Made by a program: the position numbers and the translations under genes. A stretch of 64,000 nucleotides of DNA from Halodesulfovibrio sp. (GTDB lineage Bacteria; Desulfobacterota; Desulfovibrionia; Desulfovibrionales; Desulfovibrionaceae), in assembly GCF_015482765.1 (NCBI RefSeq), contig NZ_JADMLB010000012.1, forward strand, positions 1 through 64,000. The letters run 5' to 3'. Of the stretch, positions 1 through 64,000 are shown in pieces (position 1 is the stretch's first letter; each line of letters begins with the position of its first letter). A model generated the notes under the pieces. The model was not told the origin of the DNA, did not search any database, and worked only from the letters and a program-made list of their open reading frames with translations.

Positions 1-1233
1 CGCAATCCAACCTACACCGGAACCAGCAATAGCTGAACCGAATACGTAACCGAAGAAGCCTGTGAAGCCGGCAGCGGTACCAGCAGCTTTTTTAGGTACG
101 AGGTCAAGTGCGTGAAGGCCAATGATCATGATTGGGCCGTATACGAGGAAGCCGATAGCAACGAGTGCAACGTAGTCGATCCATTTTGGACCGCTGAGGT
201 TGAACCAGTAAACTACAACAAAGATAAGGGTCAGCGCCATGAAGAGCATGGTAGCCGGAGCACGTTTACCTTTGAAGATTTTATCAGACATCCAGCCACA
301 CACGATGGTGCCAGGAATAGCTGCATATTCGAAGAGTGACCATGCAATGGAAGATTCTTTAAAGGAGTAACCTTTAACTTCCTGCAAGTAGGTAGGAATC
401 CAGTCAACTACGCCGTAACGCACGAAGTAGCAGAATGCGTTCGCAATAGCGATTGCCCAGAGGTATTTGTTAGTAAGAATGTGTTCGAAGAAGATTTCTT
501 TGAAAGTAAAGGTCTCTTCGTGTTTCTTAGCGTCGTATCCTTCAGGGTAGTCGTTACGGTATTCTTCAACACTAGGAAGACCGCAGGACTGAGGAGTGTC
601 ACGCATAAGAAGGAAAACGAGCAGAGCGAGACCGGCAGCAATAAATGCGTTGAAGTAGAATTTAGCAGCCCAGTCGTTGAACATCATAACACCGAGGAAC
701 GCGAGGTTAGCAACTAATGCGCCGCCGATGTTGTGAGCTACGTTCCAGACAGCAACAGTCATGCCGCGCTCTTTAGTTGAGTACCAGTGAACCATGGTTT
801 TACCACATGGAGGCCAACCCATACCCTGAACCCAGCCGTTCAGTGTCATGAGTACTACCATGAGGGTTACACTTTCAAATACCCATTTGTTCAAGCCGGT
901 AAAGGCAAGAATGGCACAGGAAAGAAGGAGGCCACATGGAAGGAAGTACTTAGGGTTACTTCTGTCAGAGATAGAACCCATAATAAATTTAGATACACCG
1001 TACGCAATAGACAAACCAGTCATTGCAGTACCAAGCATAGCTTTTGAGTATTCCGGGTATTCTTTAAGAATATCAGGGATAGCAAGTGCAAAGTTTTTGC
1101 GTACAAGGTAGTACGCAGCGTAACCGATGAAAATACCAAGAAACACCTTCATTTTGTTTCTTTTGTATTCAGCATCAACTCGCTCTTCAGGCACGCGTGC
1201 AATGTGCGGTGCCGGCTTGAAAATACCAATCAT
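1..1233 (-). CDS. glpT: GlpT glycerol-3-phosphate:phosphate antiporter (partial, C-terminus off window)
   Basis: This gene runs off the left edge, and about 411 codons are present against about 452 in E. coli GlpT. Reverse-strand translation from the ATG at 1231-1233 gives MIGIFKPAPH, then a transmembrane segment with YYLVRKNFAL, in which Arg45 matches the phosphate-binding Arg45 of E. coli GlpT. Further in are GMGWPPCGKTMVHW, DTPQSCGLPSVEEY, FVRYGVVDW (equivalent of the second binding Arg269) and PKKAAGTAAGFTGFFGY. These are GlpT signature segments rather than those of the hexose-phosphate relatives UhpT or UhpC. The product is an inner-membrane major facilitator protein of 12 helices exchanging glycerol-3-phosphate for phosphate. 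A GGAGAGAGAGG stretch just before the ATG is a good ribosome-binding site. No glp partner gene is visible in this window. Confidence 0.93.
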   Translation of the reverse strand, partial: MIGIFKPAPHIARVPEERVDAEYKRNKMKVFLGIFIGYAAYYLVRKNFALAIPDILKEYPEYSKAMLGTAMTGLSIAYGVSKFIMGSISDRSNPKYFLPCGLLLSCAILAFTGLNKWVFESVTLMVVLMTLNGWVQGMGWPPCGKTMVHWYSTKERGMTVAVWNVAHNIGGALVANLAFLGVMMFNDWAAKFYFNAFIAAGLALLVFLLMRDTPQSCGLPSVEEYRNDYPEGYDAKKHEETFTFKEIFFEHILTNKYLWAIAIANAFCYFVRYGVVDWIPTYLQEVKGYSFKESSIAWSLFEYAAIPGTIVCGWMSDKIFKGKRAPATMLFMALTLIFVVVYWFNLSGPKWIDYVALVAIGFLVYGPIMIIGLHALDLVPKKAAGTAAGFTGFFGYVFGSAIAGSGVGWIA

Positions 1234-2058
1234 CCTCTCTCTCCAAATAGGTTAAAGGTATAGAGCAGCAATTAATGAATAAAGTTGGCAACTAAAAGTT
1301 TACATTTGACTTTTTGTGTCAATGCAGAAGGTGGAGCTACTAGAAAAAAACCGATGTTGCAACGCTTTTGTCAACACTTTGTCACATTGCCGTAATATTA
1401 TTTTTTTTACAAAAAATGTGTAACCGTATACATCGGGTCTAGTGTTCAAGAAAGTTAAATAAAAAAAAGGGATAATTTGTAGTAGTAAATGTTGTAGTAA
1501 TGTATTGATGTAGTGAAAACGGTTTCTTTTGTAGTAAAAGAGTGTGTATAGCGGTCAGTTCTGCGTGGTGTTTATATAATTTCTTTATTTCTACATCAAA
1601 AAAACTGTAGCAATGGATAAAATTGGTGGTTATCAGCCTGAGAGGCGGAGTGAGTATTAGCTTTCATTTAGTGTAATGAGCGCGACTATAGTTTTTTATT
1701 GTTGCTATCGTGTTTATCAATGGGGTGGTGTGTCTATAAGTGTCTCAATATGTCTTACGATACATATTTGTAGATTTTTTTATGTCTCGAAGAATTTTTT
1801 TTGAAAATTTAGAAGGCACAGACAGGAAAAATTGACAAAAAACGGTAAGAGCCAAGAAATCAGGATTGGCTCTTACCGTTTTTATTTTTGGTTACCCCCG
1901 CTGTATTGATAAGCGTATTTTTAAAGACGGGGTAAAAGGGCAGGTTGGAGTATCTATCAGGTTTTATAATGAATTTTTCATAACAGGATTGTTTTTATCA
2001 ATTTGTTTATCCCTTTAGGCGTGTGTATACGTAATTATTTCAATTTTAGGAGGTTACG
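1234..2058. other. 825-bp divergent intergenic region, no convincing ORF
   Basis: The region is AT-rich and separates glpT from the reductase/activase pair. It should hold the promoters of both. I see TTGACA boxes on the minus strand at 1369-1374 and 1317-1322, but neither has a good -10 partner. The clearest element is an isolated terminator at 1837-1888 with no gene ending before it. No coding potential is evident. Confidence 0.5.
1837..1888. terminator. strong, probably bidirectional rho-independent terminator
   Basis: Inverted repeat AACGGTAAGAGCCAA / TTGGCTCTTACCGTT with a short loop. It is preceded by an A-run and followed by a T-run, so it can act on either strand. No ORF ends just before it on the plus strand, so it may close a small RNA or act as an attenuator about 170 nt upstream of the gene at 2059. 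Confidence 0.8.
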
Positions 2059-3336
2059 ATGAGCGACGCTGCACATACCGAGATGTGGGAAAAGTTAAAT
2101 CTTGATATTTCTGCACATGATGGATTGTTGGAAGTTTTAGGAAAATTCTACGGGGATATTTATCTTTCACAGGAAAATAGACTGAAAGGAATGGAGTACC
2201 TCGACTTTGTTTTGTCAGAGGTACATGGCTTGCGAATTAAAGAACTTCAGGACGCAAAAGCCACCGGTAAAAAAATTATCGGTACATTCTGTGTTTTTGT
2301 ACCGGAAGAGTTAACATTGGCTGCAAATGCAGTGCATGTAGGATTATGTTCCGGTGCAGATGCCGGCACTGACGAGGCAGAGAAGTTAGTACCTCGAAAC
2401 ACATGCGCACTGATTAAATCATTCATTGGGTTTAAACTTGCCCGTCTGTGTCCGTTTACAGAATCTTGTGATTTGGTTGTTGGTGAAACAACCTGTGATG
2501 GAAAGAAAAAGGCATACGAAGCGTTCGGTAAGCTTGTTCCAATGCATGTTATGGAAGTTCCGCAGACTAAAACTGATGATGCGAAACAACTTTTTAAATC
2601 AGAAGTGCTTCGATACAAGGCTGCTTTGGAAGAACTGACAGGTGTTGAAATTACTGTTGAGAATTTGCGCAAGTCCATTGCTATCGTAAACGAAAAGCGA
2701 AAGGCATTGCAGAGATTGTCTCGTTTACGTGCAGCTGATCCGGCTCCTATTTCTGGCCGTGATGCTTTGCTTATTAATCAGGTCTCATTTTATGACGATC
2801 CGGTGCGTTTTACCCAGTCAATTAATACGCTCTGTGATCAGATTGAAGAACGTATTGCACAAGGGGAAGGTGTGGTTCCTTCCGGCACTAAACGTCTGCT
2901 CCTTTCCGGTTGCCCGATGGCAGTACCAAACTGGAAATTGCCGTATGTTATGGAAAGTTCAAATGCTGTGATCGTTGGTGAAGAGTCGTGCATCGGCTCC
3001 AGAAATATCCGTGATCTCGTGGATGAATCTGGTGACTGTATGGACGAGATGCTTGATGCTCTTGTTGACCGTTATATGAAGATTGACTGTGCGTGTTTTA
3101 CTCCGAACGACGAACGTATGGTCAACGTAGAGAATATGGTTTCTGAGTTGAAAGCAGACGGTGTTGTCCATTACGCTTTGTCTTTTTGTCAGCCATATGC
3201 TCATGAAGCTATTAAGTTGCAGAATGTGCTTTCTGAAAAAGGCATCCCTATGTTGAGTGTAGAAACTGGCTACAGCATGGAAGATGTTGAGCAGTTGAAA
3301 ACACGTGTGGAAGCTTTTGTAGAGATGTTGGATTAA
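2059..3336 (+). CDS. double-cubane-cluster-type anaerobic reductase (2-hydroxyacyl-CoA dehydratase D family)
   Basis: The 425-residue protein belongs to the HgdB/FldC/HadB superfamily of iron-sulfur proteins that receive low-potential electrons from an ATP-driven activase. Cysteines that could ligate clusters occur around residues 78, 97, 116, 131, 137 and 146, and again in SGCPMAVP and EESCIGSRN. True 2-hydroxyacyl-CoA dehydratases are alpha/beta heterodimers encoded by two adjacent genes. Here there is one dehydratase-like gene followed after 2 nt by the activase. That is the arrangement of double-cubane-cluster proteins (DCCP plus DCCP reductase), known to reduce small substrates such as acetylene in vitro; their physiological substrate is unknown. 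The start has an AGGAGG site seven bases upstream. A single-gene dehydratase is the alternative. No CoA-transferase or acyl-CoA dehydrogenase is adjacent, which argues against an amino-acid fermentation operon. Confidence 0.85.
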   Translation: MSDAAHTEMWEKLNLDISAHDGLLEVLGKFYGDIYLSQENRLKGMEYLDFVLSEVHGLRIKELQDAKATGKKIIGTFCVFVPEELTLAANAVHVGLCSGADAGTDEAEKLVPRNTCALIKSFIGFKLARLCPFTESCDLVVGETTCDGKKKAYEAFGKLVPMHVMEVPQTKTDDAKQLFKSEVLRYKAALEELTGVEITVENLRKSIAIVNEKRKALQRLSRLRAADPAPISGRDALLINQVSFYDDPVRFTQSINTLCDQIEERIAQGEGVVPSGTKRLLLSGCPMAVPNWKLPYVMESSNAVIVGEESCIGSRNIRDLVDESGDCMDEMLDALVDRYMKIDCACFTPNDERMVNVENMVSELKADGVVHYALSFCQPYAHEAIKLQNVLSEKGIPMLSVETGYSMEDVEQLKTRVEAFVEMLD

Positions 3337-3338
3337 CT

Positions 3339-4103
3339 ATGTTTGCCGGCATTGATATAGGTTCCCGCTCGACAGAGCTTGTGTTGCAGAAAGAGGGAAC
3401 CGTTATTCACAGGGCGCAGTTGCCGACCACGTTTTCTCCTCTTGAGCAGTGTCGCAAGTTGCTTGAAGGATATTCGCCAGAGTGTCTTGTTGCCACAGGG
3501 TACGGACGGGAACTGGTGAAAACGCTTGGGTTACCGTATCGAGTTGAAGCCATAACCGAGATTAAAGCGCACGCACTTGGTGCGCATGCGTTGTTTCCGG
3601 ATGCTCGTACTGTTCTCGACATAGGAGGACAAGACACCAAGGCAATTTCATTGAACCCCAAAGGCGGTGTCCTTCGTTTTGAAATGAACGACCGTTGCGC
3701 CGCGGGAACAGGGAAGTTTTTGGAATACACTGCAAACGTATTTCAAATTAGCATTGAAGAGTTTGGTGCATATGCGTTGAAGGGGAGTAATCCTCCAGTT
3801 ATTAACAGCATGTGTACGGTTTTTGCGGAAACTGAAGCAACTTCTTTGATGGCTCAGGGAGCGTTACCGGAAGATATCGCGTTAGCACTTCACACTTCAG
3901 TTGTTCGCCGAACAAGCACTATGCTGAAAAGAGTTGGGCTGGCATTTCCTCTTGTGTTTTCAGGCGGTGTTGCAAACAATGCCTGTATCCGTAAATTATT
4001 GCAGGAAGACTGCGGTGAACAGGGAATACTGTGCGTTGCGGAGGAGCCTGATATGTGCGGTGCCTATGGAGCCAGCTTGTGGGCGGAGCGATGTTGCTCG
4101 TAG
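3339..4103 (+). CDS. ASKHA-fold activase (acyl-CoA dehydratase activase / DCCP reductase)
   Basis: The protein has 254 residues and is the ATP-dependent electron-injecting partner of the preceding reductase. It opens with the ASKHA phosphate-binding strand FAGIDIGSRST and carries DIGGQDTK near residue 95. Single cysteines sit in RCAAGTGKF (Cys120) and SMCTVFAETE (Cys159). In HgdC-type activases these two cysteines from each monomer hold one [4Fe-4S] cluster at the dimer interface, and ATP hydrolysis lowers its potential. The length is typical of the family. The gene starts 2 nt after the stop codon upstream and has no strong ribosome-binding site of its own, which suggests translational coupling. 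A terminator follows at 4136. Confidence 0.9.
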   Translation: MFAGIDIGSRSTELVLQKEGTVIHRAQLPTTFSPLEQCRKLLEGYSPECLVATGYGRELVKTLGLPYRVEAITEIKAHALGAHALFPDARTVLDIGGQDTKAISLNPKGGVLRFEMNDRCAAGTGKFLEYTANVFQISIEEFGAYALKGSNPPVINSMCTVFAETEATSLMAQGALPEDIALALHTSVVRRTSTMLKRVGLAFPLVFSGGVANNACIRKLLQEDCGEQGILCVAEEPDMCGAYGASLWAERCCS

Positions 4104-4135
4104 ATATTGTTTTCGTCATAAAATAGAAACGATAG

Positions 4136-4168
4136 AAAGCCTTGTGGTATATTCACAGGGCTTTTTTT
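4136..4168 (+). terminator. rho-independent terminator of the reductase/activase operon
   Basis: Stem AAGCCTTGTG / CACAGGGCTT (one G-U pair) with a 7-nt loop, followed by a run of T. It lies between the convergent activase and yqeC genes. The T-run favours the plus strand. Confidence 0.8.
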
Positions 4169-4191
4169 ATGGATGGGTATCTTGGGACGTA

Positions 4192-4947
4192 TCATATTGG
4201 ATTGATATGGTTTGCAAGAACAGAACAAGAATACCATGAGGGAGCGCCATTAGCGTTTCGTAATTGTGAGCGCAAGTCGTTAATTATGTGCTTTGCGCCA
4301 GTGAGGTCGGCTTTATTGAGGAATACATAGCGGGAGGCGGTGGAAGGGCAGAATTGAAATAAGCCATTGGGATGGTCTGCAAGCGCGATCAGATGTTCGG
4401 GGAGGATTTGCGTCTCAGGCATGCATTCCGTGCACTTTGAAAACAGGACAGAGCGATGAACATTTTCTTCTGTGAGTGGGGAAAATACGGCATCAAGCCC
4501 CATTACTCCTATACAGATATTTGTTTCGGCAGGAATAACGGGTTCCCGTGTGTTTGGAGCTTTGAGGGGCTTGCGTGCAGCACCGTCTGCTTCGACAAGT
4601 ATACAGTCAGCAATGCCGGCCTGACATAGCTTCGAGATGGTTTGTTTAGAAAGTCCGATCAATTTTTTGCAATCTGGATTGAATGATTCCGCGACTGTTA
4701 CAAGGGGGTATGAAGTCAGTGCGTTGTTTATCTCAGTAAAGAAGTCCGGTGAATGTTTTTGCAGAACAGTTGTTCCGTTTTTGGGAGGAAACATCTTAGT
4801 AGTTGTTGTGACTATTATACGTTTACCTGCTTTGGAAAAATGTTGAGCAAGCCAATACATGATGGATGTTTTTCCACCTGCACCGATGAGTGTAATCATG
4901 GTCGGGGGAACAGGAAAAATATTGTTGAGAGAAGAGCTATCCTGCAC
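4192..4947 (-). CDS. yqeC: YqeC, selenium-dependent molybdenum hydroxylase accessory protein
   Basis: The 251-residue protein has an N-terminal nucleotide-binding loop LIGAGGKTSIMYWLA (about residues 18-32), followed by TTTTKMFPP and later VEADGAARKPLKAP. These match the YqeC family, a putative selenium-cofactor biosynthesis protein. Comparative genomics links YqeC and YqeB with selD and with molybdenum hydroxylases carrying a labile selenium atom (not selenocysteine). The biochemical step is not established. It is the last gene of a tight minus-strand operon, 3 nt after yqeB, opposite a complete xanthine-dehydrogenase-type enzyme. No selD is visible in the window. Confidence 0.88.
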   Translation of the reverse strand: MQDSSSLNNIFPVPPTMITLIGAGGKTSIMYWLAQHFSKAGKRIIVTTTTKMFPPKNGTTVLQKHSPDFFTEINNALTSYPLVTVAESFNPDCKKLIGLSKQTISKLCQAGIADCILVEADGAARKPLKAPNTREPVIPAETNICIGVMGLDAVFSPLTEENVHRSVLFSKCTECMPETQILPEHLIALADHPNGLFQFCPSTASRYVFLNKADLTGAKHIINDLRSQLRNANGAPSWYSCSVLANHINPI

Positions 4948-4950
4948 TGC

Positions 4951-5757
4951 TTACTCCGCAGTCAGTAGACGGGCGCATAGTATTTCAAGCACAGCACCAC
5001 CTACGGCGAGTGCTTTGTCTGACACTTCATCACAATACGAAGGAATATTGCGAGGGTCGATGTCGGCTATTTTGGTTCCCTTTTTTACACTCGTGTTATT
5101 GGGAAGAAGACCGCGTAAGACTCCTGAAATAGAAGCTCGCACAGGGGTATCGTTGATATACCCGACAAGGTCGCTTTTAAGAATATGATTACCGATATGA
5201 TTGGTCGTTGTGAAAGTGCCAGCCTCTGTCGCCCAGTGAACCCGTTCTTTTGTGAACCCGTTTACAGAGCCCGGGATGCCTGTATTGGGGATGGCAGAAC
5301 CTTCGGTAATGGTTCTTCCCAGATAGTGTCCCCGTTTTGTTTCAACTACGGCATGAACATCTTTTCCCGCGGTAAAACCGGGACCAAGTCCAATGACGGT
5401 TGGAGCCATATCCATATGGGTTCCAATATTTTTTTTGGCGATGATCGCGTCAATTACTACATCTGGCTGTAGTGCCTCAATCATGCTTCCGGCAGGGTCG
5501 CAAAACAGGGGAATTCCACCTGTGTTCCAGATGGGATTTATTTGCTTTTGAGTTGTACAGCTGGTGGCTGTCACTTCCTCAACGGATGCCGTGCGGTTAT
5601 ACACTGCTTCTGAAAAAACGACTGTACGTCGAACAGCAAGGGGCTCTGCTGTTTCCAGCATAATAATATTACGTAGACCGGCACGGTAAAGGCGTATTGC
5701 AACACCGGTTGCCAGATCGCCGGCTCCTCGTATCAATATGGTAGGGGATTTTGTCAT
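4951..5757 (-). CDS. yqeB: YqeB, selenium-dependent molybdenum hydroxylase system protein (EF2563 family)
   Basis: The 268-residue protein has an N-terminal Rossmann-like segment ILIRGAGDLATGVAIRLYRAGL (about residues 7-28) and VIDAIIAKKNIGTHMDMAPTVIGLGPGF around residue 100. Both are characteristic of the EF2563/YqeB family found only beside selenium-dependent molybdenum hydroxylases. The C-terminal half, with VKKGTKIADIDPR, looks like a lipoyl/biotin-type beta hammerhead. The role is probably maturation or insertion of the selenium-modified molybdenum cofactor, but the reaction is unknown. It is flanked by mocA (12 nt upstream) and yqeC (3 nt downstream). Confidence 0.88.
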   Translation of the reverse strand: MTKSPTILIRGAGDLATGVAIRLYRAGLRNIIMLETAEPLAVRRTVVFSEAVYNRTASVEEVTATSCTTQKQINPIWNTGGIPLFCDPAGSMIEALQPDVVIDAIIAKKNIGTHMDMAPTVIGLGPGFTAGKDVHAVVETKRGHYLGRTITEGSAIPNTGIPGSVNGFTKERVHWATEAGTFTTTNHIGNHILKSDLVGYINDTPVRASISGVLRGLLPNNTSVKKGTKIADIDPRNIPSYCDEVSDKALAVGGAVLEILCARLLTAE

Positions 5758-5769
5758 ATGTTGCTCATT

Positions 5770-6384
5770 CTATTCGTAGTTATTCAGAAGCATTGCATAC
5801 TGCTGAGGAGTATCAATATCAAAAAAAGGGCCGACATCATCTAGTTCAACCATACGTTTAGGCGTGTCTGACAGGGTAAGAAGTGGTCGTGCTCCAGTAT
5901 CTCCACTCAGATTCAGTATTTTTGTGAAGTAGCTTGATGGAATAGTTACCGGATTCCCCCGTATTGCTTGGTGGCGAGGAATGATCCAATGGTCTGGGGA
6001 GTTAGAAAAAACTGTTAGCAGGTGATTGATTGTTGCGGTTCTGATGAGAGGGAGGTCTCCTAACAGCACCATGACTCCCTGCATTTGCGGCGGGATATTC
6101 TGTAATCCTGTTTTCAGAGATTCTGCCTGCCCATCTTTCCTGTTGATGCTGTAAGCGACAGTGCAACCCGTAAGCGACAGATGTTCTTCAAGTCTTGAAT
6201 GTTCAGGAAGAACAACGGTGACAGATGATAAGTGTGAATTGCGGGCAGCATTCACAACATGCTGTACCAGCGGTAAGCCTTTGAATGGTAATAGAAGTTT
6301 GTCGTTTCCCATTCGTGACGCTGTTCCGGCAGCTAAGATGATTCCTGCTGTAGTAGCGGTGGACAGTCCGTTGGATTTTGTCAT
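5770..6384 (-). CDS. mocA: MocA-family molybdenum cofactor cytidylyltransferase
   Basis: The 204-residue protein of the MobA-like nucleotidyltransferase fold has the signature GIILAAGTASRMGNDKLLLPFKG (about residues 15-37) and VMVLLGDLPLIRTATI with the metal-binding Asp. MocA converts molybdopterin cofactor to the MCD (CMP) form used by xanthine-dehydrogenase-family enzymes, matching the hydroxylase divergently encoded at 6794-10508. It is the first gene of the mocA-yqeB-yqeC operon. The start ATG lacks an obvious Shine-Dalgarno sequence, so the transcript may be leaderless or the start slightly wrong. A palindrome lies 32-59 nt upstream. Confidence 0.88.
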   Translation of the reverse strand: MTKSNGLSTATTAGIILAAGTASRMGNDKLLLPFKGLPLVQHVVNAARNSHLSSVTVVLPEHSRLEEHLSLTGCTVAYSINRKDGQAESLKTGLQNIPPQMQGVMVLLGDLPLIRTATINHLLTVFSNSPDHWIIPRHQAIRGNPVTIPSSYFTKILNLSGDTGARPLLTLSDTPKRMVELDDVGPFFDIDTPQQYAMLLNNYE

Positions 6385-6415
6385 GGCATGTGCGTTGTTT
6401 TGGCTTAGATTTATG

Positions 6416-6443
6416 AAACAGTATGTATTATGATGTACTGTTT
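6416..6443. promoter_or_regulatory. palindrome, candidate operator upstream of mocA
   Basis: AAACAGTA and TACTGTTT form a perfect 8-bp inverted repeat separated by 12 nt, centred about 45 nt before the mocA start codon. Position and symmetry suggest a dimeric repressor or activator site. It does not resemble the ModE consensus. Confidence 0.4.
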
Positions 6444-6561
6444 ATCAGTTTGAAATCAATGGGTTTAGTGAATCCTTTTTTATAAGGCCAATTCATCATA
6501 AAAAAACGAGGGTTGGCATGAAATTTTATTTTTATAATAAAAAGCAGGGTGAATTTTTTTC

Positions 6562-6595
6562 AAAAGGTGTGACAACTGATCACACCTTTTTTCTT
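6562..6595 (+). terminator. hairpin with T-run in the leader of the hydroxylase operon
   Basis: AAAAGGTGTGA / TCACACCTTTT with a 7-nt loop, running into TTTTTTC. It has the form of an intrinsic terminator, but no gene ends before it on the plus strand. Confidence 0.65.
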
Positions 6596-6793
6596 TGTAA
6601 AAGCAGATTGTTATCGACAATTTGTTCGTATTTTATTGTTAAGGGGTTATAATCAAAAAACTATACAGAGTAATTATAACAGCCTTATATTTAAATATAT
6701 ATGTATGGGTGTTTTATCTTTTTTAATCGTAACAGCAGCCCTAAGGAGAATACTTTTTACCGCTGCTCGTGTTTACCTTTTTGGAGGCACAAT

Positions 6794-7663
6794 ATGGTTC
6801 AGGATTATGTTTTCCCGGGAACAGTTGAACAGGCTGTTGCTATGCTTGCGGAGTCTAAAGGTCGCGCCAGAGTTATTGCAGGGGGCACAGACCTTGTTTT
6901 GGACATGCGTGATGGAAAGATTACAGCAGATAAGCTAGTAGACCTTCGTGCAATTGACGGTATGCAGCGCATAGTTGAGCACGATGATTCTATTTCTATC
7001 GGGGCAAGCGTCACCCATTCACAGATTGTTCGATCTACGTTGCTTCGGCACCATGCTCCGGGGTTAGTAGATGCATGCCGTAAGGTCGGCTCCTTGCAGA
7101 TTCGCAATGTAGCAACTGTTGTGGGGAATGTTGTAAACGGTAATCCGGCTGCGGATGCTGCTGTAGCTCTTGCCTGCCTTGATGCTACTGCAACCGTCGT
7201 TGATGAGCAGGGGACAAGGACAATTCCATTCAACGAGTTGTATGCAGGAATATGTATTTCATGCATCAACAGTTCGTGTCAGATCGTTACACAAATTTCG
7301 TTTCCTAAGAAGAAAGCTGGTGAAGGCTCTTCATATATTCGTATGGAGCAGCGCAAAGCTTTGTCACTCCCGATGCTCAATGTTTCATCGAAAGTGCGTG
7401 TTATTAACAGCCAGTTTCAGGATGTGCAGCTGTTGATGGCACCTGTGGGTGCAGGCCCTCAGCATGCTGTGACAGCAGAAGATTTTTTGATGGGTAAAGA
7501 TATTACAGACGAGAATATTCGTCAGGCGGGTGTGCTGGCCAGAGAACAGGCTACGTTTAGAAGCAGTGCCGTCCGTGGTTCCAAAGAATATCGCATAGGA
7601 GTACTTCCTGTATGCGTGGAACGGGCATTACGAGCGGCAATTGCGGATGCGCAGGAAGGGTAA
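6794..7663 (+). CDS. molybdenum hydroxylase FAD-binding subunit (CoxM/XdhB type)
   Basis: The 289-residue medium subunit of a xanthine-dehydrogenase-family enzyme binds FAD and passes electrons from the iron-sulfur clusters to an acceptor. The FAD pyrophosphate motif ARVIAGGTDLVLDMR lies at about residues 24-38, and IRNVATVVGNVVNGNPAADA follows near residue 105. I chose the ATG at 6794 because GGAGG sits seven bases upstream and because the family starts at VQDYVFPGT; an upstream in-frame extension to 6701 has no homologous look. The small and large subunit genes follow in order. The opposite-strand maturation genes suggest the enzyme carries a selenium-activated molybdenum centre. The substrate (purine or other N-heterocycle) cannot be told from sequence. 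Confidence 0.9.
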   Translation: MVQDYVFPGTVEQAVAMLAESKGRARVIAGGTDLVLDMRDGKITADKLVDLRAIDGMQRIVEHDDSISIGASVTHSQIVRSTLLRHHAPGLVDACRKVGSLQIRNVATVVGNVVNGNPAADAAVALACLDATATVVDEQGTRTIPFNELYAGICISCINSSCQIVTQISFPKKKAGEGSSYIRMEQRKALSLPMLNVSSKVRVINSQFQDVQLLMAPVGAGPQHAVTAEDFLMGKDITDENIRQAGVLAREQATFRSSAVRGSKEYRIGVLPVCVERALRAAIADAQEG

Positions 7664-7675
7664 AAGGGAGGTTTC

Positions 7676-8176
7676 ATGAATACTAAACTTATTTCGTTTG
7701 TGTTGAATGGCGAGCCGGTGTCTGTCCGAGTAGACCCTTTTGAGCTGTTCGTCGATGTGCTGCGTGAAAAGCTGCAACTGACCGGAACGAAAAAAGGATG
7801 CGGTGAAGGTGGCTGCGGCTCCTGTACCGTGCTTATAAACGGAGAAGCAGTAAATTCATGCCTCTTGCCTGCCATGCGTGTTGAAGGAACGTCTATTCAA
7901 ACTATCGAAGGCGTAGAGGACAATGGTGAGCTTCATCCGCTTCAAACAAGCTTTATTGAAAAGGGTGCGGTTCAGTGCGGTTTTTGTACTCCCGGTATGA
8001 TTATGTCGGCAAAGGCATTGCTGGATAAAAACAAATCCCCGTCTAAAGAAGAAATTTTGGAGGCGGTCTCCGGTAATATCTGTCGTTGTACCGGCTATGT
8101 AAAGATTGAAGAGGCAATTGAAGACGCAGCAAAAACGCTTCGAAAAGCGGCGGTAAAAGGAGAAAGTCATGGCTAA
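7676..8176 (+). CDS. molybdenum hydroxylase [2Fe-2S] subunit (CoxS/XdhC type)
   Basis: The 166-residue small subunit carries two [2Fe-2S] clusters. The plant-ferredoxin-type cluster is in GCGEGGCGSCTVLINGE with a fourth cysteine in NSCLLPA. The second, helical-domain cluster uses QCGFCTPGM and CRCTGY. All eight ligands are present. Its role is electron transfer from the molybdenum site in the large subunit to FAD in the medium subunit. AGGGAGG precedes the start. The end overlaps the start of the large subunit gene by 8 nt, so the two are probably translated together. Confidence 0.95.
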   Translation: MNTKLISFVLNGEPVSVRVDPFELFVDVLREKLQLTGTKKGCGEGGCGSCTVLINGEAVNSCLLPAMRVEGTSIQTIEGVEDNGELHPLQTSFIEKGAVQCGFCTPGMIMSAKALLDKNKSPSKEEILEAVSGNICRCTGYVKIEEAIEDAAKTLRKAAVKGESHG

Positions 8177-10508
8177 TTTGCGAGCGGTTGGGAAAAGCGT
8201 AGATCGTCGTGACGGTGTTGATAAGACAACAGGCCGTGCTCTTTTTACCAGTGATATGACATTCCCCGGAATGCTGCATGCAAAAGTGCTGCGCAGCCCG
8301 CATGCGCATGCCCGAATTGTTTCTATTGATACCTCGAAAGCTGAAAAGTTAGATGGCGTTAAAGCCGTGATGACGCATAAGAATGGCCCGAAGAATCTAT
8401 TTAATGCGGCTGCTCCTATGTTTCTAACTGTTTCAAATCTTGAACGGGTGCTGGATCAGTATTTGTTTGATGAAATAGTGCGGTATGTTGGCGATGAAGT
8501 TGCGGCGGTTGCTGCTACAACAGAAGCTATCGCAGAAAAAGCTCTGTCGTTAATAGAGGTAGAATACGAGTTGCTTCCGGCAGTGTTGGATGCTGAAGAA
8601 GCTATGAGCGAAAATGCTCCGGAATTGCATGCGGGTAAAGGGTGTACCCCGGAAGGAAAAAATATCCCGGGTGAAATTATCCGGATTCCATACGGTGACG
8701 TAGAAAAAGGGCTGAAAGAATCAGACGTTGTTATCGAAAAGTCTTTTACGTTACCGATTGTTAAACAAGTGCAGATGGAAACTCAGAGTGCTGTTGCTCA
8801 GGTAAGCGGCAGCGGTGATGTGACAGTGTGGTCAACGACACAGACACCTCATCCTTCCCGCGCTATTTTAGGGCAGGTCTTCGGTATTCCCGCAAGTAAG
8901 ATTCGTGTGCTTGCTCCTCCATATGTTGGTGGCGGTTTTGGCGTACGCATCGGGTTAAGCGGTTTAGCAGAAGCCATCGCCTTGGGCTTGGCATTACAGG
9001 CAAAGCGTCCTGTAAAAATGGTATACTCTCGCAAAGAAGATTTTATTGCATCAGACACTCGTCATCCGGCTACTGTTACCGTCAAGCTCGGAGCAAAAAA
9101 GGATGGCACATTCCACGCGCTGGATTTGAAAGGGATTTTTAACACCGGTGCTTATTGCGGCTTTGGAACCGAACTTCCCGGAGTCTGCGGGGCAATGACC
9201 CTTGCGATTTATCGTATCCCGCATCAACGTTATTTGGGACATAGCGTATATACCAACCGCACAAGCTCCGGTGCTATGCGTGGTTTTGGTAATCCTCAAG
9301 GGAACTTTGCTCTTGAACAGGTTGTGGACATGATGGCGGACGCGTTGGGCATGAGTCCGTACGAACTTCGTTTGAAAAATATTATGAAGGTCAATGATCC
9401 CTGGTGCCTGCCGTTCCCATGCTTGAGCACGGAGCTTGCCGAGTGCATGAAGCAGGCGTCAGAGAGTATTGGTTGGGAGAAGAGAGAGTCCCTAAAGGCT
9501 TCAGCACCGCACAAAGTGCGTGGTATGGGTATGGCTGTGGGAACACATGTAAGTAATGCATGGCCGTTTTGTGTAGATTATGACAACGCGTATTTTACTG
9601 TTCAGTCTGACGGAACTGTACATGTTGCCTCCGGTGTGCCTGAAATGGGTACAGGTGTGTGCACTTCATTGATTCAGATTGCGGCAGATGCCTTCGGGAT
9701 AGACATGGACAGAATCTCGTTGTCGTTTGGCGATACGTTGACGACTCCGTTTGATATCGGCAGCCATGCCAGCCGTACCTGTTATGCAGCAGGTCTTGCT
9801 ATTAAAGAAGCAGCAGAAGATGCACGTGCGCAGATCTTTGACTATGTTGCTCCGTATTTTGATGTTACCCCTGAAATGGTAAGTTTGCAGGACGGGTACG
9901 TGTTCGTTTCATCTCTTTCTGATCCGGATGCGGCATCTGTAGTTTCTTTGGATGATGTAAAAGAGCATAAGCAAAGCAAAGTGTCATTGGAAAATATCGC
10001 GTACCACGCTCATGTACGAAACAAGCAGTTTATTAGTACAGGCAAGATAGTTCCAAAGAATGCACCGCCTTGGCATGTATGTTTTGCTGATGTGGAAGTG
10101 GATACCGAGACGGGCAAAGTGGATGTTCTGAATCTTGTGGCAGCACATGATGTGGGAACTGCCGTGAACCCGATGATCGTTGAAGGGCAGATTGAAGGCG
10201 GTGTAGTTCAAGGGTTAGGCTATGCGCTTACTGAAGAGATCCGCTACAATGACAGTGGAGTTCAGACTCACAGTAATATGCATAGTTACATGCTGCCGAC
10301 AGCAGAAGATATTCCACCTATGAAATCAATCATTGTGGAATCTCATGATCCAACAGGGCCGTTTGGAGCAAAAGGTGCTGGTGAGTGCAGTTTGGTTTGT
10401 CCGGCCTCAGCAATTGCCAATGCTCTTGCAAATGCAACTAATATTCGCTTTACGGAACTGCCGGCAACTCCAGAAAGGATTTTTGCGAAACTTCATCCAC
10501 AAAACTAA
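8169..10508 (+). CDS. molybdenum hydroxylase catalytic subunit (molybdopterin-binding, CoxL/XdhA type)
   Basis: The 779-residue catalytic subunit has the N-terminal aldehyde-oxidase a/b hammerhead (about residues 20-130) and the molybdopterin domain after that. Visible signatures are PPYVGGGFGVRIG (about 250), TSSGAMRGFGNPQ (about 365) and GPFGAKGAGECSL near the C-terminus. The Glu of GAKGAGE is the catalytic base in xanthine dehydrogenase. The motifs VAYRCSFR and AYRGAG that mark CO dehydrogenases are absent, so this is not CO dehydrogenase. No in-frame TGA is present, so selenium, if used, would be the labile non-selenocysteine form installed through YqeB/YqeC. The substrate is not identifiable. 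An intrinsic terminator follows at 10598. Confidence 0.92.
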   Translation: MANLRAVGKSVDRRDGVDKTTGRALFTSDMTFPGMLHAKVLRSPHAHARIVSIDTSKAEKLDGVKAVMTHKNGPKNLFNAAAPMFLTVSNLERVLDQYLFDEIVRYVGDEVAAVAATTEAIAEKALSLIEVEYELLPAVLDAEEAMSENAPELHAGKGCTPEGKNIPGEIIRIPYGDVEKGLKESDVVIEKSFTLPIVKQVQMETQSAVAQVSGSGDVTVWSTTQTPHPSRAILGQVFGIPASKIRVLAPPYVGGGFGVRIGLSGLAEAIALGLALQAKRPVKMVYSRKEDFIASDTRHPATVTVKLGAKKDGTFHALDLKGIFNTGAYCGFGTELPGVCGAMTLAIYRIPHQRYLGHSVYTNRTSSGAMRGFGNPQGNFALEQVVDMMADALGMSPYELRLKNIMKVNDPWCLPFPCLSTELAECMKQASESIGWEKRESLKASAPHKVRGMGMAVGTHVSNAWPFCVDYDNAYFTVQSDGTVHVASGVPEMGTGVCTSLIQIAADAFGIDMDRISLSFGDTLTTPFDIGSHASRTCYAAGLAIKEAAEDARAQIFDYVAPYFDVTPEMVSLQDGYVFVSSLSDPDAASVVSLDDVKEHKQSKVSLENIAYHAHVRNKQFISTGKIVPKNAPPWHVCFADVEVDTETGKVDVLNLVAAHDVGTAVNPMIVEGQIEGGVVQGLGYALTEEIRYNDSGVQTHSNMHSYMLPTAEDIPPMKSIIVESHDPTGPFGAKGAGECSLVCPASAIANALANATNIRFTELPATPERIFAKLHPQN

Positions 10509-10935
10509 TTAGAAATTATTAATAATTACAGATTTCTACAGAGATGCTCCTCCGAGGGCTTTGTGAGAAGATGTAATTGTATATAGCCTTACTTGCGAAA
10601 AGCCCTGATGTAATCAGGGCTTTTTTTATGGCTGTTTTCTTAGATGATGACGGGGGCGAAAGAGAATTGCATGAAGATAATGGTTATGAAAGGGAAAGTA
10701 CTTGATGAAGGCGGGTGTTATGATTGCATATATAATAGGAAAAGAGTGTATTAATTGTATGTTACAGTAACGTGCAGGTTATATGCTCGGAGTTTGTATA
10801 GGGTTAAGCATGGTCATAGCCATTATATATAAACAGAGAGTTGTTTCTTCCACTTTTCTGAGTAGGTGTTCTCCTCAGTTGTAACGGACATAAATGCTGT
10901 GTTGATCGGGATTCATGTAAAAATAATTAAATGGG
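10509..10935. other. intergenic region between the hydroxylase and polysaccharide operons
   Basis: The gap is 427 bp. It begins with the terminator at 10598-10628; the rest is AT-rich and should hold the promoter of the NfrB-like operon. I see no ORF, no riboswitch-like fold I can name, and no sigma-54 consensus. Confidence 0.4.
10598..10628 (+). terminator. rho-independent terminator of the hydroxylase operon
   Basis: AGCCCTGAT / ATCAGGGCT perfect 9-bp stem with a GTA loop followed by seven T. Confidence 0.9.
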
Positions 10936-13191
10936 ATGCATATGTTAAATGAAGTAGGGATCATTCTATTTTTGGTATTAAAGATCGTCTTTATTTTAAT
11001 TGCATTAATCTTTGTTATCAGCGGGATCGATGAGTTCTTTATAGATCTTTGTTACTTCTTCCGAGAGACCTATCGAAAGATATTTATTACCAGCCATCAT
11101 AAACGGTTAACCGAAGAACAACTGTTGGCAAAGCCTGAACAGTCCATAGCAATTATGATCCCTTGCTGGGATGAATCGTCGGTTATTCGTCGTATGCTTG
11201 AGAATACAATTAAAACTGTCACATATTCAAATTATACGATTTTTGTGGGAACGTATCCGAATGATGCGGCAACCCGTGATGAAGTCGAAAAAGTTCGAGA
11301 ACAGTTTGGCGGGGTGGAATGTATTGTAACTCCCCATGAAGGTCCTACTTGTAAGGCCGATTGTTTGAACTGGATTTATGATGGAATTCTTGCCCACGAA
11401 AAAGAGCACAATAAGAAGTTTGATATTTTCGTGTTAGAAGACTCCGAAGATATTCTGCATCCACTCTTATTAAAATTGTGCAACTACATTATTCCGAAAC
11501 TCGATATGGTTCAGTTGCCTGTTCACCCCATGCCGCGACATTGGACTAATTTTACCGGTAACCATTATCTGGATGAATTTGCAGAAAGCCATACTCGAGA
11601 CCTCATTGTTCGCGAGGCTCTGACAGGTGCTATTCCTTCTGCTGGAGTAGGGACAGCATTAAGTCGTCGTACGTTACAGCTTGTTTCTGAAAAAAGTAAA
11701 TTTGAGCTGTTTGATACCAAGTCACTGACAGAAGATTATGAGTTTGGACTTCGAATTAAAGAGCTTGGTTTGAAGCAGGCATTTGTTCGGCAGTGGGTAT
11801 GGCGAAATCGAATGGTTTCCGGAAGGTTAACAGGTACTCCCAAACAAAAAAGAGTGCAGGAATTTATCTCGATTCGTGAATATTTTCCAAACACTTTTCA
11901 TGAAGCGGTTCGACAAAAAACTCGCTGGGTAATGGGCATTGCATTGCAAGGCTGGGAGCATATGGGATGGAAGGGCGGTCTTGCATCACGCTATATGTTA
12001 TGGCGTGACAGAAAGACTCTTGTAACCAACCTAGCAAACTTTTTAGGTAATATTCTCTTTGTTCTAATTTTAGGGCTGTTTATCTACAACATGGTGACAG
12101 ACACCTATATGCTTCCGCCACTGGTGGACGATTCGTTAGAGTCTGTTGTTATTATATCTATTTGTATGTTCTTCCTCTTCTGGAGAATCTTTATGCGCAT
12201 GGCGTTTGTGGTGCGAACATACAATTGGTTCCAAGGGGTACTTTCAATTCCTCGTTTATTCTGGGGGAACATTATCAACTTTATCGCAACGGTAAAGGCT
12301 ATTTCACAATACACTAGAATGCGAGCAACGGGTAAACCGATTGTTTGGGATAAGACCTGTCACGTATATCCTTCAGAGACAGAGTTACGAGCTTACCGCC
12401 GTAAGCTCGGTGACCTTCTGGTAGACCGACACTTCCTTACTATTGAACAGTTGCATACTGCTTTGAAAGAAAAAAGTAAGTCCCAAAAGAGGCTTGGCGA
12501 AGTTCTTGTTGATCTAGGCTATATTACAGAAGATCAGCTGGTACAGACTCTTGGGGTGCAATTTAGTTTGGAAACACATGAAGTTGATCCGTATAGTACT
12601 CCTCTTGAATTGTTGGAACTCATTCCAGCCAGACTTGCTGTAAAATATAAAGTTTTCCCGATTGCTTTAGAGAATGGCCGGCTGATTGTAGCAACGAATG
12701 ACATTATTGATGAGAGTGCCTTGCACGATCTTGAAAAGGCATTGGGGTACGCCATTACACTGCGACTGGCGACCCGAAGTGATATTTCATTTGCGATACG
12801 CAGAGGGTATGAGCGCAAGTTTAATATTAAGCACTCAGACTTTCTTGGCAAAATGCTTGTTAATGAAGGGAAAATTACTTCTGAGCAACTGACAGAAGCA
12901 CTACGTGCGCAGCGCAGACAATATCTTCCTCTTGGAGAAATTTTAGTAAGACAAAAGGTGCTGACAGAAGAGCGATTTGCTGAAGCGAAAAATGAGTTCC
13001 TTGAGCAAACGGAATACAAGCGGATTGGAGAGTATTTGCTTGCCCGGGAAATAATAAGCGCAGCACAGTTGAATTCAGCACTGAAGCAACAAGAAAAACA
13101 TAGTCCTTTGCTTGGTGAAGTGCTTGTACAACAAGGGGTTATTTCACCGAAAACCCTTGATCATTACCTTAGCGTTTGGGAGATCAAGTAA
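10936..13191 (+). CDS. NfrB-like membrane glycosyltransferase with C-terminal MshEN (c-di-GMP-type) repeats
   Basis: The 751-residue inner-membrane family 2 glycosyltransferase has an N-terminal membrane helix (about 7-30) and a catalytic domain with VLEDSEDI (about 166-173) and the processive QKTRWVMG motif (QxxRW, about 324). Several more helices follow at about 360-470. From about residue 485 it carries repeated MshEN-type half-units (RKLGDLLVDR, KRLGEVLVDLGYIT, DFLGKMLVNEGKIT, LPLGEILVRQ, KRIGEYLLAR, PLLGEVLVQQGVIS). In E. coli NfrB the single MshEN domain binds c-di-GMP and switches on synthesis of the phage N4 glycan receptor. An alternative start at ATG 10942 has better spacing to GGGA. 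The stop overlaps the next start (TAATG). Confidence 0.85.
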   Translation: MHMLNEVGIILFLVLKIVFILIALIFVISGIDEFFIDLCYFFRETYRKIFITSHHKRLTEEQLLAKPEQSIAIMIPCWDESSVIRRMLENTIKTVTYSNYTIFVGTYPNDAATRDEVEKVREQFGGVECIVTPHEGPTCKADCLNWIYDGILAHEKEHNKKFDIFVLEDSEDILHPLLLKLCNYIIPKLDMVQLPVHPMPRHWTNFTGNHYLDEFAESHTRDLIVREALTGAIPSAGVGTALSRRTLQLVSEKSKFELFDTKSLTEDYEFGLRIKELGLKQAFVRQWVWRNRMVSGRLTGTPKQKRVQEFISIREYFPNTFHEAVRQKTRWVMGIALQGWEHMGWKGGLASRYMLWRDRKTLVTNLANFLGNILFVLILGLFIYNMVTDTYMLPPLVDDSLESVVIISICMFFLFWRIFMRMAFVVRTYNWFQGVLSIPRLFWGNIINFIATVKAISQYTRMRATGKPIVWDKTCHVYPSETELRAYRRKLGDLLVDRHFLTIEQLHTALKEKSKSQKRLGEVLVDLGYITEDQLVQTLGVQFSLETHEVDPYSTPLELLELIPARLAVKYKVFPIALENGRLIVATNDIIDESALHDLEKALGYAITLRLATRSDISFAIRRGYERKFNIKHSDFLGKMLVNEGKITSEQLTEALRAQRRQYLPLGEILVRQKVLTEERFAEAKNEFLEQTEYKRIGEYLLAREIISAAQLNSALKQQEKHSPLLGEVLVQQGVISPKTLDHYLSVWEIK

Positions 13192-16100
13192 TGTATCGAT
13201 TTATTACTGTTATGACCTTGTTAGTGTTGTTCTCCATTCCAAATGTTGTACTTGCGGAACCCGCTCCTGTTAAAAGAAATTGGATTGAGCGGCAGATAAT
13301 ACACTTGAAAGTGTATCCGCATAGGGCAAAGGCCTATAGTTATCTCAAAGAAGATAAGCCGAAAGAAGCTGCGGCGGAGTTTGCCAAGGTTCTTGAAATT
13401 GATCCTTATGATACAAATGTACGTTTGGATTATTCTCAAACGTTGTATGACCTTGGTGAATATTCTCAGGCAAAAGTTCAGGCTATGGAAGTTCTCAAGC
13501 TGTTACCGGAAAGCGGTGGGGCTTTGATGCTTGCAGTAAGTTCTTTGCAAAAGTTGGGAAATAATTCGGAAGCGTTGGATTTACTGCTTGGCACGTTAAA
13601 GAAAGGTGTTCTTTCACAAAAGGCACAGGAAAATGCTTTTGTCAGTGCGGTTGATCTTCTTATTAAACAAAAAGAATATGCATTGTTATTGAATGTAGTG
13701 GGTAATGAAAAGAACATATTATTCCCTGCAAAACACGACTATATTCTTGGTCTCGCTTATAAAGGGGCAGGAGAGCTTGATAAGGCTCGAGCTGCTTATG
13801 AAAAAGCCTTGGCATATACAGGGGATGATGCCCTTTCAAAAGAAGACAGGCTTGTTGCATTAAGTGATGTTGCGGATATTTTGATTCAATCTAAAGAGTA
13901 CGATAAAGCGCAGAAGATTTTGCTTGAAGCTCGTACTCTTGCTCCTGATTTAATGTCCATAACTTACCGATTGGCAGAGATTTCATATGATACAGAGCAA
14001 TATGAAAAGGCATTGCAGTGGATAAATCTCTCCTTAAAAGATGAGCAGACTTCGAAGCAGCTGTTGCTTAAAGCATTTATTTTAGAAGAGCTTGGTGAAA
14101 GTGCACAAGCGTTGATTCTTTTTGACAGGCTTGTGAAGTCAGCTTCTACAAAAAAAGAAAAAGCAGAACTTTTTATTCAAAAAGGTTTTGTTGCCATGAA
14201 AGTGGGGAATAATGAAGCGGCAATACTAGCATTTAAAGAGTCTATATCTGTAATGCCTACAACAGAAGCCATGGAAGCACTTGCGACAGCGCAGGGACTA
14301 AATGGCGAGTGGGCAATGGCAGTAGAGACGTATACATTGTTGCTTTCTCATCTAAGTGATGGAGCAGAAAAATCCCGTGCCCGTATGCAGCTTGGTATTG
14401 CATACATTAAGCTTGGTAATGATTCTGAGGCCATTTCACAATTGGTTAAAGCTAGAGACTCCGGTCATCTTTCAGCAAAAGATCAGGAAGCAGTTTTGCA
14501 AAATCTTGGATTTTTGTATTACCGCTCTAAACAATATGCAGCTGCAGAAAAGGCTTTTCTTGAAGCATTGGCACAACAGCCGGACAATGATGAAACATTG
14601 TTGGCATTAGGACGTGCACAGCTGGATGCGGGACAATATAAAGATGCGATTGAAACCTTTACGAAGCTTGATAAACAGCAGCATGACTTCGCAGTCTCAA
14701 TGCTTCTTGCCTATGCATATGAGAAGGATGGGCAGCCTGCCAAAGCTGCAGCAATCTACAAGTCAGTGCTTGAGTCTGAAATATTGCCGGGTGAAAACAC
14801 CATGGTTGTGCTTGAACGTATGGCCACTCTTGAAAGCGTGTATGGCAGAAAACAGGCTGCGGGAGATCTTTACCTTAAAGCGTATGACGCTGCTGAGAAA
14901 AAAGATCCAACATTACTGCTGCGAGCTGGTGAATCGTATTATGGTGCAAAACAGTATCCAAGCGCATTGCAGGTTCTTCATAGATATCTGAAAGTAGCCC
15001 CTAACGCTGATAATTATCAAGCCTACAGTATGATGGGTGCGATATATTCAAAGCAGGGGAAAACTGCAGAAGCAATATCTGCATACAAGAGAGCGCTTGC
15101 TTCTTCAAAGTTAACTCCTAAACAACGCAAAACCATTTTGGTAAGTCTTGGCTACATGTCTATTGCCATGGGAAAAGTAGACGAAGGTGTTAACTACATG
15201 CAGCAGGCAATTGCTGTCGGTGGTGAAGACATGCAGCTGCGGCTAGAGATTGGTTTAGCTTTGTATAGTGCTGAAAAGTATCCAGAAGCTATAGAGCAGT
15301 TGCGGCGGGCTAAAGAGCTTGGAGCCGGGTACGAAGCAGATACCACACTTGGTTTCTGCTATGAAAAACTTAATAAGCCCGGTCTTGCTCTGCATTACAT
15401 GAAACAGGCAGAGCTCAGTGCTCCACCAGATGTATTGCTGAAGTCTGATGAGATATACAATCAGCTTGGTTTTCTTTATTCGAGCGAAAAAAGTTACCTG
15501 TGTTCCATTGAATATTATCAGAGAGCATTGTGTGTTGTTCCTCGCCCTCTGACAGTGTTTAAGCTTGGACAGGTTCAACGGTTAGCAGGGCAGCATGGTG
15601 CTGCTGAAGCAACTTTGCTTTCAATTTCTCCTGAGCAACTGGAATCTGCTGAAACACGTATGCTCTATTACGAAGAGCTTGGACGGATCTACAAAGACGC
15701 TGAACAGTATGAGAAGGCGCAGGAAATATTCCGTAAGGGTATTGCCGAACAGGAAAGTGCAACAGGTTTTTACCTGTTAGGTCAATCTCAGGAAGCTGTG
15801 GAAGACCATAAAGGCGCTATTCAGTCGTTCCAGCGGGCAGTAGATTTGAATCCTGCAGAGCCTTACAAAACTTCACTTGGCTACGCATACTACAGAGATG
15901 GTGAGCTTGAAAAAGCAGCCTTAATCTTTGGAGAACTTCTTAAAAATGACTCTGATTATATAAGCCTTGCGGAAGACTTAGCGCATATTAACAAACAGTT
16001 ATGTCGCAATGATTTGTCGGTAGCATGGTTTAAAAGAGCCATTGATAACGCAGAGTATTATCCAAACGAGACAGAGGATTCTCTCCGTCGTAAAATCTAT

Positions 16101-16877
16101 GATTTTAAAGAAGAGATCCGTTACATAACAAACCGTTGGGACATTACAGGCTTCTATTCTTATTCACCGGATGATGCCAATTTCTTCTCAGATGCTCAGG
16201 GTGTTCAGGTAGGTGTATTGAATAACACTGCCGGTGTTGAAGTTGCCTATATTCCTCCAAAAATTGGTTTCCGTAATGCGCGGATTTTTGAATTGATTGC
16301 GCGTGTGAGCGTTAATCGCCTTGACAATGGTGTTGTAGATTTTGATGCTGATGGCACACAGGGTGCCGCAGGTCTCCGTTATAAGCCGTTTTCAGATTAT
16401 AATCTTGCCGTTGGCGTAGAGCGTCTTTTCAGAATTGGAGACAATGCTGAAGACAACACTCTGGTTCGAGTTATGGGATCGTTAGATGACGGCTGGGCAA
16501 TGAAGGCTGCTGAGTCTAATTGGAACTATACGTTCCTGTATGGTGAGTTTGATCAGTATGTTGAAGAAGATTCCCGATCCGTATTTCTCATTCATGGTCG
16601 TCAAGGCTGGACATGGAATGTTGCTGATCAATTGCTGATTTCTCCTCATGGCTACATTACGTATCAGGATGTTTTGCCTGACCGCGACGGGTTGAGTCAT
16701 GTTGAAGGCGGGCCGGCAATTTCTTTCCGCTGGCTTGAAGGTGAAGACGAGTACATTTCTTATAAAAGAGAATGGGAAGTGCTCGTTCGGTATACTTTCG
16801 GCAAATACACAAAGGACAACAATGATGGCAACGACGATTATTCCGGCGTGAGTGTCGCGTTGAGATTTAACTTCTAG
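13191..16877 (+). CDS. NfrA-like outer-membrane TPR protein with C-terminal beta-barrel
   Basis: The protein has about 1228 residues. The start at ATG 13191 overlaps the upstream stop codon (TAATG) and gives a clear signal peptide ending near VVLAEPAP. Residues from about 45 to 930 are tandem tetratricopeptide repeats with the usual alternating helix pattern (for example YEKALQWINLSLK, YKDAIETFTKLDK, AEAISAYKRALAS). The last 240 or so residues are beta-rich with alternating aromatic residues and end in VSVALRFNF. The terminal Phe is typical of barrels inserted by BAM. The layout is that of NfrA, BcsC and PgaA, which guide an exopolysaccharide through periplasm and outer membrane. It is the obvious secretion partner of the glycosyltransferase encoded just before it. 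Confidence 0.85.
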   Translation: MYRFITVMTLLVLFSIPNVVLAEPAPVKRNWIERQIIHLKVYPHRAKAYSYLKEDKPKEAAAEFAKVLEIDPYDTNVRLDYSQTLYDLGEYSQAKVQAMEVLKLLPESGGALMLAVSSLQKLGNNSEALDLLLGTLKKGVLSQKAQENAFVSAVDLLIKQKEYALLLNVVGNEKNILFPAKHDYILGLAYKGAGELDKARAAYEKALAYTGDDALSKEDRLVALSDVADILIQSKEYDKAQKILLEARTLAPDLMSITYRLAEISYDTEQYEKALQWINLSLKDEQTSKQLLLKAFILEELGESAQALILFDRLVKSASTKKEKAELFIQKGFVAMKVGNNEAAILAFKESISVMPTTEAMEALATAQGLNGEWAMAVETYTLLLSHLSDGAEKSRARMQLGIAYIKLGNDSEAISQLVKARDSGHLSAKDQEAVLQNLGFLYYRSKQYAAAEKAFLEALAQQPDNDETLLALGRAQLDAGQYKDAIETFTKLDKQQHDFAVSMLLAYAYEKDGQPAKAAAIYKSVLESEILPGENTMVVLERMATLESVYGRKQAAGDLYLKAYDAAEKKDPTLLLRAGESYYGAKQYPSALQVLHRYLKVAPNADNYQAYSMMGAIYSKQGKTAEAISAYKRALASSKLTPKQRKTILVSLGYMSIAMGKVDEGVNYMQQAIAVGGEDMQLRLEIGLALYSAEKYPEAIEQLRRAKELGAGYEADTTLGFCYEKLNKPGLALHYMKQAELSAPPDVLLKSDEIYNQLGFLYSSEKSYLCSIEYYQRALCVVPRPLTVFKLGQVQRLAGQHGAAEATLLSISPEQLESAETRMLYYEELGRIYKDAEQYEKAQEIFRKGIAEQESATGFYLLGQSQEAVEDHKGAIQSFQRAVDLNPAEPYKTSLGYAYYRDGELEKAALIFGELLKNDSDYISLAEDLAHINKQLCRNDLSVAWFKRAIDNAEYYPNETEDSLRRKIYDFKEEIRYITNRWDITGFYSYSPDDANFFSDAQGVQVGVLNNTAGVEVAYIPPKIGFRNARIFELIARVSVNRLDNGVVDFDADGTQGAAGLRYKPFSDYNLAVGVERLFRIGDNAEDNTLVRVMGSLDDGWAMKAAESNWNYTFLYGEFDQYVEEDSRSVFLIHGRQGWTWNVADQLLISPHGYITYQDVLPDRDGLSHVEGGPAISFRWLEGEDEYISYKREWEVLVRYTFGKYTKDNNDGNDDYSGVSVALRFNF

Positions 16878-16887
16878 AGGGTGCAAC

Positions 16888-17919
16888 ATGATACGTCGTC
16901 TTTATTTGATTTTAGGTGCTTGTGTTCTAGCTTTGTCCCTTGTTTTCCCGAGCTCTGGTTTTGCAATGCAAGGTGTTTCAGGAACCTTCTTTCAACCCAC
17001 TAATGCGATGAAGTCGTGGGATGATACAACCTGGGATACTCTTTTTGCGACATATCAACGACTCGGTATTTGCGAAATCATTGTTCAGTGGGTGGTCTTT
17101 GAAGAAGGAGAACCTGACCCCGAAATTACTCCGGAATCAGCAGAGGCACAGGATGCAGCAGATACAAAACAGGCCGTAGTGCATGACCTTTCTGTTATTG
17201 AAAAAGTACTTAGCTATGCAGAATGTTATGGCATGCATGTTACTATCGGTGGGTTCTTTATCAATTCATACTGGACCAGATTGAATGCCGAGCCGGAGAT
17301 CCTTCAGGTGCATCTTATGCGAGTCCGCAGGGAAACCGTGAAGGTTATAGAGCAGCTTGCTCCACGTTTGACATGTTCTCCGGCTTTTGCCGGATGGTAT
17401 CTATCTCAGGAAATTGACGATCGAACTTGGTTGGGTAAGCAGCGTTCGGCTATTTTATGTACATTTATTAAAGATATGTATCGGGAGCTGGATGCACTTG
17501 TTTCTAATCGGCCAATGTCCATTTCTGCATTTTCCAATGGTTGGGCGTCACCGCAAACACTTGGCGAGTTTTGGCGAACTGTTGCTGATGAAACAGGTAT
17601 AGTGCGTGTGCTTTTTCAGGATGGTGTAGGTGTAAAAAAACTTACTGTTGCTGAAGCACCAATTTATTTGAATGCACTTCAGCAGGAAATGGCTGGAGCC
17701 TGCTGTGCTATTCAACCTGTTGTTGAAATTTTTACACAGTTGGAGGGAGATGTTTTTAAAGCAGAACCTGCTTCTTTGAAACGTATCAAAGCTCAACTGC
17801 GTGAAGAACTTCCGTTTGCTCCTAATGGCGTGATGCTGTTTAGCGTTGCTGAATATATGAGCCCTATCGGGGGTGAAAAGGCTGAAGCATTGCTTCATAA
17901 GGTGCTTACTGAAAGATAA
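16888..17919 (+). CDS. secreted DUF4434 (TIM-barrel, glycosidase-like) protein
   Basis: The 343-residue protein has a signal peptide (residues 1 to about 27, ending SSGFA). It then reads GVSGTFFQPTNAMKSWDDTTW, the usual opening of DUF4434 domains, which are predicted (beta/alpha)8 barrels related to glycoside hydrolases. Candidate acidic residues include the Glu in EIIVQWVVFEEGE and in GWYLSQEIDD. It starts 10 nt after the TPR gene with GAGGGTGC before the ATG, so it belongs to the same operon. A role in trimming or modifying the exported polysaccharide in the periplasm, as PgaB does for PGA, is an inference. A strong terminator closes the operon. Confidence 0.75.
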   Translation: MIRRLYLILGACVLALSLVFPSSGFAMQGVSGTFFQPTNAMKSWDDTTWDTLFATYQRLGICEIIVQWVVFEEGEPDPEITPESAEAQDAADTKQAVVHDLSVIEKVLSYAECYGMHVTIGGFFINSYWTRLNAEPEILQVHLMRVRRETVKVIEQLAPRLTCSPAFAGWYLSQEIDDRTWLGKQRSAILCTFIKDMYRELDALVSNRPMSISAFSNGWASPQTLGEFWRTVADETGIVRVLFQDGVGVKKLTVAEAPIYLNALQQEMAGACCAIQPVVEIFTQLEGDVFKAEPASLKRIKAQLREELPFAPNGVMLFSVAEYMSPIGGEKAEALLHKVLTER

Positions 17920-17971
17920 ACGAGCGTGAAGGGTGAGCTGTTTGTGTGACAGTTCCTATGTAAGATATGTG

Positions 17972-18007
17972 AAAAAGCCCGCGCAGTGTGTACTGCGCGG
18001 GCTTTTT
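17972..18007. terminator. bidirectional rho-independent terminator of the polysaccharide operon
   Basis: AAAAAGCCCGCGCAGT / ACTGCGCGGGCTTTTT, a GC-rich perfect stem with a short loop and A/T tracts on both sides. Confidence 0.93.
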
Positions 18008-18166
18008 GGTACGGGGATAAGCTGGATTCTCTTGCTGCGATGAACCAACTCTGTTTATGCATGGATAACTGGTGTCTTCCATAGACGCAGGCCGCTGTCA
18101 TGAACTATCAGGACGACAGTTGCCAGAATGATGTACTGCAGTGGGTTAGCTGCAAAAATGATAAGC

Positions 18167-18201
18167 AGACATGCACACCAGTTTCAATGGTATGCATGTC
18201 T
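18167..18201 (-). terminator. probable terminator downstream of the aminotransferase gene
   Basis: AGACATGCACACCA / TGGTATGCATGTCT (one mismatch) with a 7-nt loop. On the minus strand a short T-run follows about 6 nt beyond the stem. It lies about 40 bp after the aminotransferase stop codon. Confidence 0.55.
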
Positions 18202-18240
18202 GTTATGGGTTTGGTGGGCGCTGGTAACGCCTGTTAGAAG

Positions 18241-19611
18241 CTATAGCGCTGCCAAAGCGTTATCTACAGCAGAAATGATTTCATCGATTTCAGACTTTGT
18301 TGAGATGAGTGCAGGGCTGAAGCAAAGGTTGTTATTGTATTTTTCAAAAGAACGGTTAGTGCGGCCGATGATAACGCCGTTTTGCATGCAGTGACCGGCA
18401 ATTTTCATTGTGACGGATTCATCAACAGGTTCTTTTGTTTTTCTATCGGTAACAAGCTCCATGCCTTGGAATAGTCCGACACCGCGAACATCACCAATGA
18501 TTTCGTATTTGTCCTTCAATTCAAAGAGACGATCCTGCATGTATGCACCCATAGTGGTAACATTTTCAAGCAGGTTTTCTTCTTCTACAATACGCATATT
18601 TTCCAATGCAGCAGCTGGACCTGCTGTACAGCCGCCAAAGGTAGAAATGTCACGGAAGTAGCGCTCACGGTCTGAAGGGTCAGCTTTAAACTGATTAAAA
18701 ACGTCTTCTGTGGTTACGGTGCAGGAGATTGCTGCGTAACCGGAAGCAACGCCTTTTGCCATTGTTACGATATCCGGTGTAAAGTCGTAATGCTGGTAGC
18801 CGAACCACTTGCCTGTACGGCCGATCCCGCAAACTACTTCATCGATATGGAGAAGCACGCCGTATTTATCACAAATCTCACGAATTATCGGGAAGTATTC
18901 TGGTGCAGGTGGAATAACACCGCCGCCGGCTGTAATCGGCTCAAGGATGATACCGCCTACAGTGTCCGGATCTTCTTTCAACAGCAATGTTTCTAATGCA
19001 TGTGCGCACTCTATGTTACAGCTTCCGTATTCTTTTCCAAACGGGCAGCGGTAGCAGCAACAGTGTTCCAGTTCTGAAAAGCCTGTGAGGAATGGACCGT
19101 ACTGCGCTTTTCGTTCTGATTGGCCTGTAGCACTGAGTGCAGCGATAGTTGTTCCGTGGTAGTCTCTGTCGCGGTAGATAACTTTATGTTTTTTCCCGTC
19201 ATTGTTGAAATGGGCAAGCTGACGGATCATTTTGAAAGCTTTTTCGTTCGCTTCAGAGCCGGAGTTTGAATAATATACACGGCTGAAGCCAGGCATTTTA
19301 TCTACGAGTCGTTCTGCAAAATTTGCAGCAGGAACGTTACCGGCACTGTTTGCAAAGTAGCAAAGTTTTACCAGCTGATCGCGGACTGCGTCTGCTATGG
19401 ATTCACGTCCATACCCGACGTTAACTGTCCATACCCCGCCGGATACGGCATCGAGATACTCATTTCCCTTTGCGTCGGTAATACGCATGCCTTTACCTTC
19501 AACAAAAACAGGCGGGTCATTTTGCTCAAATGGTTTGTGCTGGGTAATGTGGTGCCAGCAGCAGTCTTTATCTTGTTGTACGGCGTTGGTTGGATCAATT
19601 AATTTACTCAT
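18241..19611 (-). CDS. class III omega-aminotransferase (taurine/beta-alanine--pyruvate type)
   Basis: The 456-residue PLP enzyme has the class III pattern SNSGSEANEKAFK (about 115), YHGTTIAALS (about 152), HIDEVVCGIGRTGKWFGYQHY (about 255-275, containing the conserved Asp) and VTMAKGVASGYAAISCTV with the PLP-binding Lys. The runs WHHITQHK, YLDAVSGGVWTVNVGYGR and FRDISTFGGC closely resemble taurine:pyruvate aminotransferase of Bilophila as I recall it. A cysteine cluster HCCCYRCPFG-GSCNIEC (about 180-200) is notable. The neighbouring CoA-acylating semialdehyde dehydrogenase fits beta-alanine to malonate semialdehyde to acetyl-CoA better than taurine, because no sulfoacetaldehyde enzymes (Xsc, IslA, SarD) are seen. 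The exact donor is open. AAGGA lies before the ATG. Confidence 0.85.
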   Translation of the reverse strand: MSKLIDPTNAVQQDKDCCWHHITQHKPFEQNDPPVFVEGKGMRITDAKGNEYLDAVSGGVWTVNVGYGRESIADAVRDQLVKLCYFANSAGNVPAANFAERLVDKMPGFSRVYYSNSGSEANEKAFKMIRQLAHFNNDGKKHKVIYRDRDYHGTTIAALSATGQSERKAQYGPFLTGFSELEHCCCYRCPFGKEYGSCNIECAHALETLLLKEDPDTVGGIILEPITAGGGVIPPAPEYFPIIREICDKYGVLLHIDEVVCGIGRTGKWFGYQHYDFTPDIVTMAKGVASGYAAISCTVTTEDVFNQFKADPSDRERYFRDISTFGGCTAGPAAALENMRIVEEENLLENVTTMGAYMQDRLFELKDKYEIIGDVRGVGLFQGMELVTDRKTKEPVDESVTMKIAGHCMQNGVIIGRTNRSFEKYNNNLCFSPALISTKSEIDEIISAVDNALAAL

Positions 19612-19752
19612 AGTTTTTTCCTTGTGGACAGATAGATTGACATGACGGAGCGGATATCCGTCATACCTTGAAAGTTACAATACCATGACGACCGGAAAAT
19701 CTGGAGGGAGATTCTCCGGTCGTTTTGTCAGCAGAATAGACTTCGTGGACTG

Positions 19753-21231
19753 CTAGTTCTCTGTTGCGCGAGAAGCAGTGGTTTCTTCTTTGGTTTCAAA
19801 GAAAACAGGGATGGAGTTGTCGCCAAAGATACTTTCACGGATTTCAAGTTCAGGAGTGTTGCGGACTGTCTGAACTTGAATGAAGTAGAATCCAATACCC
19901 ATCATAATCCAAATTGCCATGAGAATCCAAGGCTCTCTTCCGATGATGGCCGGGGAGCCTGGAATGGTGAGCATACCAAGGATAATAAGAGAGGCAATTG
20001 CACCGAGAATAGAGCTCAGGTTTCTTTCACCGCGGGCAGCGAACATTTTGTAGCATGCCAGGCAGGTGTAGAGATACGCGATAACAGTGCCCACAGAGCA
20101 CATATCAACAATCCAGCCTACAACTGCGCGTCCAGCCCAAGGAGTGAGAAGGCTGATAGCGATGGTGAAAATGATTGCGTTATGCGGTGTGTGGTAAGTC
20201 GGGTGTACTTCTCCAAACCATGGCGGCAAAAATTTACCGCGGGCAATAGAGAAGATGAGACGGGTGGTAGCAAGGTAGAAGCCGTTCATTCCCGTACAGA
20301 CTGCTCCAAGAACGGCTGTACCCAGAATGATGCTGCCGAATTTACCAAGGGCAAGATGGGCAACAGTGCCGGTAGCCCATGCGTGGTCTTGAGCAAGCAG
20401 TTCTTTGTAAGGAAGAACACTGCCGACACAGAATGTGACAAGTGTGTAGAGCAATGCACCGATACCGATAGCGCCGAGCATAAGAACTCGTGCTTTCTTT
20501 GGAGAGAAAGAGAATTCTTCAGCAGCTTGAGGAATGGTGTCGAACCCAACGAATAAGAAAGGCGCAATAGCAACAACTGTGATGATAGACGCGAACGGGG
20601 ATTTGCCTTCTGCAAAGTGTGGAATAAGGTTTGAGAATGCAAATGTGTCTGTTGTAACAACACCGAAGGTCATTGCCAGTACGCCAAAAGTAAGAGCAAA
20701 GGCGAGAATAAGCTGAATGCTTCCTGCAACACTTACGCCGCGATAGTTCATGATGCCGAAGATGAGGATAGAGGCAGACATAATGAGCACTTCACCGACA
20801 TACACGTCCCATCCTGCAATGGTGTACAGGTAGCCGAATTCAAAGGCACCCGGTAGCAGGAAGCGGGCAAGAAGGGCTATTGCAGAGGCGTTGATGCCTA
20901 CAATGCTGAGATAGCCGAGTACCAGTGCCCAGCCGCAGACAAAGGCACCGACAGGGCCGAATCCTGCGTAAGCGTATGCAAACTCGCCGCCAGCTACAGG
21001 ATAATGCTCAATCATTTGGCTGTAGCTGAGTGCAACAACACTCATGACTATGCCGCCGATTGCGAATGCTATGATTGTAGCCAGAGGGCCTGCGTTAGGC
21101 AGAAAGGATATACCGGGAAGGACGAAACAGCCCCAGCCGACAATACAGCCGAGTGCCAGTGCGCCTACTTGCCAAGGGGATAGGCTTTTTTCAAGCGTGC
21201 CACGTTCTGTTTTTTGAGATGTTCCAGCCAT
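19753..21231 (-). CDS. APC-superfamily amino acid permease
   Basis: The inner-membrane transporter has about 492 residues and roughly 12 hydrophobic helices. The first helix, WQVGALALGCIVGWGCFVLPG, carries the small-residue substrate loop of amino acid/polyamine permeases. I start at ATG 21231 because GAGGAG precedes it and the protein then begins MAGTSQKTERGTLEKSLSPWQ; a longer frame to 21366 adds a basic, non-membrane extension with no support. The gene sits between the acylating dehydrogenase and the aminotransferase and probably imports the amine they degrade. The substrate is not determinable from sequence. Confidence 0.85.
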   Translation of the reverse strand: MAGTSQKTERGTLEKSLSPWQVGALALGCIVGWGCFVLPGISFLPNAGPLATIIAFAIGGIVMSVVALSYSQMIEHYPVAGGEFAYAYAGFGPVGAFVCGWALVLGYLSIVGINASAIALLARFLLPGAFEFGYLYTIAGWDVYVGEVLIMSASILIFGIMNYRGVSVAGSIQLILAFALTFGVLAMTFGVVTTDTFAFSNLIPHFAEGKSPFASIITVVAIAPFLFVGFDTIPQAAEEFSFSPKKARVLMLGAIGIGALLYTLVTFCVGSVLPYKELLAQDHAWATGTVAHLALGKFGSIILGTAVLGAVCTGMNGFYLATTRLIFSIARGKFLPPWFGEVHPTYHTPHNAIIFTIAISLLTPWAGRAVVGWIVDMCSVGTVIAYLYTCLACYKMFAARGERNLSSILGAIASLIILGMLTIPGSPAIIGREPWILMAIWIMMGIGFYFIQVQTVRNTPELEIRESIFGDNSIPVFFETKEETTASRATEN

Positions 21232-21408
21232 TATAACTCCTCGTTTGGATATGCGTTTGCGCCGTAAGGCGATTTTTCTTGCTGGCGGACATTCATAAGC
21301 GTCTACGTGTAGGGCACGGACATGAAATATAATCAATTTCAAACAAAAGTGGATAATCGTATCCACAATACTTCGTACGGGTAAGGCAGACGCCTATAGA
21401 AATAGGTG

Positions 21409-21435
21409 GGGAACCCTGTGTTCTGCAGGGTTCCC
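21409..21435. other. perfect 10-bp hairpin between dehydrogenase and permease genes
   Basis: GGGAACCCTG / CAGGGTTCCC with a 7-nt loop, just after the dehydrogenase stop codon. No T-run follows on the minus strand. It is therefore more likely an mRNA-stabilising or processing structure that sets different expression of the two genes than a full terminator. Confidence 0.5.
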
Positions 21436-21452
21436 TTCAAGTTCGAGAGTAA

Positions 21453-22994
21453 CTACGAAGCTACACAGCTACGTACGTTTGAACTTGCTGGCTTTGCCTT
21501 ACCGGCACGGACTTCCGGGTCCGGATGGTAAGTGCGAACGGTGACAACTTTGTTCTGGGTGTAGAAATCTACCGCATCTTTTCCCTGAACTTTGTCGGTA
21601 CCTACGAGGGAACCTTTGATGCCACCGAAAGGCAGATATGGATGTGGAGCGCAGATGCCGACATTAACGCCGATCATGCCTACTTCGGCTTCGCGGCTGA
21701 AGGTTTCTGCGTAATGCATGTTTTGTGTAAAGATACATGCGCCGTTACCGAATTCGGAGCTGTTGATCAGGTTGATTGCGTCGTCCATGTCTGCAACTTT
21801 TACAACTGATACGAGCGGGCCGAATACTTCTGTACTGAAAACTGGGTTGCACGGGGTAACATCTTTAATGATTGTCGGCCCCACGTAGAATCCGTTCTGA
21901 TCTTTTTCAGGAACTTCAGGGTTACGTCCGTCCAGAAGCAATGAACAGCCGCCACCGTGTTCCAAGGCGATATCAACGTATTTTTCAACGTTTTCTTTTG
22001 CAGCCTTACTGATGAGTGGGCCCATGTATACGCCGTCATCCATGGCGTTACCCACAGTAACTTTTTTGGATGCTTCCAGCATGCGTTCACATACTTCGTC
22101 ATAAATTTCCGGAACAACACCGACGATGGAGCCGGCAAGACAACGCTGGCCGGCAGAGCCGTAGCAGGAGTTGATGAAGTTATCGATGAAGATATCCATA
22201 TCGGTATCTTCCATAACAAGAAGCATGTTTTTTGCGCCGCCGAGCAACATGGAGCGTTTTGCATTTTCACCAGCTGCTTTTGCCATTGCTTTTGCTGTAG
22301 GTGTGGAACCAACAAGGCATACACCGGCAACGCGTGGATCTTCATACCAAGGAGCTGCTACGCTTCTGCTACCGTAAATTACGTTCACAACGCCCGCAGG
22401 AATTCCGATTTCCATAAATATTTCAATCATCTTTTGCATGAAGAGCGGAGACTGTGTGGATGGCTTGTAAATGAAGGTGTTACCTGTTGCGATAGCAACC
22501 GGAATAAACCAGCCGAAAACAAGTGCAGGGAAGTTAAACGGAGCAACGCCGCCAAAAACGCCCAGAGGTTTTTTTACCACTTTGCCGTTGATGTTGTTGG
22601 CAATGTTATCCAAGGTGTCACCCTGAATAAGTGTCGGTACACTTGCTGTTGCTTCGAGAATTTCAATGACTCGGCGGACTTCACCGCGTGCTTCAGAAAT
22701 GTGTTTTGCCTGATCTATGGCGATGGAATACGCGAGATTTTCCTGCTCACGTTCCATGAGCTCACGCATTTTGAAAATGTATCCCATGCGTTTTGCAATA
22801 GGGGTATTTTTCCAAGTTTTAAAAGCTTCTGCTGCGGTATCAATTGCTTTTTGAGCAAGGGCATCGCTACCCATTGGCACTTCACCGAGTACTTCACCCG
22901 TGGAAGGGTTATATAACGGTGTAAACTCTGTGCCTTGTTCCTGAACCCATTCACCGTTTATATAATGTTTGATGGTGTAAAATTCGTTTGCCAT
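21453..22994 (-). CDS. mmsA: CoA-acylating (methyl)malonate-semialdehyde dehydrogenase
   Basis: The 513-residue aldehyde dehydrogenase is of the MmsA/IolA subgroup. The family-specific segment LLGGAKNMLLVMEDTD (about 260-275) and the active-site region GSAGQRCLAGS (catalytic Cys near 294) are present. The early PLGVFGGVAPFNFPAL segment holds the catalytic Asn. Enzymes of this group convert malonate or methylmalonate semialdehyde with CoA and NAD to acetyl- or propionyl-CoA and CO2. As first gene of the operon with a permease and an omega-aminotransferase, it would turn the deaminated beta-alanine into acetyl-CoA. An alternative is an acylating sulfoacetaldehyde dehydrogenase for taurine. AAGGAG precedes the ATG. 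A sigma-54-type promoter lies about 185 nt upstream. Confidence 0.88.
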   Translation of the reverse strand: MANEFYTIKHYINGEWVQEQGTEFTPLYNPSTGEVLGEVPMGSDALAQKAIDTAAEAFKTWKNTPIAKRMGYIFKMRELMEREQENLAYSIAIDQAKHISEARGEVRRVIEILEATASVPTLIQGDTLDNIANNINGKVVKKPLGVFGGVAPFNFPALVFGWFIPVAIATGNTFIYKPSTQSPLFMQKMIEIFMEIGIPAGVVNVIYGSRSVAAPWYEDPRVAGVCLVGSTPTAKAMAKAAGENAKRSMLLGGAKNMLLVMEDTDMDIFIDNFINSCYGSAGQRCLAGSIVGVVPEIYDEVCERMLEASKKVTVGNAMDDGVYMGPLISKAAKENVEKYVDIALEHGGGCSLLLDGRNPEVPEKDQNGFYVGPTIIKDVTPCNPVFSTEVFGPLVSVVKVADMDDAINLINSSEFGNGACIFTQNMHYAETFSREAEVGMIGVNVGICAPHPYLPFGGIKGSLVGTDKVQGKDAVDFYTQNKVVTVRTYHPDPEVRAGKAKPASSNVRSCVAS

Positions 22995-23059
22995 GAGAGA
23001 GACTCCTTGATGTCCTAATCAGGCGCATGTGCACCTTGTTGTATTATTCAGATAACGTT

Positions 23060-23077
23060 GCACCTTTTTAACGGTGC
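23060..23077. promoter_or_regulatory. inverted repeat GCACC-N8-GGTGC in the dehydrogenase leader
   Basis: Perfect 5-bp arms around an 8-nt AT-rich spacer, about 70 nt before the dehydrogenase start codon. TGCACC occurs again at 23030. It could be an operator or an RNA hairpin. Confidence 0.35.
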
Positions 23078-23177
23078 GATATCCTTCATCACTTAAGGTG
23101 GGAAACGACAACGGGTGCATCCCATAATTACAGTCCGCGTGTCGCTTCCCGAGATATGCTGAAATCACTTCTCTAAA

Positions 23178-23194
23178 AGCAAAGTTGAGACCAA
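23178..23194 (-). promoter_or_regulatory. sigma-54-type promoter for the amine-catabolism operon
   Basis: On the minus strand TTGGTCTCAACTTTGCT keeps the invariant GG-N10-GC spacing plus TTGG and TTGCT of the -24/-12 consensus; the central CACG is not conserved. It would start transcription about 170 nt before the dehydrogenase ATG. Confidence 0.55.
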
Positions 23195-23289
23195 AAATGC
23201 TCTTCTTGTTATATTTCCTTTAAAAACAGTGTGTTGATAGTTTTCGAGTGAAGACTGTTTTGGTGGTCTTTTAGGTAGGTGCATTGTAT

Positions 23290-23305
23290 GGGGCATGAAA
23301 GCCCC
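23290..23305. promoter_or_regulatory. GGGGC-N6-GCCCC palindrome 1 (candidate enhancer site)
   Basis: GGGGCATGAAAGCCCC. First of three similar sites spaced 66 and 62 bp apart (about six helical turns), placed between two divergent sigma-54-type promoters. Confidence 0.5.
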
Positions 23306-23355
23306 TGAAAATGTTTGCGGGGTGTTCTCTTTCACGCTGGGCTGTACTTTTTCGC

Positions 23356-23371
23356 GGGGCACATTTGCCCC
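23356..23371. promoter_or_regulatory. GGGGC-N6-GCCCC palindrome 2 (candidate enhancer site)
   Basis: GGGGCACATTTGCCCC, with the symmetry extending outward (TTTTTCGC on the left, GTGAAAAA on the right, one mismatch). It is the most symmetric of the three. Confidence 0.5.
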
Positions 23372-23417
23372 GTGAAAAACATTTTTGGGAATGTGTCGTA
23401 TAGATGGGCTTTGTCAC

Positions 23418-23433
23418 GGGGCATAAAAGCCAC
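23418..23433. promoter_or_regulatory. GGGGC-N6-GCCAC palindrome 3 (candidate enhancer site)
   Basis: GGGGCATAAAAGCCAC, a slightly degenerate third copy about 110 bp upstream of the plus-strand sigma-54-type promoter. Confidence 0.45.
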
Positions 23434-23535
23434 ATGGATTATTTCAGTGTGCGTTTTGATGGAAGAGAAGAAGGCAGAACTCAGCGTTTTCATTTGTTTT
23501 TGTAGATAAAAGTGCCAAGAACTGCTGTTCGTCTG

Positions 23536-23552
23536 TTGGTGTGATCTTTGCT
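23536..23552 (+). promoter_or_regulatory. sigma-54-type promoter for the SGNH/kinase/regulator genes
   Basis: TTGGTGTGATCTTTGCT matches the -24/-12 consensus with correct GG-N10-GC spacing and only three mismatches at specified positions. The predicted start is about 30 nt before the SGNH hydrolase ATG. Confidence 0.65.
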
Positions 23553-23593
23553 GTGTATGGTGGACTTACTTAATTCATTACACAGGAGACACT

Positions 23594-24187
23594 ATGAAGA
23601 CCTTCTTTTTCTTTGGTGATTCGTTGACGTTGGGAGTGAATGATAAGGGGATGCTCGGGTGGACGGGGCGGTTTGCTTCGACACTGGATGTGCCTGTGCC
23701 GCCGACAACTTTCTATAATCTCGGGGTATGTAAGCATTCCAGCCATGCTGTTATTGAACGATGGAAGGATGAAGTGGATAGACGCGCACTGCCGGAATCA
23801 GATGTGAGGATAATGTTTTCATTTGGTGTAGTTGATATGGCGGCACCAGAAGGCAAACCGATTATTCCGTTGCAACAGTCTGTAAAGAATTTGGAAGCGT
23901 TGATTCAAGAGGCAACATCAACGTATCCCATAGATTCTATTCGTGTATTGAGTCCGTTTCCTGTGGCGCAGGCAGAGCATCGTGGACGTATTGAAGAGCT
24001 GCATTTTGCCTACGCCGCGGTCTGTCGAAAATATGGTGTTGGATATGTGGATGTATTCACATCTCTTGCCGGTGACGAAAATTATATGGGTGACTTACAA
24101 GATGGTGTGCATCCTGCAGAAAAAGGGTGCGAAGTAATTGCCGGATATTTGTCTAATGATCCGTCTATTCCGGATTGGATTGCATAG
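23594..24187 (+). CDS. SGNH/GDSL-family hydrolase
   Basis: The protein has 197 residues. The GDSL block FFFGDSLTLGV (catalytic Ser about residue 9), NLGVCKHSS (oxyanion Gly), FSFGVVDMA in place of the usual GxND block, and DGVHPAEKG near residue 176 (catalytic Asp and His) place it with SGNH esterases/acyl-hydrolases. The unusual third block lacks the Asn, so activity may differ from typical members. No signal peptide is seen, so it is probably cytoplasmic. ACAGGAGAC precedes the start. It is the first gene after a sigma-54-type promoter and precedes a two-component system. The substrate is unknown. Confidence 0.8.
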   Translation: MKTFFFFGDSLTLGVNDKGMLGWTGRFASTLDVPVPPTTFYNLGVCKHSSHAVIERWKDEVDRRALPESDVRIMFSFGVVDMAAPEGKPIIPLQQSVKNLEALIQEATSTYPIDSIRVLSPFPVAQAEHRGRIEELHFAYAAVCRKYGVGYVDVFTSLAGDENYMGDLQDGVHPAEKGCEVIAGYLSNDPSIPDWIA

Positions 24188-24194
24188 ATCAAAA

Positions 24195-24253
24195 TAGGAT
24201 GTCTTTGAGCGTGCTGCATTATGTTCAGTAGATAAAACGGTCAAAGGCATCCT
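24195..24253. other. long-loop hairpin between the SGNH and kinase genes
   Basis: AGGATGTCTTTGA / TCAAAGGCATCCT (one mismatch) enclosing about 32 nt. There is no T-run, so it is more likely an mRNA-processing or stabilising structure than a terminator. Confidence 0.4.
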
Positions 24254-24273
24254 GATGTAATAGGGAGAGTGAA

Positions 24274-27200
24274 ATGCGGTTGCGTTCCTTACTTGTTCTT
24301 GGGGCAATCATGGTTTTAATCGGGTTGCATTTTACATATCAAAAAGTGCTCGAGCATTTGAGTGACAGCGAAGCAGCTGTTGAAAAGATTATTGAAAATA
24401 AAGAATTTGTATGGGCTAATTTTACTGATGAGGAACGCGATTGGCTTTCAAAAAACTCTACAGTGACTGTTGGAGTTGATAAAAACTTTTTTCCTATGGA
24501 AGGGCTGGATGAGAATGGTCGCTATATAGGAGTAGCCAGTGACTATTTGCGGATTTTAGAGAAATTGACGGGATTGAGTTTTTCAATCTCTGTTGCCGGT
24601 GATTGGCCGAATGTTCTTTCGTCAGTGAAGTCCGGTAGACTTGATATGCTGGCTGCTCTTGCCCCCAGCCCCAGTCGTGCACAGTTTTTAACCTTTACCG
24701 AATCCTATATTGCCATGCCCGGCATTATTGTTGTGCAGAGGGGAAGTGAAGAGGGGCTTACTCTTGACGATCTTAAAGGCAAGACTGTTTCTGTTGTTAA
24801 GCGGTATGTCTGGCATGACTATCTCGAAGAGTTTTATAAAGACATCACATTGGATGTGGTGGAAGACAGTCAGGAAGGGTTGCAGCATGTCTCATTCGGA
24901 CAGTCTGATGCTATGGTCGATTTTCAGTTCAGTATTACTCATAAGATAAAACAGAGTGGTATTCTTAATCTGCAAGTGGGCGGAGGAATCGGCTTTGATC
25001 CCGGAATCTCAATGGGGGTACGGACTGATCTTGTGATTCTGAAGGGAATTATTGATAAGGCATTAAAAAGGGTAACTCCGGAGGAAAAAAATGCGATAGC
25101 CGGCAAGTGGGTAAAAGTCAGTGAAAAAAGCACTGTTTCAAACAGGGCTATAGCAGTGATGATCGCTTGTTTATTGAGCTTGCTTGTGGCGACGTGTTTT
25201 ATTTTACTCTGGAACATCTCTTTGAAACGGATTGTTGAGAAACAAACATGTGAGCTCAATAACGAGCTTGGCAATCGCGATAGGGTTGAAGCTGCTTTGC
25301 GTAAAAGTGAGGAGCGTTATCGGCGTATTTTTGAAAATATTCAGGACGTATATTTTCAAGCAACATTGGACGGAACGATACTTGAGATCAGCCCCTCTGT
25401 TGAAAGGGTGTTCGGGTGTACACAGGAAGAGGCTCAACGGCTTTCTGTGAAAAATTTTATTGATGCTTCTGTTCTGGAAGATATGTGGAGTGTGTTGCGT
25501 AAGCATGGAGAATTAGAAGACTATGCCTTTGTATACCATTCATCAGATGAACCTGTATTTTGTTCCGTAACAGGTACATTTCTTCGTAACAGCAATGGAG
25601 AGCCGACAGAGTTTGTGGGGTCTGTTCGCAATGTTACCACGCGCGTTCAGTATGAAAAAATGTTGAGTGACGCTAATCTTGAGTTGGAATCCAGAGTAGA
25701 AGAGCGAACCCGTGATTTACAGAAAATGAACGAAGAGTTGCAGCGTTCCAAAGAAGAAGCAGATGCTGCAACAAAGGCGAAGAGTCAATTTTTGACAAGT
25801 ATCAGCCACGAATTACGTACTCCGCTTCATGCCATTATTGCTTTCACTGAGCATGTTCGTTCCCTCGAATCTTCATCCGCTGTGCGGAATTATCTGCGTA
25901 ATATTCTCGATTCATCATTTACGTTGCTTGATATTATCAATGATCTCCTCGATTTTTCTAAAATTGAAGCAGGACATGTTGTCTTGGAGCGTGTTCCATT
26001 TATGCTTGATCATTGCGTGCAGCGTGTATGTAACCTTGTTTTGGCAAGGGCAGCAGCTCAGGAGCTTGAGTTTATTGTTGATTTGCCTCCGACAGTGCCC
26101 GCACGGCTCGTTGGTGATTCAGGTAAGCTGCAGCAGATTATATTAAATATTGCGAGTAACGCCTTGAAGTTCACTCCTTCAGGAGGAGCTATCACACTTT
26201 CATTTGACTATAAGATGAAGGCTGAACAGGAAATTTGGTTGCATTGCTATGTTGAAGATACAGGCATCGGAATTCCTGAAGATTCTCTCGATCAACTTTT
26301 TGTTCCGTTTCAGCAGCTTTCAGGTGGTGACTTGTATAGCTATGGAGGAACAGGGCTGGGGCTGAGTATTTGCAAGCGCTTTATTGAAGGTATGGGCGGT
26401 GAGATAAGCGTTGAATCTGAAAGCGGAAAAGGGTCATTGTTTGCCTTTACTGTTCCTGTGTTGCTGCAAAAAGATGCAATGAAACAACCTCCTGTTCCGG
26501 AAGAACTTTCCGGGTTGAAAGTGTTGCTTGTTACAAGGTCTGAACGCTCCGGAAAGGCTATGGCGCGTCATTTTACCTTTGCTTCGTTGAAAACAGAAAT
26601 CGCATACGGGGTTGATGCCGCTATAGAGTCTCTGAACTCCGCAGAATCTAAGCCGGATGTGATTTGTATCGGGCATAATATCGCAGCGTCTGAGTGCCCC
26701 GAAAGGCTTTTTGTCTCCAGCACAGGCGAAGATATCCCTGTACTGATGTTGGCTGCGAAAAACGACAAGCTATCTCTTTCTAACCGTGCCCTTCCTGAGC
26801 ATGTACACGTTGTTACGGAAATACTGACACATAGAATGCTTCAGCATGCACTTTGCAATATTTTTGGTGCAGAGCCCCTTGTGCCGCTGGATGCGGAGAC
26901 GCCATTTACAGCCCATAGTGACAATAGTGTGTTTAAGGGGGTGCGGGTGCTTATTGCTGAAGATACATTGACTAACAGAGACATCTTGCAACTGCTTCTT
27001 TCTCCGACAGGTGCAGAATTGACCTTTGTTACTAACGGGTATGATGCCGTGGAAGCCGTTAAGGATGGTTCATACGACCTGATTTTGATGGATGTTCAGA
27101 TGCCGAGAATGAACGGGTGTGAGGCCGCAACTGCTATTCGCACAGAATTGCAGGTGACAGACGTGCCGATTATTGCCTTGACGGCGCACGCCATTAAGGG

Positions 27201-27957
27201 AAGCAGGCAGCGAATGTTGCAGGCAGGGATGGAGTATTTTCTTACGAAACCTTTTGGAAAGGATTCTTTGTATTCAGTAATGACAGCAGCTCTCGGGCGG
27301 GCTGATATAGGCGGAAATTATATGCCGACAACAGACAAAGAGGAGACTCGTTTAGTCCTTCCTTCTTCCATTGATAGCGAGATAGCAAACAGGTTGGGGC
27401 TTCCTCAGGATGAGTATGATGTTTTGTTAAAACAGTTTGCTAAAGAACATTGTAATTCCGTTGAAGCCATGCATGCCGCGAGGATTGAACACGATTATGT
27501 GCAGCTTGAAAGTGAGGCTCACGCCCTTACTGGTGCGGCTGCTAATGTTGGAGCAGGTGAATGCGCTGCGTTGGCAAAGCGTATAGAAATTCACGCTGAA
27601 GGAATGAACAATGGTGTTGGTAACTCTTCTGCAATTGACGAGTTGCTTGCAACGCTTGAGCGAGAACTACAGTTTGTTGTTGAAGAGATCCATGCTTTAA
27701 TTCCAGACTCTGGATACCTTGAAGGAATTGTTGGTTCGCCAACGCCATTGACTGAAGAAGGATGTGCATTGCTTATGGAATTGGCGAGTGCCTTGGAGCT
27801 AACTAATCCTCTAAAGATTGAAGAGTTACTGCCGCAAGTTCAACCGTTGTTGGAGCATGATGATTTTAAAGAGCTGGATGCTTTGGTTATGGAATATGAG
27901 TATGAGAAAGCGCATGCGTATCTTTTGCAATGTCAGCAGGCAGCTGAACGTGCGTGA
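24274..27957 (+). CDS. hybrid sensor histidine kinase with periplasmic SBP_bac_3 domain (BvgS/EvgS-like)
   Basis: The protein has 1227 residues. An N-terminal helix (about 5-22) is followed by a periplasmic amino-acid-binding-protein-like domain (about 45-285, VTVGVDKNFFPMEGLDENGRY) and a second helix (about 290-315). A PAS domain (about 345-460) and a coiled coil lead to HisKA with SHELRTPLHAI (His about 512) and the ATPase with NALKFTP, DTGIGIP and GGTGLGLSI. A receiver-like domain follows whose expected Asp is missing (DVICIGHN), then a true receiver (LILMDVQMP, Asp about 938) and an Hpt domain (SEAHALTGAAANVGA, His about 1083). It probably senses an amino acid or amine and phosphorylates the adjacent response regulator, whose gene begins 17 nt later. 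Confidence 0.9.
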   Translation: MRLRSLLVLGAIMVLIGLHFTYQKVLEHLSDSEAAVEKIIENKEFVWANFTDEERDWLSKNSTVTVGVDKNFFPMEGLDENGRYIGVASDYLRILEKLTGLSFSISVAGDWPNVLSSVKSGRLDMLAALAPSPSRAQFLTFTESYIAMPGIIVVQRGSEEGLTLDDLKGKTVSVVKRYVWHDYLEEFYKDITLDVVEDSQEGLQHVSFGQSDAMVDFQFSITHKIKQSGILNLQVGGGIGFDPGISMGVRTDLVILKGIIDKALKRVTPEEKNAIAGKWVKVSEKSTVSNRAIAVMIACLLSLLVATCFILLWNISLKRIVEKQTCELNNELGNRDRVEAALRKSEERYRRIFENIQDVYFQATLDGTILEISPSVERVFGCTQEEAQRLSVKNFIDASVLEDMWSVLRKHGELEDYAFVYHSSDEPVFCSVTGTFLRNSNGEPTEFVGSVRNVTTRVQYEKMLSDANLELESRVEERTRDLQKMNEELQRSKEEADAATKAKSQFLTSISHELRTPLHAIIAFTEHVRSLESSSAVRNYLRNILDSSFTLLDIINDLLDFSKIEAGHVVLERVPFMLDHCVQRVCNLVLARAAAQELEFIVDLPPTVPARLVGDSGKLQQIILNIASNALKFTPSGGAITLSFDYKMKAEQEIWLHCYVEDTGIGIPEDSLDQLFVPFQQLSGGDLYSYGGTGLGLSICKRFIEGMGGEISVESESGKGSLFAFTVPVLLQKDAMKQPPVPEELSGLKVLLVTRSERSGKAMARHFTFASLKTEIAYGVDAAIESLNSAESKPDVICIGHNIAASECPERLFVSSTGEDIPVLMLAAKNDKLSLSNRALPEHVHVVTEILTHRMLQHALCNIFGAEPLVPLDAETPFTAHSDNSVFKGVRVLIAEDTLTNRDILQLLLSPTGAELTFVTNGYDAVEAVKDGSYDLILMDVQMPRMNGCEAATAIRTELQVTDVPIIALTAHAIKGSRQRMLQAGMEYFLTKPFGKDSLYSVMTAALGRADIGGNYMPTTDKEETRLVLPSSIDSEIANRLGLPQDEYDVLLKQFAKEHCNSVEAMHAARIEHDYVQLESEAHALTGAAANVGAGECAALAKRIEIHAEGMNNGVGNSSAIDELLATLERELQFVVEEIHALIPDSGYLEGIVGSPTPLTEEGCALLMELASALELTNPLKIEELLPQVQPLLEHDDFKELDALVMEYEYEKAHAYLLQCQQAAERA

Positions 27958-27974
27958 TTGTGTGAGGTGAGGGA

Positions 27975-29762
27975 ATGAATAAAAAATCAAGCATTCTGGT
28001 TGTTGATGATAACCCGATTAACTTGCGTGTTCTGGTAAAGAATTTACAGACGGAATATGACCTGCTTGTTTCTAAAACGGGTGAGGCAGCATTGAAAAAT
28101 GCTATGAACCATACGCCGGACATTATTTTGTTGGATATTATGCTGCCGGATATGGATGGCTTTACTGTATGCGAACGATTGCAGGAAAATGAGATAACAA
28201 GTTCAATACCCATTATTTTTATTTCCAGCGTTCATGATCCACTTCAAAAAACACGTGCTTTTGCTGTTGGTGGTGTGGATTATGTCACTAAGCCTTTCCA
28301 TCAGGCAGAAGTCATGGCACGGGTTCAAACGCATTTACAATTGAAGTCTATGCGGGAAGTTTTGGAGCAGCAGAAAAACATCATCAGCCGGCAGTTGTCT
28401 GAAAAAAACAGGCAGCTATCAACGCTTATGGATAACCTGTTTGGTATTGCATATCGTGCAGATGTAGATGCTGATCGAACTATGCAGCTTATGAGTGTGG
28501 GAACACAGGCTTTGACGGGGTATCCTCCTGAATATTTTACAGGCAGGAATGCAAACAGTTTTCTCTCTATAGTATTGGAAAAAGATCGCGGCAGCATACG
28601 TGCTAAGATTTCAGAGGCGTTGACAAAAAAAGAGCGTTTTGAGTGTGAATATAGAATTGTTTTGAAATCTGGAGAAACAAAGTGGGTGCGTGAGCAAGGC
28701 GTTGGGCTGTATGATGAAGAAGATTCGTTATATGCCATTGAAGGGTTTATTTCTGACGCCACAAAAAGCAAGACACAGGAATTGGGCATTCGTAAAGAGA
28801 ACTCAGTATTGAAGAAAAAGATGCAGGCTCATTATTCTGAAAATATTGTCGGTGATTCTGAACCGATGCAAAATTTATATGAAATGATACTGAAAGCTGC
28901 CGGTACAGATGACAACGTCATTGTGTACGGAGAATCCGGTACAGGAAAAGAGCTGGTTTCCCGCGCAGTCCATGATCATAGTACAAGGATTAATGGTAAT
29001 TTTGTTCCCGTTAACTGCGGAGCCGTGCCGGAGCATTTATTTGAAAGTGAATTTTTCGGACATAAAAAAGGTGCGTTTACGGGCGCTGTTGCAAATCGCA
29101 GAGGATTTCTTGAACAGGCAGATAATGGAACTCTTTTTTTAGATGAACTTGGCGAGATAAGCCAGATGGGGCAGATTAAACTGTTGAGGGCGATTGAAGG
29201 TGGTGGGTTTACTCCTGTCGGAGGTACTGGAGTCGTCCATGTAAGGCCGCGTATTGTGGCGGCAACAAACCGTGATTTAATGGAACTGGTTAAGAGCGGC
29301 GCAATGCGTAGTGACTTTTATTACAGAATCCACGTTGTTCCCATTTATATTCCGCCACTCAGGGAAAGAAAGCATGATATCCCACAGCTTATTGAGCATT
29401 TTATGCGTATGTTTCCTCGTCAGGACTGCTGTTCACCAATTACAACAGAAGTTATGAATGCCTTTGTTCAATATGATTGGCCGGGTAACATTCGAGAATT
29501 ACAGAATGCATTACATCAGTATCTGCATCTCGGAACATTAATCCTTGGTGAAGAACAGGTAATCAGTGGTAGAAATGCTATTAAGCAGGAATACATGCCG
29601 CAAGAAACACTGGAACGTGCAGTCGCGCGATTTGAGCGACAATATATTATTGATGTATTAAAAAGGAATGATTGGCGAAGGATGATGACTGCAAGCACAT
29701 TGCAGATTGACAGAAAAACGCTGTTCCGGAAGATGCGTCATCATAATATCGTGGAAGAATAG
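27975..29762 (+). CDS. sigma-54-dependent response regulator (REC-PAS-AAA+-Fis)
   Basis: The protein has 595 residues. The receiver domain spans about 1-125 (VVDDNP, IILLDIMLPD with the phosphoacceptor Asp near 54, TKPF). It is followed by a PAS/PAC domain at about 145-270. The sigma-54 activator AAA+ domain carries YGESGTGKELVSRAVH (Walker A), KKGAFTGAVANRRG (the sigma-54-contacting GAFTGA loop), GTLFLDELGEIS (Walker B) and RPRIVAATNRDL. A Fis-type helix-turn-helix ends the protein (MTASTLQIDRKTLFRKMRHH). GGTGAGGG precedes the ATG. It is the natural candidate for binding the GGGGC palindromes at 23290-23433, which would also make its own operon autoregulated. Confidence 0.93.
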   Translation: MNKKSSILVVDDNPINLRVLVKNLQTEYDLLVSKTGEAALKNAMNHTPDIILLDIMLPDMDGFTVCERLQENEITSSIPIIFISSVHDPLQKTRAFAVGGVDYVTKPFHQAEVMARVQTHLQLKSMREVLEQQKNIISRQLSEKNRQLSTLMDNLFGIAYRADVDADRTMQLMSVGTQALTGYPPEYFTGRNANSFLSIVLEKDRGSIRAKISEALTKKERFECEYRIVLKSGETKWVREQGVGLYDEEDSLYAIEGFISDATKSKTQELGIRKENSVLKKKMQAHYSENIVGDSEPMQNLYEMILKAAGTDDNVIVYGESGTGKELVSRAVHDHSTRINGNFVPVNCGAVPEHLFESEFFGHKKGAFTGAVANRRGFLEQADNGTLFLDELGEISQMGQIKLLRAIEGGGFTPVGGTGVVHVRPRIVAATNRDLMELVKSGAMRSDFYYRIHVVPIYIPPLRERKHDIPQLIEHFMRMFPRQDCCSPITTEVMNAFVQYDWPGNIRELQNALHQYLHLGTLILGEEQVISGRNAIKQEYMPQETLERAVARFERQYIIDVLKRNDWRRMMTASTLQIDRKTLFRKMRHHNIVEE

Positions 29763-29806
29763 TGATAGTATGTTGCTCAAATGAAAATAGATAAGAAATT
29801 GGATAG

Positions 29807-29843
29807 AAAAAAGGACTACAAAAAAATTTGTAGTCCTTTTTTG
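29807..29843. terminator. rho-independent terminator after the response regulator
   Basis: AAAAAAGGACTACAAA / TTTGTAGTCCTTTTTT, a perfect stem with an A-rich loop and T-run. Its symmetry permits bidirectional action. Confidence 0.9.
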
Positions 29844-30029
29844 TTGGGGCATCTGAACTATGAGGATTGGATTAGAAGGGATTAGAGGGCGTTTATATTC
29901 TATCTGTTTGTAGTTGTTGTAAAATGTTTAAAGTATGTATTTAAAAGAATTTGGTAGAGCTAGTCGAAAAGTTGAGGAGTTCTGCTCAGAAATTCCTAAA
30001 AAGCAAGGAAATGTTCATAAAATGAAAGA

Positions 30030-30050
30030 TTGATAATGAATTTCATTATA
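30030..30050. promoter_or_regulatory. Fur box upstream of the TonB receptor
   Basis: TTGATAATGAATTTCAT (30030-30046) matches 15 of 17 positions of the Desulfovibrio Fur consensus WTGAAAATNATTTTCAW. The overlapping GATAATGAATTTCATTATA (30032-30050) also fits the classical 19-bp Fur box and contains the perfect palindrome ATAATGAA-T-TTCATTAT. It lies about 40 bp before the receptor start codon. Confidence 0.8.
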
Positions 30051-30090
30051 GATGGTTTGACTAGTTTTTAACACGCAATGGAGTCGAACC

Positions 30091-32157
30091 ATGAAAAAAC
30101 AAGTAGGGGTGCTGCTTGTTCTAATCGGCATTATGCTGTCTTTGCCGATTAACGGACATGCAGAGGAAGAAAAGTCTTATTATCTTGAGGGAATGACTGT
30201 AACTGCTCAAAAGGTTGAGCAGAATATTCAGAAAATTCCAGGAACAGTTGAAGCTTATACTGATCTGGAACTGGATGAGAGAGTCATCAATAACTTCAGT
30301 GAATTTGTTGAGTATGTTCCAAACGTATTTTTACGTAAGAACAGTATTGACCAGGCAATCGTGATTCGTGGGGTTTCATCATTTGCAGGGTCTCTCTATT
30401 CGACTGCCGGCTTTTATGTGGACGGTGTTAACTATCCGATTCATCAGATGCAGGATTTAGATTTTTGGGACATCGAGCGAATCGAAGTGCTTAAAGGCCC
30501 TCAGGGGACTTTGTACGGACGTAACTCTGAGTCCGGTGTAATTAACATTGTAACAAAAAAGCCGAATTTTGACCTTAGTGCGAAGCTTTACACACAGCTG
30601 GGCGCATATGACGCGCATGGTGGAGAGCCGATTGCCCGTGGTGGTTTTGCAGTCAATGTTCCAGTTATTGATAACAAACTTGCCATGAAATTTTCCGGTC
30701 AGCGCGACTACTCAAGCGGCTGGATGGAGAACGAGTACAATGGTGACCATGCGTTAAAGACAAATCAGCTTGGTGGCCGATTTACTACTCTGTTTACGCC
30801 AACTCAGGATTTGGAATTTACAGCAATTATCGAGCAGCGCAAAAAAGATAACGGCGTAGGTGTATATCGTTACATTGAAGGTCCTAACAAAACTAAGCGC
30901 AACACACTTAATTGGAACGGTGCAAATGAGAACCGTGTTAATGCTGGTGCGCAGGTTTTAAAAGTGAATTATGACGCAGGCAATTTTGATATAGCCTCTG
31001 TTTCTGCTCATCACTTGTTCCACCAGCGTTACGCAAACGATGCTGATATGTCTCCGGCCGATTGGGGTGATTCCGGCGGTAAGAACCGGATTAAAATTTT
31101 AAGCCAAGAGTTACGTTTTTCTTCAAAGCCGGGTGAAGATCGTCTTTTTGATTGGTTAGGCGGATTTTACGGTTACCTTGAAGATGTGAAAACACGATAT
31201 GAAGCTGCTGGTTACACTCACAAAACAACACAAGATAACAGCGGTGCAGCAGCATTTGGTCAGGGTACATGGAATATTACCCGCAAATGGCATTTGACTG
31301 GTGGCTTGCGCGTTGACTGGCTGGGACTTGACGGTAAGAAGGATTTGACTGGTTATGGTGCTAAAGACACCTTCTCTGAATACCACTCCTATACTGAACT
31401 GTTACCTACTGCCAGCTTAGCATACGACATTACCGATGATATTTTGTCCTACGCCAAAATTAGTAAAGGCTATCTTGCTGGTGGGTATGATTACTCAACA
31501 GCAAAAGAAGCTGATCAGTTCTACTTTAAGCCAGAATACTCGTGGAACTACGAGCTCGGTTTAAAAACAAATCTGTTTGATAAAAGTCTGATTGCAAACG
31601 TTGCTTTGTTCTACATTACTATTCGAGACAAGCAGGTTGCACAGATGGAACCAACTGCTGGCGATCTGGAACGTCGCCGTATTGTAAACGCTGCGAAAGC
31701 CCGCTCTTACGGTGCTGAGCTTGACCTTCAATGGATACCAATTGCAGGTCTGACTATTAATGGTGGCGTAGGTTACCTTAATAGCCGCTTGAAGGATTGG
31801 AAGACTGAAGGAGCTGACGCGTTTGATTACGATAACAAAGTTACTCCTGGTTCTCCTGAGTGGTCCTACACCGCTGGTGGTACTTACCGTTGGGAATCTG
31901 GATTCCTTATCGGTGCAGATGTTGTTGGTGTAAGTTCCTTCTACACCGATACAAAAAATGACTCTAAAGTTGACGGACGTACTCTTGTAAACACTCGTGT
32001 TGGTTACGAGGGAGAAAACTTTGATATTATCTTCTGGGTGAAAAACCTCTTCGACAAAAAATATAATGAAAACGAATGGGCTTGGGGACCGGGCAGCACC
32101 ATCGCACAGCAGGGTGCTCCACGCTCCATGGGCGTATCACTTACATATAACTTCTAA
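30091..32157 (+). CDS. TonB-dependent outer-membrane metallophore receptor
   Basis: The 688-residue protein has a signal peptide (ending HAEEEK, about residue 27) and a TonB-box-like stretch LEGMTVTAQK. The plug domain (about 40-165) contains IVIRGVSS, FYVDGV, IERIEVLKGPQGTLYGRNSESGVINIVTK, and a 22-strand barrel ends with MGVSLTYNF, whose terminal Phe is the outer-membrane insertion signal. Length and organisation are like FyuA and other ferric-siderophore receptors. It sits directly behind a Fur box and leads the transport/tailoring arm of the NRPS-PKS locus, so the ligand is most likely the metal complex of that product. A strong terminator right after the stop codon would make it the most abundant product of the operon. 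Confidence 0.93.
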   Translation: MKKQVGVLLVLIGIMLSLPINGHAEEEKSYYLEGMTVTAQKVEQNIQKIPGTVEAYTDLELDERVINNFSEFVEYVPNVFLRKNSIDQAIVIRGVSSFAGSLYSTAGFYVDGVNYPIHQMQDLDFWDIERIEVLKGPQGTLYGRNSESGVINIVTKKPNFDLSAKLYTQLGAYDAHGGEPIARGGFAVNVPVIDNKLAMKFSGQRDYSSGWMENEYNGDHALKTNQLGGRFTTLFTPTQDLEFTAIIEQRKKDNGVGVYRYIEGPNKTKRNTLNWNGANENRVNAGAQVLKVNYDAGNFDIASVSAHHLFHQRYANDADMSPADWGDSGGKNRIKILSQELRFSSKPGEDRLFDWLGGFYGYLEDVKTRYEAAGYTHKTTQDNSGAAAFGQGTWNITRKWHLTGGLRVDWLGLDGKKDLTGYGAKDTFSEYHSYTELLPTASLAYDITDDILSYAKISKGYLAGGYDYSTAKEADQFYFKPEYSWNYELGLKTNLFDKSLIANVALFYITIRDKQVAQMEPTAGDLERRRIVNAAKARSYGAELDLQWIPIAGLTINGGVGYLNSRLKDWKTEGADAFDYDNKVTPGSPEWSYTAGGTYRWESGFLIGADVVGVSSFYTDTKNDSKVDGRTLVNTRVGYEGENFDIIFWVKNLFDKKYNENEWAWGPGSTIAQQGAPRSMGVSLTYNF

Positions 32158-32161
32158 CAGT

Positions 32162-32199
32162 ATGCGAAACCATCCGCTGGGTGGTTTCGCATTTTTTTG
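32162..32199 (+). terminator. intra-operon terminator between receptor and DUF4198 gene
   Basis: ATGCGAAACCATCC / GGGTGGTTTCGCAT (one G-U) with a 3-nt loop and seven T. The T-run ends exactly where the ribosome-binding GGAG of the next gene begins. Confidence 0.88.
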
Positions 32200-32208
32200 G
32201 AGAACAGC

Positions 32209-33054
32209 ATGGCAAGAAAATTATGGATTAACGCAACAGAATCATTTGGGTTACACAAATCTCTTGAAAACCCACCATGGCATTATTTTGTAAGCCTTGG
32301 TTTCGGACATGTCGTTCCTAACGATGACTTTATGGATGGCGCGTTAACCCTTGGCGAATATGAACTTGTAGATCCGTCTCTTAGTAGAACGCCACTCCCG
32401 ATGCCAGTTGCTGAAGTAGATACAGTTTCAGGTAAGGACGGCGTAACTATTGAAGCTGGTGATCTGGCTGCTCGCAAAATATCTTTTGATGAAAAAGCAG
32501 AAGTTGGAACACATCAAGTTACAGCTTCTACAAAAGAAGAGTTTTTTGCGCTTTGGGAAGAAGATGGTCAAGTTTGCACCGCTAATAAACCGTTGTCAGA
32601 AGTTAAAGATAAAAATGTACTTACCAGCGTAAAGTATCAGGCATTCGCAAAAACGTTCCTTAAGCACAAAGAATGGACTGAGCCTAAAGAACTTGGGCAT
32701 GCGCTGGAGCTTATTCCGCTTACTGATCTTAGTGATGTGCATGTGGGAGATTGGGTTACCTTTAGTGTGAAATTTATGGGTAAACCATTCTCTTGTACTC
32801 AGGAAACAATGGAATTTTTACTTGCATCTTCAAATACCTTCGGTGGTGAAGCCGGAGGTGAATTGGAAGGCTTCTTCTTGTCCGCCTACATTGTGAACGG
32901 CAGGGCACGAATTAAAATGCCGACAGCCGGTCAATGGCTTATCAACGTTTTCTCCCGTCAGGATGTAACTCCGGATAATGAGCTGAAAGAGCTCTCAGAT
33001 AGTTGCAACAGAGTCTACTTCGGCAGCAGCGTCACATTTAATGTAAAAGCTTAA
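32209..33054 (+). CDS. DUF4198-family protein lacking a signal peptide
   Basis: The protein has 281 residues from the ATG at 32209, which has GGAG six bases upstream. It is homologous along its length to the DUF4198 protein at 61847-62752. Shared segments include VGDWVTFSVKFMGKP and SSNTFGGEAGG-EGFFLSAYIVNGRARIKMPTAGQWLINVF. The relative has a signal peptide and mature start AHSLWVSLFES; this one begins MARKLWINATES at the equivalent position, with no leader. The DUF4198 family includes periplasmic components of nickel/cobalt uptake (NikK type). With no leader, this copy would be cytoplasmic, perhaps a metal- or ligand-binding partner inside the cell. The upstream terminator leaves no room for a missed signal peptide. 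Confidence 0.8.
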   Translation: MARKLWINATESFGLHKSLENPPWHYFVSLGFGHVVPNDDFMDGALTLGEYELVDPSLSRTPLPMPVAEVDTVSGKDGVTIEAGDLAARKISFDEKAEVGTHQVTASTKEEFFALWEEDGQVCTANKPLSEVKDKNVLTSVKYQAFAKTFLKHKEWTEPKELGHALELIPLTDLSDVHVGDWVTFSVKFMGKPFSCTQETMEFLLASSNTFGGEAGGELEGFFLSAYIVNGRARIKMPTAGQWLINVFSRQDVTPDNELKELSDSCNRVYFGSSVTFNVKA

Positions 33055-33061
33055 TCTTAAC

Positions 33062-33091
33062 AGGGCGCTTTTATACAAGGCGCCCATTTTT
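33062..33091 (+). terminator. attenuating terminator between DUF4198 and exporter genes
   Basis: GGGCGC / GCGCCC stem with an 11-nt loop followed by ATTTTTAT, in a 49-bp gap. It is probably leaky, because the downstream genes have no other obvious promoter. Confidence 0.65.
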
Positions 33092-33103
33092 ATAGGTATC
33101 AAT

Positions 33104-35437
33104 ATGACCGAACAATCACATGCTATTTTCAAACGAATGGGTGAAAAGCTTGTTCGTTTTCGTTGGTTGTCTTTACTTTTGGTGGTTGCTTTAACTGCTG
33201 GCTTCTTTTTTATGTCACAGGGACTGACTTTTAACGGTTCAACAAAAATCTGGTTCGTGGACAATGATCCGGCAATGAGCCGCCTTGATGTATTTAAACA
33301 GCAGTTCGGGAATGATCATTTTGTATACCTGATGCTCGAGCCAAACGAAGACAAAGGGATTTTCAAAAAAGATACAGTAACATCTTTGCGTAAACTGGCC
33401 GGTGAACTGGAACGTGAAGTTCCTTTTCTTAAAGACATGACGTGGGTAGGTAATGCAGAAGCTATCGATCCTACCAAAGACGGTATTCATATACTCAGAC
33501 TGTTTGAAGAAGATGTTCCTGAAGATCAAAATGGAGTTGCGGCGCGTGGCGCCCGTGCTCTAGAAGAGGAAGATTTTGTAGGACGTTACATTTCTGCTGA
33601 TGGTAATACTGCTGCTATTATGTTGGAAATGAGTGCGTACCCTGCCGATGCACAGAATCCTGAGGCGCAAGTTGCCTACACAGTTTACAATATTTTGGGA
33701 AAAAATGAATTTTCCGGATTGAAGTCATGGGTAGTGGGTGAACCTGCATTTATGTTCAACTACAACGTGCTGGCAGGTAAAGAAACACCTATGCTTTTTG
33801 GTGTTTGCATTTTGATTCAGCTCATACTTCTTGCGTTGCTCACAAGAACGATTCGTTCTTCACTCGTCCCCCTTTTGATTGTTGTTCTTAGTGTGCTGTG
33901 GACATTCGGCATTATCGGTCTTACCGGCCTCCAGCTGAACCTTATGATCATCGGACTGCCTGTCATACTTATTTGTGTAGGTATAGGTGATGCTGTTCAC
34001 GTAATTGTCGCGTTTAATGAGCGATACCAATCCGGAATACCACGTAAGGAAGCAGTCAAAGAAGCTATTGCGAGCGTCGGGTTACCGTGTTTACTGACTA
34101 CGCTGACAACCGCAGCAGGCTTTTTCTCTTTTATTGCCGCTCCTATTAAACCGTTTCAGGAAATGGCCTGGTATGTTCCGGGTGGTGTTATTGCGGCGCT
34201 TGTTCTTACTTTCCTCCTTGTTCCATTCTTTTTCTCTTTCGGTCGAGAACATCCAAAGAATAGTAAAGCTGTACCAGAGAGAAAAAAAGACGTTTTTGAT
34301 CGTCTATTTGTTAGGCTTGCAGATTTTGTAATTAAACGACCTAAGCAGATTGTAGCGTGTTTTTCTGTCTTTGTTGTTATCGGTCTTGTGGCAGCAAACT
34401 TTGTTCAGATCGAAACAAATAATACTCGGTTATTGAAAGAAAATGTGCCCATGCGTCAGGCGATTGAACATGTTGATGATACCATGGGCGGTTCAATGGC
34501 GTTAGAAGTTATTCTGGACACTAAAAAAGAAAATGGTGTTCGGAGCGCTGCCTTCCTTCATAAGATGGAGTTGCTTGAAAAGAGTATTGAGCAGCATAGA
34601 CTTGTGACTGACGTAACCAGTGTTTTAGATGCATTGCGCAAGGTCAGAAAAGGCATGCACGGTGGAGCTGAGGCATACTATTCATTGCCGGAAACCGATC
34701 GGGCTGTTTCCGATTATCTTCTTTTGTATGAAATGGCAGGCGGCGATCAGCTTGATAAGATGCTTTCTTTTGATGGCTCTATTGCACGGTTAAATGCTCG
34801 TACCACAGCACTCGGTACAGCAGAAGCACGTATTCTTCGAAACGCTATTTTAAAACAAGCAAACGCGCTATTCCCAGATGGAAGTGTAACGGTAGATACC
34901 ACTGGTTCTGTGGATTTGTCTGTAGCTCTTACTGATAACATAGCAACCGGACAAAATTCTAGTTTTGCATTGGCGTTTACGGTAATCGGCCTGATTATGA
35001 TGTGGGCAATGCGCTCTGTGAAGCTTGGCATGATCAGCATGCTTCCTAACGTCTTTCCAGTGTTAATGGTGCTTGGTCTTCTTGGGATTACCGGAATCTA
35101 TATGGATACGGTGGTCATGAGTGTGAGTGCCATGATTATTGGTGTTGCTGTTGATGACACCATTCATTTCTTTATCCGACTGCGTAGAGAGTTTGAAAAG
35201 ACCGGTGAGTATGAATCTGCCGTTCGTGAAACAATTATCGGCGCAGGACGTCCTTTGATGTTTACCACAATTACATTGGCTCTCGGTTTTGGTGTGTTGA
35301 TGATCTCAGCAATGATGGGCTGGGTTAAGATTGGTGCACTTGCTGGCTTTGCTTTTGCCTGCGCATTGCTTGCAGATTTGCTGCTGGCTCCTGCTCTTGT
35401 ATTGCTGCTCAAACCTTTTGACCAAAAGGAAGTGTAG
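33104..35437 (+). CDS. MMPL/RND-superfamily exporter
   Basis: The 777-residue inner-membrane protein has the internal duplication of RND pumps. Each half has one leading helix (about 22-42 and about 410-430), a large periplasmic loop and a five-helix sterol-sensing-like bundle. GIGDAVHVIVAFNERY in the first half and GVAVDDTIHFFIRLRREFE in the second are the helix-4 motifs with the Asp needed for proton coupling. At this length it belongs to the MMPL/HpnN group, which moves lipids and hydrophobic metabolites, rather than the 1030-residue drug RND group. Mycobacterial MmpL4/5 export siderophores by comparison. In this operon it probably exports the NRPS-PKS product, with the LolA-like and DUF1302 proteins encoded downstream. 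Confidence 0.85.
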   Translation: MTEQSHAIFKRMGEKLVRFRWLSLLLVVALTAGFFFMSQGLTFNGSTKIWFVDNDPAMSRLDVFKQQFGNDHFVYLMLEPNEDKGIFKKDTVTSLRKLAGELEREVPFLKDMTWVGNAEAIDPTKDGIHILRLFEEDVPEDQNGVAARGARALEEEDFVGRYISADGNTAAIMLEMSAYPADAQNPEAQVAYTVYNILGKNEFSGLKSWVVGEPAFMFNYNVLAGKETPMLFGVCILIQLILLALLTRTIRSSLVPLLIVVLSVLWTFGIIGLTGLQLNLMIIGLPVILICVGIGDAVHVIVAFNERYQSGIPRKEAVKEAIASVGLPCLLTTLTTAAGFFSFIAAPIKPFQEMAWYVPGGVIAALVLTFLLVPFFFSFGREHPKNSKAVPERKKDVFDRLFVRLADFVIKRPKQIVACFSVFVVIGLVAANFVQIETNNTRLLKENVPMRQAIEHVDDTMGGSMALEVILDTKKENGVRSAAFLHKMELLEKSIEQHRLVTDVTSVLDALRKVRKGMHGGAEAYYSLPETDRAVSDYLLLYEMAGGDQLDKMLSFDGSIARLNARTTALGTAEARILRNAILKQANALFPDGSVTVDTTGSVDLSVALTDNIATGQNSSFALAFTVIGLIMMWAMRSVKLGMISMLPNVFPVLMVLGLLGITGIYMDTVVMSVSAMIIGVAVDDTIHFFIRLRREFEKTGEYESAVRETIIGAGRPLMFTTITLALGFGVLMISAMMGWVKIGALAGFAFACALLADLLLAPALVLLLKPFDQKEV

Positions 35438-35445
35438 GTTGAATT

Positions 35446-36204
35446 ATGTCTAAATGGATAATGCCTAGCTTAAAGCGGGGTGGTGATGTGCAATTGTTCT
35501 GCTTTCCTTTTGCCGGTGGCGGTGCCTCGGCATATAGAACTTGGCTGCGTCAGCATTCGCCTCGTCTTGATGTAGCAGCTGTTCAGTTACCAGGGCGGGA
35601 GAATCGGATTGCAGAGCCATTACTTCACTCAATGGATGCGATACTCGGTGAGTTAGTTGAAGAACTGGCTTTGCAGATAACCGGTCCGTATGCCTTTTTT
35701 GGGCATAGTCTTGGTGCTCGTATGGCATTTGAAGTAGCAAGAACACTTCACAAGCGTGGGCATCAGCTACCTGTCCATATGTTTGTTTCAGGAAGTCGTT
35801 CTCCAGAGATTCCTGAACCGAGACCCTTGCATCAGTTGTCTGAGGAAAGGTTTTGTGAAGAACTCGGACGCTTTGGCGGAACTCCACGTGAATTAATGGA
35901 AAATCCTGAGTTAATGGCTCTCTATCTTCCAATTTTGCGGGCTGATTTTACCGTGGACGAAACATATGAATATAACCATGGCGATCCGTTGCCTGTTTCG
36001 ATCACAGCGTTTTGCGGAACAAATGATCCGGAAGCAACTACACAGGAAATGCTTGGCTGGAAACATCAAACGACGGAGCAATTCACGTTTAAGCAGGTTA
36101 CAGGTGATCATTTCTTTATTCAAAGTCAGTGGTCATATGTTTTGGATCAAATCGAAGAGACCGTAAAGGCAGGTGGTTGTGCAGAGCATTGCATTGCCAT
36201 GTAA
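35446..36204 (+). CDS. type II (editing) thioesterase
   Basis: The 252-residue alpha/beta-hydrolase is of the GrsT/YbtT/PchC class that accompanies NRPS-PKS clusters. It has FPFAGGGASAYRTW near residue 20, the nucleophile motif FGHSLGAR (Ser88), an Asp in GTNDPEAT (about 198) and the catalytic His in GDHFFI near the C-terminus. Its role is to clear wrongly loaded or stalled acyl groups from the carrier proteins of the assembly line on the opposite strand. It starts 8 nt after the exporter gene and its end is followed closely by the phosphopantetheinyl transferase. Confidence 0.92.
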   Translation: MSKWIMPSLKRGGDVQLFCFPFAGGGASAYRTWLRQHSPRLDVAAVQLPGRENRIAEPLLHSMDAILGELVEELALQITGPYAFFGHSLGARMAFEVARTLHKRGHQLPVHMFVSGSRSPEIPEPRPLHQLSEERFCEELGRFGGTPRELMENPELMALYLPILRADFTVDETYEYNHGDPLPVSITAFCGTNDPEATTQEMLGWKHQTTEQFTFKQVTGDHFFIQSQWSYVLDQIEETVKAGGCAEHCIAM

Positions 36205-36277
36205 TAATTTTGCTGAAGGGCATGATGCAGTCATTCCCCGGGCTGCATCTGCTCTCCCTTCAATAAGGCAATTAGGA

Positions 36278-36976
36278 ATGGAGGACTTGAATAGTAGTCA
36301 GTCATGCTGTTTTTGTGACGATGAAGTACATGCATGGGTGTTTAGTTATTCAGAGTTGTTCAACATTCCGACATTACAAGACAGCCTGTCCGCTCTTGAA
36401 TGGGAGCGGGCAGCGCTGTTTGCCTCGAAAAAATTTGCAGACAAATACTCCTATGCCAGAGGGGCACTTAGAGCTGTTCTTTCTCAATACAGCAGTGTCA
36501 CTCCAGAGAATATAACATTTGAGTATGCTGCAAGTGGCAAGCCCTTCATTAAGAGTAACCCCCTTTATTTTAATCTTTCACATTCAGGCGACCTAGTTTT
36601 TATTGTTGTTTCTGAGACTCACGAACTTGGCGTAGATGTTGAATTTTATCGCCCTATACCAGAGGCATTGTCCATAGCAGAGAATTGGTTTTCTGACATG
36701 GAAACTACATGGATTAAATCGTCGCCATGCAATGATGAAGCGTTCTTGCGGTGTTGGGTTATTCGTGAGGCTTTTGTGAAGGCTGTGGGCTGTGGTTTAA
36801 AGCTTCCGTTGGATTCTTTTGGAATATTACTGCCGGATTTTTTTTCAACGGAAAAAGAAATGAACGGTATTCGGTCTCCTTTAATTACAAAGCATGCTCA
36901 ATGTGATGACGTGCAGATTTTAGAATTAACACTGCAAAATAACTATCTCGCTGCCATAGCAGCGTTACGAGTTTAG
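36278..36976 (+). CDS. Sfp-type 4'-phosphopantetheinyl transferase
   Basis: The protein has about 232 residues. FADKYSYARGALRAVLSQY, SGKPFI, FNLSHSGD, LGVDVEFYRP (Mg-binding Asp and Glu) and CWVIREAFVKAVGCG are the ordered motifs of Sfp/AcpT enzymes that attach the phosphopantetheine arm to carrier proteins. The seven carrier domains of the two synthases are the expected targets. I prefer ATG 36278 because it puts the motifs at the usual distance from the N-terminus. A GTG at 36173 or 36179 in the same frame has a fair ribosome-binding site but would overlap the thioesterase gene and add a non-conserved leader. Confidence 0.88.
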   Translation: MEDLNSSQSCCFCDDEVHAWVFSYSELFNIPTLQDSLSALEWERAALFASKKFADKYSYARGALRAVLSQYSSVTPENITFEYAASGKPFIKSNPLYFNLSHSGDLVFIVVSETHELGVDVEFYRPIPEALSIAENWFSDMETTWIKSSPCNDEAFLRCWVIREAFVKAVGCGLKLPLDSFGILLPDFFSTEKEMNGIRSPLITKHAQCDDVQILELTLQNNYLAAIAALRV

Positions 36977-36985
36977 GAGAAAGCC

Positions 36986-37891
36986 ATGAGCGCAGTATCA
37001 ATCATGGATTGTATCGGGCACACACCTTGTCTTGAACTGAACATGCAGGGCGGGACGGTATTTGCTAAAGCAGAGTTTTTGAATCCGGGTGGTTCAATCA
37101 AAGATCGAATCATCCGTCATATTTTGGATAATGCAGAACAGGAAGGGCGCTTGACCCACGGAACGCATATCGCCGAAGCATCAAGCGGAAATACAGGTAT
37201 TGCTTTAGCTATGGCAGGTGCCGCAATGGGATACAAAGTTACTATTTTTATGCCGGAAACAGCCAGCTTGGAACGTCAGAAAATGATCCGTCATCTCGGT
37301 GCTGAAGTTGTATTGACTCCGGCAGGAGAGAGCGTTGGAGGAGCTGTGGATGCTCTCCACAGGTTGATAGCAGAAGAGGGCGATATTTTTACCGTCGGCC
37401 AATTTGTGAATAAAGAGAATATTCAGGCGCATTATCGAACAACTGCCAGAGAGTTGTGGGAGGATGTATCGTGTAATGTTGATTGCTTTATTAGTGGCAT
37501 TGGAAGTGGCGGAACTTTAATGGGCGTTGGTTTGTACCTGAAAGAGAAGCAGCCGAATATTCACATTGCTGCTGTTGAACCTAAGGGGGCTTCTGCTTTG
37601 CTCGGTCAGGCTAACTCACTGCATCGCATAGAGGGGATTGGAGACGGTTTTATCCCTGAAATTCTCCAACCTTCAATAATCAGTAATATTATTGAAATAC
37701 AAGATGATGTGGCAATGAAGTATGCCGCTGACTTAGCAAAAAGTCATGGGATTCTGGCTGGCATTTCTTCAGGTGCAAACTTGGCGGCAGCAGCGCAAAT
37801 TGCCAAAGAACATCCCGAATGGCGTATTGCGACAATACTTCCAGATCGGGCAGAACGGTATTTCAGCACTGGTCTTTTCGGAGCGATATAA
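36986..37891 (+). CDS. cysteine synthase-family PLP enzyme (O-acetylserine sulfhydrylase type)
   Basis: The 301-residue fold type II PLP enzyme has the PLP lysine in NPGGSIKDRI (about residue 38), the substrate loop ASSGNTGIALA (about 65), the phosphate-binding GIGSGGTLMGVG (about 172) and a C-terminal Ser in SSGANLAAA. The length and motifs fit cysteine synthase; SbnA-like diaminopropionate enzymes are the nearest alternative. Because all three adenylation domains of the locus have cysteine-type codes, a dedicated cysteine supply is the simplest role. AGGAGAAAG precedes the ATG. Its stop overlaps the next start (TAATG). Confidence 0.88.
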   Translation: MSAVSIMDCIGHTPCLELNMQGGTVFAKAEFLNPGGSIKDRIIRHILDNAEQEGRLTHGTHIAEASSGNTGIALAMAGAAMGYKVTIFMPETASLERQKMIRHLGAEVVLTPAGESVGGAVDALHRLIAEEGDIFTVGQFVNKENIQAHYRTTARELWEDVSCNVDCFISGIGSGGTLMGVGLYLKEKQPNIHIAAVEPKGASALLGQANSLHRIEGIGDGFIPEILQPSIISNIIEIQDDVAMKYAADLAKSHGILAGISSGANLAAAAQIAKEHPEWRIATILPDRAERYFSTGLFGAI

Positions 37892-39048
37892 TGAAACAAA
37901 TTGCGATCCTTGGAGGCTATGGAAATGTTGGAATGGTTGCAGCTTCATATTTGGTTAAAAAAGGTGGTGTAGATCTCTATATTTGTGGGCGTAATTACCA
38001 GTCTGCATCAAAAGCTGTTGAAAAGCTTGAGCGGCTGGCGGAGGAGCAAGGCAATATTCAGGACGTTCAATGCCGGCCATATCAAGTAGACATTCAACGT
38101 TCTGATTCACTGCGCAGCTTGTTAAGCACATGTGATGTGGTTGTGAATTGCACCGGCCCAACTGCTTTAATTGGTGATAAAGTTGCACGAGTGGCGATCG
38201 ATGCTGATTGTCATATGGTAGACCCCGGTGGGTATGACTATGTTATTGAGCTTATTAAAGATCTAGAGGACGTTGTTAAAGATAAAAAATTACAACTGTG
38301 CTTTGCCGCCGGTATTGTGCCGGGAATCTCTGCATCACTTCCGCTAGTAATGGCTAAACAGTTTTCACAGATTTTTTCTTTGAACAGCTATTTTGCCGGC
38401 GAGGATGTTTGGTCATACGGCTCCATGTATGACATGGTTTGTGGTATGGGCGAACTGAAAGAGCTTGGGGCGAGTCAGGCAAAAAATAAGAAACGTATTC
38501 CTCTTCCAGTTTCAGAGCGCTTTGTACATTTTCCTCAGCTTCCAGACCCCTTTGGTAAAAGTATAGCTCAACCGTTCTACACCAAAGAATTTGAGCGGGT
38601 AGTTAAAGACACAGAAGCTTTCTTAGGAAAATGCTTCTGGGTGAATACTGGCCCAGCCTTTTCTGCAACCCTCTCCCTTATGCGTATGCTTCGTTGCTAC
38701 CGGTCTCCGGCTTTGACGGATTTGGCTGCACGTTTGCTGTGCCGTGTTTCTGCATGGGATGGCAACCGTAGAACTTCGAAAGGATATATGCTGGTAACAA
38801 ATATTACTGGAGTTCAAGATGGTGCCGTAAGCTCCGTTCAAGGAACATTACGATTTCCTGACTCATACACAGGGACAGGTCTTGCGACAGCAATGATGGC
38901 ACATCGTATTGTAACCGGTGCTTCAAAAGCTTCTGGTATTGGCAGTTTTCCAAAGATGATTCCGCCAAAAGCCGTGATTGATGTGCTGCGGGAAGAAGGT
39001 ATTGAGATGGAATTACGTGAAGGAGAGAGTCATGCTGTTGCGTGTTAA
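37891..39048 (+). CDS. saccharopine-dehydrogenase-like NAD(P)-dependent reductase
   Basis: The protein has 385 residues. The N-terminal Rossmann motif IAILGGYGNVGMVAASYL (residues 4-21), an acidic/Arg cofactor selection region YICGRNYQSA, and VVNCTGPTALIGDKVARVAID are typical of the saccharopine dehydrogenase NADP-binding family. The C-terminal half is not clearly assigned. The ATG overlaps the cysteine synthase stop codon, so the two are coupled. In yersiniabactin and pyochelin clusters one thiazoline ring is reduced by a separate enzyme (YbtU/PchG) of a different family; a comparable tailoring step on this product is a reasonable guess, not a demonstrated function. Confidence 0.7.
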   Translation: MKQIAILGGYGNVGMVAASYLVKKGGVDLYICGRNYQSASKAVEKLERLAEEQGNIQDVQCRPYQVDIQRSDSLRSLLSTCDVVVNCTGPTALIGDKVARVAIDADCHMVDPGGYDYVIELIKDLEDVVKDKKLQLCFAAGIVPGISASLPLVMAKQFSQIFSLNSYFAGEDVWSYGSMYDMVCGMGELKELGASQAKNKKRIPLPVSERFVHFPQLPDPFGKSIAQPFYTKEFERVVKDTEAFLGKCFWVNTGPAFSATLSLMRMLRCYRSPALTDLAARLLCRVSAWDGNRRTSKGYMLVTNITGVQDGAVSSVQGTLRFPDSYTGTGLATAMMAHRIVTGASKASGIGSFPKMIPPKAVIDVLREEGIEMELREGESHAVAC

Positions 39049-39808
39049 TGTTACTTTCTTTTGTTGGTTGATCGTTTCAATTCTTATTCCGCAATCAGGT
39101 TTTTGTATTACCGGATTAGAAGTTGCGGAACGTATGGATGCTGTTGACACAAGCAAGTGTGGTGAAATGCAATCCATTATGCTTATAAAGCGCGGCTCAC
39201 AACAGCTTGTGCGTGCTATGGATGTTAAGAAAAAGAAATTTGAAGGCGTTGAAAAGCAGGTTATCCGTTTCTCAGAGCCTCAGGAAGTTCGTGATACTTC
39301 TTATCTTACATGGTCACATCAAGATATTGATAAGGAAGATGATATGTGGGTCTACATGCCGTCAGAGTCACTCGTTCGAAGGGTGAGTGGAGGCGGTAAA
39401 AAGGGGCCTTTCATGCGGAGCGATTATGCAAACGAGGATGTTTCTAAGCGTGAGGTGGCAGACGATACACACAAGCTTTTGCGTGAAGAGCAGTTATTTG
39501 GTGTGGATTGTTATGTAGTAGAAATGACACCAGTCCATCCGCACAAAACGAATTTTAGTAAACGTATTGTATGGGTGCGTAAAGATATATGGCTTCCTGC
39601 AAAAATTGAATACATCAACCATGCAGGTAAATCATACAAAGAACTGGTGTATGGTGGTTTCAAAAAAATCCAAGGAATTTGGACAACAACTCGCCAAAAA
39701 ATGACAACACCTTCCCGAGGTACAGTAACCATTATGGAGTACCGTAAGGTAGCATATGATACCGGTTTAAGTGACTCATTGTTTTTACAGACAGACTTGA
39801 AGCGCTAG
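39032..39808 (+). CDS. LolA-like periplasmic outer membrane lipoprotein-sorting protein
   Basis: The protein has 258 residues with a signal peptide (MLLRVNVTFFCWLIVSILIP, cleaved near GFC). It continues with GLEVAERMDAVDTSKCGEMQSIMLI and DDMWVYMPSESLVRRVSG, typical of the LolA-like family often encoded with MMPL pumps. The fold is a half-barrel that carries hydrophobic ligands across the periplasm. I start at ATG 39032, which has AAGGAGAG at the right distance and begins a clean signal peptide; it overlaps the preceding gene by 17 nt. With the MMPL pump and the DUF1302 barrel it would form a lipid-style relay exporting the metallophore. Confidence 0.8.
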   Translation: MLLRVNVTFFCWLIVSILIPQSGFCITGLEVAERMDAVDTSKCGEMQSIMLIKRGSQQLVRAMDVKKKKFEGVEKQVIRFSEPQEVRDTSYLTWSHQDIDKEDDMWVYMPSESLVRRVSGGGKKGPFMRSDYANEDVSKREVADDTHKLLREEQLFGVDCYVVEMTPVHPHKTNFSKRIVWVRKDIWLPAKIEYINHAGKSYKELVYGGFKKIQGIWTTTRQKMTTPSRGTVTIMEYRKVAYDTGLSDSLFLQTDLKR

Positions 39809-39869
39809 TTTCTGCATCATTTTCTTCTACTCAATCTTATTTGCACAGTTTCCGCAAAGATCACGAATT

Positions 39870-41258
39870 ATGACTCGAAAAATAGTATTCTCGCTTTGTG
39901 TCTTTATGTCTTGCCTGTTCCTGAGTGGGCATTGGGTTTTAGCTGAAGAAATAGACAGCACAGTTGGTGGAGATCCTTTTGCCAATGATGTGGGGTTTTC
40001 TATTCCTGAAGAGTTGATTGAGGATCCAAAAGCTGATGCCGATGGTGGTGTGTTTTCGTACGCTGGCTTTTTGGAATCTCGAAACCAGTTTGGATTGAAT
40101 ACCCCGCAGGAACCAATCTCTATGCGCCAGCGTCTGCGCGTTGAGACAGATTATCGTTACGATAAATTTTCTGCTTTTCTTAGTGTTGACGGTGATTATG
40201 AAATTGCGGCGCAATACTGGGATGGAACAGGGCATGAGGCTGTGTATGCTGTGCTCCGTAGTGGCTACGTAAGCTATGATTCTGAGCAATTTGATTGTGT
40301 GGTTGGGAGTAAAATTATTCGCTGGGGCACCGGTGACGGGATTAACCCTATGGATTTGATTAACCCATTAGATGTTCGTGATCCAATCGCGACAGGCAGA
40401 GCAGATAATCGTCTTCCGGTTTGGCTGGCAAGCGCCACATGGTTTATCGGTGACTGGACTCTTGAGGGAGTCTTTCTGCCTGTCGCGAGTGTAGAAGATA
40501 TTCCTAAACAGGGAAATCCTTGGGTTACACAGGGATTAAAAGAACTGTATCGAGGTGAAGATAATGGAACGCTTATTTTAGATTCGCAGGATGTTCCAGA
40601 TCGGTGGTTCAGAGATGTAGAAGTTGGTGCAAGGCTTTCTCGCAACTTTGATGGCTGGGATGTAGCATTTATTGCGTATCATGGTTTTGTGAACTCTCCA
40701 GTTTATGGCAGATATGAAACTGCTTCTGGAATTCCAGAATTTCGTCCTGAGCATCCTCGATTTACAGCCTTTGGGATTAACTTTGCTAAAGGAATTGGTG
40801 CAGGAACCATTCGTGGAGAACTTGCATATAAACCTCAATATCCCGTGGCAAGAGAGAGTAGCAGCAATGGCATTGGAAGGCGTGATCTTTGGCAGTGGGT
40901 TGCCGGAGGAGATTACGATTTTGATGGTGTTTATTACGTCAATGTTCAGTTTTTTATGGATGCTGTTTCTCAGTACTTTAGTACTTCCGATGAAGGATTT
41001 ATCGGTACAAAGCTATGGCACGGTTTCACTTACGAATTAAGCAGAAAGTTTTTTAGAGATGACCTTAAAGTGGGTGTGCGTGGTAAGGCGTATACCAGTG
41101 GTGATGGTGGACTTATTGAGGCATTCGGTGAGTATAAAATAGGTGATGATTGGAACTTGTCGACGGGCGTTATGATCTGGACTGGAGCAAATAATGGTTT
41201 GCTCGGGCAGTATGATAATAACGATCTGTATTACATTACTGCCCGATATTATTTTTAG
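39870..41258 (+). CDS. DUF1302-family outer-membrane beta-barrel protein
   Basis: The protein has 462 residues with a signal peptide ending near VLAEEID. The segment IIRWGTGDGINPMDLINPLDVRDPI (about 147-171) is diagnostic of DUF1302. The rest is alternating beta-strand and ends in LYYITARYYF with the terminal Phe of BAM substrates. DUF1302 proteins frequently accompany MMPL transporters and LolA-like or DUF1329 proteins. Here it completes the set inner membrane / periplasm / outer membrane. It is the last plus-strand gene, and its stop codon overlaps the stop of the convergent araC-type gene by 4 nt. Confidence 0.82.
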   Translation: MTRKIVFSLCVFMSCLFLSGHWVLAEEIDSTVGGDPFANDVGFSIPEELIEDPKADADGGVFSYAGFLESRNQFGLNTPQEPISMRQRLRVETDYRYDKFSAFLSVDGDYEIAAQYWDGTGHEAVYAVLRSGYVSYDSEQFDCVVGSKIIRWGTGDGINPMDLINPLDVRDPIATGRADNRLPVWLASATWFIGDWTLEGVFLPVASVEDIPKQGNPWVTQGLKELYRGEDNGTLILDSQDVPDRWFRDVEVGARLSRNFDGWDVAFIAYHGFVNSPVYGRYETASGIPEFRPEHPRFTAFGINFAKGIGAGTIRGELAYKPQYPVARESSSNGIGRRDLWQWVAGGDYDFDGVYYVNVQFFMDAVSQYFSTSDEGFIGTKLWHGFTYELSRKFFRDDLKVGVRGKAYTSGDGGLIEAFGEYKIGDDWNLSTGVMIWTGANNGLLGQYDNNDLYYITARYYF

Positions 41259-42256
41259 TTAATATTAAGATGTGAAGGGTGTTCAAGAGCTGTTTGTCGC
41301 ATCATATGTTCAGTTTGATATTTTTTAGGTTGCGAACCAAATTGTTCTACAAATGCACGGGACAAATGGCTTGGACTTGAAAAACCGCACTCATAAGCAA
41401 TTTCAGAAACATTTCGTCTACCATCTTCAAGCAAGCGTCTGGCACACTCAAGGCGCTCTTTTCTTAGTATTCCAAATACAGTGTTACCATATATCATTCT
41501 AAACAGTTTGTTTAATCGAGTATGGGAAAGCCCGACAGATTTAGCAAGTTCAGGTAACGACGGGGGAGTAGATATGTCCTCCATAAGTTTTGTATATGCT
41601 TTGCGTGTAGCTTTTTCTTCGAATTCGGTAATACCTTTACTTAGTGCTGCGATTGAATCAAGCAGGCTGAGCTGTGTGTAGAGCAACTCTAGTGCTTTAT
41701 ATTCTAAAAAAACTTTTTGGAAATTTCCTTCAAGAGGGCACTCGAGAATTTGTTTAGCGCTGATTTGAAGGGATAAAGGGATGGCTGCCTCTGTAAAGAA
41801 CGGGCAAGAGTTTTGTAGAGACGTTTCCTGCTCCATGAGGGAGAGAAGGGATGTCTGTTCTTTTGAAATGAGAGAAGAAAGAGCTTCCATGGAAACTTGT
41901 AGTCCGACAGCTTTAAGTGGTGTTCCAGAGCAGGTTTTTGAAACACCGCAGCAGTATGGAAGATAAGAGCAGGTGTAGGAACCGCTCTGGGTAGTCATTG
42001 TTTGCTCTTTACCGTTGCTATCAGATAAGCAGACGGTTGTTCTCCCTGAAAGGCAGTAAAGAAATTCTACAGGTGCATCCTGTTGTTCGAACTGAAATGT
42101 ATGATCTGCTGTAATGGCAGGGCAGTCTTGAACTAACAGTTTGATACCTGATCGGATCTGGTATTCATTCCACAAGCATTGCTCTTCTTTTTCAGAAATC
42201 CATGCTTCGCCGTTTGTGAATGCTTGCTTCCAATTGTTAATACTGATCTTAACCAC
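41255..42256 (-). CDS. AraC-family transcriptional regulator (PchR/YbtA-like)
   Basis: The protein has 333 residues. The C-terminal double helix-turn-helix domain (about 225-325) reads LPELAKSVGLSHTRLNKLFRMIYG and then RRNVSEIAYECGFSSPSHLSRAFVEQFGSQPKKY. The N-terminal part has the PchR-like segment TTQSGSYTCSYLPYCCGVSKTCSGTPLKAVGLQV. PchR and YbtA bind their siderophore and activate synthesis and receptor genes, so this is the likely ligand-responsive activator of both arms. The start codon is GTG with AGGAGGT five bases before it. It lies between the two arms, just beyond the terminator of the synthase operon. Confidence 0.9.
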   Translation of the reverse strand: MVKISINNWKQAFTNGEAWISEKEEQCLWNEYQIRSGIKLLVQDCPAITADHTFQFEQQDAPVEFLYCLSGRTTVCLSDSNGKEQTMTTQSGSYTCSYLPYCCGVSKTCSGTPLKAVGLQVSMEALSSLISKEQTSLLSLMEQETSLQNSCPFFTEAAIPLSLQISAKQILECPLEGNFQKVFLEYKALELLYTQLSLLDSIAALSKGITEFEEKATRKAYTKLMEDISTPPSLPELAKSVGLSHTRLNKLFRMIYGNTVFGILRKERLECARRLLEDGRRNVSEIAYECGFSSPSHLSRAFVEQFGSQPKKYQTEHMMRQTALEHPSHLNIN

Positions 42257-42312
42257 AGTTACCTCCTGTAAACATTACTTAATCAGTATTAATTGAAATT
42301 GCAAGTCGTTAT

Positions 42313-42363
42313 CAAAATAGTTAGTGGCGGCCTAAAATAGGCCGCCACTAACTATTTTTTTTT
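42313..42363. terminator. bidirectional terminator ending the synthase operon
   Basis: AATAGTTAGTGGCGGCC / GGCCGCCACTAACTATT with a 7-nt AT-rich loop, with A-run and T-run flanks. On the minus strand it follows immediately after the stop codon of the second synthase gene, and it insulates the araC-type gene from read-through. Confidence 0.93.
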
Positions 42364-45300
42364 ATCCTACCATGCTTTTCAAGTAGACAGGAAGCAGGTC
42401 ATTAAGTGATGGGAAGCAGATTGTACTATTTTGTAACGCCTTTTTTGCGTTGGAGTTATCAAAACGCAGCTGGCGAGAAATGCTTTCGGGATTCACTTCT
42501 TCTGGGAATAGAGGAAGAAGCGGGTAAAGCGGATTCTCAGGACGAGCAATGGCTTCTCGCCATCCGGCATAGGAAACCACTTTAAGCTCAGCTGTGCATT
42601 GTTGTAGTTTTTCAATCAACTGATGAGAGGAAACAGGATTAAATCCATCAAGATGATAAACATGTTCAGCGAGTTCCCCACGGGCAATATGTACGAGGGC
42701 TTCAGCGACTGTGTCTACAGGCAGGAAGTTCTCAATTCGCTGGAGATCTGGAATAACTCCTGCTTGCAATGATCCTTGTATGATTCTCCACAGGAAATCT
42801 TCTTTGTTCCATGTTCCGTTTGAACTTGTTCCTGTGATAAGCCCCGGACGGTAAATGTATGCAGGTAGCCCAGCTTCAATTGCATTCTGTATCAGACGTT
42901 CAGCTAGCCATTTACTTTGCGGGTATCCACCAAAGACGTTCATATCTTGTTCAATGTGTTCGTCTTCTAGAATAGTCAGATCGTCGGTGCATCGTAGCGG
43001 TGAAAAAACAGATACCGTAGATACATGATGCAGTGGTTTGACAATTCCTGTTGATGCCAGGCGAATCGCCTCTCGGGTACCAATAACGTTTGGCCCGAGC
43101 AAACTTTCGCAGGAATAGATGTAATGGACAAGCGCTCCGGCATGGAAGACAGCATCTACTTGCTCGGAAAGAGCGGTGAAGTCGCTTTCTGATAATCCAT
43201 AGTATTTTTGAGAAAGGTCACCATTCACGGCTTGAATATTGGTTATCCATGGCGTGAGTGAGAAACCATATACCTGAGCTGTATCGAGAATACGTTGTAT
43301 GCCGCTCTGCTTACCTTTTGCACGCACAAGGCAGGTTACGTTTTCAGCACCATTTTCCAGCAGAGATTTGAGAACATGGATTCCAAGGAATCCAGTTGCT
43401 CCAGTAATAAATGGTTTTTTAAAGGTGCCTTGAACGGTTGGCAAACCAGAAATGTCAGGCCTGAACGCGCAAACAGGATGTTTTTTTAAAACGTCTACGT
43501 GCACGATATCTACTATAGATGATGCTTCTTTTTCTTGAAGAGGTTCACTTTCAACAGAAGGTATTGTCTCATCTTTTGAGCATTTAGTTGCTAGGCTTGG
43601 ATGCTTTTCTATGAGGTATTTGCTGAGTAATTCAATTGTCGGATTTTCAAATAAGCGTGGCAGCGCAAGGCTTACATCTAATGCATTGCGGATTCCCAGA
43701 ACGAGCTGAGCCGCAAGCACAGAATCTCCTCCAGCGTTAAAGAAGTCCATATCAAGTGGTGTGTGATCTAATTGAAGCAAGTCATTCCATACCTCAGTAA
43801 TTGTAGCCTGAAGCGGAGTCAGTTCAGTTGAGACTTCAGCCTGCTTTTCAGGCCTTGCATCTATCGCAGGCTGTGGAAGTTGTTTACGGTCAACTTTTCC
43901 ACTTGGTGTCATTGGAAACTCTTTCATTGCAACATAGTATGCAGGCACCATATATCTTGGAAGTTGCTCCGCAGCGTATGAAGCTAGATCGTGTTTTTGA
44001 GCTGTGCCCGAATAGTATGAGACTAGGGCTGTACCGCTATTCGTAGTGATTGGGGTAACAATCATTTGGTTCACTTCAGGGTGGGCTGATAATACATGTT
44101 CAATTTCTGAAGGTTCAACGCGATGCCCTCTGATTTTCACCTGAAAATCTCTTCGCCCTATAATTGTTAAATAACCTTCAGGCATAAATGCTCCCATATC
44201 TCCAGTCCGGTAGATACGTTTTCCAGTCTCTGGATGAGTAAGGAATGCATTTTGGGTAAGATCATCGCGGCCATAATAGCCTTGTGCCAGTCCTTTACCG
44301 CCAATGTATAAGTCTCCAACCACATGCTCAGGACAAGCCCCCAGACCGCTGTCTAGTACATACCACTCTTGGTTCATCATAGGACGACCATACGGGATAG
44401 GGCCGTCTTCTGGAGAATAGTTTTTTATTGGGTGGCAGATAGACCAGATAGATGCTTCGGTGGCACCGCCAAGGCTGTTTGGAACTGCGTTTGGGGCAAT
44501 CTGTTGCAGTGCTTGAGGCATATCTGGAACGATTTTATCTCCGCTAAGCATTGCAAGGCGCAGGTGAGAGAAGGTGCGCTTTGCTGCTTGTGCGTACTGG
44601 ATAGCCAACTGCATTAATGCAGGGGCAGAGTTCCATATTGTGCATTTGTATGATGCTAAACAATCAATCCAATGCTCTGGATCGTTTTGTCTTGAATCAT
44701 CTGGTAAGACTAAAGTGGCTCCGGCTGCAAGAGCTCCGAATATATCATAAATTGCTAAGTCGAAAGTTAATCGGGATACACCGAATATCACATCGTTATG
44801 AGAGACGGCATACCGTCTGTTGATGTCAATCAGTGTGTTTACTGCCGCCTCATGCGTAATACTTACTCCTTTAGGTTTTCCAGTAGAACCGGAGGTGAAA
44901 ATGATGTACGCGAGGTCGCTATTTGAAACAGGGCCAGAGTAATTTTCTGGTGAGTCTGTGGTTGTATTCGGAGCCACATGTGTGACGTTCTCGCTGAATG
45001 ATTCTTCTGCGATGATGAAAGCGAGGTTGCTCTCCTCAGCAATAATCTGTTTACGACTTGCTGGTTGTTCGTGAGCAATAGGTACGAATACAGCTCCGAC
45101 AGCTTGCGTACCTAATACTGCTGCAATTTGATCAATTCCTTTAGGTAAGCTGATGCCGACAAGAGTGTTGGGCCTTACTCCAAGTTCAGATAATCGAGAT
45201 GCAAAGCCGGCAGCACGCGCTCCGAGTTCGCCGTAAGATATCTCTTCGGAAGAACAAATGATTGCGGTCGCATCTGGCGTTGCGTTGTATTTAGCTGTGA

Positions 45301-48300
45301 ATAATGACCATAGGTTGTACTCTGGGCATGGCGCTTCTGTCTTGTTCATATCTTCAAGTGCCTGCAAGGTGCGTTGTGGGAGGCAATCAAATATTTTGAT
45401 GTCCCAGGATGCAGTATTGGAGAGTTGCATCAGAATTAATTTGTAGGCAGACAACATGTCTTCAATCATGTTTTCTGGAAAAAGCTCGTCTACAGAGTCC
45501 CAATGAATGATGAGGTCGCCATTGTTTTCATGGACTTGATTATCCAGCCATACTTGCGGTGTCTGGCTAATGTTGAATCCGCGGGTTCCCAATGCTTCCA
45601 GTAATTGTCCAGATGAGTTGCCACCGGAAATGTTACTGGTAAACACAACAGGGTAGCTTTCACCGAATGGAAGTTTTCCACTTCGTGTTAATTTGCGGAT
45701 GACTTCAACACCGGATACGGATGTATGTTCCATATCTGCCCAGAAGCGATCACGAACAGCACCGGCGCGTGATGCGAAAGGCAGTGTTGGGTCATTAGTT
45801 ATTTCCAGAAGGCTTAGTGTGGTAAAATCACCGACAACATCCGAAACCTGTTCATGAAAAGGTTGCCTGTTGAAAAGAGTTACGTTGAGACAAAAAGCAT
45901 TGTTGTGGCTCCAACGTGCAATCACTTCAGCGTAACAACTTAGGAGCACAAGAGAAGGTGTTAACCCGTGAGCTTTAGCTTGCTTTTTAATGTCTTCCCA
46001 TACGTTTTTCTTGATTACGCAGGAGCGGTGCGTGAATTTAGGGGTAGCAATGGACTCCGGTGCCACAAGGGTAGGGAGTTCTGGACCATGAGGAAGGCTT
46101 TCTAACCGGTTTTCCCAATAAGATTCCGCATTGGAAAGTAAGGTTGCGCCTTCAGAGCTTGTTAAAAACTTTTTAGTATCTGCAGTGTATTGTTTAAAAG
46201 AGTACTGTAGTTCCGGAAGGTTTTTCATTGCAGATGGAATTCCGGAAATGAGTCCCTGTGCATAGATATCACGAAGCTCACGCATCATGATTTGCAAACT
46301 GCGTGCATCAGCAAGTAATAAGTCTATACTCATGCATATTCTGGTTACAGACTTAGACAGCTGAATGGTTTCAACAGTGAAGAGTGGCCAGCTTGTAGTG
46401 TCATGAACTTTGTGAGAGAGCGTGCCACGAATGCCTTCCATGGCACCTTGTTGCTCCTCTTCAATAAGGCCTGAGAGGTCATGATGTTGTATATCAAGAG
46501 AGGGAACCGTAGACAGAATTTGTTGTTGTCCCTTTTCATTGATGGTCATGCGCAACATTGGGTGGCGCTCAATGAGGGCATCCCATGCCTGAACATAAAT
46601 TTCATTATCAAGTGAAGTTACGTCATATTCAGCGTAACTGTGGCAGGAAATATTGCCCATTGGCATTGTTTCACTGCGACCTGCCCAGTATGCGTACTGG
46701 GTATCCGTCAGTGGGAATGGTTTTGTTTCTTCTTTTGTAAAAGGTGAATGGGCTACTTGTGTAGTAGATGTCTCTGGCTGAGCTTTTGTTCGGATGCATG
46801 CACAAATATTCGTAATGGTTGGGTTAGCAAAGACTTCTGCTGGAGTTATACGTACATCTAGTTCTTTTTTTATCTGCTGAGAAAATTGAAGGAAAAGCAG
46901 GGAGTCTAGACCTGCTATGAGTAGATTTTCATCATGATCAGGGCTGGTAGGTATCTGCAAAAGTCTGGTAACTGCTTCAGAAATGCTCTGCTCTAAGTTT
47001 TGTAAAGAAAGAGAGCTGGTTTTGTTTGATGAAGCAGTGTTTGAAACAGGCAGTGTTTGCACCGGTTGTTCAATGGTAAAAGCCAACGGGGTTCCGGCAG
47101 CTTCCATTGCCTGATTAAAAGTGCTCCACACAATATCTGCGGCGATAAGAACGGCTTTGTTCGAAGAGGTTTTTTTCAGCATAGAGAGTGCATTTGCAGT
47201 CCACGCATTAATTCCCAACGCTTCACGGGCGGTATGATCTTCCTCGTTCTGAGAGAGCATACCGCAATCCTTAAATGGCCCCCATGAAATACATGTTGCT
47301 GCCAGTCCGTCATAACAACGTTTCGCAGCAATTGCTTCAAGGTATCCATTGGAAGCAGTATATGCTCCAGCATGGGCTATTCCATGTAATGTTGAGATGG
47401 AAGAGAATAATACAAATTGTGCTACCGGGTGAGTCCTCGTGTACTCATCTAACAAGGCTGCACCAATCATTTTCGCTTTAGTCGCAGTTCTGTACTCTTC
47501 CCATGTCAGTTCGGCGAGAGGCTTATTGCTTGTCTGGCCAGCCAGATGGAAAACTGATCCTAATGGTGGCAACGAGCTGTTACAAAGTGCAAGCACACTC
47601 TTCATTTCGCTTGTAGAGCTACAATCTGCCTTTTGGAATACTATGGTGACACCGCTTTTTTCGAATTCAGAATATGCAGTTCTAATGCTGTCATTTGGCG
47701 CAGATCGCCCAGTAACCAGAATAGTTTTGTGTCCTTCATCAATAAGGCGGGCGATAAGGTTATGACCTAGACCGCCTGTGCCCCCCGTTACGAGTGTTGT
47801 TGTACCTTCGATTGGAATAAGGACACTTTCGTTAGTGGGTTCTTCGTCCACTAATTCTGCGACGAGCCATTCTTTGTTACGTAAAACAAAGAATCCTTTT
47901 TTAGATTCACGAGGAAGTTCTGATAGCTGGTTAAGAGTGTCTACATCAATGAGTGTCACTAAGCATTCTGGACGTTCAGCTTTTAATACGCGTGCAAGTT
48001 CCCACGCAACTCTTTGTTCTGGAATAGGACTAGAGTGTTGGTTGTGATCAATTGCTCTCTGCGTAATTACTACAAGTTCTTTAAGCCTGTTGTGAGACGC
48101 GAGAGACTTCATAACTTGAACCAGTTTTTTTTCAGGAACGTTGCCTGCGTAGAAAAGTACTTTTTCTGCTGAGCTAGAAGGAATTGCTTCTGATGTAAGG
48201 ATGTTTCCTTCTTTGAGCTGCGGCGGGAGTAAAGGTTTTGGCAGTTCTGTCAGCACTGTGTATTCAGAAATCACACTATTAAGAGTTACTGTAGGGAGAA

Positions 48301-51300
48301 CATCGTTGTTGTGAAGTTCTTCGTATTTTTTCCAACGAAGTGAAGTGAATCGGTGTGAAATGTTTTCTTTGTTTTCAACTGGCAGTTTAAGAAAAGAAAG
48401 GCCAATGAGTTCTGCAACAGATTGTTTTTCAGGTGTTACCAGTTTGATATCGCACGTTGCAGTCTGATCTGTAGAGTTTGTAAGAGTAATCTCACAACAA
48501 ACCTGTGCTTCGTGGGAACCATAGACAGTTGTAGACTTCACTCCTGTAGGAAGTAAAATGCACGGTGCCCCATTTTTTGCAGTAAAGAGGTGTGTTATTC
48601 CTCCTAGCAATTGGATGCATGGGTCTATTATTGAAGGATGAATAGCGTCTTCAGTGCCTTTAGCTATACCTGCAAGGAGTCGATCGCTAAGGACAATATT
48701 AGCCTGAACTGTATTCTCCGTTGCTTGAGCATTTTTTAATGTCCAAAGTTCGTGACCGTCTGAATCAACTCCAAGCTGTTGAAGAACTTCAGGTAATTCG
48801 TTTTTAGTAAATGTGGAACCAGTTTTTTCTTTAACGTTAAGCTGTTCTGGGAGTTGTTTTTCAATTTGTGCTGAAACGCAATGTACCCATTCATCTTTTC
48901 TTTTTTGAAGGAGTGTAATTTTTCCATTATCTTGAGGAAGCAAGTGGATTGTTTGTGACTGCTCTACATCAAGAAGTACAGGGGCATGAAGGGATAAGTT
49001 TGTGATAGTTACCTTTTGAGTATTTTCATTCTGCTTTTTCCATACTTGAGCCATTACGTCGGTTAAAATGCCCAGCGGTGCGACCAGTTCTCCATTGATG
49101 ATATGGTTTTTAAGTGCCGGGAATTGGTCAAGTCCGATTTGCGCCGTGTAGGTTGTTGTCGGGTGAGGCTGTTTAGTAATGAAGAATGGTGGAGTTCCAG
49201 TAGGTTGCATAGGTGCATTCTCAGCTACAGAAAAAACAGCTCTTGGTTCCCAGTGTGGTTCACGCTTGAAAGGATAGGTCGGAAGAGGAATGGACTGAGC
49301 CGAAGTGTCGATAAAAGCATCAATGTTTAAAGAAGCGCCTGATTTATAGAGGGTCGCAATGGCATTGTAAGTAGGAAGCAAAGAAGTATCTTCACGCTGC
49401 ATAGACGGAATCCATGCAAAAGGTTTTGGGGTAGTTTTGATAAATTTTTTTGCCATTCCGATGAGAATAGGATGAGGCCCAATTTCAAGCACAATATCGC
49501 ACTGTTCTTTCATCAGTGTCTGCATAGCATCAACAAACTGAACTGGATTACGAAGGTGTTTCATCCAGTAATCAGAAGTAGTGGTGAATGTATTTTCCTT
49601 TTGACCCGTATATGAGGAAATGTACTCTAAGGTCGGAGTAGCAAAAGATAATGAATTTGCAATATTACCAAATTCTTGAAGAATAGGGTCAAGATGACGA
49701 GAGTGAAAGGCATGGGATACACTTAACAGTTTGCAGAAAAAACCTTGTTCTTCAAAATCGGCTTTTACTTGCTTCAGATTTTCAGTTTTTCCAGACAGAA
49801 CAATATGATCCGTACCATTGAATGCAGCAATATCAAGTGAGAGTTCATGGCGCTCTTGCACCATGGTAATAACAGTATCTTGAGGAGCAAGAACTGCCAT
49901 CATGCCTCCGCCTTGAGGTAGAGAGCCGGTAAGAGCTCCACGGTGGGCGATTAATGTAGCAGCATTTTCCGGTGTCATAATACCGGCTACGCAAGCGGCA
50001 GCAAATTCACCAATGCTATGTCCGGTGACCACCTTCGGCTCAATACCAAGCGATTTCCAGTATTCGGTCAGTGCATATTGAATTGCAAAAATGGCTGGTT
50101 GGGTAATGGACGTATGGTCAAGAAGTCCAGCGTGCTTTTTGTTGAAAAGAATTTCGGTTAGTGGATGCGGCAGTTGGTTTTCAAGAGCATTTTCAATGCG
50201 TAATAGTGCTGATTGAAAAACTTTTGAAGTAGTAAAAAGTGCCTTACCCATTTCGCTATACTGACAACCTTGTCCGGTAAATATCATACCGATTTTAGGT
50301 GGGCGAGTTGAAGAGGTGGATTCTGTATTTTCTAACGCATTAGTGACATCAGTTATAGATGATCCTGCGACAGCAATGCGGTGAGGAAAGTGTTTTCTTC
50401 CTTTAAAGAGTGTCTTCATAACAGATGAAGGTGGAAGCTCTTCGTTTTTTTTCATGTAATCAATGGTTGTTGTGCGTAGCTCGTCCAACTGATCTATGTC
50501 ATGTGCTGATAGGGGGGTAAGATATGGCAACCTCACGGTTGAGTCCGAGGAGGAGTCAAGCGGGCAACGGTGCTTTTTTGATGAAGTAACATCCTCTGCA
50601 GCTTGAAGAATCATGTGGACATTTGTTCCGCCAACGCCAAAGGAGCTTACACCAGCCAATCGTTTTTCATTACGTTTCTTCCATGTTGTCGCATTGGCAA
50701 TGGGAAAGAAGGGGGTGCTGGCAAATGGAATATGTGGGTTGGGAGTGGAGTAATGGAGCGTTGCCGGAATTTCTTTGTGGTGTAATGCTAATGTAGTCTT
50801 GATTAGGCTACAAATTCCAGCTGCAGTATCCAGATGGCCTACATTACTTTTGACTGACCCAATTGCACAATAGCCGCTGGCATCTGTGTCTTCCCGGTAA
50901 GCCTTTGTAAGAGCCTGTATCTCAATAGGGTCACCGAGCAATGTTCCTGTACCGTGAGTTTCAACATAGCCAATATTATCTGCAGATTCTTCAGCAACTG
51001 ATAATGCATCGCGAATGACAGAGTACTGACCAGATACGCTCGGGGCGGTAAAGCCGGCTTTGTTTGCTCCATCATTATTCATGGCAGAGCCGCGGATGAC
51101 AGCATAAATAGGATCACCGTCTTCAACTGCATCTTCAAGAGGTTTCAGCAGTACAGCACCTACGCCGTTGCTGGCGCAGATTCCAGCTGCATCTTTATCA
51201 AAAGCGCGGCACTTAGCATCTGGTGCGCAAATCATCCCTTCTTCGTAGGTATATCCGACTCGTTGTGGAATTGAGATTGAAACACCACCTGCGAGCGCCA

Positions 51301-51892
51301 TGTCGCACTCGCCGGAAAGTAAACTTTCTACCGCGAGATGTGTTGCAGCAAGAGAGCTTGAGCAAGCTGTCTGTACTGTGAAGCTGGGGCCGGTAAGCCC
51401 CAGTTTGAATGATGTTCGGGTTGCAATGTAGTCTTTATCATTACCAAGAACGGAGGCGAAGGCGGCACTTGTTCCAATTGTATTTGGATCGGAAAGAGCA
51501 TTTTGATAAGTGCTCATCTTGGCGCTAGCAAAAACCCCAGTATGAAGTTTTGAATCTGGTGCATAGCCTGCATCTTCCAGCGCTGTCCATGCGCACTGTA
51601 AAAACAAACGTTGTTGAGGATCAATGCGTTTGGCCTCTGCCGGAGAGTAACCGAAGAGAGAAGCGTCAAACATTTCAATATCATCAATAGGATACCCGCA
51701 AGGCACGTAGTCTGGATTCTCGATTGTTTCCGGCAACACGCCGTTTTGCAACAATTCTTCTTTTGTAAAGGTTGTCAGAACGTCTTTGCCGCTCTGAAGG
51801 TTTTTCCAAAACATGTCTTTATCAGTTGCTCCGGGGAAACGGCATGCAATACCGATAATTGCAATTGCATCTGTAATATTTGTATTACTCAT
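42362..51892 (-). CDS. hybrid PKS-NRPS, KS-AT-DH-KR-ACP-Cy-A(Cys)-PCP-R
   Basis: The protein has about 3176 residues. Domains read in order are: KS (about 8-435; VQTACSSS with Cys177, His313, His353); AT (about 533-840; GHSIGEF Ser626 and malonyl-type HAFH 727-730); DH (about 910-1170; HIINGELVAP His930 and DPCIQ Asp1090); KR (about 1362-1545; GGTGGLG, Tyr1511); ACP (GLDSL, Ser1664); Cy (about 1725-2155; FPLTDTQYAYWAGR and DLLLAD); A (about 2190-2690; residues read D-L-Y-N-M-S-L-I-W, cysteine type); PCP (GGDSV, Ser2724); and terminal R (about 2826-3176; GATGFLG, YPQSK). It adds a malonyl unit, reduces and dehydrates it, adds a third cyclised cysteine and releases the chain reductively. Start ATG 51892 has AAGGAT seven bases upstream. 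HMWP1 of yersiniabactin is the nearest architectural relative. Confidence 0.93.
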   Translation of the reverse strand: MSNTNITDAIAIIGIACRFPGATDKDMFWKNLQSGKDVLTTFTKEELLQNGVLPETIENPDYVPCGYPIDDIEMFDASLFGYSPAEAKRIDPQQRLFLQCAWTALEDAGYAPDSKLHTGVFASAKMSTYQNALSDPNTIGTSAAFASVLGNDKDYIATRTSFKLGLTGPSFTVQTACSSSLAATHLAVESLLSGECDMALAGGVSISIPQRVGYTYEEGMICAPDAKCRAFDKDAAGICASNGVGAVLLKPLEDAVEDGDPIYAVIRGSAMNNDGANKAGFTAPSVSGQYSVIRDALSVAEESADNIGYVETHGTGTLLGDPIEIQALTKAYREDTDASGYCAIGSVKSNVGHLDTAAGICSLIKTTLALHHKEIPATLHYSTPNPHIPFASTPFFPIANATTWKKRNEKRLAGVSSFGVGGTNVHMILQAAEDVTSSKKHRCPLDSSSDSTVRLPYLTPLSAHDIDQLDELRTTTIDYMKKNEELPPSSVMKTLFKGRKHFPHRIAVAGSSITDVTNALENTESTSSTRPPKIGMIFTGQGCQYSEMGKALFTTSKVFQSALLRIENALENQLPHPLTEILFNKKHAGLLDHTSITQPAIFAIQYALTEYWKSLGIEPKVVTGHSIGEFAAACVAGIMTPENAATLIAHRGALTGSLPQGGGMMAVLAPQDTVITMVQERHELSLDIAAFNGTDHIVLSGKTENLKQVKADFEEQGFFCKLLSVSHAFHSRHLDPILQEFGNIANSLSFATPTLEYISSYTGQKENTFTTTSDYWMKHLRNPVQFVDAMQTLMKEQCDIVLEIGPHPILIGMAKKFIKTTPKPFAWIPSMQREDTSLLPTYNAIATLYKSGASLNIDAFIDTSAQSIPLPTYPFKREPHWEPRAVFSVAENAPMQPTGTPPFFITKQPHPTTTYTAQIGLDQFPALKNHIINGELVAPLGILTDVMAQVWKKQNENTQKVTITNLSLHAPVLLDVEQSQTIHLLPQDNGKITLLQKRKDEWVHCVSAQIEKQLPEQLNVKEKTGSTFTKNELPEVLQQLGVDSDGHELWTLKNAQATENTVQANIVLSDRLLAGIAKGTEDAIHPSIIDPCIQLLGGITHLFTAKNGAPCILLPTGVKSTTVYGSHEAQVCCEITLTNSTDQTATCDIKLVTPEKQSVAELIGLSFLKLPVENKENISHRFTSLRWKKYEELHNNDVLPTVTLNSVISEYTVLTELPKPLLPPQLKEGNILTSEAIPSSSAEKVLFYAGNVPEKKLVQVMKSLASHNRLKELVVITQRAIDHNQHSSPIPEQRVAWELARVLKAERPECLVTLIDVDTLNQLSELPRESKKGFFVLRNKEWLVAELVDEEPTNESVLIPIEGTTTLVTGGTGGLGHNLIARLIDEGHKTILVTGRSAPNDSIRTAYSEFEKSGVTIVFQKADCSSTSEMKSVLALCNSSLPPLGSVFHLAGQTSNKPLAELTWEEYRTATKAKMIGAALLDEYTRTHPVAQFVLFSSISTLHGIAHAGAYTASNGYLEAIAAKRCYDGLAATCISWGPFKDCGMLSQNEEDHTAREALGINAWTANALSMLKKTSSNKAVLIAADIVWSTFNQAMEAAGTPLAFTIEQPVQTLPVSNTASSNKTSSLSLQNLEQSISEAVTRLLQIPTSPDHDENLLIAGLDSLLFLQFSQQIKKELDVRITPAEVFANPTITNICACIRTKAQPETSTTQVAHSPFTKEETKPFPLTDTQYAYWAGRSETMPMGNISCHSYAEYDVTSLDNEIYVQAWDALIERHPMLRMTINEKGQQQILSTVPSLDIQHHDLSGLIEEEQQGAMEGIRGTLSHKVHDTTSWPLFTVETIQLSKSVTRICMSIDLLLADARSLQIMMRELRDIYAQGLISGIPSAMKNLPELQYSFKQYTADTKKFLTSSEGATLLSNAESYWENRLESLPHGPELPTLVAPESIATPKFTHRSCVIKKNVWEDIKKQAKAHGLTPSLVLLSCYAEVIARWSHNNAFCLNVTLFNRQPFHEQVSDVVGDFTTLSLLEITNDPTLPFASRAGAVRDRFWADMEHTSVSGVEVIRKLTRSGKLPFGESYPVVFTSNISGGNSSGQLLEALGTRGFNISQTPQVWLDNQVHENNGDLIIHWDSVDELFPENMIEDMLSAYKLILMQLSNTASWDIKIFDCLPQRTLQALEDMNKTEAPCPEYNLWSLFTAKYNATPDATAIICSSEEISYGELGARAAGFASRLSELGVRPNTLVGISLPKGIDQIAAVLGTQAVGAVFVPIAHEQPASRKQIIAEESNLAFIIAEESFSENVTHVAPNTTTDSPENYSGPVSNSDLAYIIFTSGSTGKPKGVSITHEAAVNTLIDINRRYAVSHNDVIFGVSRLTFDLAIYDIFGALAAGATLVLPDDSRQNDPEHWIDCLASYKCTIWNSAPALMQLAIQYAQAAKRTFSHLRLAMLSGDKIVPDMPQALQQIAPNAVPNSLGGATEASIWSICHPIKNYSPEDGPIPYGRPMMNQEWYVLDSGLGACPEHVVGDLYIGGKGLAQGYYGRDDLTQNAFLTHPETGKRIYRTGDMGAFMPEGYLTIIGRRDFQVKIRGHRVEPSEIEHVLSAHPEVNQMIVTPITTNSGTALVSYYSGTAQKHDLASYAAEQLPRYMVPAYYVAMKEFPMTPSGKVDRKQLPQPAIDARPEKQAEVSTELTPLQATITEVWNDLLQLDHTPLDMDFFNAGGDSVLAAQLVLGIRNALDVSLALPRLFENPTIELLSKYLIEKHPSLATKCSKDETIPSVESEPLQEKEASSIVDIVHVDVLKKHPVCAFRPDISGLPTVQGTFKKPFITGATGFLGIHVLKSLLENGAENVTCLVRAKGKQSGIQRILDTAQVYGFSLTPWITNIQAVNGDLSQKYYGLSESDFTALSEQVDAVFHAGALVHYIYSCESLLGPNVIGTREAIRLASTGIVKPLHHVSTVSVFSPLRCTDDLTILEDEHIEQDMNVFGGYPQSKWLAERLIQNAIEAGLPAYIYRPGLITGTSSNGTWNKEDFLWRIIQGSLQAGVIPDLQRIENFLPVDTVAEALVHIARGELAEHVYHLDGFNPVSSHQLIEKLQQCTAELKVVSYAGWREAIARPENPLYPLLPLFPEEVNPESISRQLRFDNSNAKKALQNSTICFPSLNDLLPVYLKSMVG

Positions 51893-51908
51893 AATGATAT
51901 CCTTGTGG

Positions 51909-54900
51909 TTAGCGGTGGCGTTTAACACGTTTCCGCTTACGGGATGAACGGGAAACAGGATCAGAGGTGTCATGGCTGGCTGCATCGTCTATAGTTGCTT
52001 CCTTTTCAATTGAACAAAGGCTGCAAAGAGCAGTCGCCAACTGTTCAATTGTTGGATTAGCAAAAAGCGTTACAGCATCAATGGATACATCCAGATGTTG
52101 CATCAGAGCATTCTGTAAACGGATGAGGTGGAGTGAATTTGCACCCAGTTCAAAGAAGCTCGTTTGATGGTCATGGCACGGGGAGTTTGTTAGCTCAGAG
52201 AGCTTTTCTTCAATAACAGCTGCTAGCGTAACTGCTTGAGTATTATCAGTAAGATGTGTTGTAACCTTAGTGATTATGGAAGAAGTTACGTACTTTTCAG
52301 ATAACGCAACTGAAGAGACAAACACATCATTCTTGGTGGTTTTAGGAAGTTGCTTGCGGTTGACTTTTCCGTTTGCTGTAAGAGGGAATGAGTCTACAAA
52401 CACCAAGTAGTCTGGAAGCATATATTTGGGGAGTGCATCTTCGAGCTGCATGGTTAACTGGACTCGAGTTTTTTCTGTTGTAGTATGAGCAGGAACTTCA
52501 AGGCAGTTTACTGCCATAGCTGCCTGATCTACAGGTGCTGTCTGGCAGTAGAGCACAAGGGATGTGTTCTGTTCATTTTTTGTAACAACGGCAACTGAGT
52601 GGTTTATTGCAGTTAAGCCATTAGCTACGGACTCTATTTCTCCAAGCTCGATGCGATGTCCGCGAAGCTTAATTTGAGTGTCATTACGCCCGACAAATCG
52701 TATTGTTCCATCTGGATGAAAGAATCCAAGGTCACCAGTGCGATATAAACGATTTGAGGTTCGTGGATGCATAATAAAGTGTTCAGCAGTTTTTTGGGTA
52801 TCTCCAAGATACTCCATTGCTAAGCCTTCACCCCCGATAAACAATTCTCCTATTGCCCACTCAGGTGTGGGGGTAAGAGTGCTGTCTAACACATGGAATG
52901 ACTGGTTATGCATCGGGAAGCCGTATGGGATGCTGTTCCATTCAGAGTTATGTGTTTCAATTGGGTACATGATGGACCAAATTGAACCTTCTGTGGCACC
53001 GCCCAGAGAAACGACCTTGCAATCTGTTGTAAGAGCTTTAATGCGTTCCGGAAGGGATAGAGGAATCCAATCACCACTCATCATCACAAGACGCAAGGAT
53101 GTTGGAAGATTTTTACCACGCATTTCGCAGTACTCTACAAGCAGTTCCATCATCATCGGCACTGTGTTCCATATAGAAACGCGGTGCTCTTCAAGCATTT
53201 CAAGCCAACGGACAGGGTCTTTTTCACGTTCCGGTTCAGGGAAGACTAATGTCCCTCCGGCATCGAGTATGCCGAAGATGTCAAAGACAGAAAGGTCAAA
53301 GGTAAGGTTCGCCAAGCCTAATACGGAATCGTCAGATGTGATATTGAAACGCGTTTTCAAGTCGTCGAAAGTATTGCACGGTCCTGCATGATTCATCAGA
53401 ACTCCTTTAGGAGTACCTGTTGAGCCGGAAGTAAAGATGCAATACGCCGGAGAGAGTGGAGAGCTTTCCGGAATTGACCAGTTGGTGTTGAAGTCAATGG
53501 CTTCAGCGATTGAATCAAGAGCGATTATGCCTACGTTGGTAGGTAGTTGTAGCTCTGAAAGAAGTGATGAAAGTGTTAGAACGTGTGTAATTTTCGCATT
53601 TTCAAGAATGACAGAGGTTCGTTGTGCCGGGTTTTCAGGGGAGATTGGCACGTAGTGACAACCTGCGTAAATGGAACCGATGACTGCTGCTGCTTGTTCG
53701 CAGCTGCGAGGAGCAATAACGGCAACGGCATCTCCAACATGTACGCCGGCATCTGTTAGCTGTTTGGCTATTGTGCAGGCGTAGGCATGAAGTGTTCCGT
53801 AGTCCATAGTCCCTGAAGGTGTAACTACGGCGGCTTGTTCAGGCTTAGTTAGAGCCATTTTAGTAAAGCCGGAAGTCAGTAAACGATGGTGTGTTTTTTC
53901 TGGAATTTCCAGTGCCATGCTATTGTATGCGATACGCCGTTGTTCTTGATGGCGTGGAAGGGCTACCAGATTTTCTTGTCCCCATACTTGAGGAGCGGTC
54001 AGGGCTTCAAGGGTGGATACATAGGCGGTAAACATATCTTCAATCATGTTTTCAGGGAAAAGTTCAGCGACGTAATCCCAATTAAAAACAAGATCTCCAG
54101 CATTTTCGTAAACTTGATGATCCAGCCAGACCTGAGGGGTTTGTGTTAAGCAGAAGCGCTGTGCTCCAAGTTTATCAATAACAGAAGCGTCACGTCCTAA
54201 TGCTTCTGAACCGAGAGCACTGGTAAAGACAACAGGAATAACAGCATGATCATTGCCGTTTGCGTGGGCAATTTCACGCATTACTTCAACTCCGCTGAAG
54301 TCTTTGTGATCAAGATCTTTCCAGAGTTGTTGTTGAAGTGCCTTTGCGTATTCTTTAAACGAAGAATTTGCATCGTGGACTTCAAGCAATGTTAATGAAG
54401 TAAAATCACCAACGATTTTATTTACATCTTCATGAATAGGCAGTCTGTTGAACAACGTCAGGTTGATAGAGAAGTCTGAAGATTTGCTCCAGCGGGCAAT
54501 AGTTTTTGTGTACGCTGCACAAAGAAGAGACGACGGGGTAATCCCTTCAGCTGAAGCACGTTCTTTTAGTTTTTTCCATAACGTTTCATCCAGTCGATGT
54601 TCCAGACGGCTGAACTGCGGTGTTTCAATTTCACTCGGCTGTTTTTTCAAAGGAAGCTGAGGGCCGGAAGGGATTGTAGAAACTCGCTCGCACCAGTACT
54701 GTCTGGCTTCTTTATATGTTTTACTGGAACGGAATTTCTCAACTGCGGTTACGTAGTCTCTGAAGCTGAGGCCTTGCTTTGAGAGTTTTGTGAGATCACC
54801 ATCAGTGGTGTAAAGCTTGTACCATTCGTCAAGAAGTAAGAAGAGACTCCAAATATCTACGCACAACGCATCGAAACTGATGTGGATACGAGTGGTGTCT

Positions 54901-57900
54901 GTATCTAATCGGTTCAGGCGAATATCAAAAAGAGGCCAGACATCTGTTTCGATTACCTGGTGTGAGAGTTCGTTTCGAGTTCTTGTTAATTGCTGTTCGC
55001 GAAACTTATCATCTTTGCTACGTAAGTCATTTTGAATAAAGGAATATTCAGGAACATCTTTGAGGATTTGTTGTGAACCGTCCTTTGTGACAATAGCTCG
55101 CAACATTGGGTGATGAGTAATTAATTCATTCCAATATTGATTTAATTTCGCGGTATCAGTTAGCGGACTGTCGATCTCAAGATAAATATGTGTAGAGATA
55201 TTACCTAATGCGTAAATATTACCACGCCCGATCCAATATGCCTGCTGAATTTCTGTGAGGGGGAAAGGATCATTTGCTGCTTCTGGAAGGTGGTAAGGTT
55301 TAGGTAATTCATCTGCAATATGTGGCTGCGTTGCGAGCCAAGTTGCCTGATCTTTAATCGATTCCAGTTCAAATACTTTAGCAAGAGGAAGATTCTTTCT
55401 GAACTGTGTTCTGATTGCGCTGGCAAGTTTGATCGCAAGTAACGAGTCACCACCAAGAGCAAAAAACTTTGCTGTTACAGAAGGAACTTCAATATTCAAA
55501 AGTTGTTGCCAAATGTCCTGTAAGGTTTTTTCATCAGCAGTAGAAACTTCAATAAGGTCTTCTTCTGTTTCAACGTTTTGCAGTAATGCGGTATCTGGTA
55601 CAACGAGCTTTTTACGGTCAATCTTACCACTCGGTGTTAGCGGCCAACTGTCGCAACGGATGATGGCACCCGGTTGCATATAATCTGGTAATGTCGTTTC
55701 GCAACGGTGGGTAATAATTTCTGTAATTGTTTCTACGGAACTAGAAGTTATGACAAAAAGGGCGATCATGTGGACGCCGTTTGTACGAGAGACTGCTAAT
55801 GCAATAACATCCTGTACACCTTCTATGTCACGTACAGTGGCTTCAATATCGCCAAGTTCAATGCGGTGGCCACGGATTTTAATTTGGAAATCTTCACGAC
55901 CTATAAACTCAATGTGTCCATCAGGGTGCCAACGTCCTAAGTCTCCGGTGCGGTAAAGGCGCTCTTCAGTTTCAGGGTGGGTAATAAATGAGGCGTTGGT
56001 TTTTTCAGCGTCTCCGTAATACCCGTTTGCCAAACCAATTCCGCCAATATGAAGTTCTCCAGTTACCCAGTCAGGGCACATCTCACCATGGTGTCCTAAT
56101 ACATGGAAGGTTTGGTTAGACATAGCTGTGCCGTATGGAATACTTGCCCAATCAGATGGTACTTTCTGGATAGGGTAGTGTATTGACCATATGGCTGCTT
56201 CAGTAGCGCCACCTAGGCTGTGCAATTTGGTGGATGGGAGAACTGCCCTTGAACGATCTGGTAGGGTCGTTGGGATCCAATCTCCGCTCATTACAGAAAG
56301 ACGCAGGGTGGACAATGCTGGACGAGGTGTCATTTGCTCTAAAGAAGCAACAAGCATTTGCATCTGTGCAGGGACAGAGTTCCATAATGTTACATCATGA
56401 CGATGAATGAGGGATATCCACTCGTCAGGGTTGCGTAATTGATCTTGTTCAGGAAGGACAAGCGTCCCGCCGGCTCCAAGGGCTCCGAATATGTCATAGA
56501 CGGATAAGTCGAAGTTTAATCGGGCAATGCCGAGTACTGCATCTCGAGCTGTTACAGCAAAGCGCTTATTCATGTCTTCACATGTATTTCGTGCCGCGCT
56601 ATGGCTGAGTGCTACCCCTTTTGGCGTTCCGGTGGAGCCGGATGTGAAGATAACGTAAGCCAGTTGTGATTCAGAGTAGTCGGTTTTTTTGAGCGGGGAA
56701 TCACTAAATAGTGTGTCTGCATAAACACAAGTGATGCTTTCTGGTAGCTTGATTGAGGACTGTTGCTCTTCAAGTAGAAGCGCAATACGAACTTTGCCCT
56801 GTTCCAGAATGGCATCAATTCTGCTTTGCGGCAGACTTGGATCAATTGGCAGGTATGCGGCTCCTGCCTGCATAACAGCTACTGTTGAAGTGACCTGCGC
56901 CCAATGTTTAGGTGCTATAATGCCGACAAGCTCCTCTTGCTCTACTCCTAATTGATTTAAGCGGTTAGCAATGCCTGCAATGGAGCGTCCTAGTTGGCGG
57001 TATGTAGTAACTTCGTCTTTATAAATTATCGCCTTAGCGTCAGGCTGGTTTGCAATTTGTTCTAAAATTGGGGTTTGGAGCAAGCCGTTAGGTAATGGTT
57101 CCGCTGTATCGTTTGCGGTAATGCGTTTTAGGTATTGGTCTTTGGGCAGTTCGCATGGCGTAGGAGCTGACCACATATATGAGTGTTCTGCTAATTTTTT
57201 CAGCAGGGTTGTATAGCTCTGCATCATGCTATCGAGCATGCCTTCAGGGTATCTTCCTTCAACTGTATCCCAGTTCCACTTTAGGTTTCCTGCTTCTTCC
57301 CATGCCTGATGGTCAAAATGGACTTGCGGAGTTTGGAAGATTCCAAACGGAATATTCTGTATAAAATCATCTTCAATTTCTTGAGGATAAAATCCATTTG
57401 GAGCGGTAGCAGTTATAGGCAGCATGCTTGTAAAAATAACCGGCATGGCAGATGGCAGGCTTCGAGAACGCAACTGGCGTAAAACTCTAACTCCAGAGTA
57501 ACAACGGTGTTCAAGATCTTCCCACAGAGCAGCTTGAATTGTCTGTGCACGCTGAATGAATGATTCACCGGAAGAAGTATCCATAGAATGAACAAGAGCT
57601 GAAGTGAAATCACCCGCTATGTTATGCCCGTCAGCGTGATTTGAAGGACGGTTAAACATTGTAAGTGTCACAGAAAATTCAGGAGATTTACTCCATAAGC
57701 CAAGAACTTCAGAGAACGCTGCAAGTAGAATTCCTGAAGGAGTGATGTTCAACCCTTTAGCTTTCTTTTTAATATTATTCCAAAGACGGGCAGGGAGTTT
57801 ACCACTTCTACGAGTAAAGGTACTTGTGTTTTGGGGAATGTTTCGAAGCGGAAGTTCCGGTGCTGGAGCAATTGAATCTAGTTTATTAAGCCAGTACTTT

Positions 57901-60900
57901 TCTGCATCAGCAAACTGTTTTGCAGACAACATCGCCTGTTCTGCAAGAACACAATCTCTAAAGGATAAATTTAAAGAAGGTAGTGAGTCCTTAGCTGCTT
58001 TTCCGTTGTTTTTATAAAGCGTTGCTAAATCACGAGCGAGAATAAGAAGAGTAAGACCATCACCGATGAGTAAGTCAAAGCTGATGTGCAGTCTTGTGGT
58101 ATTATTTGCCTTATGGGATGCACGTAACTCAAAAAGTGGCCATTGAGAGCTGTTATGAACTGTGTGTGACATTGTATTACGAATATCAGTAAGTTCAATT
58201 TGCTCCGTTGCTTCTGAAAGAATGTGCTCTTTTATTACATACTCTGGGACGGACGGAAGGATCTGCTGGGTGCCGTCTTCATGTATGATAGCACGAAGCA
58301 TCTCATGGCGTTTGATGAGTTCGTTTACTGCTGTATGGGCTTTGGCGGAGTCAAATCCAGAGCAGTCTATTTCTAAATAGAGATGGCAGGAAACATTACC
58401 GGAGTCAGCTTCCTCACGACCTATCCAATATGCGTGCTGAATATCAGTAAGAGGGAAAGGATTATAACGTTCAGCAGCTGTTGTGTCTGCGTTTGCTATT
58501 TGTTTTTCTTCGGCAGAAGCAGCCTTGATTGTATCTGAAGAGATCCCTTCAGATTGTTCAGATGTAATGTACGCTATAAGCTCAGCCGGTGTTGCCCCTT
58601 GCATCAGCTTGGATAAAGGTACAGTTACACCTGTTTCAACTGTGATTTTTTCAATCAACCGGAACCCCATCAAAGAATCAACTCCCTGTGCACCCAAAGG
58701 GCGATCTAGAGAAATTGCTTCTGGAGTACTCCAGAGTTCCGTCGCAACCCACTCCAACAGTGGATGAGTTGTACGGGATACAGAAGGGCCCCCCGCGTTC
58801 TCGCAGGATTGGCTTACTAAAAGCTTTCTAATGCTGCTTTCTGTATCAGTGCCATGTTGATTATCAATAGCAGGAAGAAGATAACGATTTTTTCTGAAAG
58901 GCGTTGGAGCTAATGCTACACGGCTTGTGGTTGGGTAAAGGGCATCCCAGTCCAGTGAGTATCCTGCTGATACGAGTTCATTAAGGAGAATACTTTCTGA
59001 AGTGCATAGTCCCGAGCTTTGTTGTGAGAGCCAACGCACATCAATTTGTGTGATGCATTGTTTCCCCATGTTTGTGAGTGTTGCAGAAGGACCAATCTCA
59101 ATGAGGCTTTCTGCTCCGGAATCAACCACGCTCTGAATTCCTTTTTCAAAAAGAACGGGCATACGCAAATGATCACGCCAGTATTCAGGGGTTTGAATCT
59201 GCTGGCTGTCAGCAATAGAACCTGTGAGGTTGGAGATAAGGGGAATTGCAGGGGCGTGGAATGTTACCTTGCTTGCTGCTGCATAAAATTTCTCTAAAAT
59301 TGGCTCCAGCAAAGAAGAATGGAAGGCGTGAGAAACAGCAAGACGAACTGTTCGGATTGATTTTTGTTCTGCAATTTCTTCTATATAATCCAGGTGCTCT
59401 TTTTTTCCGCTGAGAACTGTGTTGGTTGGAGTATTTCTAGCTGCAGTGTCAACAGGCATACCATGCTTTTCAGCGCTTATTAAAAGTTGTTCGGTTGCGG
59501 TTGAATCTGCAAGTACAGCGAGCATTCCACCATCATGCGGAAGGCTGTGTATAAGTTTTCCTCTAAGAACTACAAGACGTAGAGCATCTTCTAGTGAGAA
59601 CACTCCGCTTATGCAGGCAGCTACATATTCTCCAATGCTGTGTCCCATGAGCACATCTGCCTTAACTCCCCAGCTGATAAGCAGTTTAGCTAAAGCATAT
59701 TCGTACGCAAAGAGCGCAGGTTGGGTGTAACATGTTTCGTTTAGTGTCTCTTGTGGGGTAGAAAAAAGGAGTTCTGTTAACAGAGGCTCAAACAATTGTT
59801 TCGTAATCTCTTCGCAGTCATCAATAGCTTCTTTGAATGCAGGGTAATATCTGTATAGCTCCTTCCCCATACCTTCCCGCTGAGCACCTTGTCCGGAAAA
59901 GATAAATGCACTTGTTGTTGGGGGAACTGAAACAGGTGTAGTTTGTCCGAAAGATTCAGGTGTTGCGGAGGTAAGAGTTTCGAATAGTTCGTTATACGTT
60001 TGTGCTGAAACAACTGTTCTAAAGCGTTCGAACTCAACTGCGATAGCGCTTTGTTTGGCAAAAGCTGTGAATTCTGTCTTCGTATCAGAAGAAAGATAGC
60101 TTGCGATGCTGTGGCAACGTTCAGCAAGGCGTTCAGCAGAAGTCGCACCGATGGGAAGAGCAAATGGTGTTTCTGAGCTTGAGTCATCATTTGTTGTGAT
60201 TTGCTTTGAGGGGTCTACCTGCTCTTTCTCGAGAAGAATATGTACGTTAGTACCGCCGATACTGAAACCGCTGACTCCTGCACGTAGAGGATGTTTCGTA
60301 TCAGAAACGAGCTGTGTCCATGGAGTGTTTATTTTGGGGATGGAAAAGTTGTCAGCAAAAGACGTAACTCGGTGATTTAAAGATTGGAAACCATAATGCG
60401 CTGGAATAATTTTATTGTTCATTGCAAGGATGGTTTTAATGACGCTTGCTATTCCTGCTGCTGCTTCAGCGTGGCCAATGCATGGCTTTGTTGAACTCAC
60501 CATAATTGGATTTGTACGGGAGGATGCGTTGTAGATATTCGTTATGGCGGTAAGTTCTATAGGATCGCCAAGAGCAGTGCCGGTTCCATGTGCTTCAACG
60601 TATTGTACACTTTCTTGTGAAATTTGAGCGGCATCAAGAGCCAGTTGGAGCAGGTGTGCTTGAGCTTCGGCATCAGGAGCAGTAATGCCGTTACTTTGCC
60701 CATCCTGATTCATTGCAGAGCCGATGATTGTTGCAAGGATGGTATCGCCGTCAGCAATTGCCTGTTTATGGCTTTTTAAAATCAGAACTCCGCATCCTTC
60801 TGAACGGATATAGCCGTCTGCTCGATCATCAAATGTTTTGCAGCATGCGTCATCTGCCATCAGATTAGCTTGAGAGCATGCGATATGCATTTCTGGTGAA

Positions 60901-61802
60901 AGAATTAGGTTAACACCACCTGCAATTGCTGTTGTGCATTCTCCAGCACGGATTGCTTGTGTTGCGGTATGGATAGCAGCCAAAGAGGCAGAGGAGGCTG
61001 TATCTACGACCATGGAAGGGCCATGTAGATTTAAGTGGTAGGAAATTCTCTGAGCGGCAAGACTTGTAAATGTACCTGTGACAGCGTGCATGGAGAGAGC
61101 GTCTTGGCATGCGAAAACTCTTTTAGCATAGTCGCTGCCACTAATGCCCATAAATACACCGGTAGAGCTTCCGGATAAGCTGCGTGGAGAAATCCCTGTT
61201 TGTTCAATTGCGTGCCAAGTTGTTTCAAGAAGCAGGCGATGTTGTGGATCAATCATTAAAGCTTCTCTTGGAGAAATTCCAAAAAAGTCGGCATCAAAAG
61301 ATTCAATATCTTCTATAAAACCGCCTTGTTTTACGTAGCTTTTTCCTCCTTGCTTTTCTTCATTATAATATGAATCTGTTGCCCATCTGTTTTTTGGGAC
61401 GTCAGTTAACCCATGTTCACCACTAGTGAGTAGCTCCCAGAATAGTTGAAGAGAAGTACATCCCTTTGGAAGATTGCAGGACATACCTACGATGGCGATA
61501 CGTTCCTGCTGGCGGGCAGGGGCAGGGGCAGGCGATGCCGTTTTCGTGGTGTTTTCAAGAGTAGCGGCAGCCTTGGACATGGCAGAAATTGATGGATGTG
61601 AGAAGGCGAGCGGTGAAGACACAGACAGGGAGAACTGTTTTTCCAGTTTGTTAGAAAGTTGGAAAATATCTACCGAACTCATTCCTTGATCAGAAAGAGG
61701 AGTTTCTGGGCAAACAAGCGTGCCGAGAGCTTCTTGCACTTCTGCAAGAAGCCAGTGGTAGATAGTCTTTTGAAGAGAAGAAGTAGGAAAGGATAATGAC
61801 AT
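51909..61802 (-). CDS. hybrid PKS-NRPS loading and bis-heterocycle synthase, ACP-KS(Ser)-AT-ACP-Cy-A(Cys)-PCP-Cy-A(Cys)-PCP
   Basis: The protein has about 3297 residues. Domains in order are: an N-terminal carrier (about 1-85; GMSSV, Ser43); KS (about 100-525) in which the active-site Cys is Ser270 (VDTASSAS) while His405 and His444 are kept; AT (about 632-940; GHSIGEY Ser722, malonyl-type HAFH); ACP (GVDSL, Ser1043); Cy1 (about 1113-1540; DLLIGD); A1 (code D-L-Y-N-V-S-L-I-W); PCP (GGDSL, Ser2120); Cy2 (from about 2178; DALCVD); A2 (code D-L-F-N-M-S-L-I-W); and PCP (GANSL, about Ser3223). A basic tail ends RSSRKRKRVKRHR. Expected chemistry: acetyl starter by malonyl decarboxylation, then two cysteines condensed and cyclised to thiazolines. 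Start ATG 61802 has AGGTGG upstream. The gene lies 16 nt before the next synthase gene. Confidence 0.93.
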   Translation of the reverse strand: MSLSFPTSSLQKTIYHWLLAEVQEALGTLVCPETPLSDQGMSSVDIFQLSNKLEKQFSLSVSSPLAFSHPSISAMSKAAATLENTTKTASPAPAPARQQERIAIVGMSCNLPKGCTSLQLFWELLTSGEHGLTDVPKNRWATDSYYNEEKQGGKSYVKQGGFIEDIESFDADFFGISPREALMIDPQHRLLLETTWHAIEQTGISPRSLSGSSTGVFMGISGSDYAKRVFACQDALSMHAVTGTFTSLAAQRISYHLNLHGPSMVVDTASSASLAAIHTATQAIRAGECTTAIAGGVNLILSPEMHIACSQANLMADDACCKTFDDRADGYIRSEGCGVLILKSHKQAIADGDTILATIIGSAMNQDGQSNGITAPDAEAQAHLLQLALDAAQISQESVQYVEAHGTGTALGDPIELTAITNIYNASSRTNPIMVSSTKPCIGHAEAAAGIASVIKTILAMNNKIIPAHYGFQSLNHRVTSFADNFSIPKINTPWTQLVSDTKHPLRAGVSGFSIGGTNVHILLEKEQVDPSKQITTNDDSSSETPFALPIGATSAERLAERCHSIASYLSSDTKTEFTAFAKQSAIAVEFERFRTVVSAQTYNELFETLTSATPESFGQTTPVSVPPTTSAFIFSGQGAQREGMGKELYRYYPAFKEAIDDCEEITKQLFEPLLTELLFSTPQETLNETCYTQPALFAYEYALAKLLISWGVKADVLMGHSIGEYVAACISGVFSLEDALRLVVLRGKLIHSLPHDGGMLAVLADSTATEQLLISAEKHGMPVDTAARNTPTNTVLSGKKEHLDYIEEIAEQKSIRTVRLAVSHAFHSSLLEPILEKFYAAASKVTFHAPAIPLISNLTGSIADSQQIQTPEYWRDHLRMPVLFEKGIQSVVDSGAESLIEIGPSATLTNMGKQCITQIDVRWLSQQSSGLCTSESILLNELVSAGYSLDWDALYPTTSRVALAPTPFRKNRYLLPAIDNQHGTDTESSIRKLLVSQSCENAGGPSVSRTTHPLLEWVATELWSTPEAISLDRPLGAQGVDSLMGFRLIEKITVETGVTVPLSKLMQGATPAELIAYITSEQSEGISSDTIKAASAEEKQIANADTTAAERYNPFPLTDIQHAYWIGREEADSGNVSCHLYLEIDCSGFDSAKAHTAVNELIKRHEMLRAIIHEDGTQQILPSVPEYVIKEHILSEATEQIELTDIRNTMSHTVHNSSQWPLFELRASHKANNTTRLHISFDLLIGDGLTLLILARDLATLYKNNGKAAKDSLPSLNLSFRDCVLAEQAMLSAKQFADAEKYWLNKLDSIAPAPELPLRNIPQNTSTFTRRSGKLPARLWNNIKKKAKGLNITPSGILLAAFSEVLGLWSKSPEFSVTLTMFNRPSNHADGHNIAGDFTSALVHSMDTSSGESFIQRAQTIQAALWEDLEHRCYSGVRVLRQLRSRSLPSAMPVIFTSMLPITATAPNGFYPQEIEDDFIQNIPFGIFQTPQVHFDHQAWEEAGNLKWNWDTVEGRYPEGMLDSMMQSYTTLLKKLAEHSYMWSAPTPCELPKDQYLKRITANDTAEPLPNGLLQTPILEQIANQPDAKAIIYKDEVTTYRQLGRSIAGIANRLNQLGVEQEELVGIIAPKHWAQVTSTVAVMQAGAAYLPIDPSLPQSRIDAILEQGKVRIALLLEEQQSSIKLPESITCVYADTLFSDSPLKKTDYSESQLAYVIFTSGSTGTPKGVALSHSAARNTCEDMNKRFAVTARDAVLGIARLNFDLSVYDIFGALGAGGTLVLPEQDQLRNPDEWISLIHRHDVTLWNSVPAQMQMLVASLEQMTPRPALSTLRLSVMSGDWIPTTLPDRSRAVLPSTKLHSLGGATEAAIWSIHYPIQKVPSDWASIPYGTAMSNQTFHVLGHHGEMCPDWVTGELHIGGIGLANGYYGDAEKTNASFITHPETEERLYRTGDLGRWHPDGHIEFIGREDFQIKIRGHRIELGDIEATVRDIEGVQDVIALAVSRTNGVHMIALFVITSSSVETITEIITHRCETTLPDYMQPGAIIRCDSWPLTPSGKIDRKKLVVPDTALLQNVETEEDLIEVSTADEKTLQDIWQQLLNIEVPSVTAKFFALGGDSLLAIKLASAIRTQFRKNLPLAKVFELESIKDQATWLATQPHIADELPKPYHLPEAANDPFPLTEIQQAYWIGRGNIYALGNISTHIYLEIDSPLTDTAKLNQYWNELITHHPMLRAIVTKDGSQQILKDVPEYSFIQNDLRSKDDKFREQQLTRTRNELSHQVIETDVWPLFDIRLNRLDTDTTRIHISFDALCVDIWSLFLLLDEWYKLYTTDGDLTKLSKQGLSFRDYVTAVEKFRSSKTYKEARQYWCERVSTIPSGPQLPLKKQPSEIETPQFSRLEHRLDETLWKKLKERASAEGITPSSLLCAAYTKTIARWSKSSDFSINLTLFNRLPIHEDVNKIVGDFTSLTLLEVHDANSSFKEYAKALQQQLWKDLDHKDFSGVEVMREIAHANGNDHAVIPVVFTSALGSEALGRDASVIDKLGAQRFCLTQTPQVWLDHQVYENAGDLVFNWDYVAELFPENMIEDMFTAYVSTLEALTAPQVWGQENLVALPRHQEQRRIAYNSMALEIPEKTHHRLLTSGFTKMALTKPEQAAVVTPSGTMDYGTLHAYACTIAKQLTDAGVHVGDAVAVIAPRSCEQAAAVIGSIYAGCHYVPISPENPAQRTSVILENAKITHVLTLSSLLSELQLPTNVGIIALDSIAEAIDFNTNWSIPESSPLSPAYCIFTSGSTGTPKGVLMNHAGPCNTFDDLKTRFNITSDDSVLGLANLTFDLSVFDIFGILDAGGTLVFPEPEREKDPVRWLEMLEEHRVSIWNTVPMMMELLVEYCEMRGKNLPTSLRLVMMSGDWIPLSLPERIKALTTDCKVVSLGGATEGSIWSIMYPIETHNSEWNSIPYGFPMHNQSFHVLDSTLTPTPEWAIGELFIGGEGLAMEYLGDTQKTAEHFIMHPRTSNRLYRTGDLGFFHPDGTIRFVGRNDTQIKLRGHRIELGEIESVANGLTAINHSVAVVTKNEQNTSLVLYCQTAPVDQAAMAVNCLEVPAHTTTEKTRVQLTMQLEDALPKYMLPDYLVFVDSFPLTANGKVNRKQLPKTTKNDVFVSSVALSEKYVTSSIITKVTTHLTDNTQAVTLAAVIEEKLSELTNSPCHDHQTSFFELGANSLHLIRLQNALMQHLDVSIDAVTLFANPTIEQLATALCSLCSIEKEATIDDAASHDTSDPVSRSSRKRKRVKRHR

Positions 61803-61846
61803 AAAACCACCTGAATAAGTTTGCCCCGCCGGAGCGGGGCATGTTG

Positions 61847-62752
61847 TTAAGGATTGGTTGTAAAGCTGACGGTAGCTCCGGAAAAGACCTTGCTGCATTG
61901 TTTTGCAAACTTTGTAAGAGATGCATTTTTATCTACATCCTGTGCGATGTAGACATTTGCGACCCAATGACCATTGGTGGGTATTCTGAACTGTGCTTTA
62001 CCATTCATTATGTACGAAGATAGGAAGAAACCGTCTGGCCCCCCGAATGTATCACTCGTTAATGTCATGTAGTTGATGGCGTTGCTGTCTGTCGTGACAG
62101 GTTTACCCATGAAGAAGACATCGAATGTAATGATGTCGCCAGGGTGAACCGTTGAAAGATCACAGGTCGGAATAATTTCAAGCTCAGTTCCAAGTTTTTT
62201 GGGAGAGCTCCATTTCCCGACTGTATAGAAGGATTTGCCAATCATGGTGAATTTGACGCTTTCGAGAACTTCTTTAACGTCTTTCAATTGATCGATTGGC
62301 TTAGGTGCCATGCGCATTTTACCTTTTTTATTGAGGTAGCGCGTGAAGAATCCTTCTTTATTTTTAGCAACAACTTGATAGGTGCCTTCAGGGCTTTGTT
62401 CTAAAATTTCGATTTTGCGTACACCTAGGTCGCCGTTGGCTATGTGTGTGTAAGGATCAGTTTTTTCGATTGAAGATTCAGTTGTAGGAACGCCTAGCGG
62501 GATTTTTTTCCCATCAGGTGCCATTACATAATAGTCTTCAATAGAAGCTGAGCCATTGGGCGATGTGAGTAGGTCATCTAAGGGGGGAGTATGCCCCCAA
62601 CCTATTGAAGAAATAACATGGCCAGGCTCGTGGGTGTGTGATTCAAAAAGTGATACCCATAAGGAGTGCGCTTGAGCCGGAGCGCTGACAGTCAGAAAAA
62701 GGGCAGCGGCAACAAGACTGCTAATAAGTAATTTTTTCGGTTGCGTGATCAA
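61847..62752 (-). CDS. DUF4198-family periplasmic protein (NikK-like group)
   Basis: The protein has about 301 residues with a signal peptide (LLISSLVAAALFLTVSAPAQA) and mature start AHSLWVSLFESHTHEPGH. Exported DUF4198 proteins typically keep a His near the new N-terminus, which binds metal in the Ni/Co uptake component NikK. Later segments HPGDIITFDVFFMGKP and DTFGGPDGFFLSSYIMNG match the leaderless paralogue at 32209-33054. I propose TTG 62752 as start because GGAG lies six bases upstream; a TTG at 62764 is the in-frame alternative. It is the second gene of the synthase operon, 44 nt before the first synthase. A periplasmic metal- or metallophore-binding role is inferred. Confidence 0.82.
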   Translation of the reverse strand: MITQPKKLLISSLVAAALFLTVSAPAQAHSLWVSLFESHTHEPGHVISSIGWGHTPPLDDLLTSPNGSASIEDYYVMAPDGKKIPLGVPTTESSIEKTDPYTHIANGDLGVRKIEILEQSPEGTYQVVAKNKEGFFTRYLNKKGKMRMAPKPIDQLKDVKEVLESVKFTMIGKSFYTVGKWSSPKKLGTELEIIPTCDLSTVHPGDIITFDVFFMGKPVTTDSNAINYMTLTSDTFGGPDGFFLSSYIMNGKAQFRIPTNGHWVANVYIAQDVDKNASLTKFAKQCSKVFSGATVSFTTNP

Positions 62753-62783
62753 AAGAGTCTCCAAGTAAAGTTACTGTCTGTGA

Positions 62784-63089
62784 CTAAATTCCGTCTTCGC
62801 GACACAGGTGCCCTGCACCGGCGTCCAATTCAACCTCGTAAGGAACTGCAGGGCGTGTGAAGATGCAGTAGCCGTCTTCATCCGTTTTCCCATGCCACAG
62901 AACATTCCCTTTTTCTTTTCCGAACAAAGTGACCGGAGTGTTTGCAGCGATTTCACCTGTTGAATACATTCCAGATAGTTCAACAGTATTGTCCCCGTTA
63001 TCATCTAAAGTGAAATGTAATGTGTGGGCTAATGCAGGGGTCGCAATAAGCAATGAACACAGTAAACAAAGTTTGATTATGAGTTTCAT
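62784..63089 (-). CDS. small periplasmic protein, NikL/carboxypeptidase-regulatory-like
   Basis: The protein has about 101 residues with a signal peptide (MKLIIKLCLLCSLLIATPALA) and mature start HTLHFTLDDNGDNTVELSG, followed by PVTLFGKEKGNVLWHGKTDEDGYCIF. This is an Ig-like/transthyretin-type beta-sandwich pattern (N-terminal His, 'V.L.......G.TDEDG.F'), as in small periplasmic accessory proteins of nickel/cobalt uptake loci. It is the first gene of the synthase operon and precedes DUF4198, a pairing also known from NikK/NikL loci. I chose ATG 63089; a TTG at 63095 is in frame. A Fur-like sequence overlaps its start codon. Metal specificity cannot be judged. Confidence 0.65.
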   Translation of the reverse strand: MKLIIKLCLLCSLLIATPALAHTLHFTLDDNGDNTVELSGMYSTGEIAANTPVTLFGKEKGNVLWHGKTDEDGYCIFTRPAVPYEVELDAGAGHLCREDGI

Positions 63090-63095
63090 TTTCAA
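63079..63095. promoter_or_regulatory. Fur-box-like sequence over the start of the synthase operon
   Basis: On the minus strand TTGAAAATGAAACTCAT matches 14 of 17 positions of WTGAAAATNATTTTCAW. It overlaps the start codon of the first gene. It could be chance, since it codes for the signal-peptide start, but it repeats the core seen at 63362. Confidence 0.4.
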
Positions 63096-63511
63096 TACCT
63101 AGCCGTAAAGTTATGTGAATAGTAAAAGTCCAGTAGCGTTGTAAGAAGGAATAGGGATAAGCACTAACACATAGTGAATGAATTTTTACATCCTCCGAAC
63201 TACTCATATTTTGCTTGTTGTCAGTCATCCGTAACCTGCTATCGAGGATATGAAGAATTGTTTTATGTTTGCCTGCAACCCTCCTCAAGCTCACGTTGAG
63301 TAAGTTATTTTGTAGAGAATGCTGCAAAGTTTGATAAAGAATGGAGAGGAAAAAGTTGTAAATGAATTTCATTTTCATATTAGAGCCATTCTCTATGCTT
63401 CTTCTTGAGTAAGTTGACAACCTGTTTCAATTTACTCTTTTTTTTGACATGCCATATCCGCAATACTATTAAGTTGTTGTTTTCTTTTGTTTAAAAAGTA
63501 TGAGGAATATG
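63090..63511. other. divergent intergenic region between the synthase operon and feoAB
   Basis: 422 bp holding the Fur-box-like site at 63362-63378. That leaves a leader of up to 270 nt for the synthase operon. A minus-strand open frame (63001-63420) crosses it but overlaps the real first gene in another frame and has no homology I recognise, so I do not call it. A TTGAGTAAGTT 11-mer occurs at 63296 and again at 63403. Confidence 0.5.
63362..63378. promoter_or_regulatory. Fur box between the synthase operon and feoA
   Basis: On the minus strand ATGAAAATGAAATTCAT matches 15 of 17 positions of the Desulfovibrio Fur consensus, and the plus strand shows the palindrome AAATGAA-T-TTCATTT. Being central, it could serve both the synthase operon and feoAB. 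Confidence 0.7.
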
Positions 63512-63733
63512 ATGAAAAAAACTCTTAATACCATAAATGCAGGATCGCACGCGAGTGTTGTTACTATAGATGCTGGTCGATGTGCCACAACACGCTTGGA
63601 GTCTTTAGGTGTTTACCCGGGGACAGAGCTGTCAGTTGTGGTTAACGAAGGACGAGGCCCTCTCATAATTTCAATAGGCGACGGGCGGCTAATTCTAGAA
63701 CGTGGCATCGCAAGCAAAGTGGTTGTTCACTAA
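63512..63733 (+). CDS. feoA: FeoA ferrous iron transport accessory protein
   Basis: The 73-residue SH3-like FeoA has the family pattern TINAGSHASVVTIDAGRCATTRLESLGVYPGTELSVVVNEGRGPLIISIGDGRLILERGIASKVVVH. It modulates the ferrous-iron permease FeoB at the inner membrane. I chose ATG 63512 because GAGG (63502-63505) is six bases upstream; ATG 63509 and ATG 63500 are in frame, and 63500 would have its codons overlap that ribosome-binding site. feoB starts about 115 nt downstream. The upstream Fur-like box suggests joint iron control with the metallophore operon. Confidence 0.88.
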   Translation: MKKTLNTINAGSHASVVTIDAGRCATTRLESLGVYPGTELSVVVNEGRGPLIISIGDGRLILERGIASKVVVH

Positions 63734-63848
63734 CAGCAAGTGTTTTTTGTCTGGAAAGCTCGATGCTGTATTTGTTCTGAGTGCGACAGTATTAGTAAGT
63801 CTTAAAGTGTATAACGTTGAATAAAGTATTTAGGCATGGGTGCTGTAA

Positions 63849-64000
63849 GTGGATAATAAATTGATCATTGCTTTGGCAGGACAACCAAACTGCGGAAAAT
63901 CGACAGTTTTTAATATGTTGACTGGTGCTAGGCAGCATGTAGCTAACTATCCGGGTGTAACAGTAGAGAAAAAAGTTGGTGCTTTTAGTATAGGTCTTCA
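63849..64000 (+). CDS. feoB: FeoB ferrous iron transporter, N-terminal G domain (partial)
   Basis: Only the first 50 or so codons are in the window. The G1 motif is in [24 protein letters not shown] and the G2 region in [15 protein letters not shown], both characteristic of the GTPase domain of FeoB. The full protein (usually 700-800 residues) is an inner-membrane Fe(II) transporter. I chose the GTG at 63849 ([11 protein letters not shown]); the alternative TTG at 63861 would start at LIIALAG. The ribosome-binding site is weak, so the start is uncertain. Confidence 0.9.

Follow-up and report, generated by a model that had tools for sequence, protein, structure and literature searches.

Background

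Several Gram-negative transport sets combine an RND pump with a LolA-related periplasmic protein. AmeABCD of Castellaniella defragrans, which confers monoterpene tolerance, joins an HAE3 RND pump, a periplasmic protein of the LolA superfamily (DUF1329) and a DUF1302 outer-membrane protein in one cassette (PMC6394551). P. putida has a DUF1302 barrel, a DUF1329 carrier, an efflux transporter and a periplasmic protein (PP_0765, PP_0766, PP_2018 and PP_2019), which have been proposed to form a substrate transport system and are required for growth on Tween 20 (PMC10866462); related sets perhaps serve long alkanes (PMC6304351). The aryl polyene proteins ApeM/ApeL/ApeN place an RND pump and a LolA-like carrier in a gene cluster that makes a specialised metabolite (PMC8253772). 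Siderophores are secreted in Gram-negative bacteria by VexGH-TolC, AcrAB-TolC and PvdRT-OpmQ, the last of which re-exports pyoverdine (PMC8277102), and in mycobacteria by the MMPL-family pumps MmpL4 and MmpL5 with MmpS (PMC3561183, PMC11524445, PMC12803245). In Porphyromonas gingivalis an operon with MMPL and LolA-like genes (PG1175-1181) is 13- to 136-fold up in low iron, and similar operons of Prevotella intermedia are strongly up (PMC10434189).

The window analysed here, a stretch of 64,000 nucleotides from Halodesulfovibrio sp., encodes an MMPL pump, a LolA-like carrier and an outer-membrane barrel beside a PKS-NRPS synthase and iron-uptake genes. AmeABCD differs in its extra periplasmic protein, AmeC, in a DUF1329 carrier of 451 aa and in having no iron genes mentioned in the accessible text (PMC6394551), and the P. 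putida set in being split over two loci, with no synthase mentioned in the part of the source available (PMC10866462). In the aryl polyene system a LolB-like protein replaces the barrel and the product stays in the envelope; the available text mentions no iron link (PMC8253772). The TolC-type and OpmQ systems are continuous tripartite conduits that lack a soluble carrier (PMC8277102), and the mycobacterial pumps work in another outer envelope with an MmpS partner (PMC3561183, PMC11524445, PMC12803245). The Porphyromonas/Prevotella operons have no synthase, include an ABC pair and are assigned no role in siderophore export in the accessible text (PMC10434189). No paper treating a LolA-type carrier together with siderophore export was found in the open-licence literature, a body apart from most subscription papers and separate preprints. 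The preliminary description held that, as far as was known to it, a Gram-negative pathway with a LolA-like shuttle would be new; as to the architecture, AmeABCD, the P. putida DUF1302/DUF1329 set and the aryl polyene combination of RND, LolA-like and LolB-like proteins make it a known one, and it is dedication to iron that would be new.

Results and discussion

The pump, the carrier and the barrel

The pump (33104-35437, forward strand) is a 12-helix protein that scores 131.5 bits against PF03176 in a Pfam search (cut-off 20.5); its best NCBIfam-type match is the HAE3 model TIGR00921, at 222.5 bits and under the model cut-off of 351.9. The predicted structure (pLDDT 89.7) is closest to the NPC1L1, NCR1, Patched, AcrB-type and MmpL4-5 folds, with Z of 41-44 against RND structures and, for MmpL4/MmpL5, a model-based rmsd of 3.3-3.9 across 677-697 residues. 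The relay aspartate, Asp684, is present in 86/86 aligned rows. The Pfam score, the predicted RND fold and this conserved residue place the protein among MMPL/HAE3 RND pumps. It does not classify as an MmpL4/5-type pump, scoring 129 bits against the MMPL-family model TIGR00833, far under the cut-off of 874.7, and no protein named MmpS was found among the pump neighbours scanned with Pfam. MmpL4 and MmpL5 carry a coiled-coil insert, and to our knowledge the MmpL4/MmpL5-MmpS systems have no LolA-like carrier.

The carrier (39032-39808, forward strand) belongs to the LolA_like family PF17131 (E=8e-57; 192.3 bits, cut-off 30), and LolA_like and DUF1329 are its sole Pfam matches at E up to 0.001. 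The listed open reading frame opens with TTG at 38978; the ATG at 39032 is the likely start and is followed by a stretch resembling a signal peptide. Relatives in the PDB are 4z48, 9tp6, 3bk5 and 3buu.

The third protein (39870-41258, forward strand) begins 61 bp beyond the carrier gene. It had been described as a DUF1302 barrel, a label that holds through intermediates: of the 40 proteins in its alignment, 32 match PF06980 (DUF1302; best 2.9e-30), and a Prevotella relative carries the DUF1302 annotation, while the window protein itself has no Pfam or NCBIfam match, Pfam giving none even at E=1. On these alignment members and its predicted structure it is a putative diverged DUF1302 relative. 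The model (pLDDT 87.2) aligns with OprD/Occ porins and AlgE at a VIA-align Z of about 22; a PDB sequence search gave no useful result. PF03176, PF17131 and the modelled barrel fold thus bear out the earlier assignment of the trio to three compartments.

Organisation of the locus

Pump and carrier genes are not contiguous. Between them, tightly packed on the forward strand, lie genes for a type II thioesterase (35446-36204, PF00975), a 4'-phosphopantetheinyl transferase (PPTase; 36173-36976, PF01648), a cysteine-synthase or SbnA-like PLP enzyme (PALP; 36986-37891), which matches TIGR01136 at 338 bits and TIGR03945 at 218 bits, both below cut-off, and a saccharopine-dehydrogenase-like enzyme (SDH; 37891-39048, PF03435; listed ORF start 37819), the homologue of which in genome G004 is fused to the pump. 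Upstream on the same strand are a siderophore-receptor-like TonB-dependent receptor (TBDR; 30091-32157, PF00593 and PF07715), with 195 bits against TIGR01783 (under the cut-off of 223.5), and a DUF4198 protein (32197-33054, PF10670). An AraC-type regulator (41255-42256, PF12833) is encoded on the reverse strand, and a FeoB gene (PF02421) starts at 63849 on the forward strand, runs to the window end at 64000 and ends at contig position 66338. The trio had been read as one operon, which is not certain because two terminator-like hairpins (32162-32192 and 33063-33085) separate the TBDR, DUF4198 and MMPL genes.

As described before, the locus shows no ABC or MFS exporter: setting aside an amino-acid permease (19753-21366), Pfam recognised none in 30 ORFs of the window, a subset of those listed. 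An Rfam search returned no matches.

The adjoining synthase

Two PKS-NRPS proteins are encoded on the reverse strand. PKS-NRPS 1 (51909-61898) comprises KS-AT and two Cy-A-PCP modules, preceded by a putative N-terminal carrier domain, and PKS-NRPS 2 (42362-51985) reads KS-AT-(DH)-KR-ACP-Cy-A-PCP-reductase; the first gene of the synthase operon encodes a second DUF4198 protein (61847-62764, reverse strand, PF10670). The cyclisation (Cy) domains carry DxxxxDxxS motifs, and all three A domains share FDL(S/A)...SLGGATE..IW cores, with codes that we take to be cysteine-type. BmdB and PchE were among the top structure matches for parts of the synthase, and its N-terminal stretch and KS resemble Pks13. 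No stand-alone AMP ligase that could supply a salicylate starter was found among the 30 scanned ORFs. Cy domains and apparently cysteine-type A domains, the combination of the yersiniabactin/pyochelin type, are thus both present; judged from its domains, the enzyme would make a yersiniabactin-like thiazoline product, which agrees with the earlier view that a siderophore-type synthase adjoins the trio.

The synthase ends in an NAD_binding_4 reductase domain and a thioesterase gene adjoins the pump gene. Together with the monoterpene tolerance conferred by AmeABCD (PMC6394551), this would fit a role in self-protection, the trio clearing stalled or reactive aldehyde products from the membrane instead of secreting a useful siderophore. 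We regard this as very improbable, since it leaves unexplained the TBDR, FeoB, the TonB operon and the Fur-box-like sites, as well as related loci, described below, that have no synthase.

Fur-box-like sites

Sites were scored against what we take to be the classical Fur consensus. A palindrome with 16/19 consensus matches lies at 30032-30050, 41 bp upstream of the TBDR start, where 0.04 such matches are expected in the window; a second site, with 4 mismatches in 19, lies upstream of the synthase operon (63075-63093). Genome G007 has a site at the equivalent place upstream of its TBDR and another in a similar position upstream of its synthase operon. Across four loci (the window, G007, G004 and G059) there are 8 matches, all at promoter positions of the synthase/trio operons or the TonB operon, and shuffled sequences give 0-0.2 per locus. 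Five matches were found in locus L038, one of them by the AraC gene with 1 mismatch, one in L039, within the barrel gene, and one in L040; the scan gave none in L118, G010, L124, L126, L127, L053, L042, L067 and L002. A search with a candidate Desulfovibrio-type Fur pattern was uninformative (14 matches against 9 expected). The synthase/trio locus may be Fur-regulated, with candidate Fur boxes at both operon promoters.

Distribution of the trio

A search that used the carrier alone gave 80 database loci; 75 of them have the barrel, 71 the MMPL protein and 66 all three, and a chance set of neighbours was rejected on this count. A general marker of NRPS loci was likewise rejected, a strong NRPS match being present in the available flank of 1/80 loci (L034). 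The window, G007, G004 and G059 share the trio, an NRPS, TBDR, AraC regulator, PPTase, PALP, SDH, FeoB or FeoAB and Fur-box-like promoters, although G004 and G059 have a differently built NRPS (AMP-ligase-PCP-C-A). The pump occurs in 3/10 genomes of the genus, with condensation domains adjoining it in 3/3. In G010, of another genus, the trio lies beside a different synthase with apparently cysteine-type A domains. The proposed co-occurrence of trio and NRPS therefore stands for four genomes, the pump's own small group, and fails for most trios of the family, which lack such a synthase.

Most trios found adjoin neither NRPS nor iron genes. This, and relatives that act in monoterpene tolerance (PMC6394551), growth on Tween 20 (PMC10866462) and perhaps with long alkanes (PMC6304351), would suit a general outer-membrane set for lipids or hydrophobes that is in the operon by accident. 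We consider that improbable: the iron-gene link is specific to one clade of pumps and survives both rearrangement and change of NRPS.

A pump clade linked to iron genes

A tree of 86 MMPL rows has one clade of 22 rows (SH-aLRT 99) that holds all 18 rows with an iron-neighbour mark (TBDR, ExbB/TonB, YbtPQ-like ABC or FeoB), against 0/64 outside it. When the comparison is restricted to stretches of 15 kb or more, the mark is found in 16/17 rows in the clade and 0/31 outside, and longer stretches were rejected as the sole cause of the link. A hold-out of 20 fetched stretches, 15 with an MMPL protein over 400 aa (L123, L125, L129, L131 and L134, all unmarked, were dropped), gave 3/3 marked in-clade loci and 0/12 others in a FastTree tree. 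Most seeds of the marker HMMs came from in-clade loci, a bias favouring the iron clade. In a Pfam control on 56 out-of-clade database loci, no TonB receptor family was among the 25 most shared families; it covered 52/53 neighbour ORFs of 500-1150 aa (the other being a barrel), with 39 further ORFs at nine relatives' loci outside the scan and single-member families shown in part.

The main tree took loci with an MMPL frame over 500 aa and so omits, among others, L034 (counted through L118), L035 (split frames), L036 and L081, and also G010, the pump of which is cut by a contig end; the window was labelled by hand and G059 from L118 alone. The window, G007, G004 and G059 are the four rows with both NRPS and iron marks and form one group (support 95). 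The NRPS mark falls on 4/22 in-clade rows, and the majority of in-clade loci lack an NRPS in the available DNA; the label missed G067, where the trio adjoins a PKS-NRPS outside the iron clade and without iron marks. Four in-clade loci are unmarked for iron (L037, L043, L075 and L087). A LolA tree, built with a simpler model, differs in placing iron-type rows in two groups, L096 in the second; members without the mark are L036, L082, L096, L101, L123 and L125.

Several in-clade loci also encode a YbtPQ-like ABC pair or an MFS protein that could carry out the export. L038, L039, L053 and L124, for example, have a TBDR and such an ABC pair and no synthase in the available DNA, and ABC pairs also occur in L002, L067 and L126. 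These loci, the low-iron induction in oral Bacteroidota (PMC10434189) and the precedent of PvdRT-OpmQ with pyoverdine (PMC8277102) raise the prospect that the trio serves iron uptake and not primary secretion, recycling a siderophore after iron release or extruding another iron-linked amphiphile, such as a haem-related compound or xenosiderophore. We hold this to be unlikely, though less so than the two alternatives above; it is opposed by the lack of an ABC or MFS pump for first export among the 30 scanned window ORFs and by the company of synthase and PPTase in four genomes.

The pumps of Prevotella nigrescens (L002) and Porphyromonas circumdentaria (L067), relatives of those in the iron-responsive operons (PMC10434189), fall in the iron clade; the P. 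nigrescens operon reads TetR-ABC-ABC-MMPL-LolA-barrel, with no synthase. Because the Porphyromonas/Prevotella operons lack a synthase and P. gingivalis reportedly uses no siderophores (PMC13227078), the substrate shared across the clade may not be a siderophore.

Proposed route

Our preferred reading, which we judge somewhat more probable than its negation, assigns the trio to the amphiphilic, thiazoline-type siderophore (a metallophore) from the adjacent PKS-NRPS, as its dedicated path across the envelope. The MMPL pump, driven by the proton gradient, would lift the product from the inner membrane, the LolA-like carrier would cover its greasy part and ferry it across the periplasm, and the barrel would release it through the outer membrane or place it there; the TonB receptor and FeoB would afterwards return iron to the cell. 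We infer the substrate, the direction (export or recycling), the contact of the three parts and the iron regulation.

Implications

The position of this pump branch, mostly beside iron-uptake genes, suggests a novel path by which iron scavengers would be exported or recycled. We give even chances to a broader proposal: the MMPL-LolA-barrel clade, present in several phyla among the loci analysed, would be a dedicated Gram-negative iron route in which a proton-driven pump, a soluble shuttle of lipid type and a barrel export metallophores, or return them to the outside once their iron has been released, with no TolC-type conduit involved; in desulfovibrio-like bacteria the route would be coupled to thiazoline or acyl-peptide siderophore synthesis under Fur control. 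What is known of how siderophores cross the Gram-negative periplasm and outer membrane comes mainly from TolC-type conduits; an iron-tied pump clade with a LolA-fold carrier would, if true, add a carrier-based route. It would also offer a testable function for the iron-induced, unexplained operon of Porphyromonas and Prevotella. The hosts, judged by their relatives, are probably anaerobic sulfate reducers, and the finding would point to siderophore synthesis in sulfate reducers, for which it would seem unnecessary given ferrous iron.

Organisation of the locus

All three parts of the trio named in the preliminary description are present in the window: an MMPL pump (33104-35437), a LolA-like carrier (39032-39808) and an outer-membrane barrel (39870-41258). 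They follow a TonB-dependent receptor (TBDR; 30091-32157) and a DUF4198 protein (32197-33054), with a thioesterase, a 4'-phosphopantetheinyl transferase (PPTase), a cysteine-synthase-like enzyme (PALP) and a saccharopine-dehydrogenase-like enzyme (SDH) between pump and carrier, all on the plus strand. The minus strand carries an AraC regulator and, behind a second DUF4198 gene, two giant PKS-NRPS proteins; FeoB begins at 63849 and continues beyond the window end. Terminator-like hairpins (32162-32192 and 33063-33085) separate the TBDR, DUF4198 and pump genes and may reduce pump expression compared with that of the receptor. A hairpin of twenty pairs (42314-42358) lies between AraC and PKS-NRPS 2. 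The SbnA/CysK-like PALP adjoins SDH (36986-39048), and the pair could, by analogy, make diaminopropionate or supply cysteine. 2-Hydroxyglutaryl-CoA-dehydratase-like genes near molybdopterin hydroxylase genes (2059-10508) are apparently unrelated to the trio.

In the PKS-NRPS, motif reading with known specificity codes and module logic points to condensation domains of the Cy type and to three A domains predicted to be of the cysteine type. A KR-bearing PKS module sits between cysteine modules 2 and 3, and the line terminates in a reductase. The synthase appears similar in build to yersiniabactin and pyochelin assembly; no salicylate ligase was visible among the 30 window ORFs scanned.

Predicted folds of the trio

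Sequence searches classified the pump as HAE3-like and matched the carrier to LolA_like and the solved relatives 4z48, 9tp6, 3bk5 and 3buu. The barrel's own sequence had no Pfam match; 32 of the 40 aligned members of its alignment matched DUF1302, and in predicted structure it resembled the exporter AlgE as well as OprD/Occ porins, with Z about 22. For the pump, the model (pLDDT 89.7) had NPC1L1, NCR1, Patched, AcrB-type pumps and MmpL4/5 as near folds, their scores spanning about 3 Z units. At 777 residues the pump is far shorter than AcrB-type chains (about 1,000), a length that would suit work with a carrier better than with a TolC conduit.

Conservation in relatives

The pump occurred in 3/10 genomes of the genus, with condensation domains beside it in 3/3; G002, G003 and G006, of the same genus, lack this pump and carry other NRPS genes (as many as nine condensation-domain matches). 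In G007, also of the genus, the entire cluster is kept in unchanged order; it has DUF3450 and TonB genes in addition, and ExbB- and TPR-like frames lie between and after these. Two further genomes, G004 of the same genus and G059 (Pseudodesulfovibrio sp. MAG6, made up of loci L034 and L118), retain the trio, NRPS, TBDR, PALP, PPTase, SDH, FeoAB, AraC and TonB genes, in an order differing from the window and with an NRPS of a different kind. Pump and SDH form one 1168-aa frame in G004 (L016 and L017, joined 33332-36838), are adjacent but separate in G059, and lie several genes apart in the window. In G010 (same family) a trio truncated at the contig end neighbours a different synthase, whose A domains are also of the cysteine type. 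Trio and synthase are paired a second time, independently, in G067 (L119-L120), outside the iron-linked clade described below, where a trio with a longer carrier (419 aa) directly precedes a PKS-NRPS, with a PPTase near.

Association with iron uptake

Among the best 80 of 579 confirmed loci from the carrier-alignment scan, 75 had the barrel, 71 the MMPL pump and 66 the full trio; only L034 had a strong NRPS match in the flanks examined. An MMPL tree was built from 86 rows, namely database loci, relatives, stretch L002 and the window. Iron-uptake neighbours (TBDR, ExbB/TonB, YbtPQ-like ABC or FeoB) marked 18 of these rows, all inside one 22-row clade, and 0/64 outside it; the mark required five changes on the tree. 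With stretches of at least 15 kb, the mark was found in 16/17 rows in the clade and 0/31 outside; as rows are not independent samples, the Fisher values indicate a strong contrast only. Marker sensitivity may be lower outside the clade, because marker seeds came mostly from in-clade loci. A Pfam control saw no missed receptors among shared neighbour families. For a hold-out, 297 genomes were searched, 105 had a carrier match, and 20 places were taken (twelve high and eight lower scorers); of the 15 with a usable pump, 3/3 in-clade and 0/12 others were iron-marked. Trios in L100 (Cloacimonadota) and L105 (Fibrobacter) lie near FeoB-like genes, with no TonB receptor detected there.

Fur-box-like sites were sought with the classical 19-bp consensus, allowing up to 4 mismatches. 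The window has two, one preceding the TBDR by 41 bp and one upstream of the synthase operon, and G007 two at corresponding positions; in both G004 and G059 one site lies at the divergent promoter of FeoA and PPTase and another ahead of the DUF3450/ExbB/TonB genes. All 8/8 matches in these four loci fall at such promoter places, against 0-0.2 per locus in shuffles, and 0.04 sites are expected in the window at 3 mismatches. The remaining in-clade loci were mostly without sites in the same scan.

Discussion

A P. gingivalis operon with MMPL, LolA-like, ABC and TetR genes is reported to be 13- to 136-fold up in low iron, and like operons of P. intermedia to be strongly up (PMC10434189). The parts list of the trio is already known from AmeABCD, a P. 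putida set and an aryl polyene set, and BstABC is an analogue for sterols (PMC10942540). Within the open-licence literature searched, no paper joining siderophore export with a LolA-type carrier was found.

The preliminary description had proposed a lipid-style relay exporting the siderophore of the adjacent synthase. The tie of the pump clade to iron strengthens this proposal; it is weakened in that the architecture is a known one and that a nearby synthase is missing from the DNA examined for most clade members. Export of the locus's own siderophore is the most likely function of the trio, and recycling is the main rival.

Follow-up and report, generated by a model that had tools for sequence, protein, structure and literature searches.

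The first megasynthase of a gene cluster in Halodesulfovibrio begins with the domains ACP-KS(S)-AT-ACP, in which a ketosynthase-like domain carries serine in place of the nucleophilic cysteine. We regard it as probable that this block is a starter module and that its KS-like domain decarboxylates malonyl-ACP to acetyl-ACP. Judging from phylogeny, the serine is separate in origin from that of the polyene KS(S) loaders. The features on which these statements rest are collected in Table 1; the window is the whole 64,000-nucleotide stretch of DNA that was analyzed.

Serine at the ketosynthase nucleophile site

In the first megasynthase, the minus-strand codon 60995-60993 reads TCC (Ser) at the KS nucleophile position, within VVDTASSASLAA. 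The residue is Ser302 in the longest reading frame, which opens at ATG 61898, and Ser270 when counted from ATG 61802. The latter is the likelier start, being preceded by an AGGTGG ribosome site; upstream of it, the extension meets stops within the matching stretch of the homologue from the same genus (G006). The domain combines a KS fold (PF00109/PF02801) and a replaced nucleophile with the retention of both catalytic histidines, Lys471, and both threonines of HGTGT (H437, T439, T441, and H476 in the long frame), as is typical of KS(S)/KSQ-type loading domains. An earlier note on this DNA had proposed the Cys-to-Ser change, the retention of His 405 and 444, and a malonyl-type AT with HAFH. Codon reads and Pfam matches bore out the substitution, the histidine numbers are exact from ATG 61802 (His437 and His476 in the long frame), and the AT has GHSIG and Arg in addition. 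The note had, however, described a KS-AT-ACP tri-domain; the actual order is ACP-KS-AT-ACP, and the overlooked N-terminal ACP provides another possible entry point for the starter.

Table 1. Features of the cluster, with window coordinates
Feature	Position	Strand	Basis
First megasynthase, ACP-KS(S)-AT-ACP-Cy-A-PCP-Cy-A-PCP, 3297 aa from ATG 61802	51909..61802	-	Pfam
N-terminal ACP, motif DQGMSSVD	61545..61763	-	Pfam PP-binding (4 stretches in protein 1)
Ketosynthase-like domain KS(S)	60231..61508	-	PF00109 4e-85, PF02801 3e-39 (Pfam)
KS nucleophile-position Ser codon TCC	60993..60995	-	Codon read; S302, or S270 from ATG 61802
HGTGT: His437, Thr439, Thr441 (long frame)	60576..60590	-	Codons checked
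Lys471 (long frame) of KS(S)	60486-60488	-	Codon checked
Second catalytic His476 (long frame)	60471..60473	-	Codon checked
Acyltransferase, malonyl-type motifs GHSIG, Arg, HAFH	59019..59921	-	Pfam and motifs
Second ACP, putative donor to first heterocyclization domain	58554..58760	-	Pfam, motif, identity comparison
Cy-A-PCP-Cy-A-PCP, adenylation pockets cysteine-type by motif	52014..58466	-	Pfam and motifs
Second megasynthase, KS(Cys)-AT-DH-KR-ACP-Cy-A-PCP-reductase	42362..51985	-	Pfam, TIGR01746
AraC-type regulator	41255..42256	-	Pfam
Accessory genes block	30091..41258	+	Pfam, NCBIfam
DUF4198-like secreted protein directly upstream of megasynthase	61847..62764	-	Resemblance to 32197-33054 gene by reading

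Organization of the assembly line

The KS(S) holds the starter position together with an AT and an ACP, as loading domains do, and is preceded by a single ACP. The AT looks malonyl-specific, keeping the carboxylate-binding Arg and HAFH as malonyl ATs do. Beyond the second ACP the line is of the yersiniabactin type: the Cy domains have their DxxxxD motifs (DLLIGDGLT, DALCVDIWS, and DLLLADARS), and from the pocket motifs FDLSVYD/LWNS/SLGGATEAAIW we take all three A domains to be cysteine-type. In the second megasynthase, the KS motif is VQTACSSS, with a Cys nucleophile, and TIGR01746 matched at 291.7 bits against a cut-off of 213.35. The condensing KS of that protein (50606-51874) is 92% identical to its G006 counterpart, far above the remainder of the protein, as if it had been recently exchanged or were strongly constrained.

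The accessory genes encode a TonB receptor, a DUF4198 protein, an MMPL/RND transporter, a type II thioesterase, a PPTase, a cysteine synthase-like PALP enzyme, and a saccharopine-dehydrogenase-like reductase, along with LolA-like and porin-like proteins named from sequence only. Such a context is consistent with a cysteine-derived metallophore, and the product is probably a yersiniabactin-like, metal-binding molecule. Two DUF4198-like secreted proteins, the first encoded immediately before the megasynthase gene and the second at 32197-33054, border the cluster and are possible periplasmic metal-handling partners. Also adjoining it are a feoA-like gene (window 63500-63733) and a feoB-like gene (L201 3849-6338, around the window end), both named by reading and hinting at an iron link.

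Conservation among relatives

A search for relatives across the class (348 genomes) found this cluster in G006 and in a second genus (G267), with Ser at the KS site in both. Identity of the KS(S) is 77% to G006 and 59% to G267, while the protein as a whole stands at 69.7% and 53%. Because the serine is conserved in these two relatives, sequencing error is ruled out as its source; because the KS(S) stands above the protein average, it is under constraint rather than decaying. Of all domains, the N-terminal ACP has diverged most (58.9% and 32.9%), as expected if that ACP is uncoupled, and its attachment Ser is kept in the homologues read. The second ACP is better kept (75.4% and 42.0%). The DUF4198-like protein upstream, at 81.6% in G006 and 58.8% in G267, adjoins the megasynthase there too, and both genomes retain the accessory genes as far as the compared stretches reach.

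A syntenic cluster in G097 has an identical domain order in protein 1 and a second protein without DH (by reading), but its starter KS has Cys (IDTACSSS). Three genomes (G073, G255, and G263) carry a different yersiniabactin-type cluster with Ser, encoded by AGY, at the KS nucleophile position; here, gene order was compared in all three and domains were scanned in G073. Its line runs ACP-KS(S)-AT-ACP-Cy-A(MT)-PCP-Cy-PCP plus docking-Cy-A-MT-PCP-TE and is accompanied by a thiazolinyl imide reductase (TIGR01761, 327 versus 189 bits). Since the order downstream of the starter block is that of HMWP2, the block occupies the place of the aryl carrier. In G121 and G140, a FAAL-like ligase-ACP-KS(Cys) stands at the start of the line. 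The FAAL-ACP-KS(Cys) and ACP-KS(Cys)-AT-ACP relatives look like earlier states of the window arrangement.

Some further observations concern these relatives. The first proteins of G121 and G140 (L074 and L064) contain a nitroreductase-type domain inside the NRPS part, which is possibly thiazole-forming. Within one genus, G255 and G263 have the HMWP2-like Ser-KS cluster and G267 has the window-type cluster, a distribution that suggests either horizontal transfer or loss in some lineages. Finally, in TKPCIGH (window 60480-60482), Cys replaces the usual KS Asn (KSNIGH) shortly before the second catalytic His; all three window-type Ser-KSs have this Cys, whereas the other Ser-KSs and G097 have Asn.

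Origin of the serine

At the nucleophile position, 218 of 227 surveyed KSs from many phyla had Cys, 8 had Ser, and 1 had Ala; the Ser KSs comprised those of the window, G006, and G267, three of the second cluster type, and two polyene loaders. Scans of genomic DNA for the Ser-codon patterns (348 genomes for TCN, 247 for AGY) recovered only six genomes, namely the source genome, G006, G267, G073, G255, and G263, plus three matches (G011, G026, and G298) that were judged from their sequences to be chance. The scan of named genomes is an outgroup sample only, close relatives not being among the matches listed.

Phylogenetic analysis covered 49 KSs other than KSQ sequences, with active-site columns left out. 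The polyene KS(S) were represented by an NysA-like protein of S. noursei and a selvamicin-type plasmid protein, identified by size, organism, and motif. The window, G006, and G267 formed one group (100/100), and G073, G255, and G263 another (100/100), with both groups and G097 joined at 87/91. The polyene pair was nested in Streptomyces KSs (100/100), and a tree constrained to shared descent of the window group with this pair was 100.9 log units lower and rejected (p-AU 6.2e-6). The parallel with NysA and AmphA that the earlier note had drawn thus stands for the position of the serine and fails for descent: in the phylogenetic check that it had recommended, the window KS does not group with the polyene KS(S).

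The two Ser groups outside the polyenes, which we take to be Desulfovibrio-type bacteria on the basis of gene content and the literature, may share one substitution or have acquired it separately. In the free tree, the Cys KS of G097 joins the G073 group (92/72), yet holding the two Ser groups together is not worse (p-AU 0.65). The Ser codons are TCN in the window group and AGY in the other; as either can be reached from Cys TGY by a single base change, two events are favored, though not proven. A broader account is that Cys-to-Ser starter KSs evolved repeatedly, once in polyene PKSs and, independently, once or twice in NRPS/PKS lines of the Desulfovibrio type. On every occasion a ligase-primed ACP-KS module would have become able to generate acetyl by itself, yielding yersiniabactin-like metallophores that are primed with acetyl and lack an aryl group. 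We hold this account about as readily as its negation.

Starter supply and proposed function

In profile searches, no salicylate synthase or DHB-AMP ligase exceeded the curated cut-off in the source genome, and no salicylate synthase did so in the other Ser-KS genomes. Sub-cut-off salicylate-synthase matches were present in 14 of 14 control genomes and are taken to reflect other enzymes that act on chorismate. The FAAL marker was absent from the source genome and the other Ser-KS genomes, and no ligase gene was seen in the cluster; AMP ligases of other kinds are present in the source genome. The aryl-acid supply of a yersiniabactin-type line was therefore not found in this genome, and the module stands first in the line, in agreement with the earlier note's proposal of a start without an aryl acid.

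We infer the following route. The AT would load malonyl onto the second ACP, and the KS(S), having no thiol nucleophile for accepting a chain, would skip condensation and decarboxylate malonyl-ACP to acetyl-ACP via its His pair and HGTGT threonines. The first Cy would then couple acetyl with cysteine to give 2-methylthiazoline. Further along, a second thiazoline would form, a malonyl unit would be added, reduced, and dehydrated, and a third cysteine would be incorporated before reductive release. For the linear product, the calculated [M+H]+ is 326.045 as the aldehyde C13H15N3OS3 and 328.061 as the alcohol, values that tailoring could change. The N-terminal ACP may survive from an earlier starter module in which a ligase preceded ACP-KS. 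Malonyl is held in the KSQ mechanism by two Thr, at the thioester oxygen, and by two His, at the carboxylate (PMC12267109); all four residues are present in the window KS(S). In natamycin-type CAL-ACP-KS(S)-AT-ACP, condensation was lost by Cys-to-Ser and the upstream parts became uncoupled (PMC12843615). Taken together, the kept residues, the conserved KS, the missing aryl or FAAL supply, and the parallel with the polyene path support formation of acetyl-ACP by decarboxylation.

Evidence also exists against decarboxylation. The equivalent of NysA S413, which was aligned by spacing with the Ser of FGISGTN, is Gly548 in the window (60255-60257). In the model systems of Witkowski in 1999, Ser was reportedly a poorer decarboxylase residue than Gln. 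Furthermore, mutagenesis of NysA, as summarized in PMC4540446, pointed to S413 and not to the serine that replaces the nucleophilic Cys, which leaves decarboxylation by a Ser-type KS in question for NysA itself. RimA, too, is without an S413 equivalent.

The main rival is direct loading by the AT of acetyl-CoA, or of some other short acyl-CoA, with the KS(S) as a structural platform; the starter would again be acetyl, with no need for decarboxylation. It holds that place because some KS(S)-adjacent ATs use acyl-CoA, as reported for the eurocidin and rimocidin loading ATs beside a Ser-type KS (PMC12843615). Nevertheless, the AT here resembles malonyl ATs in its Arg and HAFH, and the active-site residues and overall sequence of the KS are well preserved; we consider direct loading unlikely. 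An argument can also be made for a trans ligase that loads the starter on the N-terminal ACP, from which the KS(S) would pass it to the second ACP or condense it through Ser. The ACP-KS order matches the FAAL-ACP-KS(Cys) relatives, the attachment Ser is retained, and the genome encodes other AMP ligases. This route appears rather more doubtful given that neither a FAAL marker nor a cluster ligase was found, that no domain changes faster than the N-terminal ACP, and that KSs as a rule condense through a Cys nucleophile.

Alternatively, malonyl could be kept as the starter without decarboxylation. The malonyl-type AT and the absent nucleophile would fit, and the carboxylate could serve as a metal ligand, supplying an oxygen in place of the phenol. 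Yet the decarboxylating residues are all retained, and we know of no precedent for malonyl as a Cy donor, which makes this scenario improbable. The loss of the catalytic Cys could even mark the KS(S) as a dead remnant without a role, but the KS is among the better-kept domains and the same replacement is seen in the second cluster type, and we give this reading very little credence.

Implications

If the acetyl-starter reading is correct, loading-module rewiring of the polyene type occurred independently in other bacteria, within an NRPS line. Apparent intermediates would be extant, from FAAL-ACP-KS(Cys) through ACP-KS(Cys)-AT-ACP to ACP-KS(Ser)-AT-ACP, and the order of steps, with condensation lost first and upstream parts later, could be tested outside Streptomyces. 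It would also predict a phenol-free thiazoline metallophore in a group for which very little is known of metallophores (5 of 847 Desulfobacterota genomes; PMC12971057).

Comparison with known systems

NysA and AmphA (KS(S)-AT-ACP) share with the window the Ser at the nucleophile site and, in the NysA-like protein, the His pair and Lys. Their KS is not preceded by an ACP and branches within Streptomyces KSs, and S413 is Gly in the window. With common descent rejected, they are analogues, and the resemblance is convergence. KSQ loaders such as GfsA likewise have a replaced nucleophile, kept decarboxylation residues, and a malonyl-type AT, but the replacing residue is Gln, not Ser; by sequence, the window KS is closer to another solved structure than to the GfsA KSQ. 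HMWP2/HMWP1, the layout used for comparison with the line as a whole, has Cy domains, cysteine-type A domains, and a PKS module between thiazolines, as the window does, and the yersiniabactin cluster also contains an AraC regulator, a TonB receptor, and a type II thioesterase. In the window, the starter block replaces salicyl-ArCP, protein 1 has two A domains, release is by a reductase rather than a TE, and there are no methyltransferase domains and no salicylate synthase.

RimA and PimS0 (CoA ligase-ACP-KS(S)-AT-ACP) come close to the window in their ACP-KS(S)-AT-ACP order and KS Cys-to-Ser change, and an aliphatic starter has been proposed for them (PMC4540446, PMC12843615). The window has no ligase domain and feeds an NRPS Cy domain instead of a PKS module; this likeness is one of layout, separate descent having been found for other polyene KS(S), the NysA-like and selvamicin plasmid proteins. 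Within Desulfovibrionia, the bil cluster of uncultured Bilophila, which makes bilothiazoles, shares with the window Cys-derived thiazoles and a PKS module (PMC11934131). It takes 2,3-DHB or salicylate as its starter via a stand-alone ligase (PMC11934131), unlike the window line.
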